NCBI RefSeq assembly: GCF_003097495.1
Contig: NZ_QEOP01000002.1
Span: forward strand, 1,302,001 to 1,366,000
Source: Amnibacterium flavum
GTDB taxonomy: Bacteria > Actinomycetota > Actinomycetes > Actinomycetales > Microbacteriaceae
DNA: 64,000 nucleotides
Direction: 5' to 3'
A program made the translations under genes and the position numbers. Below the pieces are notes generated by a model. The model did no database searches. It had not been told where the DNA came from and saw only the letters and a list, made by a program, of their open reading frames with translations. This document shows positions 1 through 64,000 of this stretch, one piece after another. Position 1 is the first letter of the stretch. Each line of letters opens with the position of its first letter.

Positions 1-450
1 CCGCATCAGCTGATCGGGCGGGGCGATCTGCGGGATCATCGCCTGGACGGCGGGGGTCTGGAACCCCGCGCCGACGGATCTCGCCGCGACGGCGAGCAGG
101 ATGATCCAGAGATCGGTCACCCCGTTGAGCATGAGGAATGCCAGCACGAGGGTGACGACGGCGATGGTCCCGTCGGCCACCATGACGAGCACGCGGCGGT
201 TCATGCGGTCGGCGATGACACCGCCGAAGATGGACACGATGCCCTGCGGGAGGAACGCGGCGAGTGCGTAGATCGCGACCGCGAGACCCGACCGCGTCTC
301 GAACGTCACGTACCACATGACCGCGTACTGGACGAGCATCGAGCCGAACAGCGAGACCGTCTGCCCGCTGAGGAACAGGGTGACGTTGCGCTTCCAGTGC
401 TCGCCCACCGGTGCCGTGCTCGAGGGCGCGGTGGGGTCGGACTCCGTCAT
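1..450 (-). CDS. MFS transporter, N-terminal part (runs off left edge)
   Basis: About 150 residues of a major facilitator superfamily permease; the C-terminal part lies beyond position 1. After a short polar N-terminus come hydrophobic segments and the loop GGVIADRMNRRV, the cytoplasmic signature between TM2 and TM3 (G-x-x-x-D-R-x-x-R-R). It resembles the macrolide-efflux (MefA-like) branch, but the substrate cannot be told from this fragment. I start at ATG 450 because AAGAAGG lies five bases upstream; ATG 465 in the same frame would add MKKGE. It is transcribed away from the TMEM175-like gene. Confidence 0.85.
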   Translation of the reverse strand, partial: MTESDPTAPSSTAPVGEHWKRNVTLFLSGQTVSLFGSMLVQYAVMWYVTFETRSGLAVAIYALAAFLPQGIVSIFGGVIADRMNRRVLVMVADGTIAVVTLVLAFLMLNGVTDLWIILLAVAARSVGAGFQTPAVQAMIPQIAPPDQLMR

Positions 451-665
451 CTCACCCTTCTTCATCTCGTGGGGTGTGGATCGCGTATCCGCGCGCCGCG
501 GAGATCGCGTCGACGCCTCTCCTCGATGCTGTCATGCGCCCGTTCCCGCTGAAAGCTGTTTCCGAAGATTCTGTTCGGGGCCACCGACACCGGCTCGGTC
601 TCACATCGGCGACAGTCGGCGGACAGCCCATCGATGAAGACCGGGGGAACGCCCATAATGGCGGG

Positions 666-1286
666 GTGAACCGGGAACGCAGCCTTGATCGCCTGATCAC
701 GTTCTGCGACGCGGTCGTCGCGATCGCCATCACTCTGCTCGGGCTGCCGCTCGTCGACCTCGCCGGCGACTTCGACTCGGACGGCTCGGAGACGGTCGGC
801 GAGCTCCTCGCGTCGAACTGGCCGCGACTGTTCTCCTTCCTGCTCAGCTTCCTCGTCATCGCCGTGTTCTGGATGGGCCATCACCGCATCTACAACGGCG
901 TCCGGACGGCGTCGCACGGACTGGTCTGGGTGAACGTGCTGTGGCTGATCCCGATCGTGTTCCTCCCATTCCCGACCGAGCTGCTCGCCACGACCGGCAC
1001 ACGCGATGTCGGGATCTCGGCCCTCTACATCGGGACGCTCCTGGTGATCGCGCTTCTGCTGCTGCTGCAGGTCGTCGTCATCAGACGATCTGCCGCGATC
1101 GTGACGGAAGAACCCGTCAGCGCGGTGCCCTCCATCGTCACGTCGACGCTGTTCGCAGTGGCACTCGTCATCGCGTTGCTCGTCCCGACGGTCAGTCTCT
1201 GGCCGCTGCTCATCCTGATCCCCGGAAACCTCATCAGCGGGGCCATCGAGAAGAGACTCGCGCGCCGTCGCGGTCAGGTGCGGTAG
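666..1286 (+). CDS. TMEM175/DUF1211-family membrane protein
   Basis: 206-residue integral membrane protein. The N-terminus carries the family signature, Arg followed by F-x-D-A-V and A-I-A-I-T-L-L in the first membrane helix (residues about 8-25). In this family that motif lines the pore of a potassium-selective channel unrelated to classical K+ channels. About six hydrophobic segments are visible, as expected for the single-repeat bacterial form, which works as a tetramer. I chose GTG 666 because the signature helix follows at once; longer in-frame starts add a polar, non-conserved leader. The 3' end overlaps the convergent aminotransferase gene by 13 bases. Ion selectivity is inferred from the family only. 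Confidence 0.75.
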   Translation: MNRERSLDRLITFCDAVVAIAITLLGLPLVDLAGDFDSDGSETVGELLASNWPRLFSFLLSFLVIAVFWMGHHRIYNGVRTASHGLVWVNVLWLIPIVFLPFPTELLATTGTRDVGISALYIGTLLVIALLLLLQVVVIRRSAAIVTEEPVSAVPSIVTSTLFAVALVIALLVPTVSLWPLLILIPGNLISGAIEKRLARRRGQVR

Positions 1287-2473
1287 AGACGCACGGCCTC
1301 GCCCATGCGGGAGACCGCGTCGCGCAGGATGGGGCGGGGCATTGCGAAGACGAGGCGCACGAAGCCCTCGTATCCGCGCCCGCAGAGCGCCCCGTCGGTC
1401 AGAGCCACGCCGGCGTGCTCTCGGAAGAAGTCGGCCGGCGAGCCCGTGATGCCGAGGCGGCGGCAGTCGAGCCATGCGATGTAGGTCGCGTCGGGAGGCG
1501 TGTACCCGATCTCGGGAAGATGCTCGGCGAGCAGCCGCTCCAGCTCGCGCCGATTGCCGTCGAGGTATCCCACCGTGTCGAGGAGCCAATCGCGCCCCTC
1601 GGAGAAGGCGACGGTCGCCGCGATGACCCCCGGGGTGGATGCCCCGTGCACGACGGAGAAGCCGAAGTCCGCGTAGGCCGCTTCGTCCTCATCGTTCGAC
1701 GTGATCAGCTGCGCGGCTTTGAGCCCGGGGAGGTTCCAGGCCTTCGACGCCGAGGTGGCGGTGATGGTGTGGCTCGCTGTCGCGGGCGAGAGCGACGCGT
1801 ACGGGATGTGGCGACCGTCGTAGCGCAGCGCGGCGTGGATCTCGTCGGCGAATACCCTGCCGCCGTGCGCCTCGACGACCTCGGAGATGGCCTCGAGCTC
1901 GTCCCGGGTGAGTGCCGTGCCCGTCGGGTTGTGCGGATTGCAGAGCACGAGAGTCTCGGCGCCCGCGGCGAAAGCGGCGTCGACGGCTTCGAGATCGTGC
2001 CGCCAACGTCCGTCTTCGACGATGCCGGGGACTTCGATCACCTCCCGCCCGATCGCCGGGATGAACGTGAGGAACGGCATGTAGGCGGGGGTCGGCACGA
2101 TGACCGCCGAGCCGGCCGCGGAGTATCGGGACACCGCGACGTTGAACGCGGCCATGACGTCCGAGACGGGGTGGACGTGGCGCGGGTGGAGATCCCAGCC
2201 GTATTCGACGCGGTACCAGTCGGCGACCGCCTCCGACATGCGCGCACTCGTCGCCGGCGCGAGATACCCGAGGTCGCCCCGATCGACGGCGTCGTGGAGG
2301 GCCCGACGGACCACGGGAGCGGTGCCGAAATCCATCTCGGCGACCCATGCGCCGATGGTGCCCTCGTGCAGGCTCCATTTGCGACTGTCGGGTCGGGCGA
2401 GGGAGTCACGCTCGATCGCGTCGTAGTCGTGAGGCAGCGGCGCAGCGCTCTCTGGCCTGGACTCGTCCGACAT
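1274..2473 (-). CDS. PLP-dependent aminotransferase, MalY/PatB type
   Basis: 399-residue fold-type I PLP enzyme of the MalY/PatB branch (cystathionine beta-lyase-like C-S lyases and aminotransferases). Visible features are CNPHNPTG at about 178-185, ADEIH at 209-213 where Asp210 contacts the pyridine nitrogen, and the Schiff-base lysine in SASKAWNLPG (Lys244). The early WVAEMDF motif (43-49) is typical of this branch. The likely reaction is beta-elimination on cystathionine or cysteine conjugates, releasing pyruvate and ammonia, or a transamination; the sequence does not decide. It stands alone on its strand, 147 bases downstream of the VOC gene. Confidence 0.88.
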   Translation of the reverse strand: MSDESRPESAAPLPHDYDAIERDSLARPDSRKWSLHEGTIGAWVAEMDFGTAPVVRRALHDAVDRGDLGYLAPATSARMSEAVADWYRVEYGWDLHPRHVHPVSDVMAAFNVAVSRYSAAGSAVIVPTPAYMPFLTFIPAIGREVIEVPGIVEDGRWRHDLEAVDAAFAAGAETLVLCNPHNPTGTALTRDELEAISEVVEAHGGRVFADEIHAALRYDGRHIPYASLSPATASHTITATSASKAWNLPGLKAAQLITSNDEDEAAYADFGFSVVHGASTPGVIAATVAFSEGRDWLLDTVGYLDGNRRELERLLAEHLPEIGYTPPDATYIAWLDCRRLGITGSPADFFREHAGVALTDGALCGRGYEGFVRLVFAMPRPILRDAVSRMGEAVRLYRT

Positions 2474-2620
2474 GGTCCCCCGACTCTGCCATGTCGGCGA
2501 CGACCGCGGTCCGGCGAGGGAAACACGGAGTCACAGATCGGCGCCGCCACCACGCCGACTGTCCGCCCACCCCCGGCTGCGTACCGGCGGGGATCACCGT
2601 CGGGAGTGGGCGAGCGAGGG

Positions 2621-3052
2621 TCAGGCCGCCGGATACTCCGCGGCGATGTCGACGACCCATGTGACGCCGAATCGGTCCGCGAGCATCCCGTACAGCGGCG
2701 ACCACGCGGACGGACCGAGCGGCTGGATGACGGCCCCTCCCTCGGCCAGCTTCTCCCACGAGGCGGTGAGAGCGTCCTCATCACCGGCTGCGCCGCGCAC
2801 CGAGACGAAGAACGGGTCGTCGCCCCGGCTCCACGCTCGCGAGGACGGAACGTCGTAGGCCATCACGCGGAAGCCGCTCGGAGCAGCGACCTGCCCCCAT
2901 ACGACCTGATCGGCCTCCTCGGGCCTCGCTGCGCCACCCATGTCCGCATAGGTCATCACGACGAGGTCGCCGCCGAACGCCGCCTGGTAGAACTCGAGCG
3001 CTCGGCGGGCGTCGCCACGGAAGTTGAGGTGAGGGGTGACGTCGATCGTCAT
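2621..3052 (-). CDS. VOC (glyoxalase-fold, PhnB-like) protein
   Basis: 143-residue vicinal-oxygen-chelate protein of the PhnB/'3-demethylubiquinone methyltransferase-like' group. It opens with TPHLNFRGDARRALEFYQ and has the repeated beta-alpha-beta-beta-beta layout; DRFGVTWVVD closes the second half. Such proteins bind or modify small electrophiles, but PhnB-like members rarely have a proven substrate. ATG 3052 is preferred because the conserved strand begins directly after it; a start at 3103 would add 17 unconserved residues. It is divergent from the WYL regulator at 3157, about 104 bases away, so that protein probably controls it. Confidence 0.82.
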   Translation of the reverse strand: MTIDVTPHLNFRGDARRALEFYQAAFGGDLVVMTYADMGGAARPEEADQVVWGQVAAPSGFRVMAYDVPSSRAWSRGDDPFFVSVRGAAGDEDALTASWEKLAEGGAVIQPLGPSAWSPLYGMLADRFGVTWVVDIAAEYPAA

Positions 3053-3156
3053 GATTGCTCCTGATTCGGTTGCGGGACGGTCCCATCGACCGCCGTTCGA
3101 CAAGCCTTTCAGCGGTAGCGGTCAGTTTCCGTCCGCTATTCGCGCGAGAATGAATC

Positions 3157-4134
3157 ATGGCTGGAACGACCTCGCGACTACTGACCCTGCTGTCGCTGCT
3201 GCAGTCGCGCCGCGACTGGCCCGGCCAGCTGCTCGCGGAACGACTCGACATCAGCGAGCGGACGGTTCGGCGCGACGTGGACCGTCTCCGCGAACTCGGC
3301 TATCGGGTACGCGCGTTCAAGGGTCCCGACGGGGGCTACCGCCTCGAGGCCGGTTCCGAGCTGCCGCCTCTGCTCTTCGACGACGAGCAGGCGGTCGCGA
3401 TCGCCGTCGCCCTGCAGAGCGCGTCCGCGACCGGCGCCGGAATCGAAGAGGCCGGCGCGCGGGCGCTGACGACGGTCCGCCAGGTGATGCCGCCGCGTCT
3501 CCGACACCGGATCGACAACCTCGAATTGACCACACTCCCCCGTAGCGGAGTCGACGTCCAGGTGGACACCGAGGTCCTCGTCGCGATCGGTGCCGCGACT
3601 CGGGCCCATCAGGTCCTCCGCTTCGACTACTCCTCCGGTGCGGCCCACCACGATGCCGCCGCGCTGACCCCGGTACGCCGTGCAGAACCGCACCACCTCG
3701 TGGCGAGGGACGGCCGCTGGTATCTCGTCGCCTGGGACCTCGACCGCGACGACTGGCGCACCTACCGGGTCGACAGGATCTCGCTCCGGTCGTCCGTCGG
3801 TCCTCGCTTCAGTCCACGTGGAATACCCGGCGGCGATGTCGGCGCCTTCGTCTCCGCACGATTCAAGGGTTCCGAGGGCGCAGACGTCTGGCCGTGCGTC
3901 GGCGAGGTCGTCCTCGCCCTGCCCGCGAGAGCCGTCACGCCGTTCGCGGGCGAGTCGATCGTGGAGGACCTCGGTGACGGCCGCTCGCGCCTCATCGCCG
4001 GAGCCTGGTCGTGGCCGGCGCTCGCCGCGTCGCTCGGCAGGTTCGACGCCGACATCGAGGTCGTCGGCCCTTCCGAGCTGACCGATGCGTTCGCGCTTCT
4101 CGCGCGGCGGTTCCGGTCGGCGGCGACGGGGTGA
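3157..4134 (+). CDS. YafY/PafC-type transcriptional regulator, HTH + WYL domain
   Basis: 325 residues. The N-terminus is a winged HTH of the HTH_11 type (residues about 3-60, with LDISERTVRRDVDRLRELGY as recognition region and wing). A linker follows, then a WYL domain whose core WYLVAWDLDRDDWRTYRVDR lies near residues 188-207. WYL domains bind nucleic acid or small ligands and make these proteins repressors or activators of stress and catabolic genes. Divergent to the VOC gene with a short shared promoter region, it is probably that gene's regulator; the inducer is unknown. Confidence 0.88.
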   Translation: MAGTTSRLLTLLSLLQSRRDWPGQLLAERLDISERTVRRDVDRLRELGYRVRAFKGPDGGYRLEAGSELPPLLFDDEQAVAIAVALQSASATGAGIEEAGARALTTVRQVMPPRLRHRIDNLELTTLPRSGVDVQVDTEVLVAIGAATRAHQVLRFDYSSGAAHHDAAALTPVRRAEPHHLVARDGRWYLVAWDLDRDDWRTYRVDRISLRSSVGPRFSPRGIPGGDVGAFVSARFKGSEGADVWPCVGEVVLALPARAVTPFAGESIVEDLGDGRSRLIAGAWSWPALAASLGRFDADIEVVGPSELTDAFALLARRFRSAATG

Positions 4135-4271
4135 GCGCCTGACAGATGCCGGCTCGCCAGTGCTGGCGGTCCGTGGTTCGTGCCGTCGAGGCGTGAGTGT
4201 GCTTGGGTGGTGATGGCCTCGTCTCCCGCAGTCGTCTACTGCGGTCGCTCGGCCACGAGGAGGATCGACAC

Positions 4272-5381
4272 GTGCCATTCGCCGACGAGCTCATCGGCAT
4301 CCGCACCGCCCAGGCGCTCGTGGATGCGATCGACGCCGCCGCGCCCGGCTCGCGTCTGCCCGCCCTCCGCGAGGCGGCAACCCGGCTCGACGACCTCTCG
4401 CTCCGCGAACGGGCGGACCTGCTGCGCGACGCACTGCTGCGGGACATCCCCGGCGACTACGCGCAGTTCGCGTCCGTCATCCGGGCGGCGCGCGACGGGG
4501 AGCTGCCCTTCAGCGGATGGCTGATCTGGCCGGTCACCGGGGCGGTCGCGCAGAAAGCCGTCGAGGAGAGCACCGACGCGTCGTTCGATGACGCGATGGA
4601 TCTGCTCGCCGACCTGACCTCGCGCCTCACGGCCGAGTTCGCGATTCGAGTGCTGCTGCGGCACGACCTGCCTCGCGCGCTCGAGACGGCGCGCCGATGG
4701 ACGGGGTCGGCGGACACCGATGTGCGCCGTCTCGCTTCGGAGGGCACGCGACCGTACCTGCCGTGGTCGGTCCGCGTTCCGGCGATCATCGTGTCGCCCG
4801 GCTCGACAGTGCCCATTCTCGATGCCCTCTACCGCGACCCCAGCGATTACGTGCGCCGTTCCGTCGCCAATCACCTCAACGACCTCAGCCGTGACGCTCC
4901 GGACCTCGTCGTCGGGACCGCACGACGATGGCTCGAGAACCCCGACGAGAACACGCCCGGGGTCGTCCGGCACGGCCTGCGGACGCTCATCAAGAAGGGG
5001 AACAGGGGCGCACTGGAACTGCTCGGGTTCACCCCCGCGAGCGTCGACGTCGTAGGCCCCGTCCTGTCGGCCGAGCGGATCGGATTCGGTGGGAGCATCG
5101 ACTTCAGGGCGACGATCATCAACACGGGATTGGAACCGGCTCGGCTCGCGGTCGACTACACCGTTCACCATCAGAAGGCGAACGGTCAGCTGACCGGGAA
5201 GACGTTCAAGCTGACGACCGTGATGCTGGCGCCCGGCGAGGCGACGACGCTCAATCGGACGCACTCGTTCCGACCGATCACGACGCGGCGCTACCACCCG
5301 GGCGAGCACGCGATCGAGCTGCAGGTCAACGGCGTCCGGCACGGCCGTACGACGTTCGTGCTCGAGGCGCCCGACGACTAG
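4272..5381 (+). CDS. HEAT-repeat DNA-alkylation-repair-like protein
   Basis: 369 residues. The first two thirds are amphipathic helix pairs of HEAT type (for example the repeat around SVANHLNDLSRDAPDL), as in AlkC/AlkD base-excision glycosylases. The last ~110 residues are beta-rich with an Ig-like look (IDFRATIINTGLEPARLAVD), an arrangement seen in AlkC-like proteins. The likely role is binding and excision of alkylated bases, but I cannot align the catalytic Asp with certainty. GTG 4272 is chosen because AGGAGG lies about 9 bases upstream; longer in-frame extensions lack such a site. The stop overlaps the convergent SnoaL-like gene by four bases. Confidence 0.7.
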   Translation: MPFADELIGIRTAQALVDAIDAAAPGSRLPALREAATRLDDLSLRERADLLRDALLRDIPGDYAQFASVIRAARDGELPFSGWLIWPVTGAVAQKAVEESTDASFDDAMDLLADLTSRLTAEFAIRVLLRHDLPRALETARRWTGSADTDVRRLASEGTRPYLPWSVRVPAIIVSPGSTVPILDALYRDPSDYVRRSVANHLNDLSRDAPDLVVGTARRWLENPDENTPGVVRHGLRTLIKKGNRGALELLGFTPASVDVVGPVLSAERIGFGGSIDFRATIINTGLEPARLAVDYTVHHQKANGQLTGKTFKLTTVMLAPGEATTLNRTHSFRPITTRRYHPGEHAIELQVNGVRHGRTTFVLEAPDD

Positions 5382-5737
5382 GACTTCGTCAGATAGGTGT
5401 AGAGCGCGGTGATGCGGCCGTCCTTCACCAGGATGGTGTCGACCCCCGTGACCACCGGTTCCGCCGCTTCGGGACCGAATCCCCATGCGAGCGCACCGAG
5501 ATCCTTCACGACGCGCGCGGGACCGATGGGGGCGAGCACGAAGTCGGCGGGCGCCTGATCGATGATCTCCTGCGCTTTCCGGCTGATCGCGTCACGGCCG
5601 ACGGCCTCGCCCTCCTCGTCGGCGAACGCGGCGTCGACGACGAAGATGTCGGCGATCACCGATGCACGGATTCCGGGGTCCCGCTGTCCGAACACCTCGG
5701 ACAGGTTCTTGTGGAGCAGGTCAGCGATCTCGGCCAC
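5378..5737 (-). CDS. SnoaL/NTF2-like protein
   Basis: 119-residue cone-shaped alpha+beta (NTF2-like) protein. It begins with a helix (ADLLHKNLSEVFGQRD), then a strand-turn with the typical ADIFVVDAAFAD, and ends in the two strands TILVKDGRITALYTYL found at the end of SnoaL-like domains. Members include polyketide cyclases, isomerases and many proteins of unknown function; nothing here fixes a substrate. GTG 5737 is chosen because GAGGAGAG lies seven bases upstream; an ATG 33 bases earlier lacks a ribosome binding site. It is convergent with the HEAT-repeat gene. Confidence 0.75.
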   Translation of the reverse strand: MAEIADLLHKNLSEVFGQRDPGIRASVIADIFVVDAAFADEEGEAVGRDAISRKAQEIIDQAPADFVLAPIGPARVVKDLGALAWGFGPEAAEPVVTGVDTILVKDGRITALYTYLTKS

Positions 5738-5789
5738 GGGTTCTCTCCTCGTCAGGGTTGCTGCGTTCACGTATCCAACAGGTCCGAGA

Positions 5790-6086
5790 TCACTCGGCGG
5801 GTGCGTCGTTCCGTGACCCGGGCGGCTCGCCCTCCCAGTCCGGGTGGGCGTCCCAGCCGCCGAAACGTCGTCGTGATGCCCAGACCGCCACTGCGAAGAA
5901 TGCCAGATGGAATGCGACCCCGGCCACTGTCACCCAGGCGAGGACGGGGTGGCCGTGCAGGAAGCCGATCGTTATGGCGATTGCACCGAGGAGGAACAGG
6001 ACCAGATACCCGAAGCCGAGCGCGACCTTGGAGGGGGCTCGCATGATGCGAACGTCCCACGCGATGCGCCGCAGCCAACCCGCCAT
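5790..6086 (-). CDS. small two-helix membrane protein
   Basis: 98 residues with two hydrophobic segments (about 23-43, GYLVLFLLGAIAITIGFLHG, and 48-68, AWVTVAGVAFHLAFFAVAVW), a basic RRRFGGW stop-transfer patch and an acidic-polar tail. The basic N-terminus (WLRRIAWDVRIMRAP) suggests an inside N-terminus and a hairpin topology. I do not recognise a named family. It lies between the ABC-F gene and the SnoaL-like gene on the same strand, with no sign of coupling. Confidence 0.65.
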   Translation of the reverse strand: MAGWLRRIAWDVRIMRAPSKVALGFGYLVLFLLGAIAITIGFLHGHPVLAWVTVAGVAFHLAFFAVAVWASRRRFGGWDAHPDWEGEPPGSRNDAPAE

Positions 6087-6111
6087 CGAGACAGGCTAGC
6101 CGTGCCCTTGG

Positions 6112-7707
6112 TCAGGCGGCGCGGACGTCGATCTCGCCGACGGCTGCGCCGGGGGCGCCGAAGACGAGCATCCGATTCGCGATCTTGTCGGTGAAGAACC
6201 GGTCATGGCTGACCACGATCACCGCGCCCGGGAAGTGAACGAGAGCACGTTCCATGACCTGGGTGCTGGGCAGGTCGAGGTGGTTCGTCGGCTCGTCGAG
6301 CAGCAGCACCGATGCGCCGGACAGGAGGCACTGCGCCATCGCCACGCGGGCGCGCTGGCCGCCGGACAGTTCACGGATCCGCTTCTTCAGGTCGGCTTCG
6401 GAGAACTGGAACATCGCGAGGAAGCGGCCGACCGATTTGCGGGTGGCGGTGAGCGCGAGACTGTCGGGCATCGCGTTCACCGCGTGCGTCACGGTGTCGT
6501 CGAGGTCGAGGTCGTCGAGCACCTGGTTGTAGGAGACGATCTTCGCGCCCGACGCCCAGGCGACGTCGCCCGAATCGTGTTTCTCCTCCCCGGTCAGCAC
6601 ACGGAGAAGGGTGCTCTTGCCGCTGCCGTTCGCGCCGAGCACGACGATGCGGTTGCCACGGCGGACCTCGAAGTCGAGGCCGGAGAACAGGGTGCGGTCG
6701 CCGTACGACTTGGTCAGTCCGTTGACGCGGCAGAGCACGTCTTTGACATGGAGTCCGCGGTAGATCTCGGTGATGATCTCGTCGACGGGCCGCGGGGCGC
6801 GGTTCTTCTTGATGCCCGAGAGCTGTTTGTCGAGTCCCTTGCTGCTGCTCTTGGCGGCCTCGCGACGGTCGGCGATGCCCTCGGCCTCGAAGGCGAGGAG
6901 CTCGGATTCGTGGACGAACTGAGCTTCGAGGGTTTTGAGGCGGAACTGCTTCTGGATGACGTATTCGTCGAAGTTGCCGGGGTATTCGTGCAGGTGGTAG
7001 TTCTCGACCTCGACGATGCGTGTCGCGACCGCGTCGAGGAATCTGCGGTCGTGGGAGACGATGATCGCGGCGCCGTGGAAGTCGCGGAACCAGTTCTCGA
7101 GCCATTCGACGCCCGCGACGTCGAGGTAGTTCGTGGGCTCGTCGAGGAGCAGGATGTCGGGGTCTTCGAGCAGGATCTTGGCGAGGGCAGCCCGGTTGCG
7201 CCATCCGCCGGACAGGTCGTCGATGGCGGCCGTGCGGTGGGCCTCGGTGAAGCCGAGGGTGGTGAGCGCCTGGTCGATCTTGCGCGGGTAGTCCCAGCCG
7301 TCGAGGTGATCCATCTCGGCGAAGAGTTCGGACTGCCGGTCGATGAGCCGGTCGAGCTCGGGGCCGCCGGTGGGGTCGGCGGCGATCGCGGCGTCGATGG
7401 AGGCGAGCTCGTCTTCGACGGCGTGCACCTGGACGAAGAGGGCGTCGAGCACTTCGGTGATGGTGGCGGTGCCGTCGAGTTCGGAGAACTGCGAGAAGTA
7501 GCCGATGCGGGTGCCGGGTTCGATGGTGACGGTTCCGGTGTCGGGCTGGATCTGCTCGAGGACGAGCCTCAGCAGCGTGGTCTTGCCGGACCCGTTGCGC
7601 CCGATGAGCCCGACCCTGTCCTTATTCTCGAGGCGGAAGAACCCTTCGCGGAGGATCGGAGTGTTCTCGAGTCGAACACTGACGTCATTCAGTCGAACCA
7701 GGCTCAT
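6112..7707 (-). CDS. ABC-F family ATPase
   Basis: 531 residues with two ABC nucleotide-binding domains and no membrane segments, so an ABC-F protein acting on ribosomes rather than a transporter. The first domain has GRNGSGKTT, LSGGWRNRAALAK and LLLDEPTNYLD; the second has GANGSGKST, LSGGQRARVAMAQ and LLLDEPTNHLD. The charged linker between them (about residues 235-310) is the P-site tRNA interaction motif region. ABC-F proteins act in translation quality control or ribosome protection against antibiotics; housekeeping and resistance types cannot be separated here. ATG 7707 is chosen because the first ABC strand starts at once; a longer frame upstream runs into the repeat array. Confidence 0.9.
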   Translation of the reverse strand: MSLVRLNDVSVRLENTPILREGFFRLENKDRVGLIGRNGSGKTTLLRLVLEQIQPDTGTVTIEPGTRIGYFSQFSELDGTATITEVLDALFVQVHAVEDELASIDAAIAADPTGGPELDRLIDRQSELFAEMDHLDGWDYPRKIDQALTTLGFTEAHRTAAIDDLSGGWRNRAALAKILLEDPDILLLDEPTNYLDVAGVEWLENWFRDFHGAAIIVSHDRRFLDAVATRIVEVENYHLHEYPGNFDEYVIQKQFRLKTLEAQFVHESELLAFEAEGIADRREAAKSSSKGLDKQLSGIKKNRAPRPVDEIITEIYRGLHVKDVLCRVNGLTKSYGDRTLFSGLDFEVRRGNRIVVLGANGSGKSTLLRVLTGEEKHDSGDVAWASGAKIVSYNQVLDDLDLDDTVTHAVNAMPDSLALTATRKSVGRFLAMFQFSEADLKKRIRELSGGQRARVAMAQCLLSGASVLLLDEPTNHLDLPSTQVMERALVHFPGAVIVVSHDRFFTDKIANRMLVFGAPGAAVGEIDVRAA

Positions 7708-7792
7708 GCGGTGTCTGTCCCTCGTGGGTGTCAGCCGCGGCGACGGCGATCGGACCACCAGCCTATGCACCGGCGGCGGTACCACCCCGCCG

Positions 7793-8160
7793 CCCTCACC
7801 CGTTGAGCGCAGCGAAACGAAGGGACTCCCCTCAACCCACGGCCTGCGCGTCGCTCCGCTCTGCGGGCGGCAACACCCCGCCCGTTGAGCGCAGCGAAAC
7901 GAAGGAACTCCCCTCAACCCACGGCCTGCGCGTCGCTCCGCTCTGCGGGCGGCAACACCCCGCCCGTTGAGCGCAGCGAAACGAAGAGACTCCCCTCAAC
8001 CCACGGCCTGCGCGTCGCTTCGCTCTGCGGGCGGCAACACCCCGCCCGTTGAGCGCAGCGAAACGAAGAGACTCCCCTCAACCCACAGCCTGCGCGTCGC
8101 TTCGCTCTGCGGGCGGCAACACCCGCCCGTTGAGCGCAGCGAAATGAGCGTGCCGGGCGA
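7793..8160 (+). repeat. tandem array of an 82-bp intergenic repeat (left of HNH gene)
   Basis: The motif CGTTGAGCGCAGCGAAACGA starts at 7801, 7883, 7965 and 8047, and again (ending GAAATGA) at 8128, so spacing is 82, 82, 82 and 81 bp. Each unit also holds CCTGCGCGTCGCTTCGCTCT or a one-base variant, which is roughly the inverse complement of AGCGCAGCGAAACGA; one unit can therefore fold on itself like a pair of inverted REP elements. Units are nearly identical, with a few transitions. The array fills the gap between the ABC-F start and the HNH gene; no coding is credible in it. Confidence 0.92.
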
Positions 8161-8174
8161 AGGAAGGCCCGGTA

Positions 8175-9665
8175 TCAGAACGGTGGGTGCCCGGTGCGGT
8201 TGGTTTCTTCGATCTTCTCGAACCATTTCTCGATCAGATCGGGGTCGGTGAATCTCGGCATTCGTTTCTCGCCGGGTGGAGCGAATTTGCGAACCGGTTT
8301 CGTGCGATAGACCCGCCCGGTCGGCGAAGTCCAGCTGATCTCTCCCGTGCCCTCGTTGCCGATCTTCCAGCGGCGTCGTTCTTTCACCAGATGATGAGAG
8401 ACGCACAGCAGTTCCAGGTTTGCGAGTACCGTTTCGCCGTCTTCTGACCACGGTGTCGCGTGGTCGGCCTGGCAGTGCTTCGCCGACCGGGCACATCCGA
8501 CGAACCGGCAGACCTGGTCCCGGGCTTCCAGGAACCGGCGCAGCTGCTTCGGCACGCGGTACGTGGTCCGGCCGAAGCTGACGATGGCCCCGTCTTCGGG
8601 GTCGGTCAGCATTCTCAACCAACCGGGGGCGGTTCCCGCGATACGGCGGGCCGTCTCAGCGTCGATCGGACCGTATCCCTCGAGATCGGCGGGTTCGTCG
8701 CTGACGCCCATCGCGGTGAGCACGGGCACGTGGACGAGGATCTCGGGGGTGACTCCACGCCGGGCGGCAGGAGTGGGGATCGTTTCGCTACCGGGCTCGA
8801 GGGGCGGCATGGTGCCCCACCCGTCGAGGAGCATGTCGCGGACCACATCGGACTCGATCTGCGCCAGGGTCCGGGTCTCGCCCTCGACCTTCAGGAGTCC
8901 CTTCGCGATGCCCGTCGCGACCGCCATGGCGGCGACACCATCTTCTGCGGCCAGGTAGTTGCCGAACCACGCCATGCCATCGCCTGCGGGTTCGAGCGCG
9001 ATCCGACGCTCCGTGACCGCGACCCGGTGCCGTTCGACCATCGCCTCGGAGTCGAGTTCGGCGCGGATCTGGCGGGCCAGCCTTTCGAACCGGGACGGGA
9101 TCAACTCGACCGCCCACGGCAGCAACCGCGCCTCGTACTCGGCCAGCAGCTCCGTCTTCAGGCCGACCGACTGCTCCACCAGGATCCGGGCGTGACGCTC
9201 GGAGAAGTCCGCACCGCGCAGCCCGGCGAGGGTTGAGGGGAACACGTTGACGAGGTTCCGGGCGAGCTCGATCGTCGACTGCGCGGACCGCTCGTGGACC
9301 TCGAGCACGGCCGCGACCTCGGCACGGAACTCCCGCCACTCCAGCGAGTCGGGATCCCGCCAGTCAGCGCCGTGGTCTTCGGCCCATTGGCGACGGAGGG
9401 CGTCGACGTATTCGAGTTGCTCGGCCTGGAAGATCCGCGTCATAGTGGACCGCTCTGCGATTCGCTCCACGAAATAGCGGGCCTGCGAAATCACCGGATA
9501 TCCGCCGTTCTCGACGTCGTCGAGAGAGATCTCCTGCTCGGGGTAATCCCGGCAGAAGTCGCTCGGGGCCTCATCCATAGGGATATCGAACCAGCAACCA
9601 CCGACATCGGGTCCGCTCAACAATGTCGGGAAATCCGCTCGTCGAAACGAAGTTCTCTCCTCCAT
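8175..9665 (-). CDS. DUF222-HNH endonuclease (13E12 repeat family)
   Basis: Up to 496 residues. The central part is the mostly helical DUF222 domain, and the C-terminus carries an HNH nuclease: CRFVGC, then HCQADHATPWSEDGETV, then LELLCVSHHLVK, with the DH pair and the paired histidines as likely metal and catalytic residues. This is the actinobacterial 13E12 family, often multicopy and associated with repeats; the biological role is unknown. The start is uncertain: ATG 9665 lies inside repeat sequence and encodes TSFRR from the repeat, while ATG 9578 (MDEAPSDF) begins just outside it. The gene is bracketed by two repeat arrays in the same orientation. Confidence 0.85.
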   Translation of the reverse strand: MEERTSFRRADFPTLLSGPDVGGCWFDIPMDEAPSDFCRDYPEQEISLDDVENGGYPVISQARYFVERIAERSTMTRIFQAEQLEYVDALRRQWAEDHGADWRDPDSLEWREFRAEVAAVLEVHERSAQSTIELARNLVNVFPSTLAGLRGADFSERHARILVEQSVGLKTELLAEYEARLLPWAVELIPSRFERLARQIRAELDSEAMVERHRVAVTERRIALEPAGDGMAWFGNYLAAEDGVAAMAVATGIAKGLLKVEGETRTLAQIESDVVRDMLLDGWGTMPPLEPGSETIPTPAARRGVTPEILVHVPVLTAMGVSDEPADLEGYGPIDAETARRIAGTAPGWLRMLTDPEDGAIVSFGRTTYRVPKQLRRFLEARDQVCRFVGCARSAKHCQADHATPWSEDGETVLANLELLCVSHHLVKERRRWKIGNEGTGEISWTSPTGRVYRTKPVRKFAPPGEKRMPRFTDPDLIEKWFEKIEETNRTGHPPF

Positions 9666-10137
9666 TCCACGGCCTGCGCGTCGCTACGCTCTGCGGGCGG
9701 CCACCCCGCCCGTTGAGCGCAGCGAAATGAAGGAACTCCCCCCGGCCCGGTGCCTGCGCGTCGCTTCGCTCGGCGGGCGGCCGCCCCGGCCCGTTGAGCG
9801 CAGCGAAACGAAGGGACTCCCCTCGGCCCACGGCCTGCGCGTCGCTGCGCTCTGCGGGCGGCCACCCCCGCCCGTTGAGCGCAGCGAAACGAAGGGCTCC
9901 CCTCCATCCCGGTGCCTGCGCGTCGCTACGCTCGGCGGCCGGCGGCGGTCTCCCCTACAGCCCGGTGCCTGCGCGTCGCTTCGCTCTGCGGGCGGCCACC
10001 CCCGCCCGTTGAGCGCAGCGAAACGAAGGGACTCCCCTCGGCCCACAGCCTGCGCGTCGCTTCGCTCTGCGGGCGGCGGCGGTCTCCCCTACAGCCCGGT
10101 GCCTGCGCGTCGCTTCGCTCTGCGGGCGGGCGGCGGG
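9665..10137 (+). repeat. second array of the 81-bp repeat (right of HNH gene)
   Basis: The same element as at 7.8-8.2 kb, same orientation. CGTTGAGCGCAGCGAAA starts at 9711, 9792 and 9873 (81 bp apart) and at 10007. Between and after these, partial units retain only the CCTGCGCGTCGCT(T/A)CGCTC half, joined by CGGCGGTCTCCCCTACAGCCC. This array is more diverged and rearranged than the left one. The stop codon of the gene at 10138-10608 sits at its right edge. The several short open frames across it are repeat-derived. Confidence 0.9.
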
Positions 10138-10608
10138 CTAGGCGAAGCGGAGGACGCGGAGGCCGGCGGCGTCGAGGGCCGCGTGACCGGCGCGCTCCCG
10201 GAACGAACGCCAGCCGCGGCGAGGCAGAAGTCCCGGCAGGGCGAGGGCTACCTGGTAGAGCAGTTCCGCCGCGAGCAGATTCTGTAGCTTGTCGGGCGCG
10301 ATGCGCGAGCGCTCGCTCTGCATGACGACCAATCGCACGGCGTCGGGAGCGACGACATGGTCGACAGCCCGGAGCATGCGCGACGCCTTCGTGAACGATG
10401 AGCGTCGCCCATCACGCTCCAACGCGAGGATCACGACCTGCGCCGGAGCTTCGGCCGTCTCGAGCGTCGTCAACGGGATGTTCGACTCCCGCGCACCCTG
10501 TCGCAGCACGTCGAGAAGCTCCCTCGCGTCGCCTTCGATCAGGATCGGGGTCTTCAGCAACCGCGACACCACCGCGCGCAATCGCGCTGCCTGCTTCGTC
10601 GACACCAT
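10138..10608 (-). CDS. hypothetical protein, last gene of the hut unit
   Basis: 156 residues that I do not recognise. It is hydrophilic, with alternating helices and strands (PTPILIEG-like and PAQVVILALERD segments), a hydrophobic stretch AAELLYQVALALPGLLP at about 112-128, and a basic C-terminus. No signal peptide or catalytic motif is obvious. It starts with ATG nine bases after the hutI stop, so it probably belongs to the histidine unit. Its 3' end abuts the repeat array and the C-terminus (AGLRVLRFA) may have been shaped by it. Confidence 0.55.
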   Translation of the reverse strand: MVSTKQAARLRAVVSRLLKTPILIEGDARELLDVLRQGARESNIPLTTLETAEAPAQVVILALERDGRRSSFTKASRMLRAVDHVVAPDAVRLVVMQSERSRIAPDKLQNLLAAELLYQVALALPGLLPRRGWRSFRERAGHAALDAAGLRVLRFA

Positions 10609-10617
10609 CGGTCGAGC

Positions 10618-11775
10618 CTACGGGTTGGCGACCGACAGCACCCGGGAGACGAGCGGCACTCCGGGCCGATAGGCGAAGTGCACGTAGCTGGGCGCCTCGA
10701 GCAGAACCAGATCGGCTCGGCCGCCGATCCGCACGCTGCCGACGTCATCCCGCCGAAGCGCCCTCGCCCCTCCCGCGGTCGCCGACCACAGCGCCTCCGC
10801 AGGAGTGAGCCCCATGTCGCGGACAGCGACCGCGATGCAGAACGGCATCGACGAGGTGTAGCTCGACCCCGGATTGCAGTCCGTCGCGAGCGCCACCGTC
10901 GCGCCCGCGGCGAGCAGTCGGCGGGCATCCGGATAGGGCTGTCGGGTCGAGAACTCGACCCCCGGAAGGAGCGTGGCGACCGTGGAGGATGCGCCGAGCG
11001 CGTCGACATCCGCCCCGCTGAGGAAGGTGCAATGGTCGACTGAGGCCGCCCCGAGCTCGACGGCCAACTGCACACCCGCCGACTCGCGCAGCTGCCCGGC
11101 GTGCATGCGGACTCCGAGTCCCTTCGCCTGACCGGCGAGGAGGATGGCGCGTGCCTCGTCGACATCGAATGCTCCCGCCTCGCAGAACACGTCGATCCAG
11201 CGCGCGAACGGAGCCGCCGCGTTCAACATGGCACCGGCGACCAGGGCGACGTAGGCGTCACGGTCGTCCGCGTACTCGGAGGGCACGACGTGGGCGCCGA
11301 GATAGGTCGTCTCGGAGGTCAGCTCGCGGGCGATGCGGAGGGCTCGCGATTCGTCCTCGATCGTGAGACCGTAGCCGCTCTTCACCTCGACCGTCGTCGT
11401 GCCCTGCGCACGCATCTCACCGATCAACCGAGCGGCATTCGCCCTCAGCGCGGAGTCGTTCGCCTTGCGGGTGAGCGCCACGGTGCTGTGGATCCCGCCG
11501 GCGGAGTAGGACCGTCCCGCCATCCGGCTCGCGAACTCGTCGGCCCGGTCCCCCGCGAAGACCACGTGGCTGTGGCTGTCGACGAAGCCCGGGATGACGC
11601 ATCGGCCGCCGGCGTCGATGCGGTCGTCAGCGGCGGGAGCATGCCTGCTCGCGCCGACCCAGACGATGGTCCCGTCGTCGATGATGACCGCAGCATCGAC
11701 GAGCTCGGCGGTGCCCGGCCCGATCTCCGGATCGTTGGTCACGAGCAGACCGATATTGTCGACGATCGTCGTCAT
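10618..11775 (-). CDS. hutI: imidazolonepropionase
   Basis: 385-residue amidohydrolase-superfamily enzyme catalysing the third step of histidine breakdown: opening of 4-imidazolone-5-propanoate to N-formimino-L-glutamate. Visible are the metal-binding [16 protein letters not shown] (His68, His70), KSGYGLT (a substrate-binding segment typical of HutI), the HAGQL histidine and the metal-ligand Asp in ATDCNPGSS. Length is close to the family norm (about 400). ATG 11775 overlaps the hutF stop (ATGA) and is preceded by GGAAGGG, so it is preferred over a start at 11904. Cytosolic. Confidence 0.96.
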
Positions 11776-13052
11776 GGACGGACCCTTCCTATGGCGGCGG
11801 AGAGCAGGGAGGCGATATCTCCGAGACGGTGCACGCCGCCGGTCACGACAAGCTCGCCGTCCACCACGACTTCTCGGACGTCGGCGGCCGAGGCCGTCAG
11901 CCACATCTGGCCGGGGTCCGAACCGGCGGTCCGTGTGCTGGTGTCATCGACCGCGACCAGGTCGCACAGCGCGCCGGGTGCGATGGCCGCGACGTCCCAT
12001 CCGAGGGACGCGTACCCGTTCGCGCCGGCCGCCTCCAGCAGGTCGCGGGGTGCGAACCGTCCCCGCTCGCCGCTCGCGAGCCGCTCGTTCATCTCGAGAC
12101 CACGGATCTCCTCGAAGGGGTCGACGACCGCGTTCTGATCACTGCCGAGGGTCAGACGGACCCCCGCGTCGTGCAGCGCTCGAGCGGGACCGATGCCGTC
12201 GCCGAGGTCGCGCTCGGTCGTCGGGCAGATGCAGGCGAAACCGGTGCTCAGCGCCGCGACGTCGTCGTCGACGAGATGGGTCGCGTGCACGGCGGTGAAG
12301 CGGGGGCCGAGCAGATCGGCGAGGAGACGGACGGGCGTGCTCCCCCACCGCTCGATGGCCTGCTCGTTCTCCGCGGGCTGCTCGCTGACATGCGCATGCA
12401 GCAGGTCGAGGTCGAGATCCACCACCTCGGCGATGGCCGCCGGGGTCACCCCCCTCACCGAATGCAGCGCTGCACCGATCCGCGCCCGGCGACCCGGCAC
12501 GAGGCGGGAGCGGCGTCGATGCCAGGCCTGCACCGAGCCGTCGCTGAATCGGCGCTGCCTATCAGAGATCGGTATGTCGATGCCTCCCTCGAGGTAGAGG
12601 GTGTCGAGGAGCGTCAGCCGGATCCCCGCATCGGCTGCCGCGGACAGGATGGCCTGCTCCATCGCGTCCGCCTCATAGGCCGTGCCGTCGGGCAGGTGAT
12701 GCACGTAGTGGAACTCGCCGACCACCGTGTATCCGGCGAGGACCATCTCGGCGAACACGGCGGTGGCGAGCTCACGGTAGTTCTCGGGGGTCAGTGCGCC
12801 CGCGACGGCGTACATGCGCTCGCGCCAGCTCCAGAACGAGCCGCCATCGGCGTGGGTCGTGCCGCGAAGGGCACGGTGGAACGCGTGCGAGTGCCCGTTC
12901 GCGAAGCCGGGCAGCACGAGTCCCGGGAGGATCGTGCCGGCCGGAGGAGCATCGGGGGTGACGGACAGCACCCTGCCGCGGTCCTCCTCGATCCTGACCC
13001 CGTGGGCGATGGAGGTGGGAAGTACCGCATGCTCGGCCCAGAACAGATTCAC
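11772..13052 (-). CDS. hutF: formimidoylglutamate deiminase
   Basis: 426 residues, amidohydrolase superfamily. HutF converts N-formimino-L-glutamate to N-formyl-L-glutamate and ammonia, the first half of the two-step branch that avoids direct release of formamide. Zinc ligands appear in [15 protein letters not shown] (His54, His56), with later HAHVSEQ and AVHATHLVD and the [12 protein letters not shown] aspartate. It overlaps hutI and the M20 amidohydrolase by four bases on each side (ATGA), so the order is translationally coupled. The presence of HutF predicts that an N-formylglutamate amidohydrolase is needed next. Confidence 0.95.
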
Positions 13053-14239
13053 GAGGCTCGAGATCGGAGGATCGACCTGAGCGCCGCCACTCCGAGGTCG
13101 CAGTCGTCGGGCTCAGCCCGTTCGGCTGGCGCATGCGAGATGCCGGTCGGGTTGCGGACGAGGATCATGGCCGCCGGGATCCCCGCGAGGGCGATCACCC
13201 CCGCGTCATGGCCCGCCCCGGACGGCAGGCGCGGCACGGAACCGCCCAGCACCCCGTCGACGCTCGCGGTGAGGTCGGCATCGAATGGCGTCGTGGAGGT
13301 CCAGGATTCCTCGACCAGCTCGACGCCCAGCTGGGCGATCGTCTCGCGCACGCGGGACTCGTCGTCGCCGCGGGCGTCGATCCAGGCCGACACGAGACCC
13401 GGCACCGCGTTCACGGCTCCCGGCTCTACCTTCACCTTGCCCACGGTCGCGAGGATGCCGGCGGCGCGCGCCCGCTGACGGACGTCGAGCACGAGCCGGG
13501 CGAGACCGATCATCGGGTCGTCGCGATCGGCCATCGGAGTCGTCCCCGCGTGGTTCTGGCTTCCCGCGATATCCGCTCGCCACCGACCGTGAGGCCAGAT
13601 GCAGGTGGCGAGCCCGAGCGCCGATCCAGCGGCGCCGAGGCCTGCGGATCCGGAGTCGGTGCGCAGGTGTCCCTGTTCGACATGGAGCTCGATGAACTCG
13701 CCGATGCGAGCGATCCGCCGCCGGTCCGCGCCGAGATCGGCGGGGGCGATCCCCACTCGGGCCATCGCCTCGGCGAGGGTCACCCCGTCCACGTCCCGGA
13801 GCGCGAGGGCGCTCGCCGGGCTGATCGATCCCGTCAGGAGGCGCGATCCCACGCAGGCGACCCCGAAACGGGCGCCCTCCTCGTCGGCGAAGGCGACGAC
13901 GGCGATCGGCCGGGACGGTTCGAAGCCGTCCCTCTGCAGGTCGCCGATCGCAGCGAATGCCGATGCGACGCCGAGTGGACCGTCGAATGCGCCTCCGCTC
14001 GGCACACTGTCGAGGTGCGAGCCGAGCACGAGCGCCGACCCGGGTGCCGCTTCGTTCCACCACGCCCAGAGATTGCCGTTGCGATCCGTCTCGACGTCGA
14101 GTCCGAGAGCCGCGGCGCACTGCTCGAACCACTGGCGGCACTCCGTATCGACGTCCGTCCAGGCGAACCTGTCGAACCCGCCGGAGCGCGGGTTGCGCCC
14201 GACCTCGGAGAGCTCGTCGAGCAGCCCGATGGCCGACAT
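13049..14239 (-). CDS. M20 allantoate-amidohydrolase-like enzyme, probable N-formylglutamate hydrolase
   Basis: 396-residue di-metal M20 amidohydrolase of the hydantoinase/carbamoylase group. Metal ligands are in GSHLDSVPSGGAFDGPLG (His75, Asp86), ADEEGARFG (the general-base and metal-binding Glu pair 120-121), and the later HVEQG and SGAGHD motifs. Family members hydrolyse N-carbamoyl amino acids or allantoate. Here it sits between hutF and hutU with 4- and 1-base overlaps, and no HutG is present, so I infer that it completes the pathway by cleaving N-formyl-L-glutamate to glutamate and formate. Other actinobacterial hut clusters, as I recall, have the same arrangement. Confidence 0.85.
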   Translation of the reverse strand: MSAIGLLDELSEVGRNPRSGGFDRFAWTDVDTECRQWFEQCAAALGLDVETDRNGNLWAWWNEAAPGSALVLGSHLDSVPSGGAFDGPLGVASAFAAIGDLQRDGFEPSRPIAVVAFADEEGARFGVACVGSRLLTGSISPASALALRDVDGVTLAEAMARVGIAPADLGADRRRIARIGEFIELHVEQGHLRTDSGSAGLGAAGSALGLATCIWPHGRWRADIAGSQNHAGTTPMADRDDPMIGLARLVLDVRQRARAAGILATVGKVKVEPGAVNAVPGLVSAWIDARGDDESRVRETIAQLGVELVEESWTSTTPFDADLTASVDGVLGGSVPRLPSGAGHDAGVIALAGIPAAMILVRNPTGISHAPAERAEPDDCDLGVAALRSILRSRAS

Positions 14240-15888
14240 CAGTGCTCCCGCATCGGCACTCGGACTCCGAGCCGATCGGCGACGACCTCCGCCTCCTCGT
14301 AACCGGCGTCCACGTGCCGGAGCACGCCCATTCCCGGATCGTTGGTGAGCACCCGGGCGAGCTTCTCCGCCGCGAGAGGCGTGCCGTCGGCCACGGTGAC
14401 CTGCCCGGCGTGGATGCTGCGACCGATTCCCACGCCTCCACCGTGATGGATGGACACCCAGGTCGCCCCGGAGGACGTGTTGACGAGAGCGTTGAGCAGC
14501 GGCCAGTCGGCGATCGCGTCGGATCCGTCCTTCATGGCCTCGGTCTCGCGGTACGGGGAGGCCACAGAACCGGCGTCGAGGTGGTCGCGACCGATCGCCA
14601 GCGGTGCGGAGACCTCTCCGGAGGCGACGAGCTCGTTGAACCTCAGCCCCGCCCTGTCGCGCTCGCCGTAGCCGAGCCAGCAGATGCGGGCCGGCAGACC
14701 CTGGAAGTGGACGCGCTCCCCCGCCATGCGGATCCACTTGGCCAGCGACTCGTTCTCGGGGAAGAGCTCGAGCACCGCTCTGTCGGTGGCCGCGATGTCT
14801 TCCGGGTCTCCGCTCAGCGCCGCCCATCGGAACGGGCCGCGCCCTTCGGCGAACAGGGGACGGATGTAGGCGGGGACGAAGCCGGGGAAGGCGAATGCGT
14901 CGCCGAACCCGGCGGCGAGGGCTTCGGTGCGGATGTTGTTGCCGTAGTCGAAGACCTCTGCTCCCTGCTTCTGGAAGCCGACCATCGCCTCCACCTGCTG
15001 AGCCATCGACTGCCGCGAGGCGTCGACGAAGCCGGGGTCGGCGCGTGCGGCGGCCCAGTCGTCGACCGAGTACTCGGTGGGAAGGTAGGCGAGCGGATCG
15101 TGAGCGCTGGTCTGGTCGGTGACGATGTCGATCTCCGCGCCCATCGCGAGCATCTGCGGGAACACCGTCGCCGCATTGCCGAGCAGACCGATCGAGAGCG
15201 GCTTCCGTGCATCGCGTGCGGCGTAGGCGAGCTCGAGGGCGTGCGTGATCGACGTCGCCTCGACGTCGAGGTAGCGATGCTCGATACGACGGGCGATGCG
15301 GGACGGGTCGACGTCGACGCAGATCGCGACGCCGTCGTTCATCGTCACCGCCAGGGGCTGGGCACCACCCATTCCGCCGAGTCCGCCGGTCAGGGTGATC
15401 GTTCCGGCGAGGCTCCCGCCGAACTTCTTTGCGGCCACCGCGGCGAAGGTCTCGTAGGTTCCCTGGAGGATCCCCTGCGTGCCGATGTAGATCCACGACC
15501 CGGCGGTCATCTGCCCGTACATGGTCAGACCGAGCTGCTCGAGTCGCCGGAACTCGTCCCAGTTCGCCCAGTCGCCGACGAGGTTGGAGTTGGCGAGCAG
15601 CACCCGCGGCGCCCACTCGTGGGTCTGGAGCACGCCGACCGGCTTGCCCGACTGGACGAGAAGGGTCTCATCGCCTTTCAGGGTCGCGAGCGTGCGGGTG
15701 ATCGCATCGAAGCTGGCCCAGTCGCGGACCGCCTTTCCGGAGCCCCCGTAGACGATCAGCTCGTCGGGATGCTCCGCGACCTCGGGGTCGAGGTTGTTCT
15801 GCAGCATGCGGAGGGCTGCCTCCTGCGGCCAGCCGAGCGTGTTGAGATTCGTGCCGCGATGGGCGCGGACCGGGCGTGCTTCGCTCAT
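14239..15888 (-). CDS. hutU: urocanate hydratase
   Basis: 549 residues, the usual urocanase length. The enzyme adds water to urocanate using tightly bound NAD+ as an electrophile, giving imidazolonepropionate. Recognisable segments are [20 protein letters not shown] near residues 33-52, the glycine-rich NAD+ motif [19 protein letters not shown], and [13 protein letters not shown], which carries the conserved active-site Cys region. The start codon overlaps the hutH stop (4 bases) and the stop shares one base with the next start (TGATG). Cytosolic homodimer by analogy with the family. Confidence 0.97.
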
Positions 15889-17438
15889 ACGAGCTCTCCT
15901 CCTGCTGTGCGGGCTGCGTCGAGCAGCGAACCGTCGATCACCATCGCGTGGGCCCTGGCGATCTCGGGGGCGAGATATCGGTCGGTGCCGGGTCCGTCGA
16001 TCGTGGTGCGCATGCGGGCCACCACCGCTCCGGTCACGACACCGGGAACCGCGGGTGCTCGCATGTCCATCGCCCGCGCCGCGGTGAGCAGTTCGATCGC
16101 GACGACGCGGGAGACGCCGTCGACGACGCGACGGAGCTTCCGCGCTGCGGCCCAGCCCATCGAGACGTGGTCCTCCTGCATGGCGCTCGACGGGATCGAG
16201 TCGACGGAGGCCGGCACGGCGAGACGCTTGAGCTCGCTGACGATCCCCGCCTGCGTGTACTGGGCGATCATGTGCCCCGAATCGACTCCCGGGTCGTCAG
16301 CCAGGAAGGCGTTGAGCCCGTGGTTCCGGGACACGTCGAGGAAGCGGTCGGTGCGCCGCTCGCTCATGCTGGCGAGGTCGGCCGCGGCGATCGCGAGGAA
16401 GTCGAGCACGTAGGCGACGGGGGCGCCGTGGAAGTTGCCGTTCGATTCGATCCGGCCGTCCTCGGTCACCACGGGGTTGTCGACCGCGGAGGCGAGCTCG
16501 CGAGATGCGACGGTTGCGGCGTGGTCGATCGTGTCGCGCACGGCGCCGTGGACCTGCGGGGCGCACCGCAGCGAATAGGCGTCTTGCACCCGGGTGAAAC
16601 CCGCCGGTCGCGCGAGCATCGGCGAGCCGATCAGCGCATTCCGCATGTTGGCCGCCGAATCGCGTTGCCCGGGGTGCGGCCGGAGGCCCTGGAGGTCGTC
16701 GGCGAAGACCGCGTCGGTGCCGAGGAGGCCCTCGACACTCATCGCCGCCGCGAGGTCGGCGGTGGTGATGAGCGCGCGCAGGTCGGTGATGGCGAGGACC
16801 AGCATGCCGAGCATGCCGTCCGTGCCGTTGATGAGGGCGAGTCCCTCCTTCTCGTGCAGTTCGAGGGGGGCGATTCCCGCGGCCGCGAGGGCGTCGCCCG
16901 CCGGCATCAGGATTCCGTCGGCGTCGCGGACGTCGCCCTCGCCGATGAGGGCGAGCGCGCAGTGCGCGAGCGGGGCCAGGTCGCCCGAGCAGCCGAGGCT
17001 GCCGTACTCGCCGACCACCGGGGTGATGCCCGCGTTGAGCACGGCGGCGTAGGTCTCCGCCACGAGGGGCCGCACCCCGGTGCGCCCCGTGGCCAGAGTC
17101 GAGAGGCGCAGCAGCATCAGCGCCCGGATCACCTCGCGCTCGACCTCCGGGCCGGTTCCGGCAGCGTGGCTGCGGATGAGCGACCGCTGGAGCTGGGCGC
17201 GCAGCTCCACGGGGATCTGCTTCGACGCCAGAGCGCCGAAGCCCGTCGAGACCCCGTAGTGCGGTCGACTGTCGGCGGCGAGCCCGTCGATGACGGAGCG
17301 GCTCGTCGCCATGGCCTCGAGCGATCGCTCGCTGACGCGGACTTTCGCGTCTCGGCGCGCGACGTCGACGACGTCCTGGAATGACAGCGCGCCGACGTCG
17401 ATGACGACGTCGAGCGTGTCGGTGAGAGCGGTGTTCAT
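15885..17438 (-). CDS. hutH: histidine ammonia-lyase
   Basis: 517 residues, aromatic amino-acid lyase family. HutH removes ammonia from L-histidine to give urocanate using the self-formed MIO electrophile. The MIO triad is Cys150-Ser151-Gly152 in [14 protein letters not shown], where most family members have Ala-Ser-Gly; I believe the Cys variant also occurs in other actinobacterial HutH. The catalytic tyrosine is in HYGVSTGFG (Tyr61). It heads the coupled hutH-U-amidohydrolase-F-I block, 109 bases after the DUF3830 gene, with a GC-rich hairpin (17500-17532) between them. No HutC or HutP gene is present. Confidence 0.96.
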
Positions 17439-17499
17439 TGGAGCCTTGCCTTGCGAGCGGGACCGGCGACCGGGGTCGTCCGGTGAGAGAGGGAGTCGA

Positions 17500-17532
17500 C
17501 CCCGGCGGCGTCGGGACGCGGCGCCGCCGGGG
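17500..17532 (-). terminator. GC-rich hairpin between DUF3830 gene and hutH
   Basis: CCCCGGCGGCG at 17500-17510 is complementary to CGCCGCCGGGG at 17522-17532 (11 bp, 11-base loop). No U-run follows on the minus strand, so it is more likely a partial terminator, attenuator or mRNA-stability element that adjusts hut expression relative to the upstream transport genes than a full stop. Confidence 0.5.
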
Positions 17533-17547
17533 GACGTGGGGAGTGGA

Positions 17548-17973
17548 TCAGGCTGCGATCGCGAGTTCGACCAGCTGACCCTGCTGCAGCCAGTTCTTCA
17601 TCCCGGCGAGAGCGAGCTCGAGCTCGCCCTCGACGACCTCGCCGATGTAGCTGATCTTCAACGGCTCGTCGGCCAGGTCGTCGCCGTACACGACGCAGAA
17701 CTGCTGGCGTGGGTTGTACCAGCACACGGAGCCGCGGGCGTAGCCCTTCTCCTTGCGGCGCAGGGCTCCGACCTCCTCGGTCAGGTAGACGTTCTCCCAC
17801 GGTGCGACGATCGGCATGGTCCAGAAGACCATCTCGCCGACGATCTTGCCGTGCTGGAGGATGCTCTTCTGCGGCAGGTTCTCCTTGAGCGCGGCGACGA
17901 TCCCGGGGACCAGCTCCTCGAAGACCTGGATCTTGCAGACCTCGACACCGTCGACGGACATGATGAGTTTCAT
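17548..17973 (-). CDS. DUF3830 cyclophilin-fold protein, copy A
   Basis: 141 residues. By motif and length this is a DUF3830-type protein with a cyclophilin-like fold: strands at the N-terminus (MKLIMSVDGVEVCKIQVFE), the segment GEMVFWTMPIVAPWENVY, and a conserved core W-Y-N-P-R-Q-Q-F-C-V-V-Y-G-D-D followed by SYIGEV. It is paralogous to 18605-19042, sharing PRQ-x-F-x-V-x-Y-x-DDLA-x-EPL. This fold forms the N-terminal half of cucumopine/mikimopine synthase, as I recall, and the gene is paired with the helical-bundle gene at 18006. GAAGGA upstream of ATG 17973 sets the start. Cytosolic; specific function inferred. Confidence 0.8.
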   Translation of the reverse strand: MKLIMSVDGVEVCKIQVFEELVPGIVAALKENLPQKSILQHGKIVGEMVFWTMPIVAPWENVYLTEEVGALRRKEKGYARGSVCWYNPRQQFCVVYGDDLADEPLKISYIGEVVEGELELALAGMKNWLQQGQLVELAIAA

Positions 17974-18005
17974 TTCGTGTGTTCCTTCGATCTCGACGTT
18001 GTCGC

Positions 18006-18482
18006 TCAGGCGCTGACGCGCTTGAAGCCGTTGGTGACACCCCAGGGGAAGACGGCGTCGACCCACATGTGCACCTTGTTGACGTAGCTGATGGCCGCGG
18101 CGGTGAGTTCGAGGAACTCCTCGATGCTCTCCGCGGAGTTAGCGGCCTCGACGTAGCGGGCGATGTGACCGCCGGCCTCGGGCATTCCGACGAAGTCGAA
18201 GAATGCGGCCTTATAGCCCACGATCTGGTTGACGAGCAGTTGGACCGTGACGAGGTCGAGCTTGTTGGTCTCGCTGACCTCGATGATCCCCCACAGCACC
18301 TCATCGGACAGGGTGCGCGCCTCGCTCTCGGCGAACATCAGCGTGGACAGGTACTGCCCGTGGGTTCCGGTGTTGCGGGGGATGATGCCCTTGCCCATAT
18401 TCACGATCTCCTGGGGGCACTCCAGCCAGATCTTCTCGCGCTCGGCGTTCAGCTCCGCGATTACCTCGGTGACGATGCTCAC
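18006..18482 (-). CDS. cucumopine-synthase-related helical-bundle protein, copy A
   Basis: 158 residues, predicted almost entirely helical. Conserved with copy B are GIIPR-x-TG, YAE/FAE-SEARTLSDE-type helix, YKAAFFDFVGMP, and the C-terminal VNKVHMWVDAVFPWG. About half of all positions match copy B by eye. I recognise it as the family related to the C-terminal helical bundle of cucumopine synthase. It is encoded 32 bases upstream of its DUF3830 partner; together (158 + 141) they approach the length of the one-piece synthase. I infer a two-subunit enzyme acting on a histidine conjugate. Confidence 0.75.
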   Translation of the reverse strand: MSIVTEVIAELNAEREKIWLECPQEIVNMGKGIIPRNTGTHGQYLSTLMFAESEARTLSDEVLWGIIEVSETNKLDLVTVQLLVNQIVGYKAAFFDFVGMPEAGGHIARYVEAANSAESIEEFLELTAAAISYVNKVHMWVDAVFPWGVTNGFKRVSA

Positions 18483-18604
18483 TGGGAGCCTCTCCTTCTG
18501 TTCTTCTCGTTCATTGGTGGGTGTGCTGCGGGCAGGCTGAAGCAGCGCCGATCCGGGAGTCGAGTCCGAGATCGGCAGAGGATCCGCTGGCGCCGCGTTC
18601 GGGC

Positions 18605-19042
18605 TCAGGCCGCTTCGGCTTCGCGGATCCGGAGTTCGACGAACTTGTCCTGCTTGCGCCAGGTCTCCTCGCCGACGAGCTTCAGCTCGGTCATGCCGTC
18701 GATGACCTCGCCGATGTAGCTGTTGGCCAGCGGCTCGATCGCCAGGTCGTCGCTGTACGTGACGCCGAACACCTGGCGGGGGCTGTAGAAGATGACGGCG
18801 CCTTCGACCGATCCGGTGGCTTCACGGCGCTGGGCGACCATGTCCTGAGTGAGGATCAGGTTCTCCATCGGGATCACCAGAGGGAGGACCGCGAACAGCT
18901 GGTCTCCGACGAGGGTCGCGTGCTGCAGTTTGGTGCGGATGGGGAACTGCTCCCGGAACACGGCGGCGGTCTTCGGAACGACGTCCTCGAAGATCCGAAT
19001 GGCGCAGATGTACTTCTCGTCGACGATGAAATCGATGATCAT
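18605..19042 (-). CDS. DUF3830 cyclophilin-fold protein, copy B
   Basis: 145 residues, paralogue of copy A: FYSPRQVFGVTYSDDLAIEP and NSYIGEVIDG align with the same core in A, while the first 60 residues are more diverged. In copy A the core has Cys and Gly where B has Gly and Ser, so the two may differ in substrate or stereochemistry. ATG 19042 is preferred because AAGGAAG lies eight bases upstream; an ATG at 19078 overlapping the preceding stop would add 12 residues without matching copy A. It forms a pair with the helical gene at 19075. Confidence 0.8.
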   Translation of the reverse strand: MIIDFIVDEKYICAIRIFEDVVPKTAAVFREQFPIRTKLQHATLVGDQLFAVLPLVIPMENLILTQDMVAQRREATGSVEGAVIFYSPRQVFGVTYSDDLAIEPLANSYIGEVIDGMTELKLVGEETWRKQDKFVELRIREAEAA

Positions 19043-19074
19043 GGGGCTGTCTTCCTTGGTCGGCTCGGCGGGGG

Positions 19075-19563
19075 TCATGCGGTCTGCTTGGCGTCGGCGC
19101 GCGGGAACGCGGTGGCGATCCCCCAGGGGAAGACGCTCTGGATCCACATGTGCACGCGGTTGGTGTACGAGAGCGCGGCACCGGTGACGAGCGCGAACTC
19201 CTCCAGAGTCTCGGCAGCCCTCGCCCCCTCGGCGTAGCGGTGGATCCACTTGCAGGTGAGGGGCAGCCCGACGAAGTCGAAGAAGTCGGCTTTGTAGTCG
19301 ATGATCTGGGTCACGAGCTTCTTCATCGTGGCGAGGTCCGTGTCCGGCTGGCCGGCGACCTCGATGAAGCCCCACAGGATCTCGTCGGCGAGCGTGCGTG
19401 CCTCTCCCTCTGCGTAGAGCAGCGAGGTGAAGTACTGCTTCTTGGGGCCGGTGAGACGGGGGATGATTCCGTTGCCGAGGTCGCGGACGTCCTCGGGCAG
19501 GGTGAGCCAGATTCGCTCGCGCTCGGCATCCAGTTCTGCGATGACGTCGTGTACTTCAGACAT
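19075..19563 (-). CDS. cucumopine-synthase-related helical-bundle protein, copy B
   Basis: 162 residues, all-helical, with the same landmarks as copy A (NGIIPRLTG, EGEARTLADEILWGFIEV, YKADFFDFVGLP, NRVHMWIQSVFPWG). The His-Met-Trp and Phe-Pro-Trp-Gly clusters near the C-terminus are the most strongly kept residues and may face the active site formed with the cyclophilin-fold partner. GAAAGGAC lies four bases before ATG 19563. It lies 41 bases after the SDR gene in the same unit. Function inferred from family and neighbours. Confidence 0.75.
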   Translation of the reverse strand: MSEVHDVIAELDAERERIWLTLPEDVRDLGNGIIPRLTGPKKQYFTSLLYAEGEARTLADEILWGFIEVAGQPDTDLATMKKLVTQIIDYKADFFDFVGLPLTCKWIHRYAEGARAAETLEEFALVTGAALSYTNRVHMWIQSVFPWGIATAFPRADAKQTA

Positions 19564-19604
19564 TGGTGTCCTTTCAGGTAGCGGGGAGGTGCGGGGTCGA
19601 TCGG

Positions 19605-20381
19605 CTAGATGTGCACGCGCCCCCCGTCGATCGGCACGGTCACCCCGTTGAGTGAGGCGGGAGCCTGAGCGAGGAACATGAGCACGTCGATGACGTCGTC
19701 GATGCTCGTCTCGCGAAGCACGTTGCCCTTCACGACGGTCGTCTCGCGGGACACGGGGTCCTCGCCGCGGGTGAGTCGAAGGGCGTCGTTCGCGCCGTCG
19801 TCGGAACGGAAGAACTGGGTCGGGGCAATGCTGTTGCACTGGACGGTGGGGCTGAGGGTCACGGCGAGCTGCTCCATGAGCCGCCCGAGACCGGTCTTCG
19901 CCACGATGTGCGGGGCGAAGTCGGGCCACACCTCTGTGAGCGAGTTCCCGAGGATCGCGAGGATCCGGCCGCTGCCCTGCTCCGTCATCACGCGCGCGGC
20001 CGCCTGGGAGAGGAAGAAGGGGCCTCGGAGATTGACCCCCAGCGAGGAATCGAAGTCCGACACCCGCAGTTCCGCGAACGGCCGGGGCGCGAAGGTGCTC
20101 GCATTGTGGATGAGGAGGTCGAGTCGTCCGGTCTCGGCGACGATCCGTTCCACCATGGCGGCTGTCGCCGCGGGATCGGTGATGTCGGCTTCGATGGGAT
20201 GCATCCGCTCCCCGTACCCGTGCGTCTCCGCACGCGAGATCGTGCTCGCGGCCTGGTCCCCCTGCCCGAAGTGGTTGAGGTAGACGGTGGCGCCCTCGCG
20301 CGCGAAGGCTGCGGCGATCTCGGCGCCCGCGCGTTCGGCGGCACCGGTGATGAGGGCGACGGTTCCCTCGAATCGGCTCAT
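19605..20381 (-). CDS. SDR-fold protein lacking the catalytic tyrosine (His instead)
   Basis: 258-residue classical short-chain dehydrogenase/reductase by fold: Rossmann start VALITGAAERAGAEIA, DITD, IHNAS in place of NNAG, and a C-terminal DGG. In the active-site YxxxK position it has His158-Ile-Val-Ala-Lys162, so the proton-donating tyrosine is replaced by histidine, while Lys162 and the upstream Ser147 remain. The TGxxxGxG turn is altered too (TGAAERAG). It may have altered chemistry, bind NAD(P) only structurally, or be a partner of the adjacent SDR, with which it overlaps by four bases. Confidence 0.85.
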   Translation of the reverse strand: MSRFEGTVALITGAAERAGAEIAAAFAREGATVYLNHFGQGDQAASTISRAETHGYGERMHPIEADITDPAATAAMVERIVAETGRLDLLIHNASTFAPRPFAELRVSDFDSSLGVNLRGPFFLSQAAARVMTEQGSGRILAILGNSLTEVWPDFAPHIVAKTGLGRLMEQLAVTLSPTVQCNSIAPTQFFRSDDGANDALRLTRGEDPVSRETTVVKGNVLRETSIDDVIDVLMFLAQAPASLNGVTVPIDGGRVHI

Positions 20382-21121
20382 ACCCGCTCACCGCCGGCGA
20401 GTGCGATCGTCTGTCCCGTGACAGCGGAGGACGAAGGGGCGAGAAGCCACCGGACCGTGTCGGCGATGTCCTGCGGGACCGGCAGGGGAAGGACCCGCCG
20501 GAGCGCCCCGACCTCGTCGAGCGATGCGAACGCCGGATCCTCGTCGACGAGGTCGCCCTGATCGACAGCTACCCGGCCCGGGCTGACGATGTTCGCGCGA
20601 ACCCCGTTGCCGCCCTCCTCGAGAGCGAGCACCTGGGTCAGCACGGTCGCCGCGGCTTTGCCCGCCCCGAAGAGTCCGAGCCCCGGATGCAGTCGCGATG
20701 CGAGGGCACCGCCGATGAGGACGACGGAACCCGACGCGCGGCGCAGGCCCGGGAGCACGGACCGGCAGAGGTGGGCGTGGCCCCGGTAGCCGAGCAGACC
20801 GGCGTCGAGGGCGCCGTCGTCGTAGTCCGCGACCGGACCGCTGGGCACGGCGGGCCATGCGGCGTTGACCATGTCCTCCACGCTCCCCCAGGTCGACTCG
20901 AGCTCGCGGATCGCCGCATCGACGGCCGCCGCATCGGATAGCTCGACCTGCACGACGGCGTGGCCTGCGGGATCGGGAAGCGAGGCGACGAGCTCGTCGG
21001 CGATGTCGCGCCGACTGCGGCAGTGCACCGCCACGCGGTAGCCCGAGGCGGCGAGGTCGCGAGCGATGACGCGTCCGATCTGCCCCGTCGCGCCGCCGAC
21101 GAGCACTCGGCGCGCCGTCAC
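20378..21121 (-). CDS. SDR-fold protein lacking catalytic Ser and Tyr
   Basis: 247 residues. The cofactor loop GGATGQIGR (9-17) is intact and the D/S-D acidic position after the third strand is kept, so nucleotide binding is plausible. At the active site the sequence is LIGGAL where Ser is expected and Phe151-Gly-Ala-Gly-Lys155 in place of YxxxK, so both Ser and Tyr are gone. The NNAG motif is VNAAW. It overlaps the ABC ATPase gene and the next SDR gene by four bases each. Two adjacent Tyr-less SDRs suggest a heteromeric pair; this is inference. Confidence 0.85.
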   Translation of the reverse strand: MTARRVLVGGATGQIGRVIARDLAASGYRVAVHCRSRRDIADELVASLPDPAGHAVVQVELSDAAAVDAAIRELESTWGSVEDMVNAAWPAVPSGPVADYDDGALDAGLLGYRGHAHLCRSVLPGLRRASGSVVLIGGALASRLHPGLGLFGAGKAAATVLTQVLALEEGGNGVRANIVSPGRVAVDQGDLVDEDPAFASLDEVGALRRVLPLPVPQDIADTVRWLLAPSSSAVTGQTIALAGGERV

Positions 21122-21897
21122 CGGGTGCTCCGCATCAGGAAGCTCTTGATGCGCGGAGAGCGCTCGGGATCGAGCACCTCCCTGGCGGGGCCCGACGCCT
21201 CGACGACGCCGTCGGCCATGAAGACGACCTGATCCGAGACGTCGCGAGCGAAGGCGATCTCGTGGGTGACGACGATCATCGTCGTGCTCGAGTCCTCGGC
21301 GAGGCGCCGCATGACGTCGAGGACCTCTCCCACCAGTTCGGGGTCGAGAGCGCTGGTGGGCTCGTCGAAGAGGATCAGCTCGGGCTTCATCGCGAGAGCT
21401 CGGGCGATCGCGACGCGCTGCTGCTGCCCGCCGGAGAGCTGACCGGGATACTCATCGGCCTTGGCCGCGAGCCCGACCGATGCCAGGAGCTCTCGCGCCT
21501 CCTCCTCCGTCTCGCGCTTGGGGCGCCCGAGCACGACCTGCGGACCTTCGACGAGGTTCGCGAGAACCGTCTTGTGGGGGAACAGGTTGAAGTTCTGGAA
21601 GACCATGCCGATGCGCTGCCGCTGGCGGCACAGGTCGCGGTCGGAGAGCTCGTAGTACTTCCCGCCGCGCTCCTCGTACCCGATGATGTTGTCGCCGACG
21701 CGGATCAGTCCGGAATCGATGGGGATGAGCCGGTTGATCGATCGGAGGAGGGTCGACTTGCCCGACCCGCTGGGTCCGAGCACCGAGGTGACGGTGTTCG
21801 CGGGGACGTGGAAGGACACCCCCTTCAGGACCTCGTTGTGGTGGTAGCGCTTGTGGACGTCGCTGACGTCCACCGACTGGCTCGTCGCCTCGATCAT
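21118..21897 (-). CDS. polar amino-acid ABC transporter ATPase (GlnQ/HisP type)
   Basis: 259 residues: Walker [11 protein letters not shown]-loop [12 protein letters not shown], signature [15 protein letters not shown], Walker [16 protein letters not shown] and H-loop VVTHEIAFA. The Q-loop wording and length are those of the polar amino-acid uptake family, energising import of amino acids or opines (the family includes octopine and nopaline systems). ATG 21897 overlaps the permease stop (ATGA). An insertion [16 protein letters not shown] after the A-loop region is typical of several actinobacterial members. Confidence 0.92.
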
Positions 21898-22817
21898 CGT
21901 GTTGCCGCCTTTCCGCCCCGGCGGAGCAGGTGGGACATCCCGCGTCCGCTGACGCCCGCCTCGGCGAGGGCGCCGCGGCCGAAGTGGGTCTCGATCTGCG
22001 CTTGGCCGATGCTGAGGAGCGAGGTGAGCACCAGGTACCAGATCGACGCGGTCAGCAGGAGCGGAATCACCTCGAAGGTGCGCGAGTAGATGCTCTGCGC
22101 GCTGTACATCAGATCGGACAGCGCGATCACGGAGACGAGGGATGTGGACTTGAGCATGCCGATCGTCTCGTTGCCGGTCGGCGGGATGATGACCCGCATC
22201 GCCTGGGGCAGGATGATCCGCCGGAAGGCCTGGTAGCGCGTCATGCCGATCGAGGTCGCAGCCTCGCGCTGCCCGGTCGACACCGACAGGATCCCGGCGC
22301 GGATGATCTCCGCCAGGTAGGCGCCCTCGTTGAGCCCGAGTCCGAGGATCGCGGCGAGCAGAGGTGTGATGACCGAGTTCGTGTCGACGGTGACGAAGGG
22401 TTCGAGGAAGGGGATCCCGAAGGTCAGCTCGGGGAACAGGTAGCCCAGGTTGTACCAGAAGACCAGCTGGACGAGCACCGGGGTGCCGCGGAAGAACCAG
22501 ACGTAGAAGCTGCTCGACCAGCGCAGGGTGCGGCTGGCCGAAGTGCGCATGACCGCGATCACGACCCCGAGGGCGAGACCGATGACCATGGCGATGAAGG
22601 TCAGGAAGATCGTCATCCCCAGGCCCGCCAGGATGCGGGGGTTGAACAGGTAGCCGACGACGACGTCCCACTGGAAGCGCTCGTTGGTGGCGACGGTGAT
22701 GACGAGGAGGAGGGCGAGGATCAGCACCAGGACGATTCCGGCGATCCGCCAGGGGTGCTTGAGCGAGACGAAGTGCGTCACGACTTCCGGCGCTGTCTCG
22801 TGTGTCGGGGTGCTCAT
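21894..22817 (-). CDS. polar amino-acid ABC transporter permease (HisM/GlnP type)
   Basis: 307 residues with a cytosolic leader and about five to six membrane helices. The HisM/GlnP family features are FYVWFFRGTPVLVQLVF, the coupling loop EAATSIGMTRYQAFRRIILPQAMR (E-A-A-x-x-x-G motif) and the STSLVSVIALSDLM segment. Only one permease gene is present, so it probably acts as a homodimer. It lies between the ATPase (4-base overlap) and the binding protein (65 bases away, with a strong hairpin at 22850-22880). Substrate not predictable from sequence alone. Confidence 0.92.
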   Translation of the reverse strand: MSTPTHETAPEVVTHFVSLKHPWRIAGIVLVLILALLLVITVATNERFQWDVVVGYLFNPRILAGLGMTIFLTFIAMVIGLALGVVIAVMRTSASRTLRWSSSFYVWFFRGTPVLVQLVFWYNLGYLFPELTFGIPFLEPFVTVDTNSVITPLLAAILGLGLNEGAYLAEIIRAGILSVSTGQREAATSIGMTRYQAFRRIILPQAMRVIIPPTGNETIGMLKSTSLVSVIALSDLMYSAQSIYSRTFEVIPLLLTASIWYLVLTSLLSIGQAQIETHFGRGALAEAGVSGRGMSHLLRRGGKAATR

Positions 22818-22849
22818 CTGCTCCGCTTCTCTCCGAAAGGGATGGGGGT

Positions 22850-22880
22850 CATCGGGGGCCGGTCGGACCGGCCCCCGATG
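22850..22880 (-). terminator. hairpin between binding-protein and permease genes
   Basis: CATCGGGGGCCGGTC (22850-22864) pairs with GACCGGCCCCCGATG (22866-22880). It sits just downstream of the binding-protein stop. Such stem-loops usually stabilise the binding-protein mRNA and reduce read-through to the permease, giving excess receptor. No U-run is present. Confidence 0.65.
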
Positions 22881-22882
22881 GG

Positions 22883-23776
22883 TCAGGAGATGGGGCGAGT
22901 GGTCGCCAGGTTGATGCCCGGCTCCTCGAGGGCGAGCGAGCTCATGCCCCACTTGTCGAGGATCTCGGCGTAGGTGCCATCGGCGATGACCGCCTCGAGA
23001 CCGGCGAGGAGGGCGTCCTGGAGGTCGGTGTTGTCCTTCTCGACGACCATTCCGAGGTACTTCTGCGGGAACGACTCGATCGATGCGTAGTTGATCGGGG
23101 TCGGCGCCGTCTGGTTGAGGTAGGCGGCGGCGGAGGTGCCGAGGATCATGAAGTCGACGCGACCCGAGTTGAGCGCGTTGTAGGTGTCAGCCGCGTTCGG
23201 GTACTCCTGGATGACGACGGGGTCGAGGCCGGCCTCCGCGCACGCGGGGTTGAGGATCTCGTTGACCTTGTCGATCGTGTCGAAGCCGGTCTGGGCTCCC
23301 ATCGTCTCGCCGCACAGGCTGAGGTCGTCGCCCTCGGTGATCGGCCCGTCGTAGGACTCGATCGTGACGACGTCGGTCTTGTCGAAGATGTAATTGACGA
23401 ACGACACCTGTTCCTCGCGCTCGACGTTGTCGCTGATGCACTCCATCGCGATGTCGTAGCGACCGCTCTGCACGCCGGGGATCAGGCTGGCGAACTGGGT
23501 GTTCTCGACCTCGAGGGTGACTCCGAGCTTCTCGGCGATGGCGTCCCACAGGTCGACCTCGTAGCCGATCATGACGTCGGAGCCTTCTTCGAAGTACTGG
23601 CAGGGCGGGTAGTTGGCGTCGGTGGCGAGGGTGAGCGTCTCGCCCTGGAAGGGACTCTCGACCTCGGCGGCGGCGGTGGCCTCAGGAGCCGCGGGGGTGC
23701 TGCAGGCGGTGAGGGCGAACGCCCCCACGACCGTGATGCTCGCGAGGACGGTGGCCCGCTTGGTGATGGTCTTCAT
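22883..23776 (-). CDS. amino-acid-type ABC transporter substrate-binding lipoprotein
   Basis: 297 residues, SBP_bac_3 family. The signal peptide ends in a lipobox (GAFALTACS), so the protein is anchored to the outer face of the membrane through the lipidated Cys. The mature part opens with LTLATDANYPPCQYFEEGSD and has GYEVDLWDAIAEKLGV, the first-lobe pattern of polar amino-acid and opine receptors. Four further cysteines could make disulfides. It is the first gene of the long unit ending at hutI, facing away from the IclR regulator. By context the ligand is histidine or a histidine-containing compound (inference). Confidence 0.92.
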   Translation of the reverse strand: MKTITKRATVLASITVVGAFALTACSTPAAPEATAAAEVESPFQGETLTLATDANYPPCQYFEEGSDVMIGYEVDLWDAIAEKLGVTLEVENTQFASLIPGVQSGRYDIAMECISDNVEREEQVSFVNYIFDKTDVVTIESYDGPITEGDDLSLCGETMGAQTGFDTIDKVNEILNPACAEAGLDPVVIQEYPNAADTYNALNSGRVDFMILGTSAAAYLNQTAPTPINYASIESFPQKYLGMVVEKDNTDLQDALLAGLEAVIADGTYAEILDKWGMSSLALEEPGINLATTRPIS

Positions 23777-23938
23777 CGTTGGTGCCTCTCGTGGTGCGTC
23801 AGGGGATCTGGGTGAGGAGTTCTCCGCCGTGGCCAGTCAGCGAAGGGGGCTGGAGCCCCCACCTCCCTGCGTCGCGGTTGGGGAAGTAGGGCAATGCTAG
23901 GTAGGCGAAAACGCCGCCTCACGGGCAGTCCAGACGCG

Positions 23939-23960
23939 ACTGTCTGGGATCTCGGACTTG
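23939..23960. promoter_or_regulatory. IclR operator candidate, site 1
   Basis: ACTGTCTGGGATCTCGGACT at 23939-23958 matches the site at 24101 in 15 of the 19 positions from CTGTC to GAC(A/T). It has the half-sites CTGTC and GGAC around GATCTC. It lies about 160 bases upstream of the binding-protein start, a position suited to activation or to DNA looping with site 2. Confidence 0.55.
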
Positions 23961-24100
23961 GGGCGCATGCGTTACCGCGGTGTTTCTCTGGTGTTGCGAG
24001 GCGGCGCATCGAGTCGATCGATCGGCTGTGAACCCCCGCTCCGCCTCCCGGCTGGGATACCGGGGCGCGCGGACACCGGATCGAAACATTTCGCCGTTAG

Positions 24101-24122
24101 CCTGTCCGGTATCTCAGACAGG
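24101..24122. promoter_or_regulatory. IclR operator candidate, site 2 (perfect 6-bp half-sites)
   Basis: CCTGTC and GACAGG flank a 10-base centre (CGGTATCTCA), a perfect dyad. It ends at the ribosome binding site of the iclR gene, where bound protein would block its own expression. The centre shares ATCTC with site 1. Confidence 0.6.
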
Positions 24123-24133
24123 GCGGAGTGGAC

Positions 24134-24901
24134 ATGAGCGATATTCCGGCTGCGCGGCACACGTTGCGGGTTCTCAAGTACGTGGCGAATCAGAGCGGGC
24201 CGGTGCGGGCGTCGACCATGTCGCGCGAGCTCGACATCCCGCGCTCCACGATGTATCAGCTGATCAAGGTGATGCAGGACGAGGGCTTCCTCGTGCACTT
24301 CCCCGAGGATCGGGTCTACGGCCTCTCGCCGCTGGTCTCCGAGATCGGCTCGAACTACCTGCGCACCTCGAAGCTGAGTCGACTCGCGGAGCCGCTTCTC
24401 GAGAAGCTCGTCAAGAGGATGGGTCTGCCCGTCGTCGCGCACCTCGGGGTCCTGCACGGCGACGACATCGAGTACGTCGTGAAGTACTCGGCCGTCCGCG
24501 CCCCGACCCTGGTGACCGACATCGGCGTCCACCTGCCGAGCCATCTCACGGCGACCGGTCGAGCCATCCTGTCCCGCCTGCCGAAGGAGCAGGTCCGGGC
24601 CCTCTACCCCCACCAGGCCAGCCTGACCACGCGCAACGGCCGCGGCCCCGCGAGTCTCCGCGAGCTCGACGAGATCCTGAACGAGACACGGATCCGGGGC
24701 TACGCGATCGAGACGGGCGAGATCACCCCCGAGTACGCGTCGGTCGCCGTCGCGGCCCTGGACCACAACGACTATCCGGCCGCGGCGATCGGCATCACCT
24801 TCCGCAAGATCGCCGTCGACATGGGCTTGTGGAAGCAGCTGGGTGCGGCGGCTCAGATCTCGGCGGGAGCCCTGAGCATGCGCATGCGCGGCAAGATCTA
24901 G
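24134..24901 (+). CDS. IclR-family transcriptional regulator
   Basis: 255 residues. Winged HTH at residues about 5-65 (SGPVRASTMSRELDIPRSTM recognition region) and a GAF-like effector domain with the IclR signature around HLPSHLTATGRAILSRLP. Family members sense small metabolites and act as repressors or activators of a divergent catabolic operon. Here the divergent unit is the transporter/DUF3830/hut operon and the intergenic region holds two matching sites, so this is its probable regulator; the effector might be the imported compound or urocanate. ATG 24134 is preferred over GTG 24128 because GGCGGAG lies five bases upstream. Confidence 0.9.
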   Translation: MSDIPAARHTLRVLKYVANQSGPVRASTMSRELDIPRSTMYQLIKVMQDEGFLVHFPEDRVYGLSPLVSEIGSNYLRTSKLSRLAEPLLEKLVKRMGLPVVAHLGVLHGDDIEYVVKYSAVRAPTLVTDIGVHLPSHLTATGRAILSRLPKEQVRALYPHQASLTTRNGRGPASLRELDEILNETRIRGYAIETGEITPEYASVAVAALDHNDYPAAAIGITFRKIAVDMGLWKQLGAAAQISAGALSMRMRGKI

Positions 24902-25419
24902 CCGGCGATCCGGACGAGGTACCCGCTGCCCGCGCAGTCGAAAGTGCGGTGCACCTCGACCGCGTCGAGCAGGCCGAGCTCGCCGTAGGGGGTCTTCATC
25001 GAGGTGTCCAGACTGACGAGGAAGCTGATCCCGTCACCCGGTGCGACTCGCCCCTGCACCGGGTGGATCGATCCCGACAAGCGTCCGCGCACCATGAGGT
25101 TGAGATCCAGCACGGGCTCGCCGACGGGCGTCGCGTGCGCCGGTGACCCGCCCGAGAACTCGAATGCGGGGCCGCCGACCTCGAGCCGACTGACGACGCC
25201 GTCGACGGTGAGGTCGAGCGCGCCTCCGGCGACGACGGCGAGGGTCCTGGTGACCCCGTCAAACGGGGAGAACGGCGCGGGCCCGGTGACCGTCGCCATG
25301 CTGAGCCGCCAGTCGAAGACACCCTCAGCGGGGCTCCGGCGGATCTCACGTGTCTCGCCGAGGCCGTTGGCCCAGCCCATGACGACGTAGTCGTCGAAGC
25401 GCATGATCCGGGGCGGCAC
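24898..25419 (-). CDS. hutD: HutD-like cupin protein
   Basis: 173 residues, HutD family (double-barrel beta fold). The N-terminal MGWANGLGETREIRR (W-x-N-G-x-G-x-T-R/E motif) and DWRLSMATVTGPAPFSPFDG are the family hallmarks. HutD occurs with histidine-utilisation genes and, from work in Pseudomonas, is thought to limit hut induction, perhaps by binding a pathway intermediate; no enzyme activity is established. Here it is separated from the main hut block and ends the HutD/M20/DUF1028/peptide-transport unit, which ties that unit to histidine. GTG 25419 or ATG 25404 could be the start. It overlaps the iclR stop convergently. Confidence 0.85.
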   Translation of the reverse strand: MPPRIMRFDDYVVMGWANGLGETREIRRSPAEGVFDWRLSMATVTGPAPFSPFDGVTRTLAVVAGGALDLTVDGVVSRLEVGGPAFEFSGGSPAHATPVGEPVLDLNLMVRGRLSGSIHPVQGRVAPGDGISFLVSLDTSMKTPYGELGLLDAVEVHRTFDCAGSGYLVRIAG

Positions 25420-25499
25420 CCGTTCAGACTAGAAGAGGCAGGGTCGCCCGTCGGTCGCCCCACCCGAAGCGACCGACCCGGAGGCTGTCGGCCTGCCGC

Positions 25500-26759
25500 T
25501 CAGCTCGCGAGTCGGATCACGGTTCCGAGGAGGGTGTCGGCTCCTCGAACCACGTCGGGCCACGGGGTGTGCTCGGCGGGGCTGTGGCTGCGGCCGCCGG
25601 TGCTCGGAACGAAGATCATCCCGGTCGGAGCGAGCGTGGCCAGATTCTGCGAATCGTGGCCGGCACCCGAGGCGATGTCGACGCTCGAGTAGCCGAGCTG
25701 TTCCGCGCTGGCCCGGATCGCGTCCCGGACCTCCGAGTGCAGCGGCGCCGCGGGAACGATGTCCTCCCAGTGCGTCTCGACTCGCGAGCCGTGACGGGAG
25801 GCGACCTCGTCGGCGACAGCGGCGATCAGAGCCTCGAGCTCACGGGCGTTGTCGGTCGAGGGATCGCGGTAGTCGACGACGACCTCCGCCGCTTCGGCGA
25901 TCACATTGGATCCTCCGGGCTCGGCGCGCACGATGCCCGTCGTCACGACCGCCGCCGGACCGACCCGCGGCGCGAGAGCCGGGAGGAGAGTGATGAACTC
26001 GGCCGCGGCGACCACGGAGTCGCGCCGTCCGATCATGGGCGTGGTGCCCGCGTGGTCGGCCTGCCCCGTGAAGCGGACCGCGCCACCGCCGATGGCGACG
26101 ATCCCGGTGACGACGCCGATCTGGATGCCCTGCCGCTCCAGCAGCGGCCCCTGCTCGATGTGCAGCTCGACGGTCGCGTGGAGAGCCCCGGGGGCGAGTC
26201 GAACCTCGGCCGCAGCGTCGAGGTCCCCGCCGGACGCGGCGAAGGTGTCGGCGAACCGGTCGCCGTCTCGCCCGACGAGGTTCGACAGCTCGGCGACGCT
26301 GAACCCCCGCGTGAGAGCACTCGAACCGAAGAGGTGGGCGTAATTGCCCTCCTCGTCGGTGTAGACGACCGCGCGGACGGGACGGGCGAGCGGCACGCGC
26401 TCCTCGTGCAGACGACGAAGGCACTCGATGGCGGCGAGCGATCCCAGCGGCCCGTCGAACCGGCCGCCGTTGGGCACCGCATCGATGTGGGACCCCGTCC
26501 AGACCGGCGCCTGATCAGCTAGTCCGGCTTCGAGGTCGGGCGATGACACGACGATGTTGCCGATGCCGTCGACCGCAACCTCGAGGCCTGCCTCCTCGCA
26601 GCGCGCGATGAGCCATTGCCGGGCGGCGAGGTCGGCGGCGGAGAACGAGGTGCGATCGATCCCTCCCGCCTCGTTGACACCGAACTCGGCGAGACGCTCG
26701 AGGTCGGCGACCAGCCGGTCCCCGTCGACCGTGAGACCTCGTTCGCCGCCGTCCGTCAC
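25500..26759 (-). CDS. M20 hydantoinase/carbamoylase-family amidase
   Basis: 419 residues, same family as the hut-linked enzyme at 13049 but clearly distinct. Metal-binding motifs are GSHIDAVPNGGRFDGPLG, YTDEEGNYAHLFGS, HIEQGPLLE and ASGAGHDSQNLA. These enzymes cleave N-carbamoyl, N-formyl or ureido amino acids; the dimerisation domain lies in the middle third. The start overlaps the DUF1028 stop (ATGA). In this unit it probably removes an N-substituent from an imported or hydrolysed amino-acid derivative; substrate unknown. Confidence 0.9.
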   Translation of the reverse strand: MTDGGERGLTVDGDRLVADLERLAEFGVNEAGGIDRTSFSAADLAARQWLIARCEEAGLEVAVDGIGNIVVSSPDLEAGLADQAPVWTGSHIDAVPNGGRFDGPLGSLAAIECLRRLHEERVPLARPVRAVVYTDEEGNYAHLFGSSALTRGFSVAELSNLVGRDGDRFADTFAASGGDLDAAAEVRLAPGALHATVELHIEQGPLLERQGIQIGVVTGIVAIGGGAVRFTGQADHAGTTPMIGRRDSVVAAAEFITLLPALAPRVGPAAVVTTGIVRAEPGGSNVIAEAAEVVVDYRDPSTDNARELEALIAAVADEVASRHGSRVETHWEDIVPAAPLHSEVRDAIRASAEQLGYSSVDIASGAGHDSQNLATLAPTGMIFVPSTGGRSHSPAEHTPWPDVVRGADTLLGTVIRLAS

Positions 26760-27679
26760 TTCGACACCAGAGCTGCCACCTTCTCGGGAGCGATGAAGCC
26801 CGCCGCGGCGACCGAGTCGAGGTAGGGCCGCCAGTGCGGCCCCCTCTCAAAGACCTCCGCGAAGAGCGCAGCGGACTCGGCGTCGCGGTCGGCGCGACCG
26901 AGCAGCACGGCCTTCCAGAAGGACGCCTCGAGGTTGTCGCCCAGGATCGCGCGAGCGGAATCCAGAGCGTCGAGTGCTCCGCCGAGCTCCTCGTCGCTGA
27001 CGTCCTCGTACTCGCCGAGCATGAGGCGCGGCGCGAACATCACGTCGCCCAGAGCATCGAAGGCCCCGCTGACCTCGGCCAACCGGGTGATCTCCGTCAC
27101 GGGATCGGGATGGTCGTCGACGCGCAGATCGAGAAGGGTCTCCTCCCAGGCGTTGCCTCCGCGGTTGCCCGACACGATCTTGAGCACGGCCGACTGCGAC
27201 CCGCGAGCGTCGCCGCCCGCATCCTCGCCGGCCCGGAGTGCGAGCAGGAGCCGCTTCGCGAACGGCTCACCCGCGCTGCTCTCGTACGCCTCGAGCATCG
27301 ACCGGTAGACGTCGTGGGAGGCGAGCATGTTGCCCTGCACCGAGACCTGGTCGCCCGAGAGCGCACCGGCCGACTGCACGCACTTGGCGCCGGTGAAGTT
27401 CGCGACGGTGCCGTCTGGTCCGATGATCGCGAGCTGGCGCACGTCGGGTGCGTCGTCGCCGTCGATCAGCGAGGACAGCGCGTCCTGCGGCGCGATGCCC
27501 TCGCGCAGCAGATCGAGACCGCGGGGACCGAACCCGACGTTGACGAATGCCTGGGTGGCGATGACGCCGACGCCCGGCTCGAGCCAGCCGACGAGACGCC
27601 CGACTCCGAAGAAGTGCGTCTCGCAGGCGATGCCGAATGCACCGGTCTCGGGGTCTCGGGCGATGATTGAGAAGGTCAC
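26756..27679 (-). CDS. DUF1028 family protein
   Basis: 307 residues. The N-terminal half is DUF1028 (MTFSIIARDPETGAFGIACE, with GVGVIATQAFVNVGFGPRG), thought to be Ntn-hydrolase-like in fold; the C-terminal ~90 residues look like a helical peptidoglycan-binding or TPR-like extension found in many members. The family is repeatedly found beside hydantoinases, M20 amidases and peptide transporters, but no reaction is proven. GTG 27679 overlaps the upstream stop by four bases. Cytosolic, no signal peptide. Confidence 0.88.
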   Translation of the reverse strand: MTFSIIARDPETGAFGIACETHFFGVGRLVGWLEPGVGVIATQAFVNVGFGPRGLDLLREGIAPQDALSSLIDGDDAPDVRQLAIIGPDGTVANFTGAKCVQSAGALSGDQVSVQGNMLASHDVYRSMLEAYESSAGEPFAKRLLLALRAGEDAGGDARGSQSAVLKIVSGNRGGNAWEETLLDLRVDDHPDPVTEITRLAEVSGAFDALGDVMFAPRLMLGEYEDVSDEELGGALDALDSARAILGDNLEASFWKAVLLGRADRDAESAALFAEVFERGPHWRPYLDSVAAAGFIAPEKVAALVSK

Positions 27680-28926
27680 GCCGCCACCTCGTTCCGTGCG
27701 CCGACTGCCGCCGCCTGCGACTGGAGAGAACTGCGGTGGATCACGCCGTCCTTCGCCACGAGCAGGATGCTGCGCAGCGCGGTGATGTCGGCGACGGGGT
27801 CGCCGTCGACGACGATGATGTCGGCCGCCTTGCCCACCTCGAGGGTGCCGGTCAGCTCCGACAGGCCGGCGTTGACCGCGCCGTCGCGAGTGGCGGACAG
27901 CAGGGTGCGCGCGGAGGTGAGCCCGATCGACACCATCTGCACCATCTCCTCGACGAGTCCGTCGTGCGGGTTGTACGGAGTGCCCGCGTCGGTTCCGGCG
28001 GCGATGTTCATGCCCGCCTCGACCGCTGCGCGGAACATCGCGGTGCTGCGGTCGGCCTCCGTCTTCGCCTTGTCGACGATCCAGGTCGGGATCCCGCCGC
28101 TCTCCCCCTCGGAGACGATGCCGTGCACCGCCGAGAGGGTGGGCACGAGGTAGGTTCCCCTCTCGATGGCGAGCGCGAACAGCTCGGCGTCGAGGTGGAA
28201 TCCGTGTTCGATGGTGTCGACACCGGCGAGGATCGCGTTCTCGATGCCGTCGCGGCCGATCGCATGGGTCGAGACCCTGCGCCCGGCGTGATGCGCCTCC
28301 TGCACGATGGTCTCGAGCTCCTCGCGGAGCAGTGCGGTCTGCGTCGGCTTGACACCCGAGGTCAGCACTCCCCCGGTCGCCATCGCCTTGATGAAACCCG
28401 CGCCTTGTTTGAGCTGACCGCGGACCGCGGTCCGGACCGCGTCGACGCCGTCGGCCTCGACACCCATGAAGTAGCCGTGGCCGCCGGTCATCGTGATGAC
28501 CCGCCCTGCCGCCACGACGCGGGGACCGGCGACGACGCCCGCCTCGATGGCACGACCGAGGTCGATCACCACGTTGTCGGCTGCGCCGCAGTCCTTCACG
28601 GTCGTGATGCCGGCGTCGAGCGTGACGAGCGCGTTGGCGACGGCACGATAGGCGGCCGTCGCCGTGGAGTCGTCGCGCACCTGGGCGGCGAGGTCGGCGG
28701 CACCGTCGTTCGCGAGGTGCACGTGGGCGTTGATGAGACCGGGCATGACCGTGCGTCCGCCGGCGTCGATGACGACGTCAGCCGCGGGAGCGTCCGCGTC
28801 GGGGCCGATCCAGGCGATGATCCCGTCGTCGACGAGGACCGAGTCGCCGCCGGCACCGATCGATCCGTCGGTGGCGTCGAAGACGACGGCGTTCTTGAGC
28901 AGCCAGCGGCCCTTGGGGCCGGTCAT
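27676..28926 (-). CDS. amidohydrolase (imidazolonepropionase/prolidase-like)
   Basis: 416 residues, metal-dependent amidohydrolase superfamily. Metal ligands are His68 and His70 in MPGLINAHVH, a Lys in FIKAMATGG (probable carboxylated bridge), THAIGRDG and EHGF histidines, and the Asp in AGTDAGTPYNPHDG. The closest characterised relatives by pattern are Xaa-Pro and other dipeptidases of the Sgx9260/Sgx9355 type, which cleave dipeptides or N-acyl amino acids; annotation as 'imidazolonepropionase-like' is common but not supported by HutI motifs. Four-base overlaps on both sides. Confidence 0.88.
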   Translation of the reverse strand: MTGPKGRWLLKNAVVFDATDGSIGAGGDSVLVDDGIIAWIGPDADAPAADVVIDAGGRTVMPGLINAHVHLANDGAADLAAQVRDDSTATAAYRAVANALVTLDAGITTVKDCGAADNVVIDLGRAIEAGVVAGPRVVAAGRVITMTGGHGYFMGVEADGVDAVRTAVRGQLKQGAGFIKAMATGGVLTSGVKPTQTALLREELETIVQEAHHAGRRVSTHAIGRDGIENAILAGVDTIEHGFHLDAELFALAIERGTYLVPTLSAVHGIVSEGESGGIPTWIVDKAKTEADRSTAMFRAAVEAGMNIAAGTDAGTPYNPHDGLVEEMVQMVSIGLTSARTLLSATRDGAVNAGLSELTGTLEVGKAADIIVVDGDPVADITALRSILLVAKDGVIHRSSLQSQAAAVGARNEVAA

Positions 28927-29780
28927 GACTGGATGAACTTCGACACGACGTCGAGGTACGCCTGCTCCTCTTCGCGGGCGAACGGCTCGTGGCCGCTGTC
29001 CTCGAAGAGCACGAACTCGGAGTTCGGGATGGCATCGGCGATGCGGCGACCCTGGCTCGGCGGGGTCACCCAGTCGTACTCGCTCGACATCACGAGTGTG
29101 GGAACCTCGATGGTCGGCAGACCGGGGAACGGGTTGTATTTGGGGATCTCGTTGGCCATCATGTAGCCCGACACCTCGAACTTGCCGTTGCTGCGCACCG
29201 ACAGCTGATCCAGCACCTCCTGGTCGGGGTGGCGGAAGTACAGCGGGTAGCACTTCTTCCACCACGCCTCGTACTCCTCCTGGCTCGAGATCTTGCCCTC
29301 GAACAGCTCGCGGAAGACGACCTTCTGCTCCGGCGTGGCGATGCGCTCGGCGATGGCCTGCGCCTCCTCCCAGAAGCTGTAATCGGGAGCCGTGTGCGAC
29401 AGGATCAGCTTCTCGAGCGACTGCGGGTGACGCAGCGCGAAGACCTGGCCCACGAATCCGCCGTAGGAGTGCCCGAGGAAGATGATCTTGCCGAGACCCA
29501 GGTGGTGGCGGAGCGCCTCGACGTCGTCGGCCATCTGCTCGATCGTGTAGGTCTCGAGGGGTGCCTCGGAAGAATTGCCGGTTCCGCGGTGGTCGAGGTA
29601 GACGACCTGCGCGATCTCGCCCAGCGGGTCGAGCCACGGACGGAAGTAGCTGTGGTCGGCACCCGGTCCACCGTGGTGGATGAAGAGGACGGGCTTGTCC
29701 CTGTCTCCCGCGAAGTCGACGGTCTTGCCGGACGAGATCACGTCGAAGTAGAGGTCGACGCCGTTGACGTGCGCGTACAT
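28923..29780 (-). CDS. alpha/beta hydrolase, proline-iminopeptidase-like
   Basis: 285 residues. Oxyanion-hole motif HHGGPGADH (35-43), nucleophile elbow GHSYGG (Ser105) and C-terminal catalytic DSGHEPF histidine are typical of the S33 proline iminopeptidase group. Cytosolic, no signal peptide. A strong AAGGAG six bases before ATG 29780. In a peptide-import operon it would release the N-terminal residue, or cleave an amide or lactone, of the imported molecule. Confidence 0.9.
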   Translation of the reverse strand: MYAHVNGVDLYFDVISSGKTVDFAGDRDKPVLFIHHGGPGADHSYFRPWLDPLGEIAQVVYLDHRGTGNSSEAPLETYTIEQMADDVEALRHHLGLGKIIFLGHSYGGFVGQVFALRHPQSLEKLILSHTAPDYSFWEEAQAIAERIATPEQKVVFRELFEGKISSQEEYEAWWKKCYPLYFRHPDQEVLDQLSVRSNGKFEVSGYMMANEIPKYNPFPGLPTIEVPTLVMSSEYDWVTPPSQGRRIADAIPNSEFVLFEDSGHEPFAREEEQAYLDVVSKFIQS

Positions 29781-29832
29781 GGTGCTCCTTATGTTGCGGT
29801 TGTGGTGAGGAGAGGGCGGGCGGCGCGGAGGC

Positions 29833-30678
29833 CTAACCCGCGATCACGGAGTCGTAGGCGGATGGATCGGTGAGGAAACGGCCGTCGGGATCGGGGACGC
29901 TTCCGACGAGCAGGCGGGTGTACGGGTCGGCGGGAGCGGCCAGCAACGAGATGGGCCCCTGCTCGACGACCTTCCCGTAGCGCATGACCGTGATGTCGTC
30001 GCACATGCGGGCCGCTACACCGAGGTTGTGGGTGATGAAGACGCAGCCGAAGCCGAGCTCCTTCTGCAGCCGGTCGAGCAGCCCGAGCACCTCGAACTGG
30101 ATCGACGCATCGAGTGCCGAGGTGACCTCGTCGGCGATGAGGAGGGTCGGCTGGACGGCGATCGCGCGAGCGATCGCGACGCGCTGACGCATTCCTCCCG
30201 AGAACTCGTGCGGGTACCGGTTCACCGCGGACGCGTCGAGGGAGACGAGCTCGAGCAGTTCGACGATGCGGTCGCGGTAGGTGGACTCCCGGCCGCCCTT
30301 CGGGGCGAGAGCCTCGCGGAGCGTGCGTCCGATCGTCATCCGCGGGTCGAGCGACGCGTACGGATCCTGCGGGATCATCTGGACGGACCGGCGCAGAGCC
30401 TGCCGCTGCGCGGACTTCGCGCGGCCGACGTCGACGCCGCCGACCTCGACGGTTCCGGCGCTCGCTCCGAGCGTGCCGATGATGACCTTGGCGAGAGTCG
30501 ACTTGCCCGAACCGGACTCGCCGACGACGCCCATCGTGCGCCCCTTGCCGAGGGTGAGCGACACGTCGTCGAGCACGAGAGGAGCGCGGCGGCCGAATCC
30601 GTAGCTGGCGGACAGCCCCGTCACGGAGAGGATCGGCTGGTCGACGGTGCCCGTCGAGGTCGGGGTCGAGGTGGTCAT
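29833..30678 (-). CDS. dipeptide/oligopeptide ABC transporter ATPase (DppF type)
   Basis: 281 residues: [60 protein letters not shown] and ITHNLGVAA. The QDPYxSLxP motif and the C-terminal PYTRLLVGSVPDPD tail mark the peptide/nickel family. Walker B has EVTSALD, a usual variant. It overlaps the fused permease-ATPase gene by four bases; together the two ATPase domains power the importer. Confidence 0.92.
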   Translation of the reverse strand: MTTSTPTSTGTVDQPILSVTGLSASYGFGRRAPLVLDDVSLTLGKGRTMGVVGESGSGKSTLAKVIIGTLGASAGTVEVGGVDVGRAKSAQRQALRRSVQMIPQDPYASLDPRMTIGRTLREALAPKGGRESTYRDRIVELLELVSLDASAVNRYPHEFSGGMRQRVAIARAIAVQPTLLIADEVTSALDASIQFEVLGLLDRLQKELGFGCVFITHNLGVAARMCDDITVMRYGKVVEQGPISLLAAPADPYTRLLVGSVPDPDGRFLTDPSAYDSVIAG

Positions 30679-32456
30679 GCCGGGCTCCCTCCGTTCGCGT
30701 TCGCGCGGTACACGGCGCCTTCGAGCGCGGTGCTCGCCGACGCGGCGAGAAGCTTCTCGGTGTACGGCTGGGTGACCTCGCGGTCGCGCAGCTGCGCGGC
30801 CGTGAGGTGCTCGATGATCTCGCCGCGGTACATGACGTAGACCCGGTCGCACATGGCGGCGATGACGTCGATGTCGTGCGAGATCAGGAGGACCGCCATG
30901 TCGTGGTCGCGGTTGATCTGCTTGATGAGCCGCAGCACGTCGGCCTGCACCGTCACGTCGAGAGCCGTGGTCGGCTCGTCGGCGATGAGGAGCTTCGGGG
31001 TCGTGATGAGCGCCATCGCGATCATCGCGCGCTGCCGCATTCCGCCGGACAGTTCGTGCGGGTACTGCCTCATGCGGAGCTCGGGTTCTGTCACTCGCGC
31101 CTCGCGCAGCTTCTGGATGGCGAGCCGCTCCGCCTCCTGCTTCGGCACCTTCTTGTGCACCCGGATCGACTCGGTGAGCTGCGCCCCGAGCTTGCGAGCG
31201 GGGTTGAAGCACGACGAGGGGTCCTGGAAGACGATGCCGAGATCGAGCGCCAGAGCGGTCGGAGGGACGCTGCTCGAGCTCAGGGCGTGCGAGGCGACGT
31301 CGAGCGAGGCGGCGTCCCAGGCGAGTTCGGGCGGCAGCAGCTGAGCCGCGGTCATAGCGGTGATGCTCTTGCCCGATCCGGATTCGCCGACCAGGCCGAC
31401 GATCTCTCCGGCGCCGACGGTCAGCGAGATGCCGCGCACCAGCTGCGCCCCCTCGCCGCTCTGACCGACCTGGACGCGCAGGTCGCGGACATCGAGTGCG
31501 GGAGCACGCCCGGCCGCGGTGGCGGCGGCGAGCGTCGAGGCGGCGTTGATCTCCACCGGCACGGCGGGAGCGGCGGCACGGACGACCTTGCGGGCGCGCG
31601 GCTGGATGCGACGCGGCTCGCTGAGGGCGACGAAGCCGTCGCCGATGAGGCTGGCCGAGAGGCCGGTGAGCACGATGGCCAGCGACGGTGCGATCGCTCC
31701 GCTCGGGTTCTGGTAGATGTCGCGCAGGCCGCTGGCGAGCAGCTGTCCCCAGTCGATGGCGGGCGGCTGGACGCCGAGACCGATGAAGCTGAGTCCCGAC
31801 ATCGTAATGATCGAGGTCGACAGGCACACCGAGGTGAGCACGAGCACCGGCGAGGCGATGTTCGGGATCACGTGTCGGAACAGCACCGTGGGGCCAGGGA
31901 CGCCGAGCAGGTGCGCGGTGACGACGAAGTCCTTCGCCCCGACCGAGCTGGCCAGGTTGTTCGTGAGGCGGGCGAACTGCGGGGAGAACGCGATGCCGAT
32001 CGCGATGACGACGGTGACCTCGTTGGGTCGGAAGATCGCGGTGACGGCGAGGGCGACGATGATGGGCGGCAGAGCGAGCCACAGATCGATGGCACGGGCG
32101 CCGAACCAGCGCACCCGGTTACCGGAGACCACGAGGAGGGCCCCGATGAGCCCACCGAGAACGACGGCGATTCCGGTGGCGATGACGCCCATGATCAGAG
32201 TCAGGCGGGTGGCGACGAGGGTTCGGATGAGCACGTCGCGACCCTGCGAGTCGGTTCCGAACCAGTGCTCGGCCGAGGGCCCGGTGCGGAGATCGCCCGA
32301 GCCGGCTTCGGCGGCGCTGCCCCAGATCATCGGCGCGACGATCGCGAGCAGGAGGATGAAGCCCAGTCCGACGAGTCCGATGACGAGCGAGACCGGGTAG
32401 CGCTTGCCCGCCCGGAGCGGCGCCGCAGCCGGCGGCGTGAGGGTGCCAGCGGTCAT
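30675..32456 (-). CDS. fused dipeptide ABC permease-ATPase (DppC-DppD)
   Basis: 593 residues. Residues 1 to about 285 form a DppC permease (six helices, HWFGTDSQGRDVLIRTLVAT near the start, the coupling loop AHLLGVPGPTVLFRHVIPNI). A linker rich in Ala and Pro follows, then a DppD ATPase from about 325 on (GESGSGKSIT, FQDPSSCFNPARKLG, LSGGMRQRAMIAMAL, LLIADEPTTALD). In most bacteria these are separate genes; the reading frame here is continuous and both halves look complete. ATG 32456 overlaps the DppB stop. Confidence 0.92.
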   Translation of the reverse strand: MTAGTLTPPAAAPLRAGKRYPVSLVIGLVGLGFILLLAIVAPMIWGSAAEAGSGDLRTGPSAEHWFGTDSQGRDVLIRTLVATRLTLIMGVIATGIAVVLGGLIGALLVVSGNRVRWFGARAIDLWLALPPIIVALAVTAIFRPNEVTVVIAIGIAFSPQFARLTNNLASSVGAKDFVVTAHLLGVPGPTVLFRHVIPNIASPVLVLTSVCLSTSIITMSGLSFIGLGVQPPAIDWGQLLASGLRDIYQNPSGAIAPSLAIVLTGLSASLIGDGFVALSEPRRIQPRARKVVRAAAPAVPVEINAASTLAAATAAGRAPALDVRDLRVQVGQSGEGAQLVRGISLTVGAGEIVGLVGESGSGKSITAMTAAQLLPPELAWDAASLDVASHALSSSSVPPTALALDLGIVFQDPSSCFNPARKLGAQLTESIRVHKKVPKQEAERLAIQKLREARVTEPELRMRQYPHELSGGMRQRAMIAMALITTPKLLIADEPTTALDVTVQADVLRLIKQINRDHDMAVLLISHDIDVIAAMCDRVYVMYRGEIIEHLTAAQLRDREVTQPYTEKLLAASASTALEGAVYRANANGGSPA

Positions 32457-33484
32457 GAGCCCATCCGCCCTTTCTGGAGAACGCGCGGATCGAGGATCCC
32501 GAGGAGGATGTCGATCGCGAGGTTGACGAGGGCGGCGAGCAGTCCGAGCGTCAGGATGATGCCCTGGATGGCCGGATAGTCGCTCGAGAGGATGGACTCG
32601 ACGATCTGCGTGCCGAGACCGGGGATGTTGAAGACGTATTCGACGATGACGGTGCCGCCGAGGAGGGCGACGAGGATGATGCCGCCGATCGTCAGCGCGC
32701 TGGTGGCGACGTTGGGGAGCACGTGGCCGACGAGGAGCCGGCCGGTCGAGATGCGCTTGCTGCGCGCCGTGGCGATGTACTCCTGGCCGAGGATCGCCCG
32801 CGTCTCCCCTCGCACGACCCGGGAGATCGCGGCGGCGGGGGCGAGCCCGACCGCGATCGCGGGGAGGATGAAGCCGTTGAACCCGACGCCGCCCTGAGCG
32901 GGCAGCCAGCCGAGGCTGAGGGCGAAGACGATGACCAGGATGGTTCCGGTGATGTATTCGGGAATCGCGCCCGCGAGACCTGCGACGACGTTGTAGATGC
33001 CCGATCCGACCTTGGCGCCGCCGCGCCGCTCCGCGAAGGCGATGGCGATGCCGAGCGGGAACCCGACGAGGAGGACGACCAGCAGACCGCCGAACGCGAC
33101 GGCTGCGGTGATGGGGAGGCGCTGGCCGATCATGTCGACGATCGGCTGCTGCGTGACGAAGGAGTTCCCCAGGTCGCCCTGCAGGAGTGCCACGACGTAG
33201 TCGAGGGCCTGCACCGGGAACGGGTTGTTCAGGCCGAGTCGCTCGCGGACCAGTTCGACCTGCTCCTGCGTCGCGGTGACCCCGACGATGTTGCGCGCCG
33301 GGTCGCCGGGTACGAACTGGACGAGCAGGAACGTGATCACGAGCAGGGCGATCACGATGCCGACCAGGCCGCCGAGGCGGCGGAGCAGGTAGCTGACCCA
33401 CTGCCGGGCTGCGTCCCGGGAGGCTCGCGAGGGCCCGGTCGAGGGCGAGGAGGTGGCGGGTGAGGCCACGCTGTCGGTGCTCAT
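32453..33484 (-). CDS. dipeptide ABC transporter permease (DppB type)
   Basis: 343 residues. A polar Ser/Ala-rich leader, then membrane helices with the DppB features: LLVQFVPGDPARNIVG, DLGNSFVTQQPIVDMI, and the coupling loop EYIATARSKRISTGRLLVGHVLPN. It pairs with the DppC half of the next gene to form the translocation pore. Starts 42 bases after the binding-protein stop and overlaps the fused gene by four bases. Confidence 0.93.
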   Translation of the reverse strand: MSTDSVASPATSSPSTGPSRASRDAARQWVSYLLRRLGGLVGIVIALLVITFLLVQFVPGDPARNIVGVTATQEQVELVRERLGLNNPFPVQALDYVVALLQGDLGNSFVTQQPIVDMIGQRLPITAAVAFGGLLVVLLVGFPLGIAIAFAERRGGAKVGSGIYNVVAGLAGAIPEYITGTILVIVFALSLGWLPAQGGVGFNGFILPAIAVGLAPAAAISRVVRGETRAILGQEYIATARSKRISTGRLLVGHVLPNVATSALTIGGIILVALLGGTVIVEYVFNIPGLGTQIVESILSSDYPAIQGIILTLGLLAALVNLAIDILLGILDPRVLQKGRMGS

Positions 33485-33526
33485 TCAGATTCCTCTTCTC
33501 GACCGGGCCCTGCGGGTGGTGGGGTG

Positions 33527-35101
33527 CTACTCCGCGATGCGGATGGTGCCGGCCCGGACGAAGCCCTTGGAGACCATGGCGGTCACTCCGGGGGCGAACG
33601 TGACCGTGGCGGGTGCCGTGGCGAGCGGCAGCACGTCGGTGTTCTCGAGCATCAGGCGGTTGTAGTCGGCCAGCGCGGCGCAGCTCTCATCGCCGGTCGT
33701 CTCGCGAGCGATCTGCAGGGCGGCGTCCGCCTCGGGGTTCACCACGGCGGACAAATTCTGCCCGTTCGGCGGGACCGGCCCGGTGAAGAAGTTCGCACCC
33801 GAGAGCAGGTTCGACGAGGTGTTGGCGAAGACCAGGATGGTGACGTCCCAGTTGTTCAGCGGAGTGAACAGACCTGACACCCACTGCTGGTTGTTCAGGT
33901 TCTCGAACGCGACGTTCGCGCCGGCCTCCTGCAGTGCGGACTGCACGTAGGCGTTTCCGTCTCCACCGGCGAGCAGCGTCGTTCCGTTCACCGCGAGGTC
34001 GAGACCCGACAGGACCTCGGAGGCTGCGTCGACGTCGTACTCGGGCATGTAGTCGCTGGCCGATTCGTCGTAGCACTGGTAGGACGGCTCACCGAGGTTG
34101 GTGATGAGCGTGCCGGCGCCGTAGCTCTGCACGTCGTTGAGGCGCTCACGATCGATCGCCTGGGCGATCGCGAGGCGGACGGCCGGGTCGGCGGTGGGGC
34201 GGCCCTCGGTGTGGTTGAACATGAGGAAGGTGTCGGACTGCTGCGAGACGGTGCTCGTCCAGCCCTCCTGCTCCGTCACGCGGTTCCAGGCGTCGGTCGT
34301 GTAGGCCGAGATCTGCATCGCACCGGTGGTCTGGAGGTTCGCGCGGGTGTTCTCGTCCTCGGTCACCTGCATGATGAGAGTCGCAGGACGGGCGCCGTCG
34401 GTCGGGATGCCCGCGAACTCGGGGCCCCAGTCGTAGTCCTCGCGCTGCTTGAAGGTGTAGCTCGCGCCGGCGGTCTGGGTGTCGGCGACGAAGCCGCCCG
34501 TTCCGTTGGATCCGGTGGTCAGCGTGCTCGGGTCGTCCGTGCCCGCCGAGCAGACGATGCCGGTGTAGGCGACGGTGAGGCCGGACAGCAGACCCGAGAA
34601 CGGCGATCCGAGCGTGACGGTGACCGTCTGACCGTCGGCCGTGGCGGTCGCCGTGTTGCCGGCGCCGATCACGTTCGACACGAAGGGAGCCGCGGTGTCG
34701 GGGTTGAAGAAGCGATTGAGCGAGTTGGCGACGACGTCTCCGGTGAGCTCTTCGCCGTCGGAGCAGGTCACGCCGTCCCGGATGGTGAAGACGCCCTCGG
34801 TCGCGGTGACGTCCCAGTCGGTGGCGAGACCCGCGACGTACGAACCGTCCTCGTCGAGCGCGACGAGGGTGTCGTACATCGACCAGATCACGACGGCGTC
34901 CTGGAAGGAGGCGCCGAGAGCGGGGTCGTAGGAGGTGACGGGGCCGTCGAGCTCCATCGTCAGGGAGTCGGCGCTGGTCGAGCCGGAACCCCCTGATGCG
35001 TTTCCTCCGGAGCACGCAGTCAGGGCGATCAGGGCGGCGGCGCCGATGGCGACCGCGGCCATGCCGCGACGACGTCGCAGCGGATTGGGCTGTGTGGGCA
35101 T
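33527..35101 (-). CDS. dipeptide-type ABC transporter substrate-binding lipoprotein
   Basis: 524 residues, SBP_bac_5 family. The signal peptide starts with the basic LRRRRG, then AAVAIGAAALIALTACSGG with the lipidated Cys. The mature protein has the family pattern (SYDPALGASFQDAVVIWSMYDTL near the N-terminus, and the FxxxR/GP-type middle). It captures peptides or related amphoteric compounds outside the cell. GAAGGAA lies six bases before ATG 35101. First gene of the unit that ends with HutD. Confidence 0.92.
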   Translation of the reverse strand: MPTQPNPLRRRRGMAAVAIGAAALIALTACSGGNASGGSGSTSADSLTMELDGPVTSYDPALGASFQDAVVIWSMYDTLVALDEDGSYVAGLATDWDVTATEGVFTIRDGVTCSDGEELTGDVVANSLNRFFNPDTAAPFVSNVIGAGNTATATADGQTVTVTLGSPFSGLLSGLTVAYTGIVCSAGTDDPSTLTTGSNGTGGFVADTQTAGASYTFKQREDYDWGPEFAGIPTDGARPATLIMQVTEDENTRANLQTTGAMQISAYTTDAWNRVTEQEGWTSTVSQQSDTFLMFNHTEGRPTADPAVRLAIAQAIDRERLNDVQSYGAGTLITNLGEPSYQCYDESASDYMPEYDVDAASEVLSGLDLAVNGTTLLAGGDGNAYVQSALQEAGANVAFENLNNQQWVSGLFTPLNNWDVTILVFANTSSNLLSGANFFTGPVPPNGQNLSAVVNPEADAALQIARETTGDESCAALADYNRLMLENTDVLPLATAPATVTFAPGVTAMVSKGFVRAGTIRIAE

Positions 35102-35152
35102 GGGGATTCCTTCGTTACGAGAGCCGGGGGCATGACGAGAACAGAACCGAGC

Positions 35153-35178
35153 ACGTTGCCATTCAGAGGAATGAACGT
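35153..35178. promoter_or_regulatory. nested inverted repeat upstream of peptide-transport unit
   Basis: CATTC-AGAG-GAATG at 35160-35173 is a perfect dyad, flanked by ACGTT (35153-35157) and AACGT (35174-35178). It lies about 55-75 bases upstream of the binding-protein start and about 100 bases downstream of the XRE-cupin gene. A candidate operator for that regulator; assignment is by position only. Confidence 0.4.
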
Positions 35179-35276
35179 CGTGCAACAAAGTGAACACCAA
35201 CCCTGTTGCTGACCCGTTGCCCGTTTATTTCGGGTGGGTTACGAAACCGGGGAGAGCGCCGCGGTGAAGCGAAACG

Positions 35277-35900
35277 TCAGAAGGACGGGGGCGTCATGGC
35301 GCCGAGGAGAACGGCCGGTTCGTCCGTGACGTTCGCATACCAGTGCGGCACGGAGGCGTCGTAGGTCAGGGCGTCGCCGAGCGCCAGCTCGTACCGATCG
35401 CTGCCGACGACGATGACGAGGGCACCCTCGACCACGACGATGCACTCCTCGCCCTCGTGCTGGAAGGGCACCGTCTCGTTGCTCCAGCCGGCGGCGATCT
35501 GGGCGCGGATCATGCCGAGTTTGCCGTTCATGCTCGGCGTGATCAGCTCGTAGACCATGTCGTGCTCGGAGAGGAGGAGGCGTCGACGCGAATCGGCTCG
35601 GACGAGTCCGGCGAGTTTGGGCTCGGGATCCTGTCCGCCGAAGAAGTCGCCGACGCGGACGCCGAGTGCGTGGGCCAGCTTGATGAGCGTGTTGTACGAC
35701 GGGTTGCCGTTGCCGCGTTCGATCTGACTGAGGAGTCCGGCGCTCACACCCGACGCCGACGCGAGGGCATTGAGGCTCAACCCGGAAGCGACCCGATGGA
35801 TGCGGACGATCTGACCGAGCTGACTGGTCGGCAGCGCCTCCGACTGAGGGTCGTTCTCCTCGTCGGTCGCGGTGCTCTGCGCGGGGGCGGTCTCGTCCAT
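35277..35900 (-). CDS. XRE-type HTH regulator with C-terminal cupin
   Basis: 207 residues. HTH at about 28-82 (LGQIVRIHRVASGLSLNALA, then SAGLLSQIERGNGNPSYNTL) and a cupin barrel at about 125-200 (GEECIVVVEGALVIVVG, SVPHWYANV). XRE-cupin proteins repress or activate transport and amino-acid catabolism genes and sense the substrate or product in the cupin. It is transcribed in the same direction as the peptide-transport unit, 175 bases upstream of it, with an inverted repeat in the gap. An acidic 25-residue leader (TATDEENDPQSEAL) precedes the HTH. Confidence 0.9.
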   Translation of the reverse strand: MDETAPAQSTATDEENDPQSEALPTSQLGQIVRIHRVASGLSLNALASASGVSAGLLSQIERGNGNPSYNTLIKLAHALGVRVGDFFGGQDPEPKLAGLVRADSRRRLLLSEHDMVYELITPSMNGKLGMIRAQIAAGWSNETVPFQHEGEECIVVVEGALVIVVGSDRYELALGDALTYDASVPHWYANVTDEPAVLLGAMTPPSF

Positions 35901-35984
35901 GTCGCGTTCAACTTATTACACGGGGAGCTGTTTCCCTGCATGGGCGGCAGGCTGCGAGGATCGGGTCTCCGCCGATCCTCAGGA

Positions 35985-36017
35985 CAGGCGTCCGGCTCGA
36001 GCCGAGCCGGACGCCTG
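35985..36017 (-). terminator. strong hairpin after the dehydrogenase gene
   Basis: CAGGCGTCCGGCTCG (35985-35999) pairs with CGAGCCGGACGCCTG (36003-36017), 15 bp with a 3-base loop. It lies between the stop of the mannitol-type dehydrogenase and the XRE-cupin start, on the minus strand, and probably ends the ribose-type transporter unit. A weaker stem GGATCGG/CCGATCC follows at about 35957-35977. Confidence 0.7.
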
Positions 36018-36054
36018 GTCTCCGCCCGGTGACCCACGGCGGGGGCGGGCATTC

Positions 36055-37560
36055 CTAGTCGGCGACGAGCGCCTCGACGGTGGCGTGAGCGCCGTTGTCC
36101 CAGAACGAATGAAGCGCCGCGAGGTAGGACTCGACGAATCGGGCGTCGTCGATGAGATCACCGAAGAGCTGACGGTCGGCGATGAAGGCGACGGGCTTCT
36201 CGTGCTGCCCCCGGGCCACCGCCATCAGCTGGTCGGCGAGCCGGTCGACGACCACGATGGGTTCGCCCTGCTCGTCGACGGCCTCGTCGTACCGCGCCCA
36301 GCTGGCCACGATGGCAGCCGACAGCTCGACCTTGCCGCCGTTCGCCAGATTCTCGCGGATGACGGGGACGAGCCACTTCGGGATCCGATCCGACGACTCG
36401 GCGCACAGCCGCGCGAGCGTGTCGCGGACCTCGGGGTTGCCGAACCGCTCGATCAGCGTGTCCTTGTACTCGTCGAGATCGACACCGGGGACGGGACGCA
36501 GCGTGGGGGTGCCCTCTTCGTCCATGTAGCGGCGGAGGAAGGTCGCGATGGCGGGGTCGGCCGTCGCCTCGTGCGCGTACCGGTGACCACTGAGGTACCC
36601 GACGTAGCACATCGCCTGGTGACTGGCATTGAGCAGACGCAGCTTCATCAGCTCGTACGGCTCGACATCGTCGACGACCTGCACCTCGGCGTCCTCGTAG
36701 GCGGGGCGGCCGAGGGGGAAGTCGTCCTCGAGGACCCACTGGAAGAACGGCTCGCACACCACGGGCCACGCGTCCTCGATGCCGAAGTCGCGCCGCACCT
36801 CCTCGCGATCGGAGTCGAAGGTCACCGGCGTGATCCGATCGACCATCGAGTTGGGGAACGAGACGTTCTCGCGCACCCACTCCCCCAGCTCGGGATCCTT
36901 CAACGATGCGAAGGTCGAGAAGGTCAGCTTCGCCATGTGGCCGTTGCCCTGGATGTTGTCGCAGGACATGACGGTGAACGGGGCGATACCGCGCTCGCGG
37001 CGCCGGGCGAGAGCCTCGGTCACGAGTCCGAAGACGGTGGCGGGCACCGCTCCGGCGGCGAGATCCGCCTGGATGGCGGGGTTCGCCGAGTCGAACTGGC
37101 CCGACACCGGGTCGAAGTTGTAGCCGCCCTCGGTCACGGTCAGCGACACGATCCTGGTGGAGGGGGCGGCCATCTTCTCGATGACGGCGTCGGCGTCGTC
37201 CGGGGCGAAGAGGTACTCGACGATGGACCCGATGACGCGCGCCTCGCGCGAACCGTCGGCGTGCTTGTACACGAGGGTGTAGAGCCGGTCCTGCGCCGCC
37301 ATGACATCGCGCATCTTCGCGTCGCCGGGGAGCACACCCACGCCGCAGATGCCCCAGTCGAGCGCCTCACCGTTGTTCATCAAGGTGTCGACGACCATGG
37401 CCTGGTGGGCACGATGGAAGCCTCCGACCCCGAAGTGCACGATGCCGACGGTGACGTCGGAACGGTCGTAGTTCGGCACCGAGACCGAGTCCGGCAGCGA
37501 ACGGAGGGTGGCCTCGTTCAACGCGACGGCGTGACGGTCCCCCGTCGTGTCGGGGCTCAT
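36055..37560 (-). CDS. mannitol 2-dehydrogenase/fructuronate reductase family enzyme
   Basis: 501 residues, polyol-specific long-chain dehydrogenase family (NAD(P)-dependent, zinc-independent). Cofactor motif VGIVHFGVGGFHRAHQA near residues 25-41, signature PNSMVDRITPVT, and the catalytic Lys region in LMKLRLLNASHQAMCYVGY (K-x5-N-x2-H). Substrates in the family are mannitol, arabinitol, fructuronate and tagaturonate; context (sugar ABC importer, amidohydrolase) does not decide. The start overlaps the amidohydrolase stop by four bases. Confidence 0.9.
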   Translation of the reverse strand: MSPDTTGDRHAVALNEATLRSLPDSVSVPNYDRSDVTVGIVHFGVGGFHRAHQAMVVDTLMNNGEALDWGICGVGVLPGDAKMRDVMAAQDRLYTLVYKHADGSREARVIGSIVEYLFAPDDADAVIEKMAAPSTRIVSLTVTEGGYNFDPVSGQFDSANPAIQADLAAGAVPATVFGLVTEALARRRERGIAPFTVMSCDNIQGNGHMAKLTFSTFASLKDPELGEWVRENVSFPNSMVDRITPVTFDSDREEVRRDFGIEDAWPVVCEPFFQWVLEDDFPLGRPAYEDAEVQVVDDVEPYELMKLRLLNASHQAMCYVGYLSGHRYAHEATADPAIATFLRRYMDEEGTPTLRPVPGVDLDEYKDTLIERFGNPEVRDTLARLCAESSDRIPKWLVPVIRENLANGGKVELSAAIVASWARYDEAVDEQGEPIVVVDRLADQLMAVARGQHEKPVAFIADRQLFGDLIDDARFVESYLAALHSFWDNGAHATVEALVAD

Positions 37561-38282
37561 TCGGGGAGTCCGAGCAGGCGTCGCAGGTTGCCGCCGCAGA
37601 CGAGTTGACGGGCCTCCTCGGAGTCGACGACGCTGCTCATCTTCTCGTACTCGAAGGTGTAGTCGACGAAGGGCGAATCGGTGCCCCAGACGACCTTCTC
37701 CGGTCCGAGCTCGCTGACCGATCGGGCCACCTCGAAGACCGGCACGCGTGCGGTCTCGAGGTAGAGGTTGGGGATCTGCGCCGCCAGCTCGATGGCCTGA
37801 TCATGAGACCAGAAGGTCCCGCTGTGGGCCATCAGGAAGGGGATCTCGGGGTAGGCGCGGGAAACCGCGGCGAACTCGGGGGGCGCGTTGTACAGGTCGG
37901 ATGCACCGTGGGAGATCACCAGCAGACCGCGCTCGCGGATCGCGTCGAGCACCGGCCCGATCAGGCCGAGGTCGCTCAGGTGGTAGCCGTGGAGGGTGGG
38001 GTGGATCTTCACGCCCTTGTAGCCCTTGTCCGCACGAGCATGCACCTCGTCGACGGCCGCCTGCTGATGCCACGGGTTGACCGCCATGAACGGGATGAGC
38101 CGGTCGGGGTGCTCGGCCACCGCGACGTCGATGACGTCGTTGCTGAAGTCGCCCTCGACGAAGGGGAACACGCAGGCCTGGTCGACGCCTGCAGCGTCCA
38201 TACGGGCGACCAGCTGCGTGCCGGTCTGGTCGGCTCCGTGCCTCACTCCGAGGTGGTTGTGGGCGTCCAGAGTTCGTGTCAT
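37557..38282 (-). CDS. TIM-barrel amidohydrolase (amidohydrolase_2)
   Basis: 241 residues. The metal motif DAHNHLG (His8, His10) opens the barrel; KGVKIHPTLHGYHL, LVISHGASD and WGTDSPFVDYTFEYEK are the later barrel-end motifs. This branch includes decarboxylases and sugar-lactone hydrolases. It is shorter than usual (about 280). Beside a sugar transporter and a polyol/uronate dehydrogenase, lactone hydrolysis or decarboxylation of a sugar acid is plausible, but this is inference. Confidence 0.85.
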   Translation of the reverse strand: MTRTLDAHNHLGVRHGADQTGTQLVARMDAAGVDQACVFPFVEGDFSNDVIDVAVAEHPDRLIPFMAVNPWHQQAAVDEVHARADKGYKGVKIHPTLHGYHLSDLGLIGPVLDAIRERGLLVISHGASDLYNAPPEFAAVSRAYPEIPFLMAHSGTFWSHDQAIELAAQIPNLYLETARVPVFEVARSVSELGPEKVVWGTDSPFVDYTFEYEKMSSVVDSEEARQLVCGGNLRRLLGLPE

Positions 38283-38325
38283 GAGCTGCTCCTTGCTTTC
38301 AGTTCGAGAGGGAAGTCGTGTCGGA

Positions 38326-39342
38326 TCATCGCCGGGCCGTCCTCGTGCGCAGTGCGCCGAGTGCGAGCGCTGCGAGGATCAGCAGACCGTTCAGGGCGAA
38401 TCGCCACGGGGCACCGAGGCCGAGGAGGGTCAGTCCGTTCGCGAGAAGTGCGACGAATAGGGCGCCCACGACGGTCCAGAGCACCCGGATCCGACCCTTC
38501 GGCGAGGCGATAGACCCGAGGTAGACCGCGGTGAAGGCGTCCAGGAGCAGCGGTGCTGCGGTTCCCGGGACGACGACTCCGGTGCGGGCGGTGAGCATCA
38601 CGCCGGCAAGAGCCGCCAGCACGCTGCACGCGACGAAGCCCGCGGCGAAGGTCACCCGGACCGGGACTCCTGCGAGGAAGGCCGCACGAGAGCTCGATTC
38701 GACGAGGTCGATGCCGCGTCCCCACACCGTGCGCCGAGTGGCGAACCAGGCGATCGCGACCACGACTATGGCGACGATGATGAGGATCCGCACGGGACCC
38801 ACCGACCCTGTTCCGATGGCGAGGAAGTCGCCGACGACGGCCGCTGGAGCGGTGAACAGCTGCTGCGGTGTTCCGTTGTCGGAGATCACGAGGCCGACGG
38901 CGGAGAGCAGCAGGTTGACGCCCAGGGTCGCGACGATCGCGGGGACTCCGAGGAATCCGGCGAGCACACCGTTGACGAGGCCGACCACGAGGCCGACGGC
39001 GAGCGCCGCGAACAGGGCGGCCCCGAGACCGTTGCCCTCGAGCAGGGTCTTGGCGGCGATGTAGCCCGCGACATCGGCTGTGACGGCGATCGAGAGGTCG
39101 ATGCCCTTCATCGACATGACGATGCTGAGTCCGACGGCCAGCACCGCGAGGACGGTCGCCTCGACGAGCACGGCCTGCAGGTTGGGCAGTCCGAGGAAGG
39201 ACGGTTTGATCGCCCCGACCGCGAGGACGACGACGATCATGCCGATCACGGTGCCGTAGCTCGTGATCTTGGGTCGACGGCGCGCCTTGACGGTCGTGGG
39301 AGTGGGTGCGGGCTGCGTTGCGGTCATTGCTGTTTGCTCCAT
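38326..39342 (-). CDS. ribose-type ABC transporter permease
   Basis: 338 residues, BPD_transp_2 (RbsC) family with eight to ten membrane helices. Typical are GLSIVMSMKGIDLSIAVTAD in the first half (residues near 70-90) and the GGTALT-like glycine segment with TVVGALFVALLANGLTLLGL at the end. It shares one base with the stop of the fused ATPase-permease gene (TGATG). Together with the permease half of that gene it forms a heterodimeric channel. Confidence 0.9.
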   Translation of the reverse strand: MEQTAMTATQPAPTPTTVKARRRPKITSYGTVIGMIVVVLAVGAIKPSFLGLPNLQAVLVEATVLAVLAVGLSIVMSMKGIDLSIAVTADVAGYIAAKTLLEGNGLGAALFAALAVGLVVGLVNGVLAGFLGVPAIVATLGVNLLLSAVGLVISDNGTPQQLFTAPAAVVGDFLAIGTGSVGPVRILIIVAIVVVAIAWFATRRTVWGRGIDLVESSSRAAFLAGVPVRVTFAAGFVACSVLAALAGVMLTARTGVVVPGTAAPLLLDAFTAVYLGSIASPKGRIRVLWTVVGALFVALLANGLTLLGLGAPWRFALNGLLILAALALGALRTRTARR

Positions 39343-41894
39343 CAGAAGATCGCCACCTGTCCGAGTGCGCGGCGTCGGACGACGGCGAGCAGGACTGCCA
39401 GCAGGAGAACGATTCCCTGGACCCCGGGGAGCCACTGGTCGGAGAGTCCGTTCGAGATGAGCCCCGCGCCGACGGCCGTGACGAAGAGCGCCCCGATCGC
39501 TGCGGTCGCGGGGTCGAAGAGGAAGCTGCGCGTCATCGCCGAGCCGAGGAAGGCTGCGGCGAGGGCCGTCGTCAGCAGGTCGAGCGAGGCGTCGCGTGCG
39601 GTCGCGCCGCTGCCGTAGGAGGTGAGGAGCACCCCGGCCAGTCCGCTGATCGACGCCGACAGGATGAGGGCGAGGAGCCGGTTGATGCCCGGCTTCACCC
39701 CTCGCAGCTCCGAGGTCTTGGCATCGTCTCCCACGGCTCGCAGCCGCAGGCCGGTGGCGGTGCGGCGCCAGACGACGGTGGCCACCGCGATGACCAGGAT
39801 GGCGACGATCGCGACGATGGGCAGATAGCCGGCGTACCCCTGGCCCAGCATGAGGAAGTCGCTCCCCTGGGCAACGGCGATCGGCAGGCCGCCATTGATC
39901 TGCAGCGTGGCACCCACGAGGAGGAACAGCATGCCGAGCGTCGCGACGAAGGACGGCACCCGGAAGGCGACGGTGATGAGACCGTTGACCGCTCCGACTC
40001 CTGCGCCGATGGCGATGCCCGCGACGACGGCGCCCGGGGTCGGTACCCCGGCGGCGATCAGGGCTGCCGACACCGTCGAGGTGAGCAGCGCGACACCCCC
40101 GACCGACAGGTCGAAGGCGCCCGCTCCGAGCGCTATCGCCAATGCGGCGGCGAGCAGTGCAGGAGTCGAGGCCTGGCGCACCACGTCGAGCAGGCTGAGC
40201 GGGGCGGCGAATCCGGGAGAGCCGAGCGCGAGGATCACGATCACCAGGACCATGGCGAGCGGCAGACCGATCTGACGCACCCAGGGGCGCGAACTCAGGA
40301 CCGCGCGGGGCTTGGCCGATTCTGCGACCGGCGCCTCCGTGGCCAGTCGCACCTCGTTCTCGGTGGCTCCGACCGCGGCGGCGTCGGAGGTGAGCTGCTC
40401 GACATCGACCTCGCCGCGGAGGTACTGCCCGGTCACGGCGCCGTCGCGGACGACGAGCAGCCTGTCGGAGATGCCGATGAGCTCCTCGAAGTCGGAGGAG
40501 ACCACGAGCACCGCGGCTCCCCCTGCGGCCAGCTCGCCGAGCTGCCGGTAGATCTCGATCTTGGCGCCGACGTCGACGCCGGCGGTGGGCTCGTCGACGA
40601 GGTAGACGCGACCGCCGCGAGCGAGCCAGCGGCCCACGATCGCCTTCTGCTGGTTGCCGCCCGACAGTGTCGCGATGTCCTGCTCGGACGAGGAGGCGAC
40701 GATGTGCAGCTTGTCGATCAATCCGTCGGCGGTGCGCTTCTCCTCCTTGGAGTTCAGTACGGAGAAGCGGCTGTGGCGTCGGAGGCTGGCAGCGGTGATG
40801 TTCGAGAGCAGCGACAGGCCGGGGAAGATCCCCTCGGTGCGCCGTTCCTCGGGCACCAGGGCCATGCCGCTCGCGATGGCGCTGCGCGGGTTGCCGACGG
40901 AGACGGGCTTGCCGTCGACCGAGACCTGACCCGTCGACTTCTCGGCACCGAAGAGCGCAAGGAGCGCTTCACTGGCGCCGGAGCCGACCAGTCCTGCCAG
41001 ACCGACGATCTCGCCGGCGCGGATCTCGAGGTCCATCCCGGTGAGCAGTTCTCCGGACTTCAGCCCGGTGGCGGTGAGGACGACCTCGCCCGCGGTGTGC
41101 GGTACGACCGGGTAGAGAGCATCGAGGTCGCGTCCGACCATGGCCGAGATCATGTCGTCGGTCGACAGCTCGGCTGCGGGCGAGGACCGCACCAGGCGCC
41201 CGTCGCGGAGGATGGTCACCGTCGTGGCGAGCGAGGTGATCTCGCGGAGTCGGTGCGAGATGTAGAGGACTGCGACACCCTGACTCGTCGCGGTGCGCAC
41301 GATGTCGAAGACCGGCGCCGCCTCGGCGGCGCCGAGCGCTGCGGTGGGCTCATCGAGTACGAGAACGCGGGGATTCGCCGCGAGGGCTCCCGCGATCGAG
41401 ACCTGCACCCTTTGCGAGGGAGTGAGGTCGCCGACGAGGTCCGTCGGCGAGCAGACCGCACCCACGCGAGAGAGGACCTCTAGGGCGGTCCGGTTCATCT
41501 GCCCGCTGTCGAGGAACACTCCCCCGGCTCGCGGTTCGCGGCCGAGGAACATGTTCTCGGCGACCGTGAGGTGCGCGGCGAGAGGCTGATCCTGGTAGAC
41601 GATCTCGAGGCCCTGGCGCCGAGCATCGGAGGCACCCGAGATCGACACACGCTCGCCGTCGATCTCGATGTGGCCGCCGGCGAGGGGGTTGACGCCCATC
41701 AGGGCCTTGACGAGCGTGGACTTCCCCGCGCCGTTCTGGCCGACCAGGGCGTGTACCGTGCCGGCCACGAGCTCGAGGTCGACGCCGTGGAGGACTGTCG
41801 TCTCGCCGAAGGTGACGACCGCTTCTCGGACGGCGGCGACGACGGTGCCCGTCGCGGGCGATGGGGTGTGGGTCACCGAGGATGGCTTCGCCAT
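39342..41894 (-). CDS. fused ribose-type ABC ATPase-permease (RbsA-RbsC)
   Basis: 850 residues. Two tandem ATPase domains of RbsA type come first: residues about 25-260 with GQNGAGKST and VLVLDEPTAALG, and about 270-505 with degenerate Walker A GLVGSGASE, LSGGNQQKAIVGRWLA and YLVDEPTAGVDVG. A linker (about 510-545) leads to an RbsC-type permease to the end (ALGAGAFDLSVGGVALL). The degenerate second Walker A is normal for this family. Fusion of ATPase to permease is unusual. It begins 77 bases after the binding-protein stop, past a perfect hairpin. Confidence 0.93.
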   Translation of the reverse strand: MAKPSSVTHTPSPATGTVVAAVREAVVTFGETTVLHGVDLELVAGTVHALVGQNGAGKSTLVKALMGVNPLAGGHIEIDGERVSISGASDARRQGLEIVYQDQPLAAHLTVAENMFLGREPRAGGVFLDSGQMNRTALEVLSRVGAVCSPTDLVGDLTPSQRVQVSIAGALAANPRVLVLDEPTAALGAAEAAPVFDIVRTATSQGVAVLYISHRLREITSLATTVTILRDGRLVRSSPAAELSTDDMISAMVGRDLDALYPVVPHTAGEVVLTATGLKSGELLTGMDLEIRAGEIVGLAGLVGSGASEALLALFGAEKSTGQVSVDGKPVSVGNPRSAIASGMALVPEERRTEGIFPGLSLLSNITAASLRRHSRFSVLNSKEEKRTADGLIDKLHIVASSSEQDIATLSGGNQQKAIVGRWLARGGRVYLVDEPTAGVDVGAKIEIYRQLGELAAGGAAVLVVSSDFEELIGISDRLLVVRDGAVTGQYLRGEVDVEQLTSDAAAVGATENEVRLATEAPVAESAKPRAVLSSRPWVRQIGLPLAMVLVIVILALGSPGFAAPLSLLDVVRQASTPALLAAALAIALGAGAFDLSVGGVALLTSTVSAALIAAGVPTPGAVVAGIAIGAGVGAVNGLITVAFRVPSFVATLGMLFLLVGATLQINGGLPIAVAQGSDFLMLGQGYAGYLPIVAIVAILVIAVATVVWRRTATGLRLRAVGDDAKTSELRGVKPGINRLLALILSASISGLAGVLLTSYGSGATARDASLDLLTTALAAAFLGSAMTRSFLFDPATAAIGALFVTAVGAGLISNGLSDQWLPGVQGIVLLLAVLLAVVRRRALGQVAIF

Positions 41895-41928
41895 CGGAGC
41901 CTCGCTTTCTTGGGGTGCAGATGAATGC

Positions 41929-41964
41929 CTCGTCGGTCGGCGGCTCGAGCCGCCGACCGACGAG
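41929..41964 (-). terminator. 36-bp perfect palindrome between binding-protein and ATPase genes
   Basis: CTCGTCGGTCGGCGGCTC (41929-41946) is followed directly by its exact complement GAGCCGCCGACCGACGAG (41947-41964). In mRNA it gives a stable hairpin seven bases after the binding-protein stop. It probably protects the binding-protein mRNA and limits read-through. Confidence 0.7.
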
Positions 41965-41970
41965 AGGGGG

Positions 41971-43071
41971 TCAGTTCTCCGGGGTGACCGGCTGCATGAT
42001 GACCACGTCCTGGTTCTGAGGCCAGGTGCTGGCGATCTGCGCGGGGTCGAGCTTGATCTCGTCCCAGATGCCCTTGCCGTACCGCTCTTCCGCTGCGGCG
42101 ACGCCGTTGTTGCGGGTCGCGACCCAGGCGCTCGTCACGGTGTTGCCGACCGGCTTGCCGGCGCGGACGTCGATAGCGGCCTGCGCACCCAGTTCGCCGA
42201 TGAGCTGGGCGTTCTGCACCACGGTCGCCACGAAGGGGCTGCCTTCCGAGTAGAGCATCGAGAAGGTGGCGCGATCGCCGTCGATCGAGGCCGACTTGAT
42301 CTCGTCGCGGCCCGCGGTCTGGATGGCCTGCACGGCTCCCGAGGTCATCTGGTCGTAAGCACCCCAGACTCCCGCGATCGATCCCTCATCGGGGTTGGCC
42401 GTGAGGATGGCCTGCATGGCCGACTGGGTGGTGGCCGGGCTGAAGTCGGTGGGCTCCTTGTGCAGAGTCACCTGGGGGTAGTCGGCGACGACGGCCTCGA
42501 GGATGCGCAGACGCGTCTCGAGCAGCGGGGCGCCGGGAACCCAGAACGCGTAGAGGTCGCCCTGGTAATCCATCGACTCGAGCAGAGCGCGAGCCGCCAT
42601 CTGCGCCATGAGGGTCTCGTCGCCGCCCGCGTCGGCGATGGCGCCGGGGACGACCGAGCCGACGCCTGCCGTGACGACCGTGATCCCGGCGTCGTTGGCC
42701 TTCTTCACGACGGGTGCCAGCTGAGCCGGGTCGCCGAGCTCGATGAACAGGACGTTGATGCCCGAGTTGATCAGGGTGTTGATGTCGTTGATCTGCTTGG
42801 TGGCATCGCCGCCTCCGTTCGTCACGGTGACGGTGCCGCCCTCCTTCTCGAAGAGGGTCTGGGCGCCGGAGATGATGTCGCGGTTGTAGTCGTTGACGAT
42901 CTCGCGCGAGGAGATGCCGACCTTCAGCTCACCGGTGGCGACGGGGGCGGGCGCGGTCTCCGTGGCCTCGGGCGACGTGGCTGCGCCGGGAGCGCCCATC
43001 GTGCAGCCGCTGAGGAGAGCGACCGCCACGACGGCGAGGGCTCCGATCCGCATTCGATTACCGGTTTTCAT
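41971..43071 (-). CDS. ribose-type sugar-binding lipoprotein
   Basis: 366 residues, periplasmic-binding-protein type I (Peripla_BP_4) family. The signal peptide ends in LLSGCTMG, giving a lipidated Cys. The mature part shows KVGISSREIVNDYNRDII-like first strand (sequence LKVGISSREI), INDINTLINSGINVLFIE and the hinge region GVWGAYDQMTSGAVQA, as in ribose and related sugar receptors. Ligand unknown. First gene of the unit, divergent from the DeoR regulator 170 bases away. Confidence 0.92.
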   Translation of the reverse strand: MKTGNRMRIGALAVVAVALLSGCTMGAPGAATSPEATETAPAPVATGELKVGISSREIVNDYNRDIISGAQTLFEKEGGTVTVTNGGGDATKQINDINTLINSGINVLFIELGDPAQLAPVVKKANDAGITVVTAGVGSVVPGAIADAGGDETLMAQMAARALLESMDYQGDLYAFWVPGAPLLETRLRILEAVVADYPQVTLHKEPTDFSPATTQSAMQAILTANPDEGSIAGVWGAYDQMTSGAVQAIQTAGRDEIKSASIDGDRATFSMLYSEGSPFVATVVQNAQLIGELGAQAAIDVRAGKPVGNTVTSAWVATRNNGVAAAEERYGKGIWDEIKLDPAQIASTWPQNQDVVIMQPVTPEN

Positions 43072-43154
43072 GAGACTCCTTCGTCAGGTGCAAACAGCTG
43101 TGCGGACCCGGCGTTCGAGAAGAACGTGTCGGGCCCTCATCGACCATAGGTGCG

Positions 43155-43214
43155 CATTCGTACACCCCGAATGTGCGATTGATCATCTTTCGCGGACGTT
43201 TGTTGTACGTTTGT
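43155..43214. promoter_or_regulatory. DeoR operator candidates
   Basis: Two structures lie in the gap between the sugar-binding gene and deoR-type gene. An inverted repeat CATTCG-(7)-CGAATG spans 43155-43173. A direct repeat ACGTTTGT at 43196-43203 and 43207-43214 has 11-base spacing, one helical turn, so two subunits could bind on the same face. The direct repeat is about 28 bases upstream of the regulator start. Confidence 0.5.
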
Positions 43215-43241
43215 GCGTGGAAACAGCGGAGCGGAGCTCGT

Positions 43242-44006
43242 ATGGATACCGCCGGAGCGCGTCGTGTGCGCATCCTTCAACTCGTCTCGGAGCGCGCCCA
43301 GGTGGCGGTCGCGGAGGTCGCGGACGAGCTCGGAATCACCCAGAGCATGCTGCGTCGCGACCTGCGGGTGCTCGAGTCCGAAGGGTCGGTCCGACGCTCG
43401 TACGGCATGATCTCGGCGGTGGAGCGCAGTCGCTTCGAGACGCCGTTGTCATGGCGGACGACCACGAACGGAGATGAGAAGCGGGCCATCGCGCGAGCAG
43501 CCGCCGAGCTGCTCGTCGGCGAGAGCTCCGTCTACATCGACGAGGGAGTCACGGCTCGGCTCGTGGCCGAGTACCTGCCCGCGTCGAGGCCGCTCACCAT
43601 CGTGACCCCCTCGATCCTCGTCGCGGCCGATCTCGCCGCGAATTCACCGCACGAGGTTCTGCTCCTCGGGGGGCGGGTGCGGGGTCGCACGCTCGGGGTC
43701 GTCGATCACTGGGCGCGCGAGATGCTCTCGGGCTTCGCGATCGACGCGGCCTTCCTCGGCGCCAACGGGGTGACGGTCGAGGCGGGCCTCACCACTCCCG
43801 ATCCCGCGGTCGCGGCGATCAAGGCCGCGGCCGTGAAGGTGTCTCGACGCCGGATCTTCGTCGGCGATCACAGCAAGTTCGGGGTCACCTCCTTCGCCCG
43901 GTTCGCGAACGTGGGCGACATCGAGGTCTTCGTGACGAGCGAACGCCTTCCGCTCCCGCACGCCCGCCGGTATATGCAGTACGGCCCGCAGGTGGTCAGG
44001 GTCTGA
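43242..44006 (+). CDS. DeoR-family transcriptional regulator
   Basis: 254 residues. DeoR HTH at 5-58 (RVRILQLVSERAQVAVAEVA, then MLRRDLRVLESEGSVRRSYG) and the sugar-phosphate-sensing DeoRC domain with IDEGVTARLVAEYL, LLLGGRVRG and FVGDHSKFG. The GDHSKFG motif is the usual effector-binding end. It faces away from the ribose-type transporter unit and is its probable repressor, released by a phosphorylated sugar. ATG 43242 has GCGGAG five bases upstream; a start at 43173 would run through the operator region. Confidence 0.92.
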   Translation: MDTAGARRVRILQLVSERAQVAVAEVADELGITQSMLRRDLRVLESEGSVRRSYGMISAVERSRFETPLSWRTTTNGDEKRAIARAAAELLVGESSVYIDEGVTARLVAEYLPASRPLTIVTPSILVAADLAANSPHEVLLLGGRVRGRTLGVVDHWAREMLSGFAIDAAFLGANGVTVEAGLTTPDPAVAAIKAAAVKVSRRRIFVGDHSKFGVTSFARFANVGDIEVFVTSERLPLPHARRYMQYGPQVVRV

Positions 44007-44033
44007 GCCGACCACCTGCCCGGTGGTCCCCGG

Positions 44034-45608
44034 CTACTTCCCCTTCAGATCCTTCCGCAGGATCTTGCCGGAGGCCGACTTGGGGATCGCGTCGATGAAT
44101 GCGACGGCGCGCACCTTCTTGTGGGGTGCCACATGCTCGGCGACGAAGGTCATCACCCCGCCCTCGTCGAGTTCGGAGCTGTCGCGCCGCACGACGAACG
44201 CCTTCGGGATCTCCTGTCCGTCGGCGTCCTGCGCGCCCACCACCGCGGCGTCGGTGATCTCGGGATGGGTGAGCAGCAGCGCCTCGAGTTCGGCGGGCGC
44301 CACCTGGTACCCCTTGTACTTGATCAGCTCTTTGAGCCGGTCGACGATGTAGAACTCGCCCTTCGCGCCGACGGTCGCGATGTCGCCGGTGTGCAGGAAT
44401 CCGTCGTCGTCGATCACTTCGTGAGTGGCGTCATCCCGCCCGAGGTAGCCGAGCATGACGTTCGGTCCGCGCACCAAGAGCTCCCCCGGTTCGCTCACGC
44501 CGTCGGCGGGGTGCTCGATCTCCTCCCCGGTTTCGACGGAGACGAGCTTGGCCTCGACGTTCGCGATCGGGAGGCCGATCGATCCTCGGGACAGCTGGTC
44601 GCGTCCGGGAGGCATGGCGTGGGTGACCGGGCTCGCCTCGCTCATCCCGTATCCCTGGCGCACCTTCGTTCCGAGACGTTCGGCCACCGCACGCATGAGC
44701 GCATCGTCGATCGGGGCGGCGCCAGAGAAGACCACGCGCACGCTGGACAGATCGTACTGGTCGACGAGGGGGTGCTTGGCGAGTGCAACCGCGATCGGCG
44801 GGGCGATGAACAGGTACGTGCAGTGGTGGTCGCGGATGATCCGCAGGAACTCCGCCAGGTCGAACTTGGGCATGGTGACCAGGGCTGCTCGCCGGCTGAG
44901 CGCGACGTCGAGGAGCACGGTCATGCCGTAGATGTGCGAGAACGGCAGCAGCGCGAGCACACGGTCGGATGACTCGACGTCGATGATCGGCCGCACCTGG
45001 CAGACGTTGGCGACCAGATTCGTGTGGCTCAGCTGCACGCCTTTCGGGATCCCGGTCGTGCCCGACGAGTACGGCATGACGGCCACATGCGTGGCGGGGT
45101 CGAATTCGACGCGGGGCGCGGGTGCCCCTGAGGTGAGCAGGTCGCGCAATTGCGGGTGCCCGTCCATGCCGTCGAGCACGATGACGTCGTCGGGGCCGAG
45201 TCCGACCGCCTCGGCTGCGGCGTTCGCCTGCGGGTAGAGCGCGCTGACGGTGAAGAGGGTGCGGGCGCCGGAGTCGCGGAGCTGGGTCTCGATCTCCTCG
45301 GCCGTGTAGAGCGCGTTGACGGTCGTCGCTGTCGCACCCGAGCGGAGGATCCCGTGGAAAACGGTGGCGAAGGCGGGCACGTTGGGGCAGTGCAGGGCGA
45401 CGACGGAGCCGACGCCGATGCCGCGCGCGGCGAGCGCCCCGGCGAGCGCGAGGATCTGCTGGACGAGCGCCCCATAGGTGGTCTCGACACCCGATGCGCC
45501 GTCGATCAGAGCGATGCGTCGCGAATCGTGCTCGCTCAGGCGACCGAACAGGAAGTCGAAGACCGACTGTTTCGGGATGATCTCGTCGGGGTACGGGCTG
45601 CGGTACAT
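44034..45608 (-). CDS. acyl-CoA/aryl-CoA ligase (4-coumarate-CoA ligase-like)
   Basis: 524 residues, ANL superfamily. Adenylation motif YSSGTTGIPKGVQLSH, GYGMSEASPVTH, the hinge YIVDRLKELIKYKGYQVAP, and the catalytic lysine in PKSASGKILRKDL close to the C-terminus. It activates a carboxylic acid as acyl-AMP and transfers it to CoA. The pattern is that of 4-coumarate-CoA ligase-like enzymes, which in bacteria act on cinnamates or fatty acids. It stands alone, convergent with the DeoR gene 27 bases away. Confidence 0.92.
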   Translation of the reverse strand: MYRSPYPDEIIPKQSVFDFLFGRLSEHDSRRIALIDGASGVETTYGALVQQILALAGALAARGIGVGSVVALHCPNVPAFATVFHGILRSGATATTVNALYTAEEIETQLRDSGARTLFTVSALYPQANAAAEAVGLGPDDVIVLDGMDGHPQLRDLLTSGAPAPRVEFDPATHVAVMPYSSGTTGIPKGVQLSHTNLVANVCQVRPIIDVESSDRVLALLPFSHIYGMTVLLDVALSRRAALVTMPKFDLAEFLRIIRDHHCTYLFIAPPIAVALAKHPLVDQYDLSSVRVVFSGAAPIDDALMRAVAERLGTKVRQGYGMSEASPVTHAMPPGRDQLSRGSIGLPIANVEAKLVSVETGEEIEHPADGVSEPGELLVRGPNVMLGYLGRDDATHEVIDDDGFLHTGDIATVGAKGEFYIVDRLKELIKYKGYQVAPAELEALLLTHPEITDAAVVGAQDADGQEIPKAFVVRRDSSELDEGGVMTFVAEHVAPHKKVRAVAFIDAIPKSASGKILRKDLKGK

Positions 45609-45697
45609 GGCGATCTCCTTTGATCAGCGATGTCGGACCCGCATCCTCTGCACGTGCGGGTCCTCGCAATCTAGACCCGCATCCCGATGATCGGATC

Positions 45698-45716
45698 GGA
45701 GCCCGCCGAGGGCTCC
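45698..45716 (-). terminator. short hairpin after small membrane gene
   Basis: GGAGCCC (45698-45704) and GGGCTCC (45710-45716) form a 7-bp stem with a GCCGA loop, about 50 bases downstream of the stop of the membrane protein at 45765. Weak; no U-run. Confidence 0.35.
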
Positions 45717-45764
45717 CGACGACGGGGCGCGCCGAAGATCACCCCCGACGTCGGATGCGCTTCG

Positions 45765-46136
45765 TCATTTTCTGAAGAACGAGTTGGCCTGCCCGGTGTG
45801 CAGCAGCACGATTGCGACGATCGATGCCACTCCCGACACCACCGGCAATGTGATCGCAGCCGGATCGTCTGCCAGCAGCAGCGCAGAGGTGAGCAGTGAG
45901 AGGACGAGCAGAACGGTGAGCAGCCATCGGGCGCTGCTGCTTCCACCGAACAGGCCCAGACTCACCACCAGCGTTGCCAGACCCACGATGACGCCGGCCC
46001 ACGCGGACACGTCGGAGAGCCCGACACCGGGCACCGAGGCGGTCAGCACCACCACTCCCAGCGCGATATGCAGGGCCGCCGAGATCCATGCCAGGACAGC
46101 CACTGACGTCACCGCGAACGGCCGCTGCTGTGCCAC
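45765..46136 (-). CDS. four-helix membrane protein
   Basis: 123 residues with four hydrophobic segments (about 11-32, 42-62, 68-86, 92-110) and a short basic tail (NSFFRK). No catalytic motif. I do not recognise a named family; it looks like the many small actinobacterial membrane proteins of unknown role. GTG 46136 is chosen because GGAGGAGG lies five bases upstream; an ATG 33 bases earlier lies before that site. Confidence 0.65.
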   Translation of the reverse strand: MAQQRPFAVTSVAVLAWISAALHIALGVVVLTASVPGVGLSDVSAWAGVIVGLATLVVSLGLFGGSSSARWLLTVLLVLSLLTSALLLADDPAAITLPVVSGVASIVAIVLLHTGQANSFFRK

Positions 46137-46365
46137 TCGGCCCTCCTCCGGTCGGCGCCAACGGTTCATCTGGATTCTGGCACCGGCACGTCAGGCGGCG
46201 CATCTGGCCCGTGGTGGTGAGACGCCGGCAGCAGAGGAGACAGACATCGTCAGGAGCTGCCACCACCCGAGCGATACTTCGCCACGACCGACTCCGAGCT
46301 CGCGATCACCGCGGGTAGAGTGTCGCCCGGGTCGGAAGGTCGCTCACCCGACGTCACTGCGAAGC

Positions 46366-46689
46366 TCAGTGGCCCGAGTCGACGAGTTTGAGTCCGACGA
46401 CGCACCCGACCAGTCCGATGATCAGGAGCACCTTGATCACCGAGACGGGTTCTGAGCCGGTCACCACCGCGTAGGTGATGGTAAGGACAGCCCCGATGCC
46501 GACCCACACGGCGTACGCCGTGCCGACCGGGATGTCCCTCATGGCGAACGCGAGACCGCCCATGCTGCAGACCAGCGCGACGCCGAAGACGACGGTCGGC
46601 CAGAGTTTCGTGAATCCCTCGGATTTGCCGAGCGCGGTCGCCCAGACCGCTTCGAGCACACCGGACGCGACAAGGAGGATCCACGACAT
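46366..46689 (-). CDS. sugE: SMR-family guanidinium exporter (SugE/Gdx)
   Basis: 107 residues, four membrane helices, small multidrug resistance family. The N-terminal WILLVASGVLEAVWATALGK has the essential glutamate (Glu13), and the GKSEGFTKLWP loop after TM1 and the GxAYAVWVGIGAV helix mark the SugE/Gdx subtype, which exports guanidinium in exchange for protons as a dual-topology dimer. The 41-nt guanidine-III riboswitch 15 bases upstream confirms this. Expression should rise when guanidine accumulates. Confidence 0.93.
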   Translation of the reverse strand: MSWILLVASGVLEAVWATALGKSEGFTKLWPTVVFGVALVCSMGGLAFAMRDIPVGTAYAVWVGIGAVLTITYAVVTGSEPVSVIKVLLIIGLVGCVVGLKLVDSGH

Positions 46690-46703
46690 GACAGCACCTT
46701 CAC

Positions 46704-46744
46704 GGCCAGTCTTGTCGCGTTCCGGGTACTGATCCCTCGTCCGG
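46704..46744 (-). ncRNA. guanidine-III riboswitch (ykkC-III)
   Basis: Read on the minus strand from 46744 to 46704, the 41 nt contain CCGGACGAGG, then GTACCCGG and GACAAGAC followed by G and C pairs. This order, spacing and length match the guanidine-III aptamer (as in the Thermobifida fusca structure, which is also 41 nt). It folds as an H-type pseudoknot. The aptamer ends 14 bases before the sugE start; the ribosome site GAAGG lies between, so guanidine binding probably frees or exposes it. Confidence 0.92.
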
Positions 46745-46824
46745 GAGTGTGAGAAACACTCTGCAGGCGACCGTAATCGACGAAGCTCGGCAAACCATGA
46801 GCAGCCGAACCTCGCCGGCTGCGC

Positions 46825-47604
46825 TCACCAGGTCGAGTCGCCCCTGATCACGACATCGGAGCCGCCGTCGATGAAGACGACCTGTCCGCAGAGGTGCGCG
46901 TTCTCCTCACTGGAGAGCCAGGCGAGCAGGTAGGCGACGTCACGGGGTTCGAAGATGCCATTGAGCGGCATCGGAACCTGCTGGAGCAGCGCTTTGCGGG
47001 CCTCCTCCGAATCCGTCAGGTCCGCCGTCATCGGGGTCGCCACCACCCCGGGCGCGATCGCGTTCAGCGGGACCCCCGCTCCGGCCCATGGCTCTGTCGC
47101 GGCGTTGCGGCGAACCCACTTGGCGAGCGCCTGCTTGGTGGTGCCGTAGATCTGGGCGGACAGCTCCGGGCTGTCGGCGAGCTCGGCGCCGCGCGCGAGG
47201 GCGGCGGGCTCGTCGCCCGCGAGAAGGGCATCGAGCAGCACCTTGTCAGCGGGGAAGAGCGACGCCATCGAGGCCGTCGTGACCGCCCGCGGCGCGGAGG
47301 ATCCGGACAGCAGCGGCCGCAGGCCCTCGAGGGTTGCGACCGCGCCGAAGAAGTTGACCGCCACTGTCGCGACGGTCGGCGATGCGAGTCCGGCGTTCGC
47401 GATGATCGCGTCGATGGTGCCGCCGCTCGCATCGGCGACCTGAGTGACGAGGTCGGTACGCCCCTCCGCCGTCGAGAGGTCGACGTTGACGTCGGCGTTG
47501 TGGATGTCGACGCCGATCACCCGATTGCCCCTCTCGGTGAGGAGTTCGGCGGTCGACCGGCCGATACCGCTCGCGGCACCGGTGATGACGTAGGTACGGG
47601 ACAT
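46825..47604 (-). CDS. short-chain dehydrogenase/reductase
   Basis: 259 residues, classical SDR. Cofactor loop TGAASGIGRS (8-17), Asp-ending second strand GVDIHN suggesting NAD+, IANAG, and an intact catalytic Tyr and Lys in IYGTTKQAL. The long insertion before the Tyr (KVLLDALLAGDEPAALARGA) is typical of 3-alpha-hydroxysteroid-dehydrogenase-like members. Substrate unknown. AAGGAG precedes ATG 47604. It stands alone on the minus strand, upstream of the guanidine riboswitch. Confidence 0.88.
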   Translation of the reverse strand: MSRTYVITGAASGIGRSTAELLTERGNRVIGVDIHNADVNVDLSTAEGRTDLVTQVADASGGTIDAIIANAGLASPTVATVAVNFFGAVATLEGLRPLLSGSSAPRAVTTASMASLFPADKVLLDALLAGDEPAALARGAELADSPELSAQIYGTTKQALAKWVRRNAATEPWAGAGVPLNAIAPGVVATPMTADLTDSEEARKALLQQVPMPLNGIFEPRDVAYLLAWLSSEENAHLCGQVVFIDGGSDVVIRGDSTW

Positions 47605-47708
47605 GAGGAGCTCCTTCGCTGCTCGAGAACTGACTTACCCCTCCATCGTCGTTCCCGTGACCGAGGCTGGCTAGGCCGAAGGTCCCGCCTGCCCGCGACT
47701 CGACAGCT

Positions 47709-47850
47709 GCACCCGCCCCCGCACTCCCGCCCGCTGAGCGCAGCGAAGCGAAGGACCAGCCGCACCCGCCCCCGCACTCCCGCCCGCTGAGCGCAGCGAA
47801 GCGAAGGACCCGGCGCGCCCACACACCCACCCCGCCCGCTGAGCCCGTCG
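47709..47850 (+). repeat. intergenic repeat, two 53-bp units plus remnant
   Basis: In the 358-base gap between the SDR and the beta-propeller gene, a unit with CGCCCGCTGAGCGCAGCGAA followed by GCGAAGGAC begins at 47709 and 47762 (53 bp apart). A third, diverged copy (CCCGCTGAGCCCGTCGAAGC) lies near 47825. Same family as the arrays at 7.8-10.1 kb, same orientation. The rest of the gap shows no gene. Confidence 0.85.
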
Positions 47851-47962
47851 AAGCGAACGGTGGACACGTCGCCGGGCTCGACGGGGCCGAGCCTCCATCC
47901 CCACAGGCACGACGTCCGCAGCTCTCGCCTACCCGACGTCGGGCGGGACCGGACGATCCGGA

Positions 47963-49210
47963 TCAGCGGGTGGCGCCGCGGCGTCGCGACGCCATGATGA
48001 CGGCGGCACCGAGAGCAAGGGCCGCGGCTGCGCCGGCGGCGAGGAGATCGATGCCGACCGGCCCGGTGGCCGCGAGCTGCGGGCTGGGCGCGGCGGCCGC
48101 AGAGGTCTCGCCGTTCCCCGCCGTCGACGGTGAGCCGGAGCCCGATCCCGCGATGCCGGTGCTGAGGATCGCGATGTTATTCGATCCGACACTGCTCACG
48201 TAGACCGTGGACCCGTCGTTCGAGAAGGCGACATCCGTGGGCAGGGTCCCGGCGTACGAGGTCACCGTTCCGGTCTCGGTGCGGGTTGCGACGTCGATGA
48301 TGGACACGGAGTCGGACCCGAGGTTGGCGACGTACACGGATGCCCCGTCGGGCGAGAAGGCGAGCCCGTAGGGAGCCAATCCCGAATAACCGGCGACATC
48401 GCCGAGCAGGGTGAGGGTCGTGAGGTCGATCACGGCGACGCCGCTCGATCCGTTCTCGCTGACGAACAGCAGCGATCCGTCGGGGGACACCGCGAGCGAG
48501 TTCGGCGACGAGCCCACCGGAAGTGCGATCGACCCGACCTCGGTGTCCGTTGTCGTGTCGATGATGGAGACGGTGTCCGAGATCGAGTTCGCAGTGTAGG
48601 CGCGGGTGGCATCCGGCGAGACGACGATCGCCTGCGGCGCGACGCCGGTGTACCCGGCCACGATGCCCGACTCGATATCACCAGCGGTGTAAACGATCGA
48701 GACGGTGCTGGTGCCACTGCCCAGCGTGTAGCCGTTGGTGACGTACGCCTTCGACATGCCGGGGACGAAGGCGGCGGCGGACGGTCGACGGCCCGTGAAT
48801 CCGATCACCTGGCGCTCCACGCCCGTCCGCGCCCCCATCACGATGACCGAGTCGCTGTTCGCGGCCGGGACGTAGAGGGTGCCGCCTGTGGGGTGGATCG
48901 CGATTCGGCGCATCCCCGACCCGCTGACCGGGTAGTGGGCGATCTCGGCGTTCGACGCCGTGTCGATCACCGAGATGGACTGGTCGCCGTCGTTGGAGAC
49001 GTACATCCGAGTCCCGTCCGCGGAGATGACGAGGTCGAACGGGCCCGTGCCGCTGTACCCGGAGACGGTCCCGACCTGGATCGGCGCAGCAGCCGCGACG
49101 GCGGGCGAAGCGGCGATCAGGATCGACGCGGTCACGGCGAGGGCCGCGCCGAAATGAACCACCCCCCGTCCCGAGAGTCGGCGGGAACGGGACGGTGCGG
49201 AGTGCGGCAT
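47963..49210 (-). CDS. secreted YVTN beta-propeller protein with C-terminal LAATG sorting signal
   Basis: 415 residues. Signal peptide at 1-40 (SRRLSGRG, then a hydrophobic core and SPAVAAAAP). Then about seven propeller blades of the YVTN type, each with a D-G/A-x-x-x-Y-V-x-N strand pair and VSIID or SVIDT. After a Gly/Ser/Pro linker come LAATG, a hydrophobic helix and RRRGATR: a cell-wall sorting signal with Leu-Ala-x-Thr-Gly, the type cleaved by class E sortases. Surface display, perhaps adhesion or ligand binding, is likely. No sortase gene is in the window. GGAAAG lies six bases before ATG 49210. Confidence 0.88.
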   Translation of the reverse strand: MPHSAPSRSRRLSGRGVVHFGAALAVTASILIAASPAVAAAAPIQVGTVSGYSGTGPFDLVISADGTRMYVSNDGDQSISVIDTASNAEIAHYPVSGSGMRRIAIHPTGGTLYVPAANSDSVIVMGARTGVERQVIGFTGRRPSAAAFVPGMSKAYVTNGYTLGSGTSTVSIVYTAGDIESGIVAGYTGVAPQAIVVSPDATRAYTANSISDTVSIIDTTTDTEVGSIALPVGSSPNSLAVSPDGSLLFVSENGSSGVAVIDLTTLTLLGDVAGYSGLAPYGLAFSPDGASVYVANLGSDSVSIIDVATRTETGTVTSYAGTLPTDVAFSNDGSTVYVSSVGSNNIAILSTGIAGSGSGSPSTAGNGETSAAAAPSPQLAATGPVGIDLLAAGAAAALALGAAVIMASRRRGATR

Positions 49211-49401
49211 GCGGGTCTTTCCATCTGGCGGACATGTCGTGGGCAGGGTGAGCCGCCGTCGGCAGGCTATCCAGGACGCTCTGATCGGAACGTCAGGCAC
49301 CCCGGCGTGCCTGACACCCGTACGACACGCACGCCCCACGGTGCTCCCTTGCGGCTTGCCGAGCGGCGCCGCGCACGGCCTTTCCGCGACGCCCGACGGG
49401 C

Positions 49402-51285
49402 TCAGACGACCGCGCCGGGCCTGACGCTCGCCTCGAGAGCTTCGATGAGGGAGCGCGCGTCGTACGGTCCGACATGACGGACCCCGTTGATGAAGAGGGT
49501 CGGCACCGCGGTGATCTCCATCGCCTCCGCGTCGAGCATGTCGTCTCGCACACGGGCGGCGATCTCGGGTGACGTGAGGTCGGCCTCGAACTTCTCCATG
49601 TCGAGTCCGAGCTCACGGGCCCGGCGCAGGATGTCGGACGGCAGCTGATTCTCCTGGTCGGAGAACAGTGCGCGTTCGAACTCGAAGAACTTGCCCTGAC
49701 GCGCGGCCGCCTCCGAGGCTTCCGCCGCGGCGAGCGCGTTCGGGTGGAAGCTGACGAGCGGCGCATGCCGCCACACGTAGCGCAGCCGATCGCCGACCTC
49801 TTCGCGCACCTGCTGGATCGAGCCCGACGCCTTGAGGCAGAACTGACACTGGAAGTCGCCGTATTCGACGATCGTGAACGGTGCGTCGTCGCTACCGTAG
49901 ACGTGGTCGCGCTTCGAATCGACCGGCCGGGCGAGTGTGCGGGCAGCCTCCTGGCTCGGGTGCACCCGGTCGGAGACTCGGAAGATCAGCGTTGCGATGA
50001 GGAACGCGAGCACCGAAGCGGCGAGAACCCCGACGCGCGCCTCGTTCTGGGCGGAGGAGTCGTCGATCGCGATGTCGATGATGAACAGCGAGATCGTGAA
50101 TCCGATCCCGCACAGCGCCGCACCCCCGGCGACCCGGTCGAGGGTGAGCCCCGCGCCGAGCTCGCCGAGCCGGAACACCTTCATCACCGCGGTGGCACCG
50201 AACACCCCGATGAACTTGCCCACGACGAGACCGACGACGACACCCCAGGTGATAGGCGACTGGATCGCCGTTATCAGGATGTCGGGGCTGAGTTGGACAC
50301 CCGCGTTCGCGAGCGCGAACAGCGGCAGCACCACGTAGGCGACGTAGGGCGCGTAGGCGGTCTGCAGCCGCTCGTTGATCGAGATCGACTCGCGGAGGCT
50401 GTTGGCCGCCGCCCGCGCGTACTCCGTGTTCGGCGACTGCCGGAACGTACGCGCCAGGTCGAGGGCGTGCTCGACGTCCCGACGGTTGGGGCGGTAGACG
50501 GGGACGAGCAGAGCGATCGCGACGCCGGCGAGGGTCGGGTGCACACCGGACGCGAGGAACGACAGCCAGACGATGATCGCGAGCGTGCCGTACACGGGCC
50601 CGCGACCGCCTCGCAGGTAGCGGGTGAAGTAGACGCCGACGAGACCGATCGCGGCGACGACCAGCGGGAACGGGTTGAAGTCCTCGGTGTAGATGAGGGC
50701 GATGATGCTGAGCGCTCCGATGTCGTCGACAACCGCCAATGCGAGCAGGAACACCCGGAGACGCCCCGGGATGCGGGGACCGACGAGGGCGAGCGCTCCG
50801 ACGACGAACGCGGTGTCGGTCGAGATGACGACCCCCCACGCGTGCTCGTTGCCCGATCCCATCGCGATGAGGAAGAACAGCACTGCGGGGACGGCGAGCC
50901 CGGCCACCGCTGCCACGACGGGGACGACGGCACGCGACCAGCTGGTGAGCTCACCGATCGCGAACTCCCGGCGCACCTCGAGGCCGACGGTGAAGAAGAA
51001 GATCGCCATCAGGGCGTCGTTCACCAGTGCGTGAAGCGTGAAGTCGAGCTGCAGATCGGCGAACCCGAACATCAGGTGCGTGTCCCAGAAGGACTCGTAG
51101 GTCTCGTGCGACACATTCGCCCACACGATGGCGATGACGGTGGCCGCGAGCAGGAGCATGGCGCCGACACGGGCTTGCCCCATCGCGCGGATCTTGTCCG
51201 CCACTGACCGGTGCCGGTGCTGATGCGAGTGGTCCTGCGGCCGCTCGGGATCAGGCGAAGTCCTGATGATCGTCAGTTGGGTCAT
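49402..51285 (-). CDS. nhaA: NhaA Na+/H+ antiporter with C-terminal DsbA-like domain
   Basis: 627 residues. Residues about 30-430 are NhaA: MAIFFFTVGLEVRREF, STDTAFVVGALALV, LAVVDDIGALSIIALIY (the paired transport aspartates) and GIGFTISLFI. The last ~180 residues form a DsbA/thioredoxin-like domain with YGDFQCQFCLKA (Cys-Gln-Phe-Cys) and the cis-Pro in AVPTLFING. NhaA extrudes Na+ for H+; the fused domain lies on one membrane face and may sense or control redox state. Length and linker suggest a true fusion, known in other actinobacteria. ATG 51285 is chosen over longer frames, which are GC-rich read-through. Confidence 0.92.
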   Translation of the reverse strand: MTQLTIIRTSPDPERPQDHSHQHRHRSVADKIRAMGQARVGAMLLLAATVIAIVWANVSHETYESFWDTHLMFGFADLQLDFTLHALVNDALMAIFFFTVGLEVRREFAIGELTSWSRAVVPVVAAVAGLAVPAVLFFLIAMGSGNEHAWGVVISTDTAFVVGALALVGPRIPGRLRVFLLALAVVDDIGALSIIALIYTEDFNPFPLVVAAIGLVGVYFTRYLRGGRGPVYGTLAIIVWLSFLASGVHPTLAGVAIALLVPVYRPNRRDVEHALDLARTFRQSPNTEYARAAANSLRESISINERLQTAYAPYVAYVVLPLFALANAGVQLSPDILITAIQSPITWGVVVGLVVGKFIGVFGATAVMKVFRLGELGAGLTLDRVAGGAALCGIGFTISLFIIDIAIDDSSAQNEARVGVLAASVLAFLIATLIFRVSDRVHPSQEAARTLARPVDSKRDHVYGSDDAPFTIVEYGDFQCQFCLKASGSIQQVREEVGDRLRYVWRHAPLVSFHPNALAAAEASEAAARQGKFFEFERALFSDQENQLPSDILRRARELGLDMEKFEADLTSPEIAARVRDDMLDAEAMEITAVPTLFINGVRHVGPYDARSLIEALEASVRPGAVV

Positions 51286-51442
51286 TGCACGCCTCCCGCT
51301 TCGCACTCCGAATAGCAAGCGAATGCATCGCAACTTTTCGGGATACGTACAGCCTGACACGATCTCGGGGTCGGTGCACCGACGAAGGTGGCACTGATCC
51401 ACCCTGGTCGACGAGTGCGGATCGCGAGACCCGAGCCACGGT

Positions 51443-52351
51443 TCAATCGTGCTTCGGCACCTCGTCGACGGGATCGTCGCGGACCTCGCCGGTCGCCGCC
51501 CATTCCGCGCCTCTGACGAGCATCGTCTTGTAGTGCGGGAGCCGGGTCGCGATGTCCATCGTCGGCCCGATGTCGCGACCTTCTGCGTGTCCCTGGTGGG
51601 CGGCACCGATCGTCGATGCGCCGACGTGACCGAAGGAGAGCGCGAACACGCGTCCATCACCGTAGGCCTTGGTCCAGCTGACGGGATGCCGTTGATCTGT
51701 GCCCGGCAGGGCCCTCGCGCTCTCGATGTCGTAGATCTTCGGTCCGGGCATGGCGTTCACCGCGTAGTACGCCCCTTCGAGATACGCCTCGGCCGGGTCG
51801 GCGATGTCCGCGAGCACCGTCACGTCGTTCACCGGCGGTAACGCCATGTTGACGTACTTGTCATCGACCGGCGACACGAAGTCCACCGTCAGGCCGCGGG
51901 TGATGGGATGCTCCGGCTCTGTGAGGTGGATCTCGACGGCTTCGCCGGGCGCTCGACGACTCGTCGACCTCATGGCCCCGCCGAAGAGCTCGAGCAACTC
52001 GTCGGCGTGGGAATCCCACGTGCCACCCATCCAGAAGGAGCCGTGCAAGACGACGAGGCCTCCGCCGTTGCGAACGTACTCGAACAGCGCACGTTCGGTG
52101 TCCTCACCCCACCTGCGCTCCTCCCCTGCCGGGGCGTCGGCGCCGAAGTAGTTCAGCAGGACGACGTCGAAGGGCGCCAGAGTCGCCGCGGTCGCACCCT
52201 CGAACGCCTCTGTCACGCGCACATCGAAGTACGGACGCTCCTCGAGGATCTCGCGGAATCGCGCGGAGGCGGCTCGCCAGCGATGGTGGAAATGGTCGTT
52301 GCCGGTGATGATGAGGGCGCGCAGGCGCCGCTGCGGGTCGTTCGCGGTCAT
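51443..52351 (-). CDS. ThuA-like domain protein
   Basis: 302 residues with the class-I glutamine-amidotransferase-like ThuA fold: RALIITGNDHFHHRWR at the start, FDVVLLNYFGAD, LVVLHGSFWMGG, and GRVFALSFGH. ThuA-like proteins occur in sugar (trehalose and others) catabolism and as glycoside-active enzymes; many are uncharacterised. The divergent gap to the MEDS-LuxR gene holds a long palindrome. Cytosolic, no signal peptide. Confidence 0.85.
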   Translation of the reverse strand: MTANDPQRRLRALIITGNDHFHHRWRAASARFREILEERPYFDVRVTEAFEGATAATLAPFDVVLLNYFGADAPAGEERRWGEDTERALFEYVRNGGGLVVLHGSFWMGGTWDSHADELLELFGGAMRSTSRRAPGEAVEIHLTEPEHPITRGLTVDFVSPVDDKYVNMALPPVNDVTVLADIADPAEAYLEGAYYAVNAMPGPKIYDIESARALPGTDQRHPVSWTKAYGDGRVFALSFGHVGASTIGAAHQGHAEGRDIGPTMDIATRLPHYKTMLVRGAEWAATGEVRDDPVDEVPKHD

Positions 52352-52685
52352 CGTTCTCGTCCTCTCATCGCTTCAGCGGGCGCCGGGCGTAGTGCTCGGC
52401 CGCCGCATCCGCACTCACGTGGCCCGGCCGCATGTGAGTGAAGAGCGAAGGGAGGACAGCACCGACCTGGCGAAAGTACCTACTGACGTAGATACTTCCT
52501 ATCCCACGCTGGGGCGCACGGCAAGTGCGATGCCAAGAACGGCGCGGCGATCGACCAGCGCCTCCGTGAGGTTGCGCGTGTCCTCGCGCGGCGGCTCCGA
52601 GCACGAATCGGGCGTTCGGACCACCGGTTGCGATGAGGTCGCAGTGCTACTCTTCACGCCTCGGATCCACTGAACGGTGGCCACT
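52352..52685. promoter_or_regulatory. 334-base divergent intergenic region
   Basis: Shared promoter space between the ThuA-like gene and the MEDS-LuxR gene. Apart from the palindrome at 52474-52497 I see no further structure; the short open frames across it lack ribosome sites and family resemblance. Confidence 0.45.
52474..52497. promoter_or_regulatory. 24-bp operator-like palindrome
   Basis: AAGTA-C-CTAC-TGAC-GTAG-A-TACTT: both halves match perfectly apart from one spacer base each side. It is AT-richer than its surroundings, typical of a regulator site. About 120 bases upstream of the thuA-like start and about 190 upstream of the MEDS-LuxR gene. Confidence 0.55.
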
Positions 52686-53564
52686 ATGAACGCTCTGAGC
52701 CTCGGGATTCCCGGCGTCGGCGCAGTCAGCTCAGGAACTCACTTCTGCGCGCTGTACTCGGGCCCGGCCGAACGCGACCGCTTGTTGTACGCCTTCCTCG
52801 AGGAAGGTCTGCGACAGGGCGACAAGTGTCTGTGCCTGATCGACGATGTCGACCCGGCGGTTGTCCGGGACCGAGCCGTGGGACAGTCGGGCTCCGACTA
52901 TTCGCGCCGATCCGCACAGCTCGACGTCGAACGTTCGTCGGACGCCTACCTGCGATCAGGAGAGTTCAGCGTCGAAGACATGGTGAGCTTCCTCTCCGGA
53001 AGCGTAGATGCGGCTATCGCCGAGAACTTCAGTCTTCTCAGAGCCGCCGGCGAGATGTCCTGGGTGCTGTCGGGTCCTCCGGGCTGGGATGACCTGTTCG
53101 CATACGAGTCCTCTCTCAACCAGATCGTCGAGCACGAGCCCGCCATCCTCATCTGCCTGTACGACCTCAGGAAGTTCGGCGCCGAGATGCTCATCGAAGT
53201 CCTCCGCACCCACCCGAGAGTGTTGCTGGACGGCACGGTGATCCATAATCCGCACTACATGGAGCCGGCCGAATACGCGTCGGCGGGCCGAGCTGCAGCG
53301 ACGATCCAGCCCCCTTTGGTCAGGGTGGACACCCAGGGCGCCGATGAAGCGGACAGCAGGTGGGCGTCGCTCACCGACGCCGAATTGCGGGTGATCTCGC
53401 TCGTCGCCCAGGGCATATCGAACCGCGAAGTCGCCGGAGACCTCTACGTCTCCCGCCATACCGTAGACGCGCACCTCAAGCACATCTACCTGAAGCTCGA
53501 CATCCACTCTCGAGTCGAGCTGACCGTGCGGGCCCTGCAGCGCCGCCTGCCCGCAAGGTACTAG
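52686..53564 (+). CDS. MEDS-domain LuxR-type regulator
   Basis: 292 residues. The N-terminus is a MEDS sensory domain (GTHFCALYSGPAERDRLLYA, the conserved His-x-Cys pair at 19-21; then CLCLIDD), also found in DcmR. The C-terminus is a LuxR HTH (LTDAELRVISLVAQGISNRE, then VSRHTVDAHLKHIYLKL). Such proteins respond to small organic ligands, and the His-Cys pair may bind metal or substrate. ATG 52686 is used; GTG 52677 would add three residues. The ABM gene follows 150 bases downstream. Confidence 0.85.
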   Translation: MNALSLGIPGVGAVSSGTHFCALYSGPAERDRLLYAFLEEGLRQGDKCLCLIDDVDPAVVRDRAVGQSGSDYSRRSAQLDVERSSDAYLRSGEFSVEDMVSFLSGSVDAAIAENFSLLRAAGEMSWVLSGPPGWDDLFAYESSLNQIVEHEPAILICLYDLRKFGAEMLIEVLRTHPRVLLDGTVIHNPHYMEPAEYASAGRAAATIQPPLVRVDTQGADEADSRWASLTDAELRVISLVAQGISNREVAGDLYVSRHTVDAHLKHIYLKLDIHSRVELTVRALQRRLPARY

Positions 53565-53715
53565 CTCGAGGTGGTGCTGCCCGCCGGGGAATACCCGTTC
53601 ACGGGATGCGCAGCAACGGCGCGGCCGTGAAGCCTAGGCGGAGACAAGCTCTCGGGCGCCGTCCCCTTGTGTCCGTCAGGTCACAGCGTCTCCCCCGGAG
53701 CGAAGGAGCGGAACC

Positions 53716-54015
53716 ATGCTGACCAAAGCCCTTCTCGTGCGTCTCGAGGCACTGCCAGGTCAAGAGGAGCAACTCGCGGACTTCCTGATCAACGCGCGGT
53801 CGGTCGTCATGGAGGAGCCGGGCACCATCGCGTGGTTCGCCATCCGGTTCGGCCCCTCGACGTTCGGCGTGTACGACGTGTTCCCCGACGACGAAGCTCG
53901 CGACGCCCACCTCGCCGGCGGAGTCGGCCAGGCGCTCGGCGCGAACACCGGTGTGCTCTTCAGCTCGCCGCAGATCGAACGGATCGACATCCTCGCCGAC
54001 AAAGTCCCGGCATAA
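53716..54015 (+). CDS. ABM-domain (antibiotic biosynthesis monooxygenase-like) protein
   Basis: 99 residues, ferredoxin-like dimeric alpha+beta barrel: ALLVRLEALPGQEEQLADFL, MEEPGTIAWFAIRFG, and FGVYDVFPDDEARDAHLAGG. Members act as small quinone or heme monooxygenases or as stress proteins; a substrate cannot be named. AAGGAG lies seven bases before ATG 53716. Confidence 0.85.
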   Translation: MLTKALLVRLEALPGQEEQLADFLINARSVVMEEPGTIAWFAIRFGPSTFGVYDVFPDDEARDAHLAGGVGQALGANTGVLFSSPQIERIDILADKVPA

Positions 54016-54086
54016 CCGCCGATCGGGATGCGCCCCGACTGGCTACCCCGACCGCCGCTTCGCGTCGCGGCTGGGACATCGTCGGC

Positions 54087-54338
54087 TCAGATCTTGCCTT
54101 CGCGAGCGACGGAGGCGGCATGAGCACGCCGCTTTCGCCTCCATATCACGAACTGCAGCACGGAAGTAGCGATGACCAGCACCACGACAAACCACGATGC
54201 GAAGCGCATCCAACCGTACGGCGACGTGAAGGCCAGGAGAAGCATCGAGGCCACCAACAGCACATCGACGACGACCGTGGCGACAGGCGAAGCCAAGGCC
54301 CGCGCCCATCGCGGCCAGTTCTCCGTCCCAGGGTCCAT
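54087..54338 (-). CDS. small two-helix membrane protein
   Basis: 83 residues with two hydrophobic segments (about 17-38, ASPVATVVVDVLLVASMLLL, and 46-65, FASWFVVVLVIATSVLQFVI), followed by a basic WRRKRRAH stop-transfer patch. No family recognised. It lies alone between the ABM gene and another small membrane gene on the same strand. Confidence 0.6.
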   Translation of the reverse strand: MDPGTENWPRWARALASPVATVVVDVLLVASMLLLAFTSPYGWMRFASWFVVVLVIATSVLQFVIWRRKRRAHAASVAREGKI

Positions 54339-54544
54339 CCCAAGACGCTACTGCCGCCCTCTCGGACCAACAAGCAACTCATCGACGCTCGAAAGGAACG
54401 AGCAAGACCCATCAACATCACGCAGCTGTCTGTGCGGTAACCACGTCCACCGGGAGCACCGCTCCCACTTGAGAGAAGGAACAACTCCCATTGCCCTTCA
54501 TGGCGCGTGCCGGACAAGCATGTCCGACGGGCTGCGCGCTGATG

Positions 54545-54754
54545 TCAGCGGTACGAGAGGCGCTTCGACTCTCGAAGCAGGATCGCTCCGCCCACGACCA
54601 TCGCCACCGCCCCGACCAGGAGCAGTGCGCCAAGCGCGATGCGCCACGTCTCGCCGTCCGCGAGGGCCAGCAACACGCCACCGAAGACGCCCGAGCCGAC
54701 ACCAACAACGATCGAGAGCACCGAAAGCCAGTGCAGCCACCGTGGGGTTTGCAT
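54545..54754 (-). CDS. very small two-helix membrane protein
   Basis: 69 residues: WLHWLSVLSIVVGVGSGVFG (first helix), a DGETW loop, then ALGALLLVGAVAMVVGGAIL and a basic RESKRLSYR end. Composition and topology suggest a real membrane protein, but the ribosome site is weak; GTG 54763 would add three residues. No family recognised. Confidence 0.5.
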   Translation of the reverse strand: MQTPRWLHWLSVLSIVVGVGSGVFGGVLLALADGETWRIALGALLLVGAVAMVVGGAILLRESKRLSYR

Positions 54755-54854
54755 GCCGATCACACTAGCGAGAGGCTCGCGCCAGCTTGTCGGCTGCAAT
54801 CTCTGCCGCCCAACCCGCATCGGTCGTCGGGGCTCGTCCGGCCAGTAGACGTGT

Positions 54855-55031
54855 CTACTGGTCGCCCTCGCGAGCACGCCGTGCCTCTGCGTGGCGCGCA
54901 GCCAGCTCGCTGAGCGGACGGAGGGCTCCACGTGCAGTTTCCCCAAGGTCGTACCCGACCAGGAGCTCCCTGCCGGACATGCCGCGCATGTATCCGACGG
55001 TCCAACCTCCGGTGTCCGGGGTGTAGGTCAC
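54855..55031 (-). CDS. small hypothetical protein (58 aa)
   Basis: An open frame starting at GTG 55031 with GGGAGGAG seven bases upstream, a near-ideal ribosome site. The product is soluble: VTYTPDTGGWTVGYMRGM at the start, then GYDLGETARGALRPL and an Ala/Arg/Glu helix. The pattern (a strand pair W-T-V-G-Y, then helices) recalls small antitoxin-like or HicB-like proteins, but I cannot assign it. The frame continues upstream without a start codon, so it could be a remnant. Confidence 0.4.
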   Translation of the reverse strand: MTYTPDTGGWTVGYMRGMSGRELLVGYDLGETARGALRPLSELAARHAEARRAREGDQ

Positions 55032-55116
55032 CCCGAACTCCTCCCGCTCCCCAAGCGCGATGAGCTCACCTATCGCGCGCAGAGTCGCATCCTCGTAACC
55101 GCCGGCCCTTGTTCAA

Positions 55117-55137
55117 GACTGCCCGTCATGGGCAGTC
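55117..55137. terminator. hairpin GACTGCCC/GGGCAGTC
   Basis: An 8-bp perfect stem with a GTCAT loop at 55117-55137. It lies in the 417-base gap between the small hypothetical gene and tRNA-Pro. Possibly the last of the hairpins that end tRNA transcription, or the upstream boundary of the small gene's transcript. Confidence 0.4.
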
Positions 55138-55200
55138 GTTACTAGGACCCGACGAGCGCATTGGAGTGGTCTCGGAGACGGAACCGCGATACAGGAATGA

Positions 55201-55238
55201 CGAAGGCCCGGTAGAACCTCACTCCTACCGGGCCTTCG
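55201..55238 (-). terminator. terminator hairpin 3 downstream of tRNA-Pro
   Basis: CGAAGGCCCGGTAG (55201-55214) pairs with CTACCGGGCCTTCG (55225-55238), 14 bp. On the minus strand it is preceded by CATCCCGACAG, a copy of the tRNA 3' end. Confidence 0.75.
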
Positions 55239-55274
55239 CTGTCGGGATGCACCCCGCTGTAATACCTCGGGGAG

Positions 55275-55312
55275 ACGACGAAGGGCCGCCCTGTCGGGCG
55301 GCCCTTCGTCGT
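55275..55312 (-). terminator. terminator hairpin 2 downstream of tRNA-Pro
   Basis: ACGACGAAGGGCCGCCC (55275-55291) and GGGCGGCCCTTCGTCGT (55296-55312) form a perfect 17-bp stem with a TGTC loop. It is again preceded on the minus strand by CATCCCGACTG. Confidence 0.8.
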
Positions 55313-55403
55313 ATCAGTCGGGATGCACCCCACCGCACGGCCGTCACGCCGCTTCGCAGCGCGCCGGAACCGGCGGCGGGGGCCCCCCCGTAATCGCTCA
55401 TGC

Positions 55404-55444
55404 ATGAAAAAGGGCCACCCGTATCCGGGGCGGCCCTTTTTCAT
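55404..55444 (-). terminator. terminator hairpin 1 of tRNA-Pro
   Basis: ATGAAAAAGGGCC (55404-55416) pairs with GGCCCTTTTTCAT (55432-55444), enclosing ACCC/GGGG. On the minus strand it begins right after the tRNA and gives the A-rich/U-rich flanks of an intrinsic terminator. Confidence 0.85.
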
Positions 55445-55448
55445 ACAG

Positions 55449-55522
<74 letters not shown>

Positions 55523-55603
55523 ATAATCCATGCCTGGTCGAACGGCACGATCAACCACTTTACCGTGTCGCGGAGCTCCCCGTGACACCACATCGGCGGG
55601 AGG

Positions 55604-56182
55604 TCAGGCTGACAGTCTCAGGTTCAGCCCCACATGGTCCGGGACCGCGAACTTCAGCGACGGCAGCCACGCATCCGGGACCGCGAACTTCAGCGACGGC
55701 AGCCACGCATCCGGGGCCGGCCACGGCCGACTCGTCGGCAGCGAACGCAGCAGACCTCGCACCGAACTCGCCGACGCCTCCATCGGCAGCACCCGCATCG
55801 GCGCCAGATGCGCCAACGCACCCAACCACCAATGCCGCCACGTCCCCTCCAGCGACGCCGGCTCGATCACCACGTAGTAGTCCGGCATGAACGCCTCCCC
55901 CGAGACGAGACGAGACACCGCCGCCTCGACCTCGAGATCCAGGACCTCGGCCGTCGACTGGTCGTCGAAGAACTCCACCCACGCAGCCGCCACATGCCGC
56001 AACGGATCGACATCGTGCACCACATAGGTCGCATCCGATGTCGCGATCAGCTTCGCCGCGGTCTCGCTGTCCGCATCGGCCAACGCCATCGCATCCACAC
56101 CGGCGAACCGATCAAGCGACGACAGCACATGCTGCGCTTCCGGACCGACGACGGCGATGGTGGTTCCGTGAACTGGGGCCAT
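55604..56182 (-). CDS. hypothetical protein with 12-residue tandem duplication
   Basis: 192 residues, not recognised. An alpha/beta N-terminal half (TIAVVGPEAQHVLSSLDRFA, then ATYVVHDVDPLRHVAAAWVEFF) has a Rossmann-like look; the C-terminal region repeats PDAWLPSLKFAV twice in tandem because of a 36-bp duplication. Residues MPDYYVVIEPA and TWRHWWLGAL form conserved-looking aromatic patches. No signal peptide or membrane helix. The ribosome site is weak, and GTG or ATG starts up to 56293 are possible. Confidence 0.6.
   Translation of the reverse strand: MAPVHGTTIAVVGPEAQHVLSSLDRFAGVDAMALADADSETAAKLIATSDATYVVHDVDPLRHVAAAWVEFFDDQSTAEVLDLEVEAAVSRLVSGEAFMPDYYVVIEPASLEGTWRHWWLGALAHLAPMRVLPMEASASSVRGLLRSLPTSRPWPAPDAWLPSLKFAVPDAWLPSLKFAVPDHVGLNLRLSA
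55641..55712. repeat. 36-bp perfect tandem duplication inside the hypothetical gene
   Basis: GGGACCGCGAACTTCAGCGA and the following 16 bases at 55641-55676 are repeated exactly at 55677-55712. The unit is a multiple of three, so the frame is kept and 12 residues are doubled. Confidence 0.9.
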
Positions 56183-56323
56183 GCGCCACCCTAGAACCCG
56201 CACCACCCGCCGACGGCGCTCGACGCCCCGAACGTAATCTGCACGAAACCGGCGGCACCCATAGCCGACTCTTACGTTCCCCCAACCCCGCACGCGGAAA
56301 ACGGGTCTTCACTGATCGACGCT

Positions 56324-57262
56324 ATGGCGAAACGCGACAACGACTTCTTCCCCGACGACTTCGCGTCCCTCCCCAAGAAAGAGCGACGCGTCTACGAGCG
56401 CGAATACAACCGGTGGCTCCGAGAAGAGCAGGCCAAGGCGCGGCGCCGTCGCAAGATCGCCGGACGCTCCGCCCTCATCGTCTCCCTCGTCGCCGCCGTC
56501 GCGATCATCGCGCTGATCGCCGTCGTCACCGTGCGGGCCGGATGGGTGGGTCCCGAGAACATGGCCAGCGACGGTATCCACTTCACCGGCGACACCAGCG
56601 CACTCACCGCTACCACCACTGCGGCTCTGCAGCCCGACGACCAGCCGACCGCCGACCCCACCTCGGACGAGACGAAGATCGCCGACATCGTCATGTACGT
56701 CGACTACACCTGCGCCGACTGCGCCACCTTCGACTCCACCAACGCCGAACAGCTCACCAGCGTCGTGACGGGCGGATACGCGACGCTCACCGTCCATCCC
56801 ATCGGAGCGAAGGGCGATGACTATTCGATGCGCGCCGCCGCCGCCATGGGGTGCGTCGCCCAATACGACCCCGACCAGTTCCTCGTCGCGAACTCGGCGA
56901 TGCTCGCGTCGATACCGCCCGGCGGGGACGACCGCAGCAATAAGGACATCGCCGGGATCCTCAGCGATGCCGGGGTCACGAACACCGACCTGGAGACCTG
57001 CATCACCGACGGCAGATTCGGGCACTGGGCCGCCGCGGCCACCGACCGCGCGCTCGCCGGACCCCTGGCCGGATCGGCGACGGTGCCCTACATCGCGGTG
57101 AACGGCACCCAGTACACCGGGGCGCTCGACGACGCCGACGCCTTCATCACGTTCATCTCGTCGCTCTTCGCCGGAGACACCGCGGATGATGGGGCGGCCA
57201 CAGATGATGGGGCGGCGACAGACGGTGGCGCGGCCACCGATGGGAGCACCGAAGGCCAGTGA
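56324..57262 (+). CDS. membrane-anchored DsbA-like thioredoxin-fold protein
   Basis: 312 residues. A charged N-terminal cytoplasmic region (KKERRVYEREYNRWLREEQA), one membrane helix at about 49-70, then an extracellular thioredoxin-fold domain of the DsbA type with YVDYTCADCATF (Cys130-Ala-Asp-Cys133) and the cis-Pro in ATVPYIAVNG. The C-terminal tail is a repeated DDGAATDGG low-complexity stretch. It likely acts on disulfides of secreted proteins. It starts 140 bases from the divergent hypothetical gene. Confidence 0.88.
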   Translation: MAKRDNDFFPDDFASLPKKERRVYEREYNRWLREEQAKARRRRKIAGRSALIVSLVAAVAIIALIAVVTVRAGWVGPENMASDGIHFTGDTSALTATTTAALQPDDQPTADPTSDETKIADIVMYVDYTCADCATFDSTNAEQLTSVVTGGYATLTVHPIGAKGDDYSMRAAAAMGCVAQYDPDQFLVANSAMLASIPPGGDDRSNKDIAGILSDAGVTNTDLETCITDGRFGHWAAAATDRALAGPLAGSATVPYIAVNGTQYTGALDDADAFITFISSLFAGDTADDGAATDDGAATDGGAATDGSTEGQ

Positions 57263-57286
57263 GCTGAGGTCCGGCGGCTCGAGGCG

Positions 57287-57510
57287 TTCGTTTCGACGGG
57301 CTGAACGGGCGGGGGCCGGTGGGTGGCTTCGTTTCGACGGGCTCAACGGGCGACGGGTGGTGGCGGGTGGCTTCGATTCGACGGGCTCAACGGGCGCGGG
57401 CTGACGGGTGCCTGCGTTTCGCTGCGTTCAACGGGCGGCGGTGGGTGCCTTCGTTTCGCTGCGCTCAACGGGCGGCGGCGGGTGGCTTCGTTTCGACGGG
57501 CTCAACAGGC
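57287..57510 (-). repeat. six-copy intergenic repeat array, reversed orientation
   Basis: Six copies of CTTCGTTTCGACGGGCTCAA (or the TTTCGCTGCGCTCAACGGGC form) start near 57287, 57327, 57371, 57412, 57449 and 57486, spaced about 37-44 bp. This is the same family as the arrays at 7.8-10.1 and 47.7 kb but on the other strand. It fills the 310-base gap between the convergent DsbA-like and thioredoxin genes; no gene is seen. Confidence 0.88.
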
Positions 57511-57572
57511 GGCGGGCCGTTAACGAGGGCGACCCCGGCGCCGTGGCGTCGGGGTCGTCTTCGTGACGTCGG

Positions 57573-57965
57573 TCAGGCCTGGGTCGAGTCGACTCCGGCG
57601 GCCTGAGCTGCCTTCGCGGCCTCGTACTTGGCACGGACGTCGTCCATGTCGAGCGACTTCACCTGCTCGATGAGGTCATCCAGTGCGGCGCCGGGCAGAG
57701 CGCCCGGCTGGCCGAAGATCGGGATGCCGTCGCGGTAGACGACGAGCGTGGGGATGGAGCGGATGCCGTATTCAGCCGAGAGCTCCTGCTCGGCGTCGGT
57801 GTCCACTTTCGCGAACGTGATCTCAGGGTTGGCCTCGCTGGCCTTCTCGAAGATGGGGCCGAACTGCTTGCACGGGCCGCACCAGTCGGCCCAGAAGTCG
57901 ATCAGCACGATGCCGTCGGCGACGGTGTCGTCGTGCGTCTCCTTGGTCAAAGTCGTAGTAGCCAT
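57573..57965 (-). CDS. trxA: thioredoxin
   Basis: 130 residues with the classic active site DFWADWCGPCKQ (Cys29-Gly-Pro-Cys32) and the cis-Pro in SIPTLVVYRDG. It reduces cytosolic disulfides with thioredoxin reductase. The C-terminus has an extra helical, Ala-rich tail (KYEAAKAAQAAG) of about 20 residues beyond the usual 105-110, common in actinobacteria. ATG 57965 is chosen because the first strand starts directly after it. Confidence 0.95.
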   Translation of the reverse strand: MATTTLTKETHDDTVADGIVLIDFWADWCGPCKQFGPIFEKASEANPEITFAKVDTDAEQELSAEYGIRSIPTLVVYRDGIPIFGQPGALPGAALDDLIEQVKSLDMDDVRAKYEAAKAAQAAGVDSTQA

Positions 57966-58104
57966 GCAAGTAGTAACGCACCCGCGGCTGAAAGCATTCC
58001 ACGAACCGAACTCCCTCATCCGAGCCGGGATTCGGGTCAACTTTCCGCCGGTCTCCCCCTCGCGACGGAGGCGCCCCGAGACCTGAGTTCGCTACCGTGA
58101 AGAG

Positions 58105-59385
58105 ATGACCGCCACGCCGCCCGACGCGTTGAGCGACGACTGGCGGCGACCGACCCCCGATCGACGCGGATACCGTGCCGACGCCATCCTCGCCGTCGTC
58201 ATCCTGGCCCTCGCCCTCTCCGCCTTCTTCATGTACGAAGCCGCGGGCTTCTACCAAGACCCCGCACCCCTCTGGCTCAGCCTCCTGTGCGTCGGGACGC
58301 AGAGCCTCGTCCTCATCTGGCGGCGACGCTGGCCCGAAGCGGTCCTGCTCGTCAGCGCCGTGGTCTTCGTCGCCACCCAGCTCCTCAAAGTGCCCGAGGT
58401 GCTGTTCAGCAACATCTCCCTGTTCATCGCCCTGTACACCGTCGGCGCCTGGGCTCGGCACCGTCGGCGCGGCACACTGATCCGCGCCGTCGTGATCCTC
58501 GGCATGTTCATCTGGCTCTTCTTCGCCCTCGTCGATCAGAGCAGGCAGGCCCAAGCCGCCGCAGTGCCGGGCGAGGACGCGCTCTCGCCGTTCATCGCCA
58601 TCGGGCTCATCACGATCCTCAACAACCTCCTCTACTTCGGCGGCGCCTACTACTTCGGCGACCGGGCGTGGGCATCGGCCCGTGCGCGCGTCGCGCTCGA
58701 AGAGCGCACCGCGGAACTGGCCGCCGAGCGGGAGCGGACGGCCTCCCAGGCCGTCGCCATCGAACGACTCCGGATCGCCCGAGAACTGCACGACGTCGTC
58801 GCACACCACGTCTCCGTGATGGGCGTGCAGGCAGGTGCGGCACGGCGGATGCTCGAGACGCAGCCCGACCGCGCCGCGGACTCCCTCACCGCGATCGAGG
58901 CCAGTGCGCGCGCGGGGGTCGAGGAACTGCACCGCATGCTGGGCACACTCCGCGATGACCAGACCCCCGTCTCCCCCGGTGACGGCCCGAGCACGCGGGG
59001 CCTCGACCAGCTCGGAGACCTGGTCGCCGAAGCCCGCGACTCGGGGCTCTCCGCCACGCTCAGCACCGTCGGCGACCCCAGACCCGTCTCCCCCACCACC
59101 GGTTTCACGCTGTACCGGGTCGCTCAGGAGGCGATCACCAACACGCTCAAGCATGCCGGCCCGACGGCCTCGGTCGACGTCCGCGTGCGATACCTCGACA
59201 CGGCCGTAGAACTCGAGGTCACCGATTCGGGCGGCAAAGCCGCTCCCGGGCGCGCGCCCGGAGCCGGCCTCGGGCACATCGGCATGCGCGAACGCCTCGC
59301 CGCCGTGGGCGGCACCCTCGAACTCGGACCGCGATCGCGCGGCGGGTATCTCGTCCGAGCCTCCGTTCCCGCCGGTGCCGTATGA
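58105..59385 (+). CDS. sensor histidine kinase, NarL-partner (HisKA_3) type
   Basis: 426 residues. About five membrane helices at 25-185, a coiled linker (RVALEERTAELAAERERTAS), the dimerisation/phosphoacceptor motif RLRIARELHDVVAHHVSVM (His229), and a HATPase domain (ITNTLKHAGP N-box; GAGLGHIGMRERLAAVGG G-box). It senses a membrane-related signal and phosphorylates the partner regulator. The start overlaps nothing upstream; the stop overlaps the response-regulator start by four bases. Confidence 0.93.
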   Translation: MTATPPDALSDDWRRPTPDRRGYRADAILAVVILALALSAFFMYEAAGFYQDPAPLWLSLLCVGTQSLVLIWRRRWPEAVLLVSAVVFVATQLLKVPEVLFSNISLFIALYTVGAWARHRRRGTLIRAVVILGMFIWLFFALVDQSRQAQAAAVPGEDALSPFIAIGLITILNNLLYFGGAYYFGDRAWASARARVALEERTAELAAERERTASQAVAIERLRIARELHDVVAHHVSVMGVQAGAARRMLETQPDRAADSLTAIEASARAGVEELHRMLGTLRDDQTPVSPGDGPSTRGLDQLGDLVAEARDSGLSATLSTVGDPRPVSPTTGFTLYRVAQEAITNTLKHAGPTASVDVRVRYLDTAVELEVTDSGGKAAPGRAPGAGLGHIGMRERLAAVGGTLELGPRSRGGYLVRASVPAGAV

Positions 59386-60038
59386 GCGACATCCGTGTGC
59401 TGCTGGTCGACGATCAGGCCCTCCTCCGCGGAGGCATCCGCGCGATCCTCGAGAGCGAACCCGGGATCGTCGTCGTCGGCGAAGGCGACGACGGGCAGGC
59501 GGCCATCGACCTGACCATGTCTCTCGCGCCCGACGTCATCTGCCTCGACGTGCAGATGCCCGGGATGGACGGTCTCACCGCCGCCCGCCATATCGCCGCT
59601 CTCCCCCATCCGCCGGCGATCCTCATGCTCACCACCTTCAATCGCGACGACTACCTGTTCGAAGCGCTCCAGCACGGCGCCAGCGGGTTCCTGCTGAAGA
59701 ACAGCTCGCCCGAGAGGCTCGTCGAAGCGGTCCAGGTCGTCGCCCGCGGTGACGCACTGCTCAGCCCCGACGTGACGCGCCGGGTCATCGAGCACTTCAC
59801 CGAGCGCACCACGGTCGAGCCCAGCGCTGCGGCCGAACAGCTCACCGATCGTGAGCGGGAGGTGCTCGGACTCGTGGCGCGGGGCCTCAGCAATGCCGAG
59901 ATCGCCCGTGAGCTGTACCTCGGCGAGGCGACTGTCAAGACGCACGTGTCGAAGGTGCTGCTCAAGCTCGGGCTGCGCGACCGAATCCAGGCTGTCGTGT
60001 TCGCGTACGAGCACGGGATCGCGGTCCCGGGGGCCTGA
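59382..60038 (+). CDS. NarL/LuxR-type response regulator
   Basis: 218 residues. Receiver domain with Asp10/Asp11 (LVDDQ), phosphoacceptor Asp56 in CLDVQMPGMDG, Thr in MLTTFN and Lys in LLKNSS; then a LuxR HTH (LTDREREVLGLVARGLSNAE, then ATVKTHVSKVLLKLGLRDRI). Translationally coupled to the kinase. Its likely target is the ABC exporter gene pair downstream, as usual for this arrangement. Confidence 0.95.
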   Translation: MSDIRVLLVDDQALLRGGIRAILESEPGIVVVGEGDDGQAAIDLTMSLAPDVICLDVQMPGMDGLTAARHIAALPHPPAILMLTTFNRDDYLFEALQHGASGFLLKNSSPERLVEAVQVVARGDALLSPDVTRRVIEHFTERTTVEPSAAAEQLTDREREVLGLVARGLSNAEIARELYLGEATVKTHVSKVLLKLGLRDRIQAVVFAYEHGIAVPGA

Positions 60039-60090
60039 GCCTGTCTGCTGGTCTTGATACGCGCTGCGCGCTGCTCGACCTCCGAGGTTG

Positions 60091-60126
60091 CCCGCCCACT
60101 GAGCGGAGCGAGGTGAAGGGCTCCCC
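60091..60126 (+). repeat. single intergenic repeat copy
   Basis: CCCGCCCACTGAGCGGAGCG followed by AGGTGAAGGGCTCCCC, a diverged copy of the window-wide repeat, lies in the 182-base gap between the response regulator and the ABC exporter. Just upstream, GCGCTGCGCGCTGCTCGACC is also repeat-like. Confidence 0.65.
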
Positions 60127-60220
60127 CGTGCGGCGGAGGGGTGTCGGCCGCTGCCCTCCCCACGGCGGATAGCGCCCGGTGGCGCGCGTCCCTAGCGTTG
60201 GCCAGGACGGAAGGAACACC

Positions 60221-61105
60221 ATGCTTCAGATCGACGGAGTGACCAAGAGGTTCGGCACCCGAACCGCCCTCGACGACGTGTCGTTCGAGGTCGGCGACGG
60301 TCGACTCACCGGATTCGTCGGCGGGAACGGGGCCGGCAAGACGACCACGATGCGCATCATCCTCGGGGTGCTGTCCGCCGACTCCGGCAGCGTCAGCCTC
60401 GGCGGATCGAAGCTCGGTCCCACCGACCGTCGCCGCTTCGGCTACATGCCCGAGGAGCGGGGCCTCTACGCGAAGATGAAAGTCCACGAGCAGCTCGTCT
60501 ACCTCGCCCGTCTGCACGGGGTCGGACAGAAGGATGCGAACGCGAACGCGACGACCCTGCTCGACCAGCTCGGCCTCGCCGAGCGCGCCGGAGACACGGT
60601 GGAGAGCCTCTCCCTCGGGAACCAGCAGCGCGCCCAGATCGCTGCAGCCCTCGTCCACGGCCCCGAGGTGCTGATCCTCGACGAGCCGTTCTCGGGACTC
60701 GACCCGATGGCCGTCGAGACCGTGCTCGGTGTTCTCCAGGATGTCGCCCGGCGAGGCGCCCCCGTCCTGTTCTCCTCGCATCAGCTCGACGTGGTCGAGC
60801 GGCTCTGCGACGACGTCGTCGTCATCGCGGACGGAACAGTGAGGGCGAGCGGGTCTCGTGAGAAGCTCCAGGCCGACAACTCCGGCAACCAGTTCGAGCT
60901 CCTCGTCGCGGGCGATGCGGCCTGGGTGCGCGACATGCCCGGCATCACGGTCGTCGACTTCGACAGCGGTTACGCGCTCTTCCAGGCGGACACCGACGAC
61001 GCTGCCCAGCACGTGCTGCAGCGGGCGATGCAGAACGGAACCGTCGTGAGCTTCGGGCCCCGCAGACCCTCTCTCACCGAGATCTTCAAGGAGGTAGTCC
61101 GATGA
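60221..61105 (+). CDS. ABC exporter ATPase (NatA/CcmA type)
   Basis: 294 residues: GGNGAGKTTT, signature SLGNQQRAQIAAALVHG (Ser-Leu-Gly-Asn-Gln variant), LILDEPFSGLDPMA and FSSHQLDVVERLC, plus a C-terminal domain DUF4162-like region. The family exports Na+, antibiotics or peptides with the neighbouring permease. GGAAGGA six bases before ATG 60221 sets the start; a longer frame from 60179 has no site. Confidence 0.93.
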   Translation: MLQIDGVTKRFGTRTALDDVSFEVGDGRLTGFVGGNGAGKTTTMRIILGVLSADSGSVSLGGSKLGPTDRRRFGYMPEERGLYAKMKVHEQLVYLARLHGVGQKDANANATTLLDQLGLAERAGDTVESLSLGNQQRAQIAAALVHGPEVLILDEPFSGLDPMAVETVLGVLQDVARRGAPVLFSSHQLDVVERLCDDVVVIADGTVRASGSREKLQADNSGNQFELLVAGDAAWVRDMPGITVVDFDSGYALFQADTDDAAQHVLQRAMQNGTVVSFGPRRPSLTEIFKEVVR

Positions 61106-62187
61106 GCACCACCAGCTCGCCCAACAGCTTCGCGCAGAGCGTCGCCCTCGTCGCGGAACGCGAGGTGCGGATGCGTCTGCGCAGCAAGGCGTTCCTCATC
61201 TCGTCCGCCATCCTGCTGCTCGCCGTTCTCGGCTCCATCGTCGCGGGAAGCGTCTTCAGCGGGGCGGCCGGCGACTCGACCATCCCCGTCGCCACGGTTG
61301 CGGAGACCGCTCGATACGGCCAGTCGGACGGGCTGAAGGCGACCAGCGCCGACGAGGCCGAACAGCTCGTCAGGGACGGTGAGGTCGACGCGGCCATCCT
61401 GCCCGGCGACGGCCCCTCCGGCATCGAACTCGTCGGACTCGACGACGTGCCGACCGAGCTGGTGCAGCTCCTCAGCGTCACCCCCGAGGTCACCCTCATC
61501 GGCGACACCTCGACGAACGGCTTCCTCGCCTACATCGTCGCCATCGCCTTCGGTGTGGTCTTCTTCATGGCGGCGACCGTGTTCGGCACGACCATCGCTC
61601 AGAGCGTCGTCGAGGAGAAGCAGACCCGCATCGTCGAGATCCTCATGTCGGCGATCTCGGCCCGCGCACTGCTCGCCGGCAAGGTGGTCGGCAACACGAT
61701 CCTCGCGTTCGGGCAGATACTGCTGATCGCGGTCCTGGCCATCGTGGGCCTGCTCGTCACCGGCCAGGACGACGTCGTCAACCTGCTCGGCCCCTCGATC
61801 ATCTGGTTCGTGGTGTTCTTCGCCGTCGGATTCGTGCTCATCGCGGCGATGTACGCGACCGCTGCGGCGCTCGTCTCCCGCCAGGAGGACATCGGGTCGG
61901 TGACGAGCCCGGTGCTGATGCTCGTGATGATCCCGTACTTCCTGATCATCTTCTTCTATGACAACGACCTGGTGCTGACGATCATGTCGTACGTACCGTT
62001 CTCCGCGCCGATCGGGATGCCGATGCGGATCTTCCTCGGCACCGCTGAATGGTGGGAGCCGTTGCTGTCGCTCCTCATGGTCATCGCCACGACGGTGCTG
62101 GTCGTCCTGCTCGGGTCGAAGATCTACTCGAACTCGCTCCTGCGCACGGGCGCACGCGTGAAGCTGCTCGAGGCGCTCCGCGGCTGA
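61102..62187 (+). CDS. ABC exporter permease (ABC2_membrane_3, NatB-like)
   Basis: 361 residues with an N-terminal helix (FLISSAILLLAVLGSIVAG), a large extracellular domain (about 50-140) and five further helices. The EEKQTRIVEILMSAISARALLAGK segment is the cytoplasmic coupling motif of this family. Four-base overlap with the ATPase gene. With the two-component system upstream, a cell-envelope or ion-stress exporter is likely; substrate unknown. Confidence 0.92.
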   Translation: MSTTSSPNSFAQSVALVAEREVRMRLRSKAFLISSAILLLAVLGSIVAGSVFSGAAGDSTIPVATVAETARYGQSDGLKATSADEAEQLVRDGEVDAAILPGDGPSGIELVGLDDVPTELVQLLSVTPEVTLIGDTSTNGFLAYIVAIAFGVVFFMAATVFGTTIAQSVVEEKQTRIVEILMSAISARALLAGKVVGNTILAFGQILLIAVLAIVGLLVTGQDDVVNLLGPSIIWFVVFFAVGFVLIAAMYATAAALVSRQEDIGSVTSPVLMLVMIPYFLIIFFYDNDLVLTIMSYVPFSAPIGMPMRIFLGTAEWWEPLLSLLMVIATTVLVVLLGSKIYSNSLLRTGARVKLLEALRG

Positions 62188-62200
62188 GCCGTCGCCGCAA

Positions 62201-62245
62201 CGACGAAGGGCCCCGAGACCTGCGGTCTCGGGGCCCTTCTCGTCG
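62201..62245. terminator. bidirectional terminator between exporter and der block
   Basis: GAAGGGCCCCGAGACC (62205-62220) pairs with GGTCTCGGGGCCCTTC (62224-62239), 16 bp with a TGC loop, flanked by CGACG and CGTCG. It separates the two convergent transcripts. Confidence 0.85.
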
Positions 62246-62560
62246 TCAGGCGGAGTGATCCTCCGGCAGACGCCACTCGGCGACGAACTCCGCTACCGTC
62301 TTCGTCTCGAGATCGAGCTGTACCTGCCCGAGGAGCACCGACGGGTCGCCGACGTCGGCGCGCGTGCGGATGATCTCGGCGCCCGAGTCGATCCGGCGCA
62401 CCACGAGGTCGTACGGAGTCGGATCCTCGGAACCAGGCCCGGTCACCAGCGCCGTCACCACCGACATCAGCGAACGGACACCACTGAGCTCGACGGGCTC
62501 GAGCTCCGCGGTGAGGTACTCCGCCGCGACGTCGGGGTCGGCGGTGCCGTCGTCGGTCAT
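62246..62560 (-). CDS. hypothetical protein coupled to der
   Basis: 104 residues, acidic and soluble, not recognised. It reads as a helix ([18 protein letters not shown]), strands ([17 protein letters not shown]), and a helix ([15 protein letters not shown]); the layout resembles small actinobacterial proteins of unknown function. The ATG overlaps the der stop (ATGA), so it is translated after der and probably belongs to the same transcript. Confidence 0.7.
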
Positions 62561-64000
62561 TTCTTGCGACGCTCGCGCACTCGCATGTTGAGCACGATCG
62601 GGGTGCCCGCGAAGCCGTAGATCTCACGCAGACGGCGCTGGATGTAGCGCCGGTAACCGGGATCCAGGAAGCCGGTCGTGAAGAGCACGAAGGTCGGCGG
62701 ACGGGTGGCCGCCTGGGTGCCGAACAGGATGCGGGGCTGACGGCCACCGCGCACGGGGTGCGGGTGCGCTGCGACGAGCTCGGCGAGGAAGGCGTTGAAC
62801 TTGCCCGTTCCGATGCGCTTGTCCCAGCTGGCGAGTGCGGTCTCGAGGGCGGGCACGAGCCGCTCGAGGTGACGACCGGTCTTGGCCGAGATGTTGACGC
62901 GGGGCGCCCAAGCCACGTGGGCGAGATCCTGCTCGATCTCGCGCTCGAGGTAGCGGCGGCGATCGTCGTCGAGGAGATCCCACTTGTTGAAGGCGAGGAC
63001 GAGCGCGCGGCCGGACTCGAGGACCAGGTCGATGATGCGGATGTCCTGCTCGCTGATGGGCTCGCTCACATCGAGCAGCACGACGGCGACCTCGGCCTTC
63101 TCGAGGGCGGCCGTGGTGCGCAGAGACGCGTAGAAGTCGGCGCCCTGAGCCATGTGAACCCGGCGCCGGATGCCCGCGGTGTCGACGAATCGCCACACCT
63201 TGCCGGCGAGCTCGATCTGCTCGTCGACGGGGTCGCGGGTCGTGCCCGCCATCGCGTTGACGACGACGCGCTCCTCGCCCGCTGCCCGGTTGAGGAGGCT
63301 GGACTTGCCGACGTTCGGGCGGCCGAGGAGTGCGACCCGGCGCGGGCCGCCGACCTCTTCCTTGGCGACGGCCGAGACCTCGGGCAGCACGTTCATCACG
63401 GTGTCGAGCAGGTCGGCCACACCGCGGCCGTGCAGTGCGGACACCGCGTGCGGCTCGCCCAAACCCAGTGACCACAGCTCGGCGGCGAGGGGCTCCTGGA
63501 TGACGTCGTCGACCTTGTTCGCCGCGAGGAGGACGGGACGCCCGCTCTGACGGAGCATGCGCACGACCCGCTCATCGGTCGACGTGGCGCCGACGACGGC
63601 GTCGACGACGAACAGGACGGCGTCGGCCAGGTCGACGGCGACCTCGGCCTGCGCGGCGACGGACGCGTCGATGCCCTTCGCGTCGGGCTCCCACCCGCCG
63701 GTGTCGACGATGGTGAAGAAGCGGCCGTTCCACTCGCTGCGGTAGGACACGCGGTCGCGCGTGACACCGGGGACGTCTTCGACGACGGCCTCGCGGCGGC
63801 CGAGGATGCGGTTGACGAGAGCGGACTTGCCGACGTTGGGCCGACCGACGATCGCGAGGACCGGCAGTGCGGGCAGGTAGCGGATCTCGTCGGGGTCGTC
63901 GATCGAGAGGTCGAGGAGATCGAGGTCGTCGTCATCGAGCTCGTAGTCACCGAGCCCTGCTCGGAGGGAGGAGGCGCGCTGGCTGGCTGCCTCTTCGTCG
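62557..64000 (-). CDS. der: ribosome-assembly GTPase Der (partial, runs off right edge)
   Basis: 481 residues of EngA/Der; the 5' end lies beyond 64000. Two GTPase domains are visible, each with a P-loop GRPNVGKS, plus NKVD/NKWD and the DxxG motifs (DTGGW; DTAGIRR), then a C-terminal KH-like domain ending RVRERRKK. An acidic N-terminal extension ([10 protein letters not shown]) before the first GTPase domain is typical of actinobacteria. Der acts in maturation of the 50S ribosomal subunit. Confidence 0.97.

Follow-up and report, generated by a model that had tools for sequence, protein, structure and literature searches.

A probable operon for the catabolism of cyclised histidine adducts in Amnibacterium flavum

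Why should an amino-acid importer, two copies of a split enzyme related to cucumopine synthase and a set of histidine-degradation genes lie side by side on one strand of an actinobacterial genome? The question is raised by a locus in the 64,000-nucleotide stretch of Amnibacterium flavum DNA analysed here (the window). We consider it likely that these genes form an operon for breaking down a cyclised product of L-histidine and a carbonyl compound. As in cucumopine and mikimopine, the carbonyl partner would most likely be an oxo-acid. A sequence-only reading of the window had proposed that the locus serves the use of a histidine opine, and this proposal is supported; that the pathway is catabolic, and which adduct it acts on, is what we infer. 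An importer, a putative opine-cleaving enzyme and the genes of a possible downstream pathway are co-located.

All of the genes named in that reading are present on the minus strand (10138–23776), and the coordinates agree with the tight spacing that it had described. The series starts with the substrate-binding protein (SBP) of a polar amino-acid ABC importer (22883–23776), in which a signal peptide and a lipobox-like start can be seen by eye; its best NCBIfam match, TIGR01096, scores 113.9 bits, under the cut-off of 256, and it passes no listed NCBIfam cut-off, while its homologues in related loci (L016–L018, L020, L021, L022, L042, L051 and L052) are 47–93% identical. The permease of the polar amino-acid type (21894–22817; TIGR01726 HEQRo_perm_3TM, 72.1 bits, cut-off 42.2) is followed by an ATPase (21118–21897) recognized from its translation, with homologues of 52–85% identity in the same loci. 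Then come two short-chain dehydrogenases/reductases, SDR1 (20378–21121; PF13561, 109.3 bits) and SDR2 (19605–20381; PF00106, 113.2 bits), two pairs of small genes (helA–cypA and helB–cypB) and the hut genes. Overlaps of 4 nt connect the permease, ATPase, SDR1 and SDR2 genes in succession, as well as hutH with hutU, the M20 gene with hutF and hutF with hutI, and hutU overlaps the M20 gene by 1 nt. The gaps measure 65 nt (SBP to permease), 41 nt (SDR2 to helA), 32 nt (helA to cypA), 122 nt (cypA to helB), 32 nt (helB to cypB), 109 nt (cypB to hutH) and 9 nt (hutI to the last ORF). The latter (156 aa, 10138–10608) gave no Pfam match up to an E-value of 1 and was absent among the kept matches in L016–L038; it may not be a member of the operon. 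An IclR-type gene transcribed divergently on the plus strand (24128–24901; PF01614 and PF09339) is the probable regulator; its homologue is also divergent in L016–L018 (80–87% identity), and in L019 (51%) and L020 (43%) it adjoins the B pair. Convergent with it lies a HutD-family gene (24898–25419, minus strand; PF05962, 105.8 bits), possibly an outlying member of the operon. A scan for promoters and terminators gave no signal above shuffled sequences.

The hut genes follow the order given by the earlier reading, and each product passes a curated NCBIfam cut-off: hutH, histidine ammonia-lyase (15885–17438; TIGR01225, 634.9 bits, cut-off 539), hutU, urocanate hydratase (14239–15888; TIGR01228, 897 bits, cut-off 375), an M20-family amidohydrolase (13049–14239; NF006770, 508 bits, cut-off 372), hutF, formimidoylglutamate deiminase (11772–13052; NF006681, 520.5 bits, cut-off 362) and hutI, imidazolonepropionase (10618–11775; TIGR01224, 368.4 bits, cut-off 298). 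HutF also matches TIGR02022 with 397.9 bits, below the cut-off of 413. In a whole-genome protein search, the operon hutH was the sole hutH match, and the HutG-type FGase (PF05013) of the HutF-type pathway had no match in the genome. A homologue of the M20 gene follows hutH or hutU in L016, L017, L018 and L020, and the M20 amidohydrolase would act as the N-formylglutamate hydrolase that replaces HutG. The ordinary Hut operon of actinobacteria consists of hutH, hutU, hutF, hutI and an M20-type gene, as found here; the window differs in that the importer, the SDRs and the two pairs are joined on.

Analysis of the two pairs indicated that they belong to the Pictet-Spenglerase type. HelA (19075–19563; E-value 3.5e-43, 147.6 bits) and HelB (18006–18482; 148.7 bits) exceed the cut-off of 27 for PF18631 (Cucumopine_C), which bears out their description as helical-bundle proteins of the cucumopine synthase type. 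The claim that their partners, CypA (18605–19042) and CypB (17548–17973), are DUF3830 proteins had to be given up: they score 22.3 and 19.1 bits against PF12903, under the curated cut-off of 26, and from sequence are best regarded as cyclophilin-like relatives, not as certified members of DUF3830. The single CypB sequence gave weak PDB matches only, and a profile of 26 Cyp relatives (A4) was needed to place it. This profile matched KslB (residues 194–315, 1.4e-11) and McbB (residues 26–160, 1.3e-7), and a second profile, A3, matched the complementary stretch of each chain (McbB 181–331 at 5.7e-31; KslB at 3.4e-13), so that the Cyp proteins carry the cyclophilin-like domain of the McbB/KslB type. 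Structure models accord with these assignments; the structural match to a solved Pictet-Spenglerase foreseen by the earlier reading is thereby seen for the B pair, each subunit of which fits the expected half. Glu103 of CypB aligns with the catalytic residue of McbB, presumably Glu97 in its numbering. This Glu is kept in CypA, in 26/26 sequences of A4 and in 62 of 65 distinct domains, the remaining three being gapped fragments. The conserved Arg of McbB, which we take to be Arg72, was discarded as a marker: its column depends on the alignment, with Arg in 47/64 rows (own-window copies and duplicates included) versus 32/65. The window pairs thus share both folds and the catalytic Glu with McbB and KslB, but the latter are single-chain biosynthetic enzymes acting on tryptophan, whereas here the two halves are encoded by separate genes. 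Each Hel protein and its adjoining Cyp protein would rebuild the active site in a complex, the fold being seen for the B pair. For the solved relatives the known direction is cyclization, not cleavage; KslB joins L-Trp to 2-oxoglutarate (PMC12513458 and the title of PDB entry 9nst).

In the family tree, the window proteins form a clade of their own (support 99/97), apart from those of mikimopine and of cucumopine, and are 22–28% identical to the mikimopine-type split proteins. The mis protein, a long branch in this tree, groups with the split proteins of the pRi1724 type (support 100/98), and cus lies elsewhere. The synthases encoded by mis and cus, which use histidine as the amino-acid partner, have both domains of the family, as the window pairs do, but they are fused, carried on T-DNA for expression in plants and placed in other clades; a T-DNA border repeat was absent from the window at up to 2 mismatches.

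Other parallels come from plasmids. On the mikimopine plasmid pRi1724, a T-DNA border repeat separates a fused gene, on the rol-gene side, from a split pair, after which come an importer and genes for hydantoinase. This pair, riorf22 and riorf23 (PMC4242671), resembles those of the window in being split and near an amino-acid importer, but has the opposite gene order, belongs to a separate clade and lies in a 28 kb stretch of pRi1724 whose annotation includes no hut gene. On pRiO132, two fused relatives lie beyond the border, accompanied by hutC, H, F, I, G, U and D, and the same gene set is found on pTiLBA1190 and on pAtAG67, a plasmid described as lacking T-DNA and Vir but having a cucumopine-catabolic region, which PMC10745273 credits to Hooykaas et al. 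2022, a paper in which these plasmid genes may already have been described. As in the window, a single region of each of these three plasmids unites an amino-acid importer with proteins of the Pictet-Spenglerase family and a complete set of hut genes; they differ in having two fused proteins (CypHel and HelCyp), hydantoinase A/B, HutC and HutG, where the window has IclR, M20, two SDRs and two split pairs, with no hydantoinase genes in the operon. The Ri, Ti and opine-catabolic plasmids in this way give independent support to the histidine-opine reading.

Could the pairs lie beside hut genes by chance? Two Microbacterium loci (L017 and L018) have the same gene order as the window from importer to hutI, a third (L016) keeps it with hutH and M20 but has no match to hutU, hutF or hutI, and Actinotalea (L020) has a rearranged version, so the arrangement is not fortuitous; outside actinobacteria, importer, pair and hut genes meet again in L022, L051 and L052. 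The earlier reading had called for a neighbourhood search, and in two samples the pair family was strongly linked to hutH. Linkage was found in 11 of 24 clusters (0.16 expected; maximum of 4 in 200,000 simulations) and in six of 13 genomes (0.04 expected; maximum of 3 in 200,000 simulations), which already contradicts coincidence, a hardly credible explanation even with 13/24 clusters and 7/13 genomes not hut-linked. The 24-cluster test took 15 of the 23 loci of one search; L024, L026, L031, L034, L036 and L038 were left out as shorter stretches, L035 as a contig whose genome was already represented and L037 as a distant Lachnospiraceae match without a cyclophilin partner. In tblastn searches of these, L031 had hutH beside the pair and L035 a hutH-like gene under the cut-off, and no hutH was found in L024, L026, L034, L036, L037 or L038. 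In a phylum-wide draw of 396 genomes, the family occurred in the window's own genome alone and hence this draw gave no linkage test. At nine of the 17 loci of the window type, hutH is absent from roughly the nearest 10 kb, so histidine may not be the product at every locus. Several have other neighbours, namely glutamine-synthetase-like genes, Rieske genes or two-ATPase ABC importers. Pairs of this clade that lack hut neighbours or lie beside glutamine-synthetase-like and Rieske genes would suit a fold put to some other task around histidine breakdown, for instance isomerizing or opening a different imidazole compound, in which it would never act on a Pictet-Spengler bond. This we regard as unlikely, given that the catalytic Glu and both halves are kept across clades and that hut linkage recurs in separate ones.

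It is quite improbable that the pairs run forwards to a histidine alkaloid, with the hut genes tuning the histidine supply: McbB and KslB are synthases and the SDRs could tailor a product, but the binding-protein importer, the degradation pathway, the placement of the only hutH of the genome in the operon and the location of relatives in opine-catabolic plasmid regions speak against it. In the catabolic reading that we prefer, the ABC importer would take up the adduct and the Hel–Cyp enzyme would act in reverse, the catalytic Glu aiding protonation of the imidazole ring carbon. Opening of the C–C bond would then give an iminium, whose hydrolysis would release L-histidine together with its carbonyl partner, which may be 2-oxoglutarate. 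HutH, HutU, HutI, HutF and, presumably, the M20 hydrolase would convert histidine to glutamate, formate and ammonia. Counting against this reading are the separate clade of the window proteins, the loci of their type that lack a nearby hutH, the pRi1724 stretch devoid of annotated hut genes, the missing hydantoinase genes and the cyclizing direction known for the solved relatives. Within this reading, and sharing in its probability, a different carbonyl part is possible, if less than an even prospect: spinacine (histidine plus formaldehyde) or adducts of pyruvate or glyoxylate would suit a clade apart from both opine clades, with a member in the methylotrophic Methylobrevis. Against this, no dedicated aldehyde dehydrogenase was found among the operon genes searched against families, and 2-oxoglutarate is the partner used by KslB and by cucumopine synthase.

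If correct, this assignment reveals an unrecognized bacterial route for feeding on cyclised histidine compounds of the opine kind. The literature on cucumopine and mikimopine catabolism, in the portions available, names no enzyme that breaks cucumopine-type opines; searches for DUF3830, PF18631, PF12903 and Cucumopine_C found no papers, and combinations of cucumopine, opine, hutH and histidine ammonia-lyase gave nothing relevant. The operon offers a place outside Agrobacterium where a predicted reverse Pictet-Spengler enzyme can be tested, in a family hitherto known for synthases, and its two-gene form is a handle for biocatalysis. The locus also suggests that, as a nutrient, histidine alkaloids extend beyond crown galls and hairy roots. 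Nearly all of the Arachis species studied carry intact genes of the cucumopine-synthase-like kind, and cultivated peanut expresses them (PMC11351324); spinacine arises wherever histidine meets formaldehyde (PMC9814826); such compounds may therefore reach soil without Agrobacterium.

We lean towards a broader view in which the pairs represent a family of two-subunit retro-Pictet-Spengler lyases, distinct in descent from the opine enzymes of Agrobacterium, that allow actinobacteria and proteobacteria to feed on cyclised histidine alkaloids, the second pair and the two altered SDRs handling a further form of the substrate. At the position of the usual catalytic Tyr, SDR1 has Phe and SDR2 has His. 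The earlier description of two Tyr-less SDRs holds as a constant trait for SDR2, with His in 5/5 aligned sequences, but not for SDR1, where two of five have Tyr. The closest NCBIfam model to SDR2 is pteridine reductase (125.8 bits, under the cut-off of 288). A role for the SDRs in epimerizing cucumopine at C4, by way of an imine, was rejected because C4 carries no hydrogen in the 2-oxoglutarate adduct of histidine. Among the loci seen, the A pair occurs with SDR1 and SDR2 in the window, the three Microbacterium loci and Actinotalea, and is probably a second module for a substrate of other stereochemistry or oxidation state.

The operon at positions 10138–23776 of the window (minus strand) is transcribed in the order SBP, permease and ATPase of an amino-acid-type ABC importer, then SDR1, SDR2, helA, cypA, helB and cypB, followed 3' of cypB by hutH, hutU, an M20 hydrolase gene, hutF, hutI and an unassigned ORF. 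Adjacent genes overlap by 1–4 nt or are separated by 9–122 nt, in agreement with the sequence-only reading of importer, SDRs, two pairs and hut genes as one tightly spaced unit on a single strand. By eye, a purine-rich stretch precedes the start of each of helA, cypA, helB and cypB. An IclR gene (24128–24901) is divergent from the operon. In a protein search of the genome (G000, 3.57 Mb, completeness 99.99%, with the window on its contig 2), the only hutH was the operon copy. The M20 protein scores as an 'allantoate amidohydrolase' equivalog; because a genome search of G000 found no match to the HutG-type deformylase (PF05013), this protein is likely, judging from gene content, to act as the N-formylglutamate hydrolase.

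The genes and their families, the fold of the B subunits, the retained Glu residue, the linkage to hut genes and the plasmid parallels are established, and we consider it quite probable that the operon encodes an importer, a two-subunit retro-Pictet–Spengler enzyme and the Hut enzymes acting in series, whatever the carbonyl part of the substrate. The importer would take up the substrate, the putative complex formed by each pair would then act on it in the predicted retro direction, and the Hut enzymes would finish the degradation. An adduct of 2-oxoglutarate is about as likely a substrate as all other adducts together, and spinacine is a serious candidate.

Opine plasmids offer the closest parallels. 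On pRi1724, a repeat (L005, 12889–12911) has no mismatches to what we take to be the T-DNA border pattern (chance mean, 0.02) and lies between a fused gene (25138–26064), which shares its side with RolB-family genes, and a split pair (27055–28022). After this pair come genes for an amino-acid importer and for hydantoinase A/B, and there is no hut gene among the annotations of the 28 kb stretch. On pRi1724, mis sits near the right T-DNA border (PMC5606197). PMC4242671 describes riorf22 together with riorf23 as the mis homologues of the non-T-DNA part, in a mention that assigns them no function. On pRiO132, a one-mismatch border repeat divides a fused gene beside RolB-family genes from the catabolic side, where two more fused relatives, in a stretch free of border repeats, are flanked by hutC–hutH and hutF-I-G-U-D. 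The same gene set is found on pTiLBA1190 and on pAtAG67, and the stretches searched there are free of border repeats; according to PMC10745273, pAtAG67 lacks T-DNA and Vir and has a region for cucumopine catabolism, which that paper credits to Hooykaas et al. (2022). This location of synthase-family genes between importer and hut genes on a T-DNA-less plasmid is the strongest reason for reading the family as catabolic in bacteria. Plasmid regions of this sort were already known, at least at the level of the region; in the literature searched, which covered few subscription papers, we found no report of the split, duplicated, SDR-linked form or of its spread outside Agrobacterium. Paraburkholderia pSYMBR3459 carries one fused relative (L008, 8980–9966) beside hisG and the gene for the ATP phosphoribosyltransferase regulatory subunit, and a second copy near hutH-U-D-I-F-G.

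The helical-bundle domain (PF18631, Cucumopine_C) is rare. It was found in two of 60 near relatives, counting the genome itself (the other, G057, scored 37 bits), and solely in the window's own genome among nine of the genus and 396 of the phylum draw; the order of Consotaella yielded 13 of 397. The sequence-only reading had proposed a link between the pairs and hut genes, and this was borne out in two samples. In 15 genomes covering 15 of the 23 loci from the relatives search, 31 PF18631 genes formed 24 clusters, of which 11 lay within 10 kb of an over-cut-off hutH and 13 did not (0.16 expected by chance; largest count over 200 000 simulations, 4). Among the 13 genomes from the order of Consotaella, six had hutH within 10 kb (G458, G710, G773, G553, G697 and G537) and seven did not (0.04 expected; largest count over 200 000 simulations, 3); the hutH scores of G697 and G537 (541.2 and 539.4) are barely above the cut-off of 539.15. 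G457 and G458 belong to both samples, and without them the second count is 5/11. A hutH-like gene scoring under the cut-off lies 12–13 kb from the family gene in G832 and G768.

Linkage is not uniform within the clade of the window's pairs (window-type), where eight of the 17 loci are hut-linked (the window, L016, L017, L018, L020, L022, L051 and L052) and nine are not (L019, L021, L023, L040, L042 and L053–L056). A window-type importer gene is present in 11 stretches, namely the eight hut-linked ones, L021, L042 and L040 (permease alone); none of the six loci lacking it is hut-linked (hypergeometric P about 0.007, calculated by hand and ignoring relatedness). The unlinked loci have other neighbours, so some members of the clade may have a different substrate: a glutamine-synthetase-like gene occurs at L021 and L040, L023, L053, L055 and L056 have ABC importers with at least two ATPase genes, and L054, on a short contig, has one ATPase gene. 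The L040 stretch contains Rieske oxygenase, aldo-keto reductase, glutamine-synthetase-like and Fer2 genes (2229–6875) as well as luciferase-like genes, a possible different pathway. In the separate mikimopine-type split clade, which includes the pRi1724 pair, hutH was found in seven of 15 stretches (L007 by annotation; L025, L027 and L029–L032 by tblastn) and not in the other eight (L005, L006, L024, L026, L028, L033, L034 and L038), several of which are short contigs.

The closest operons are those of Microbacterium (L016–L018), whose pair proteins are 79–96% identical to those of the window, pointing to an actinobacterial host close to Microbacterium. All three have the window's gene order: importer, SDR1, SDR2, A pair (helA–cypA), B pair (helB–cypB), hutH. 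L017 and L018 continue with hutU, M20, hutF and hutI; in L016 M20 follows hutH, and tblastn found no hutU, hutF or hutI. Each of these genomes has another hutH elsewhere, so the operon hutH is an extra copy there. In Actinotalea L020, the two pairs, the SDRs, the importer and the hut genes are all present, in rearranged order. Consotaella L022, L051 (G710) and L052 (G773) each combine a single window-type pair with hut genes and an importer of the same kind (48–62% identical); HutC is present in L022 and L051, and cyp precedes hel in L052.

SDR1 and SDR2 accompany the A pair in L016–L018 and L020; no match turned up next to the single pair at L022, L051 or L052. Recurrence of SDR1/SDR2 homologues (35–36%) with a distant Cucumopine_C gene in L059 (G697) and L060 (G537) suggests that the SDRs belong to the pathway; these loci also have an M20 gene, two ABC ATPase genes and a HutH-like aromatic ammonia-lyase just above the hutH cut-off. 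The description of both SDRs as Tyr-less stands for SDR2 (His in 5/5 aligned sequences) and fails as a constant trait for SDR1, which lacks the usual catalytic Tyr in 3/5.

In a tree of 48 helical domains (two support figures per group), the window-type group (16 rows, 99/97), the mikimopine-type split group including MIS (15 rows, 100/98) and the fused CypHel group (5 rows, 98/95) were recovered, along with a weakly supported fused HelCyp group that contains CUS (11 rows, 85/81) and one McbB-like row. All four groups contain hut-linked members; their deep branching order is unsure because of several long branches (Rhodococcus, Nonomuraea and MIS). Within the window type, the A pairs and the B pairs fall into separate supported subgroups, each with the Actinotalea copy basal, and in the joined-subunit tree the single-pair loci cluster with B (SH-aLRT 95.3, bootstrap 84), with A outside and a poorly supported root fork. 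Origin by fresh tandem duplication is therefore disfavoured, and it looks as if the two pairs predate the Microbacterium operon or were brought together. Cucumopine_C-like genes without a cyclophilin-like partner in the stretch occur in L048, L036 and L003 (the last two being short stretches) and in L037, a gut Lachnospiraceae bin with two copies.

Upstream of the operon, a second minus-strand run (24898–33484), most members of which score under equivalog cut-offs, encodes HutD, an M20 amidohydrolase, DUF1028, a dipeptidase-like amidohydrolase, a proline-iminopeptidase-like hydrolase and an Opp/Nik-type ABC transporter, and is perhaps a peptide-use cluster. A guanidine-III riboswitch lies at 46701–46764 (minus strand; 55.5 bits, gathering score 36). 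Just beyond the 3' end of the operon, the region 7904–10129 holds ten copies of a 49-nt unit, spaced mostly 80–82 nt apart in two blocks that flank a DUF222/HNH gene (8175–9665), and seven copies of a longer 125-nt unit at no less than 60% identity.
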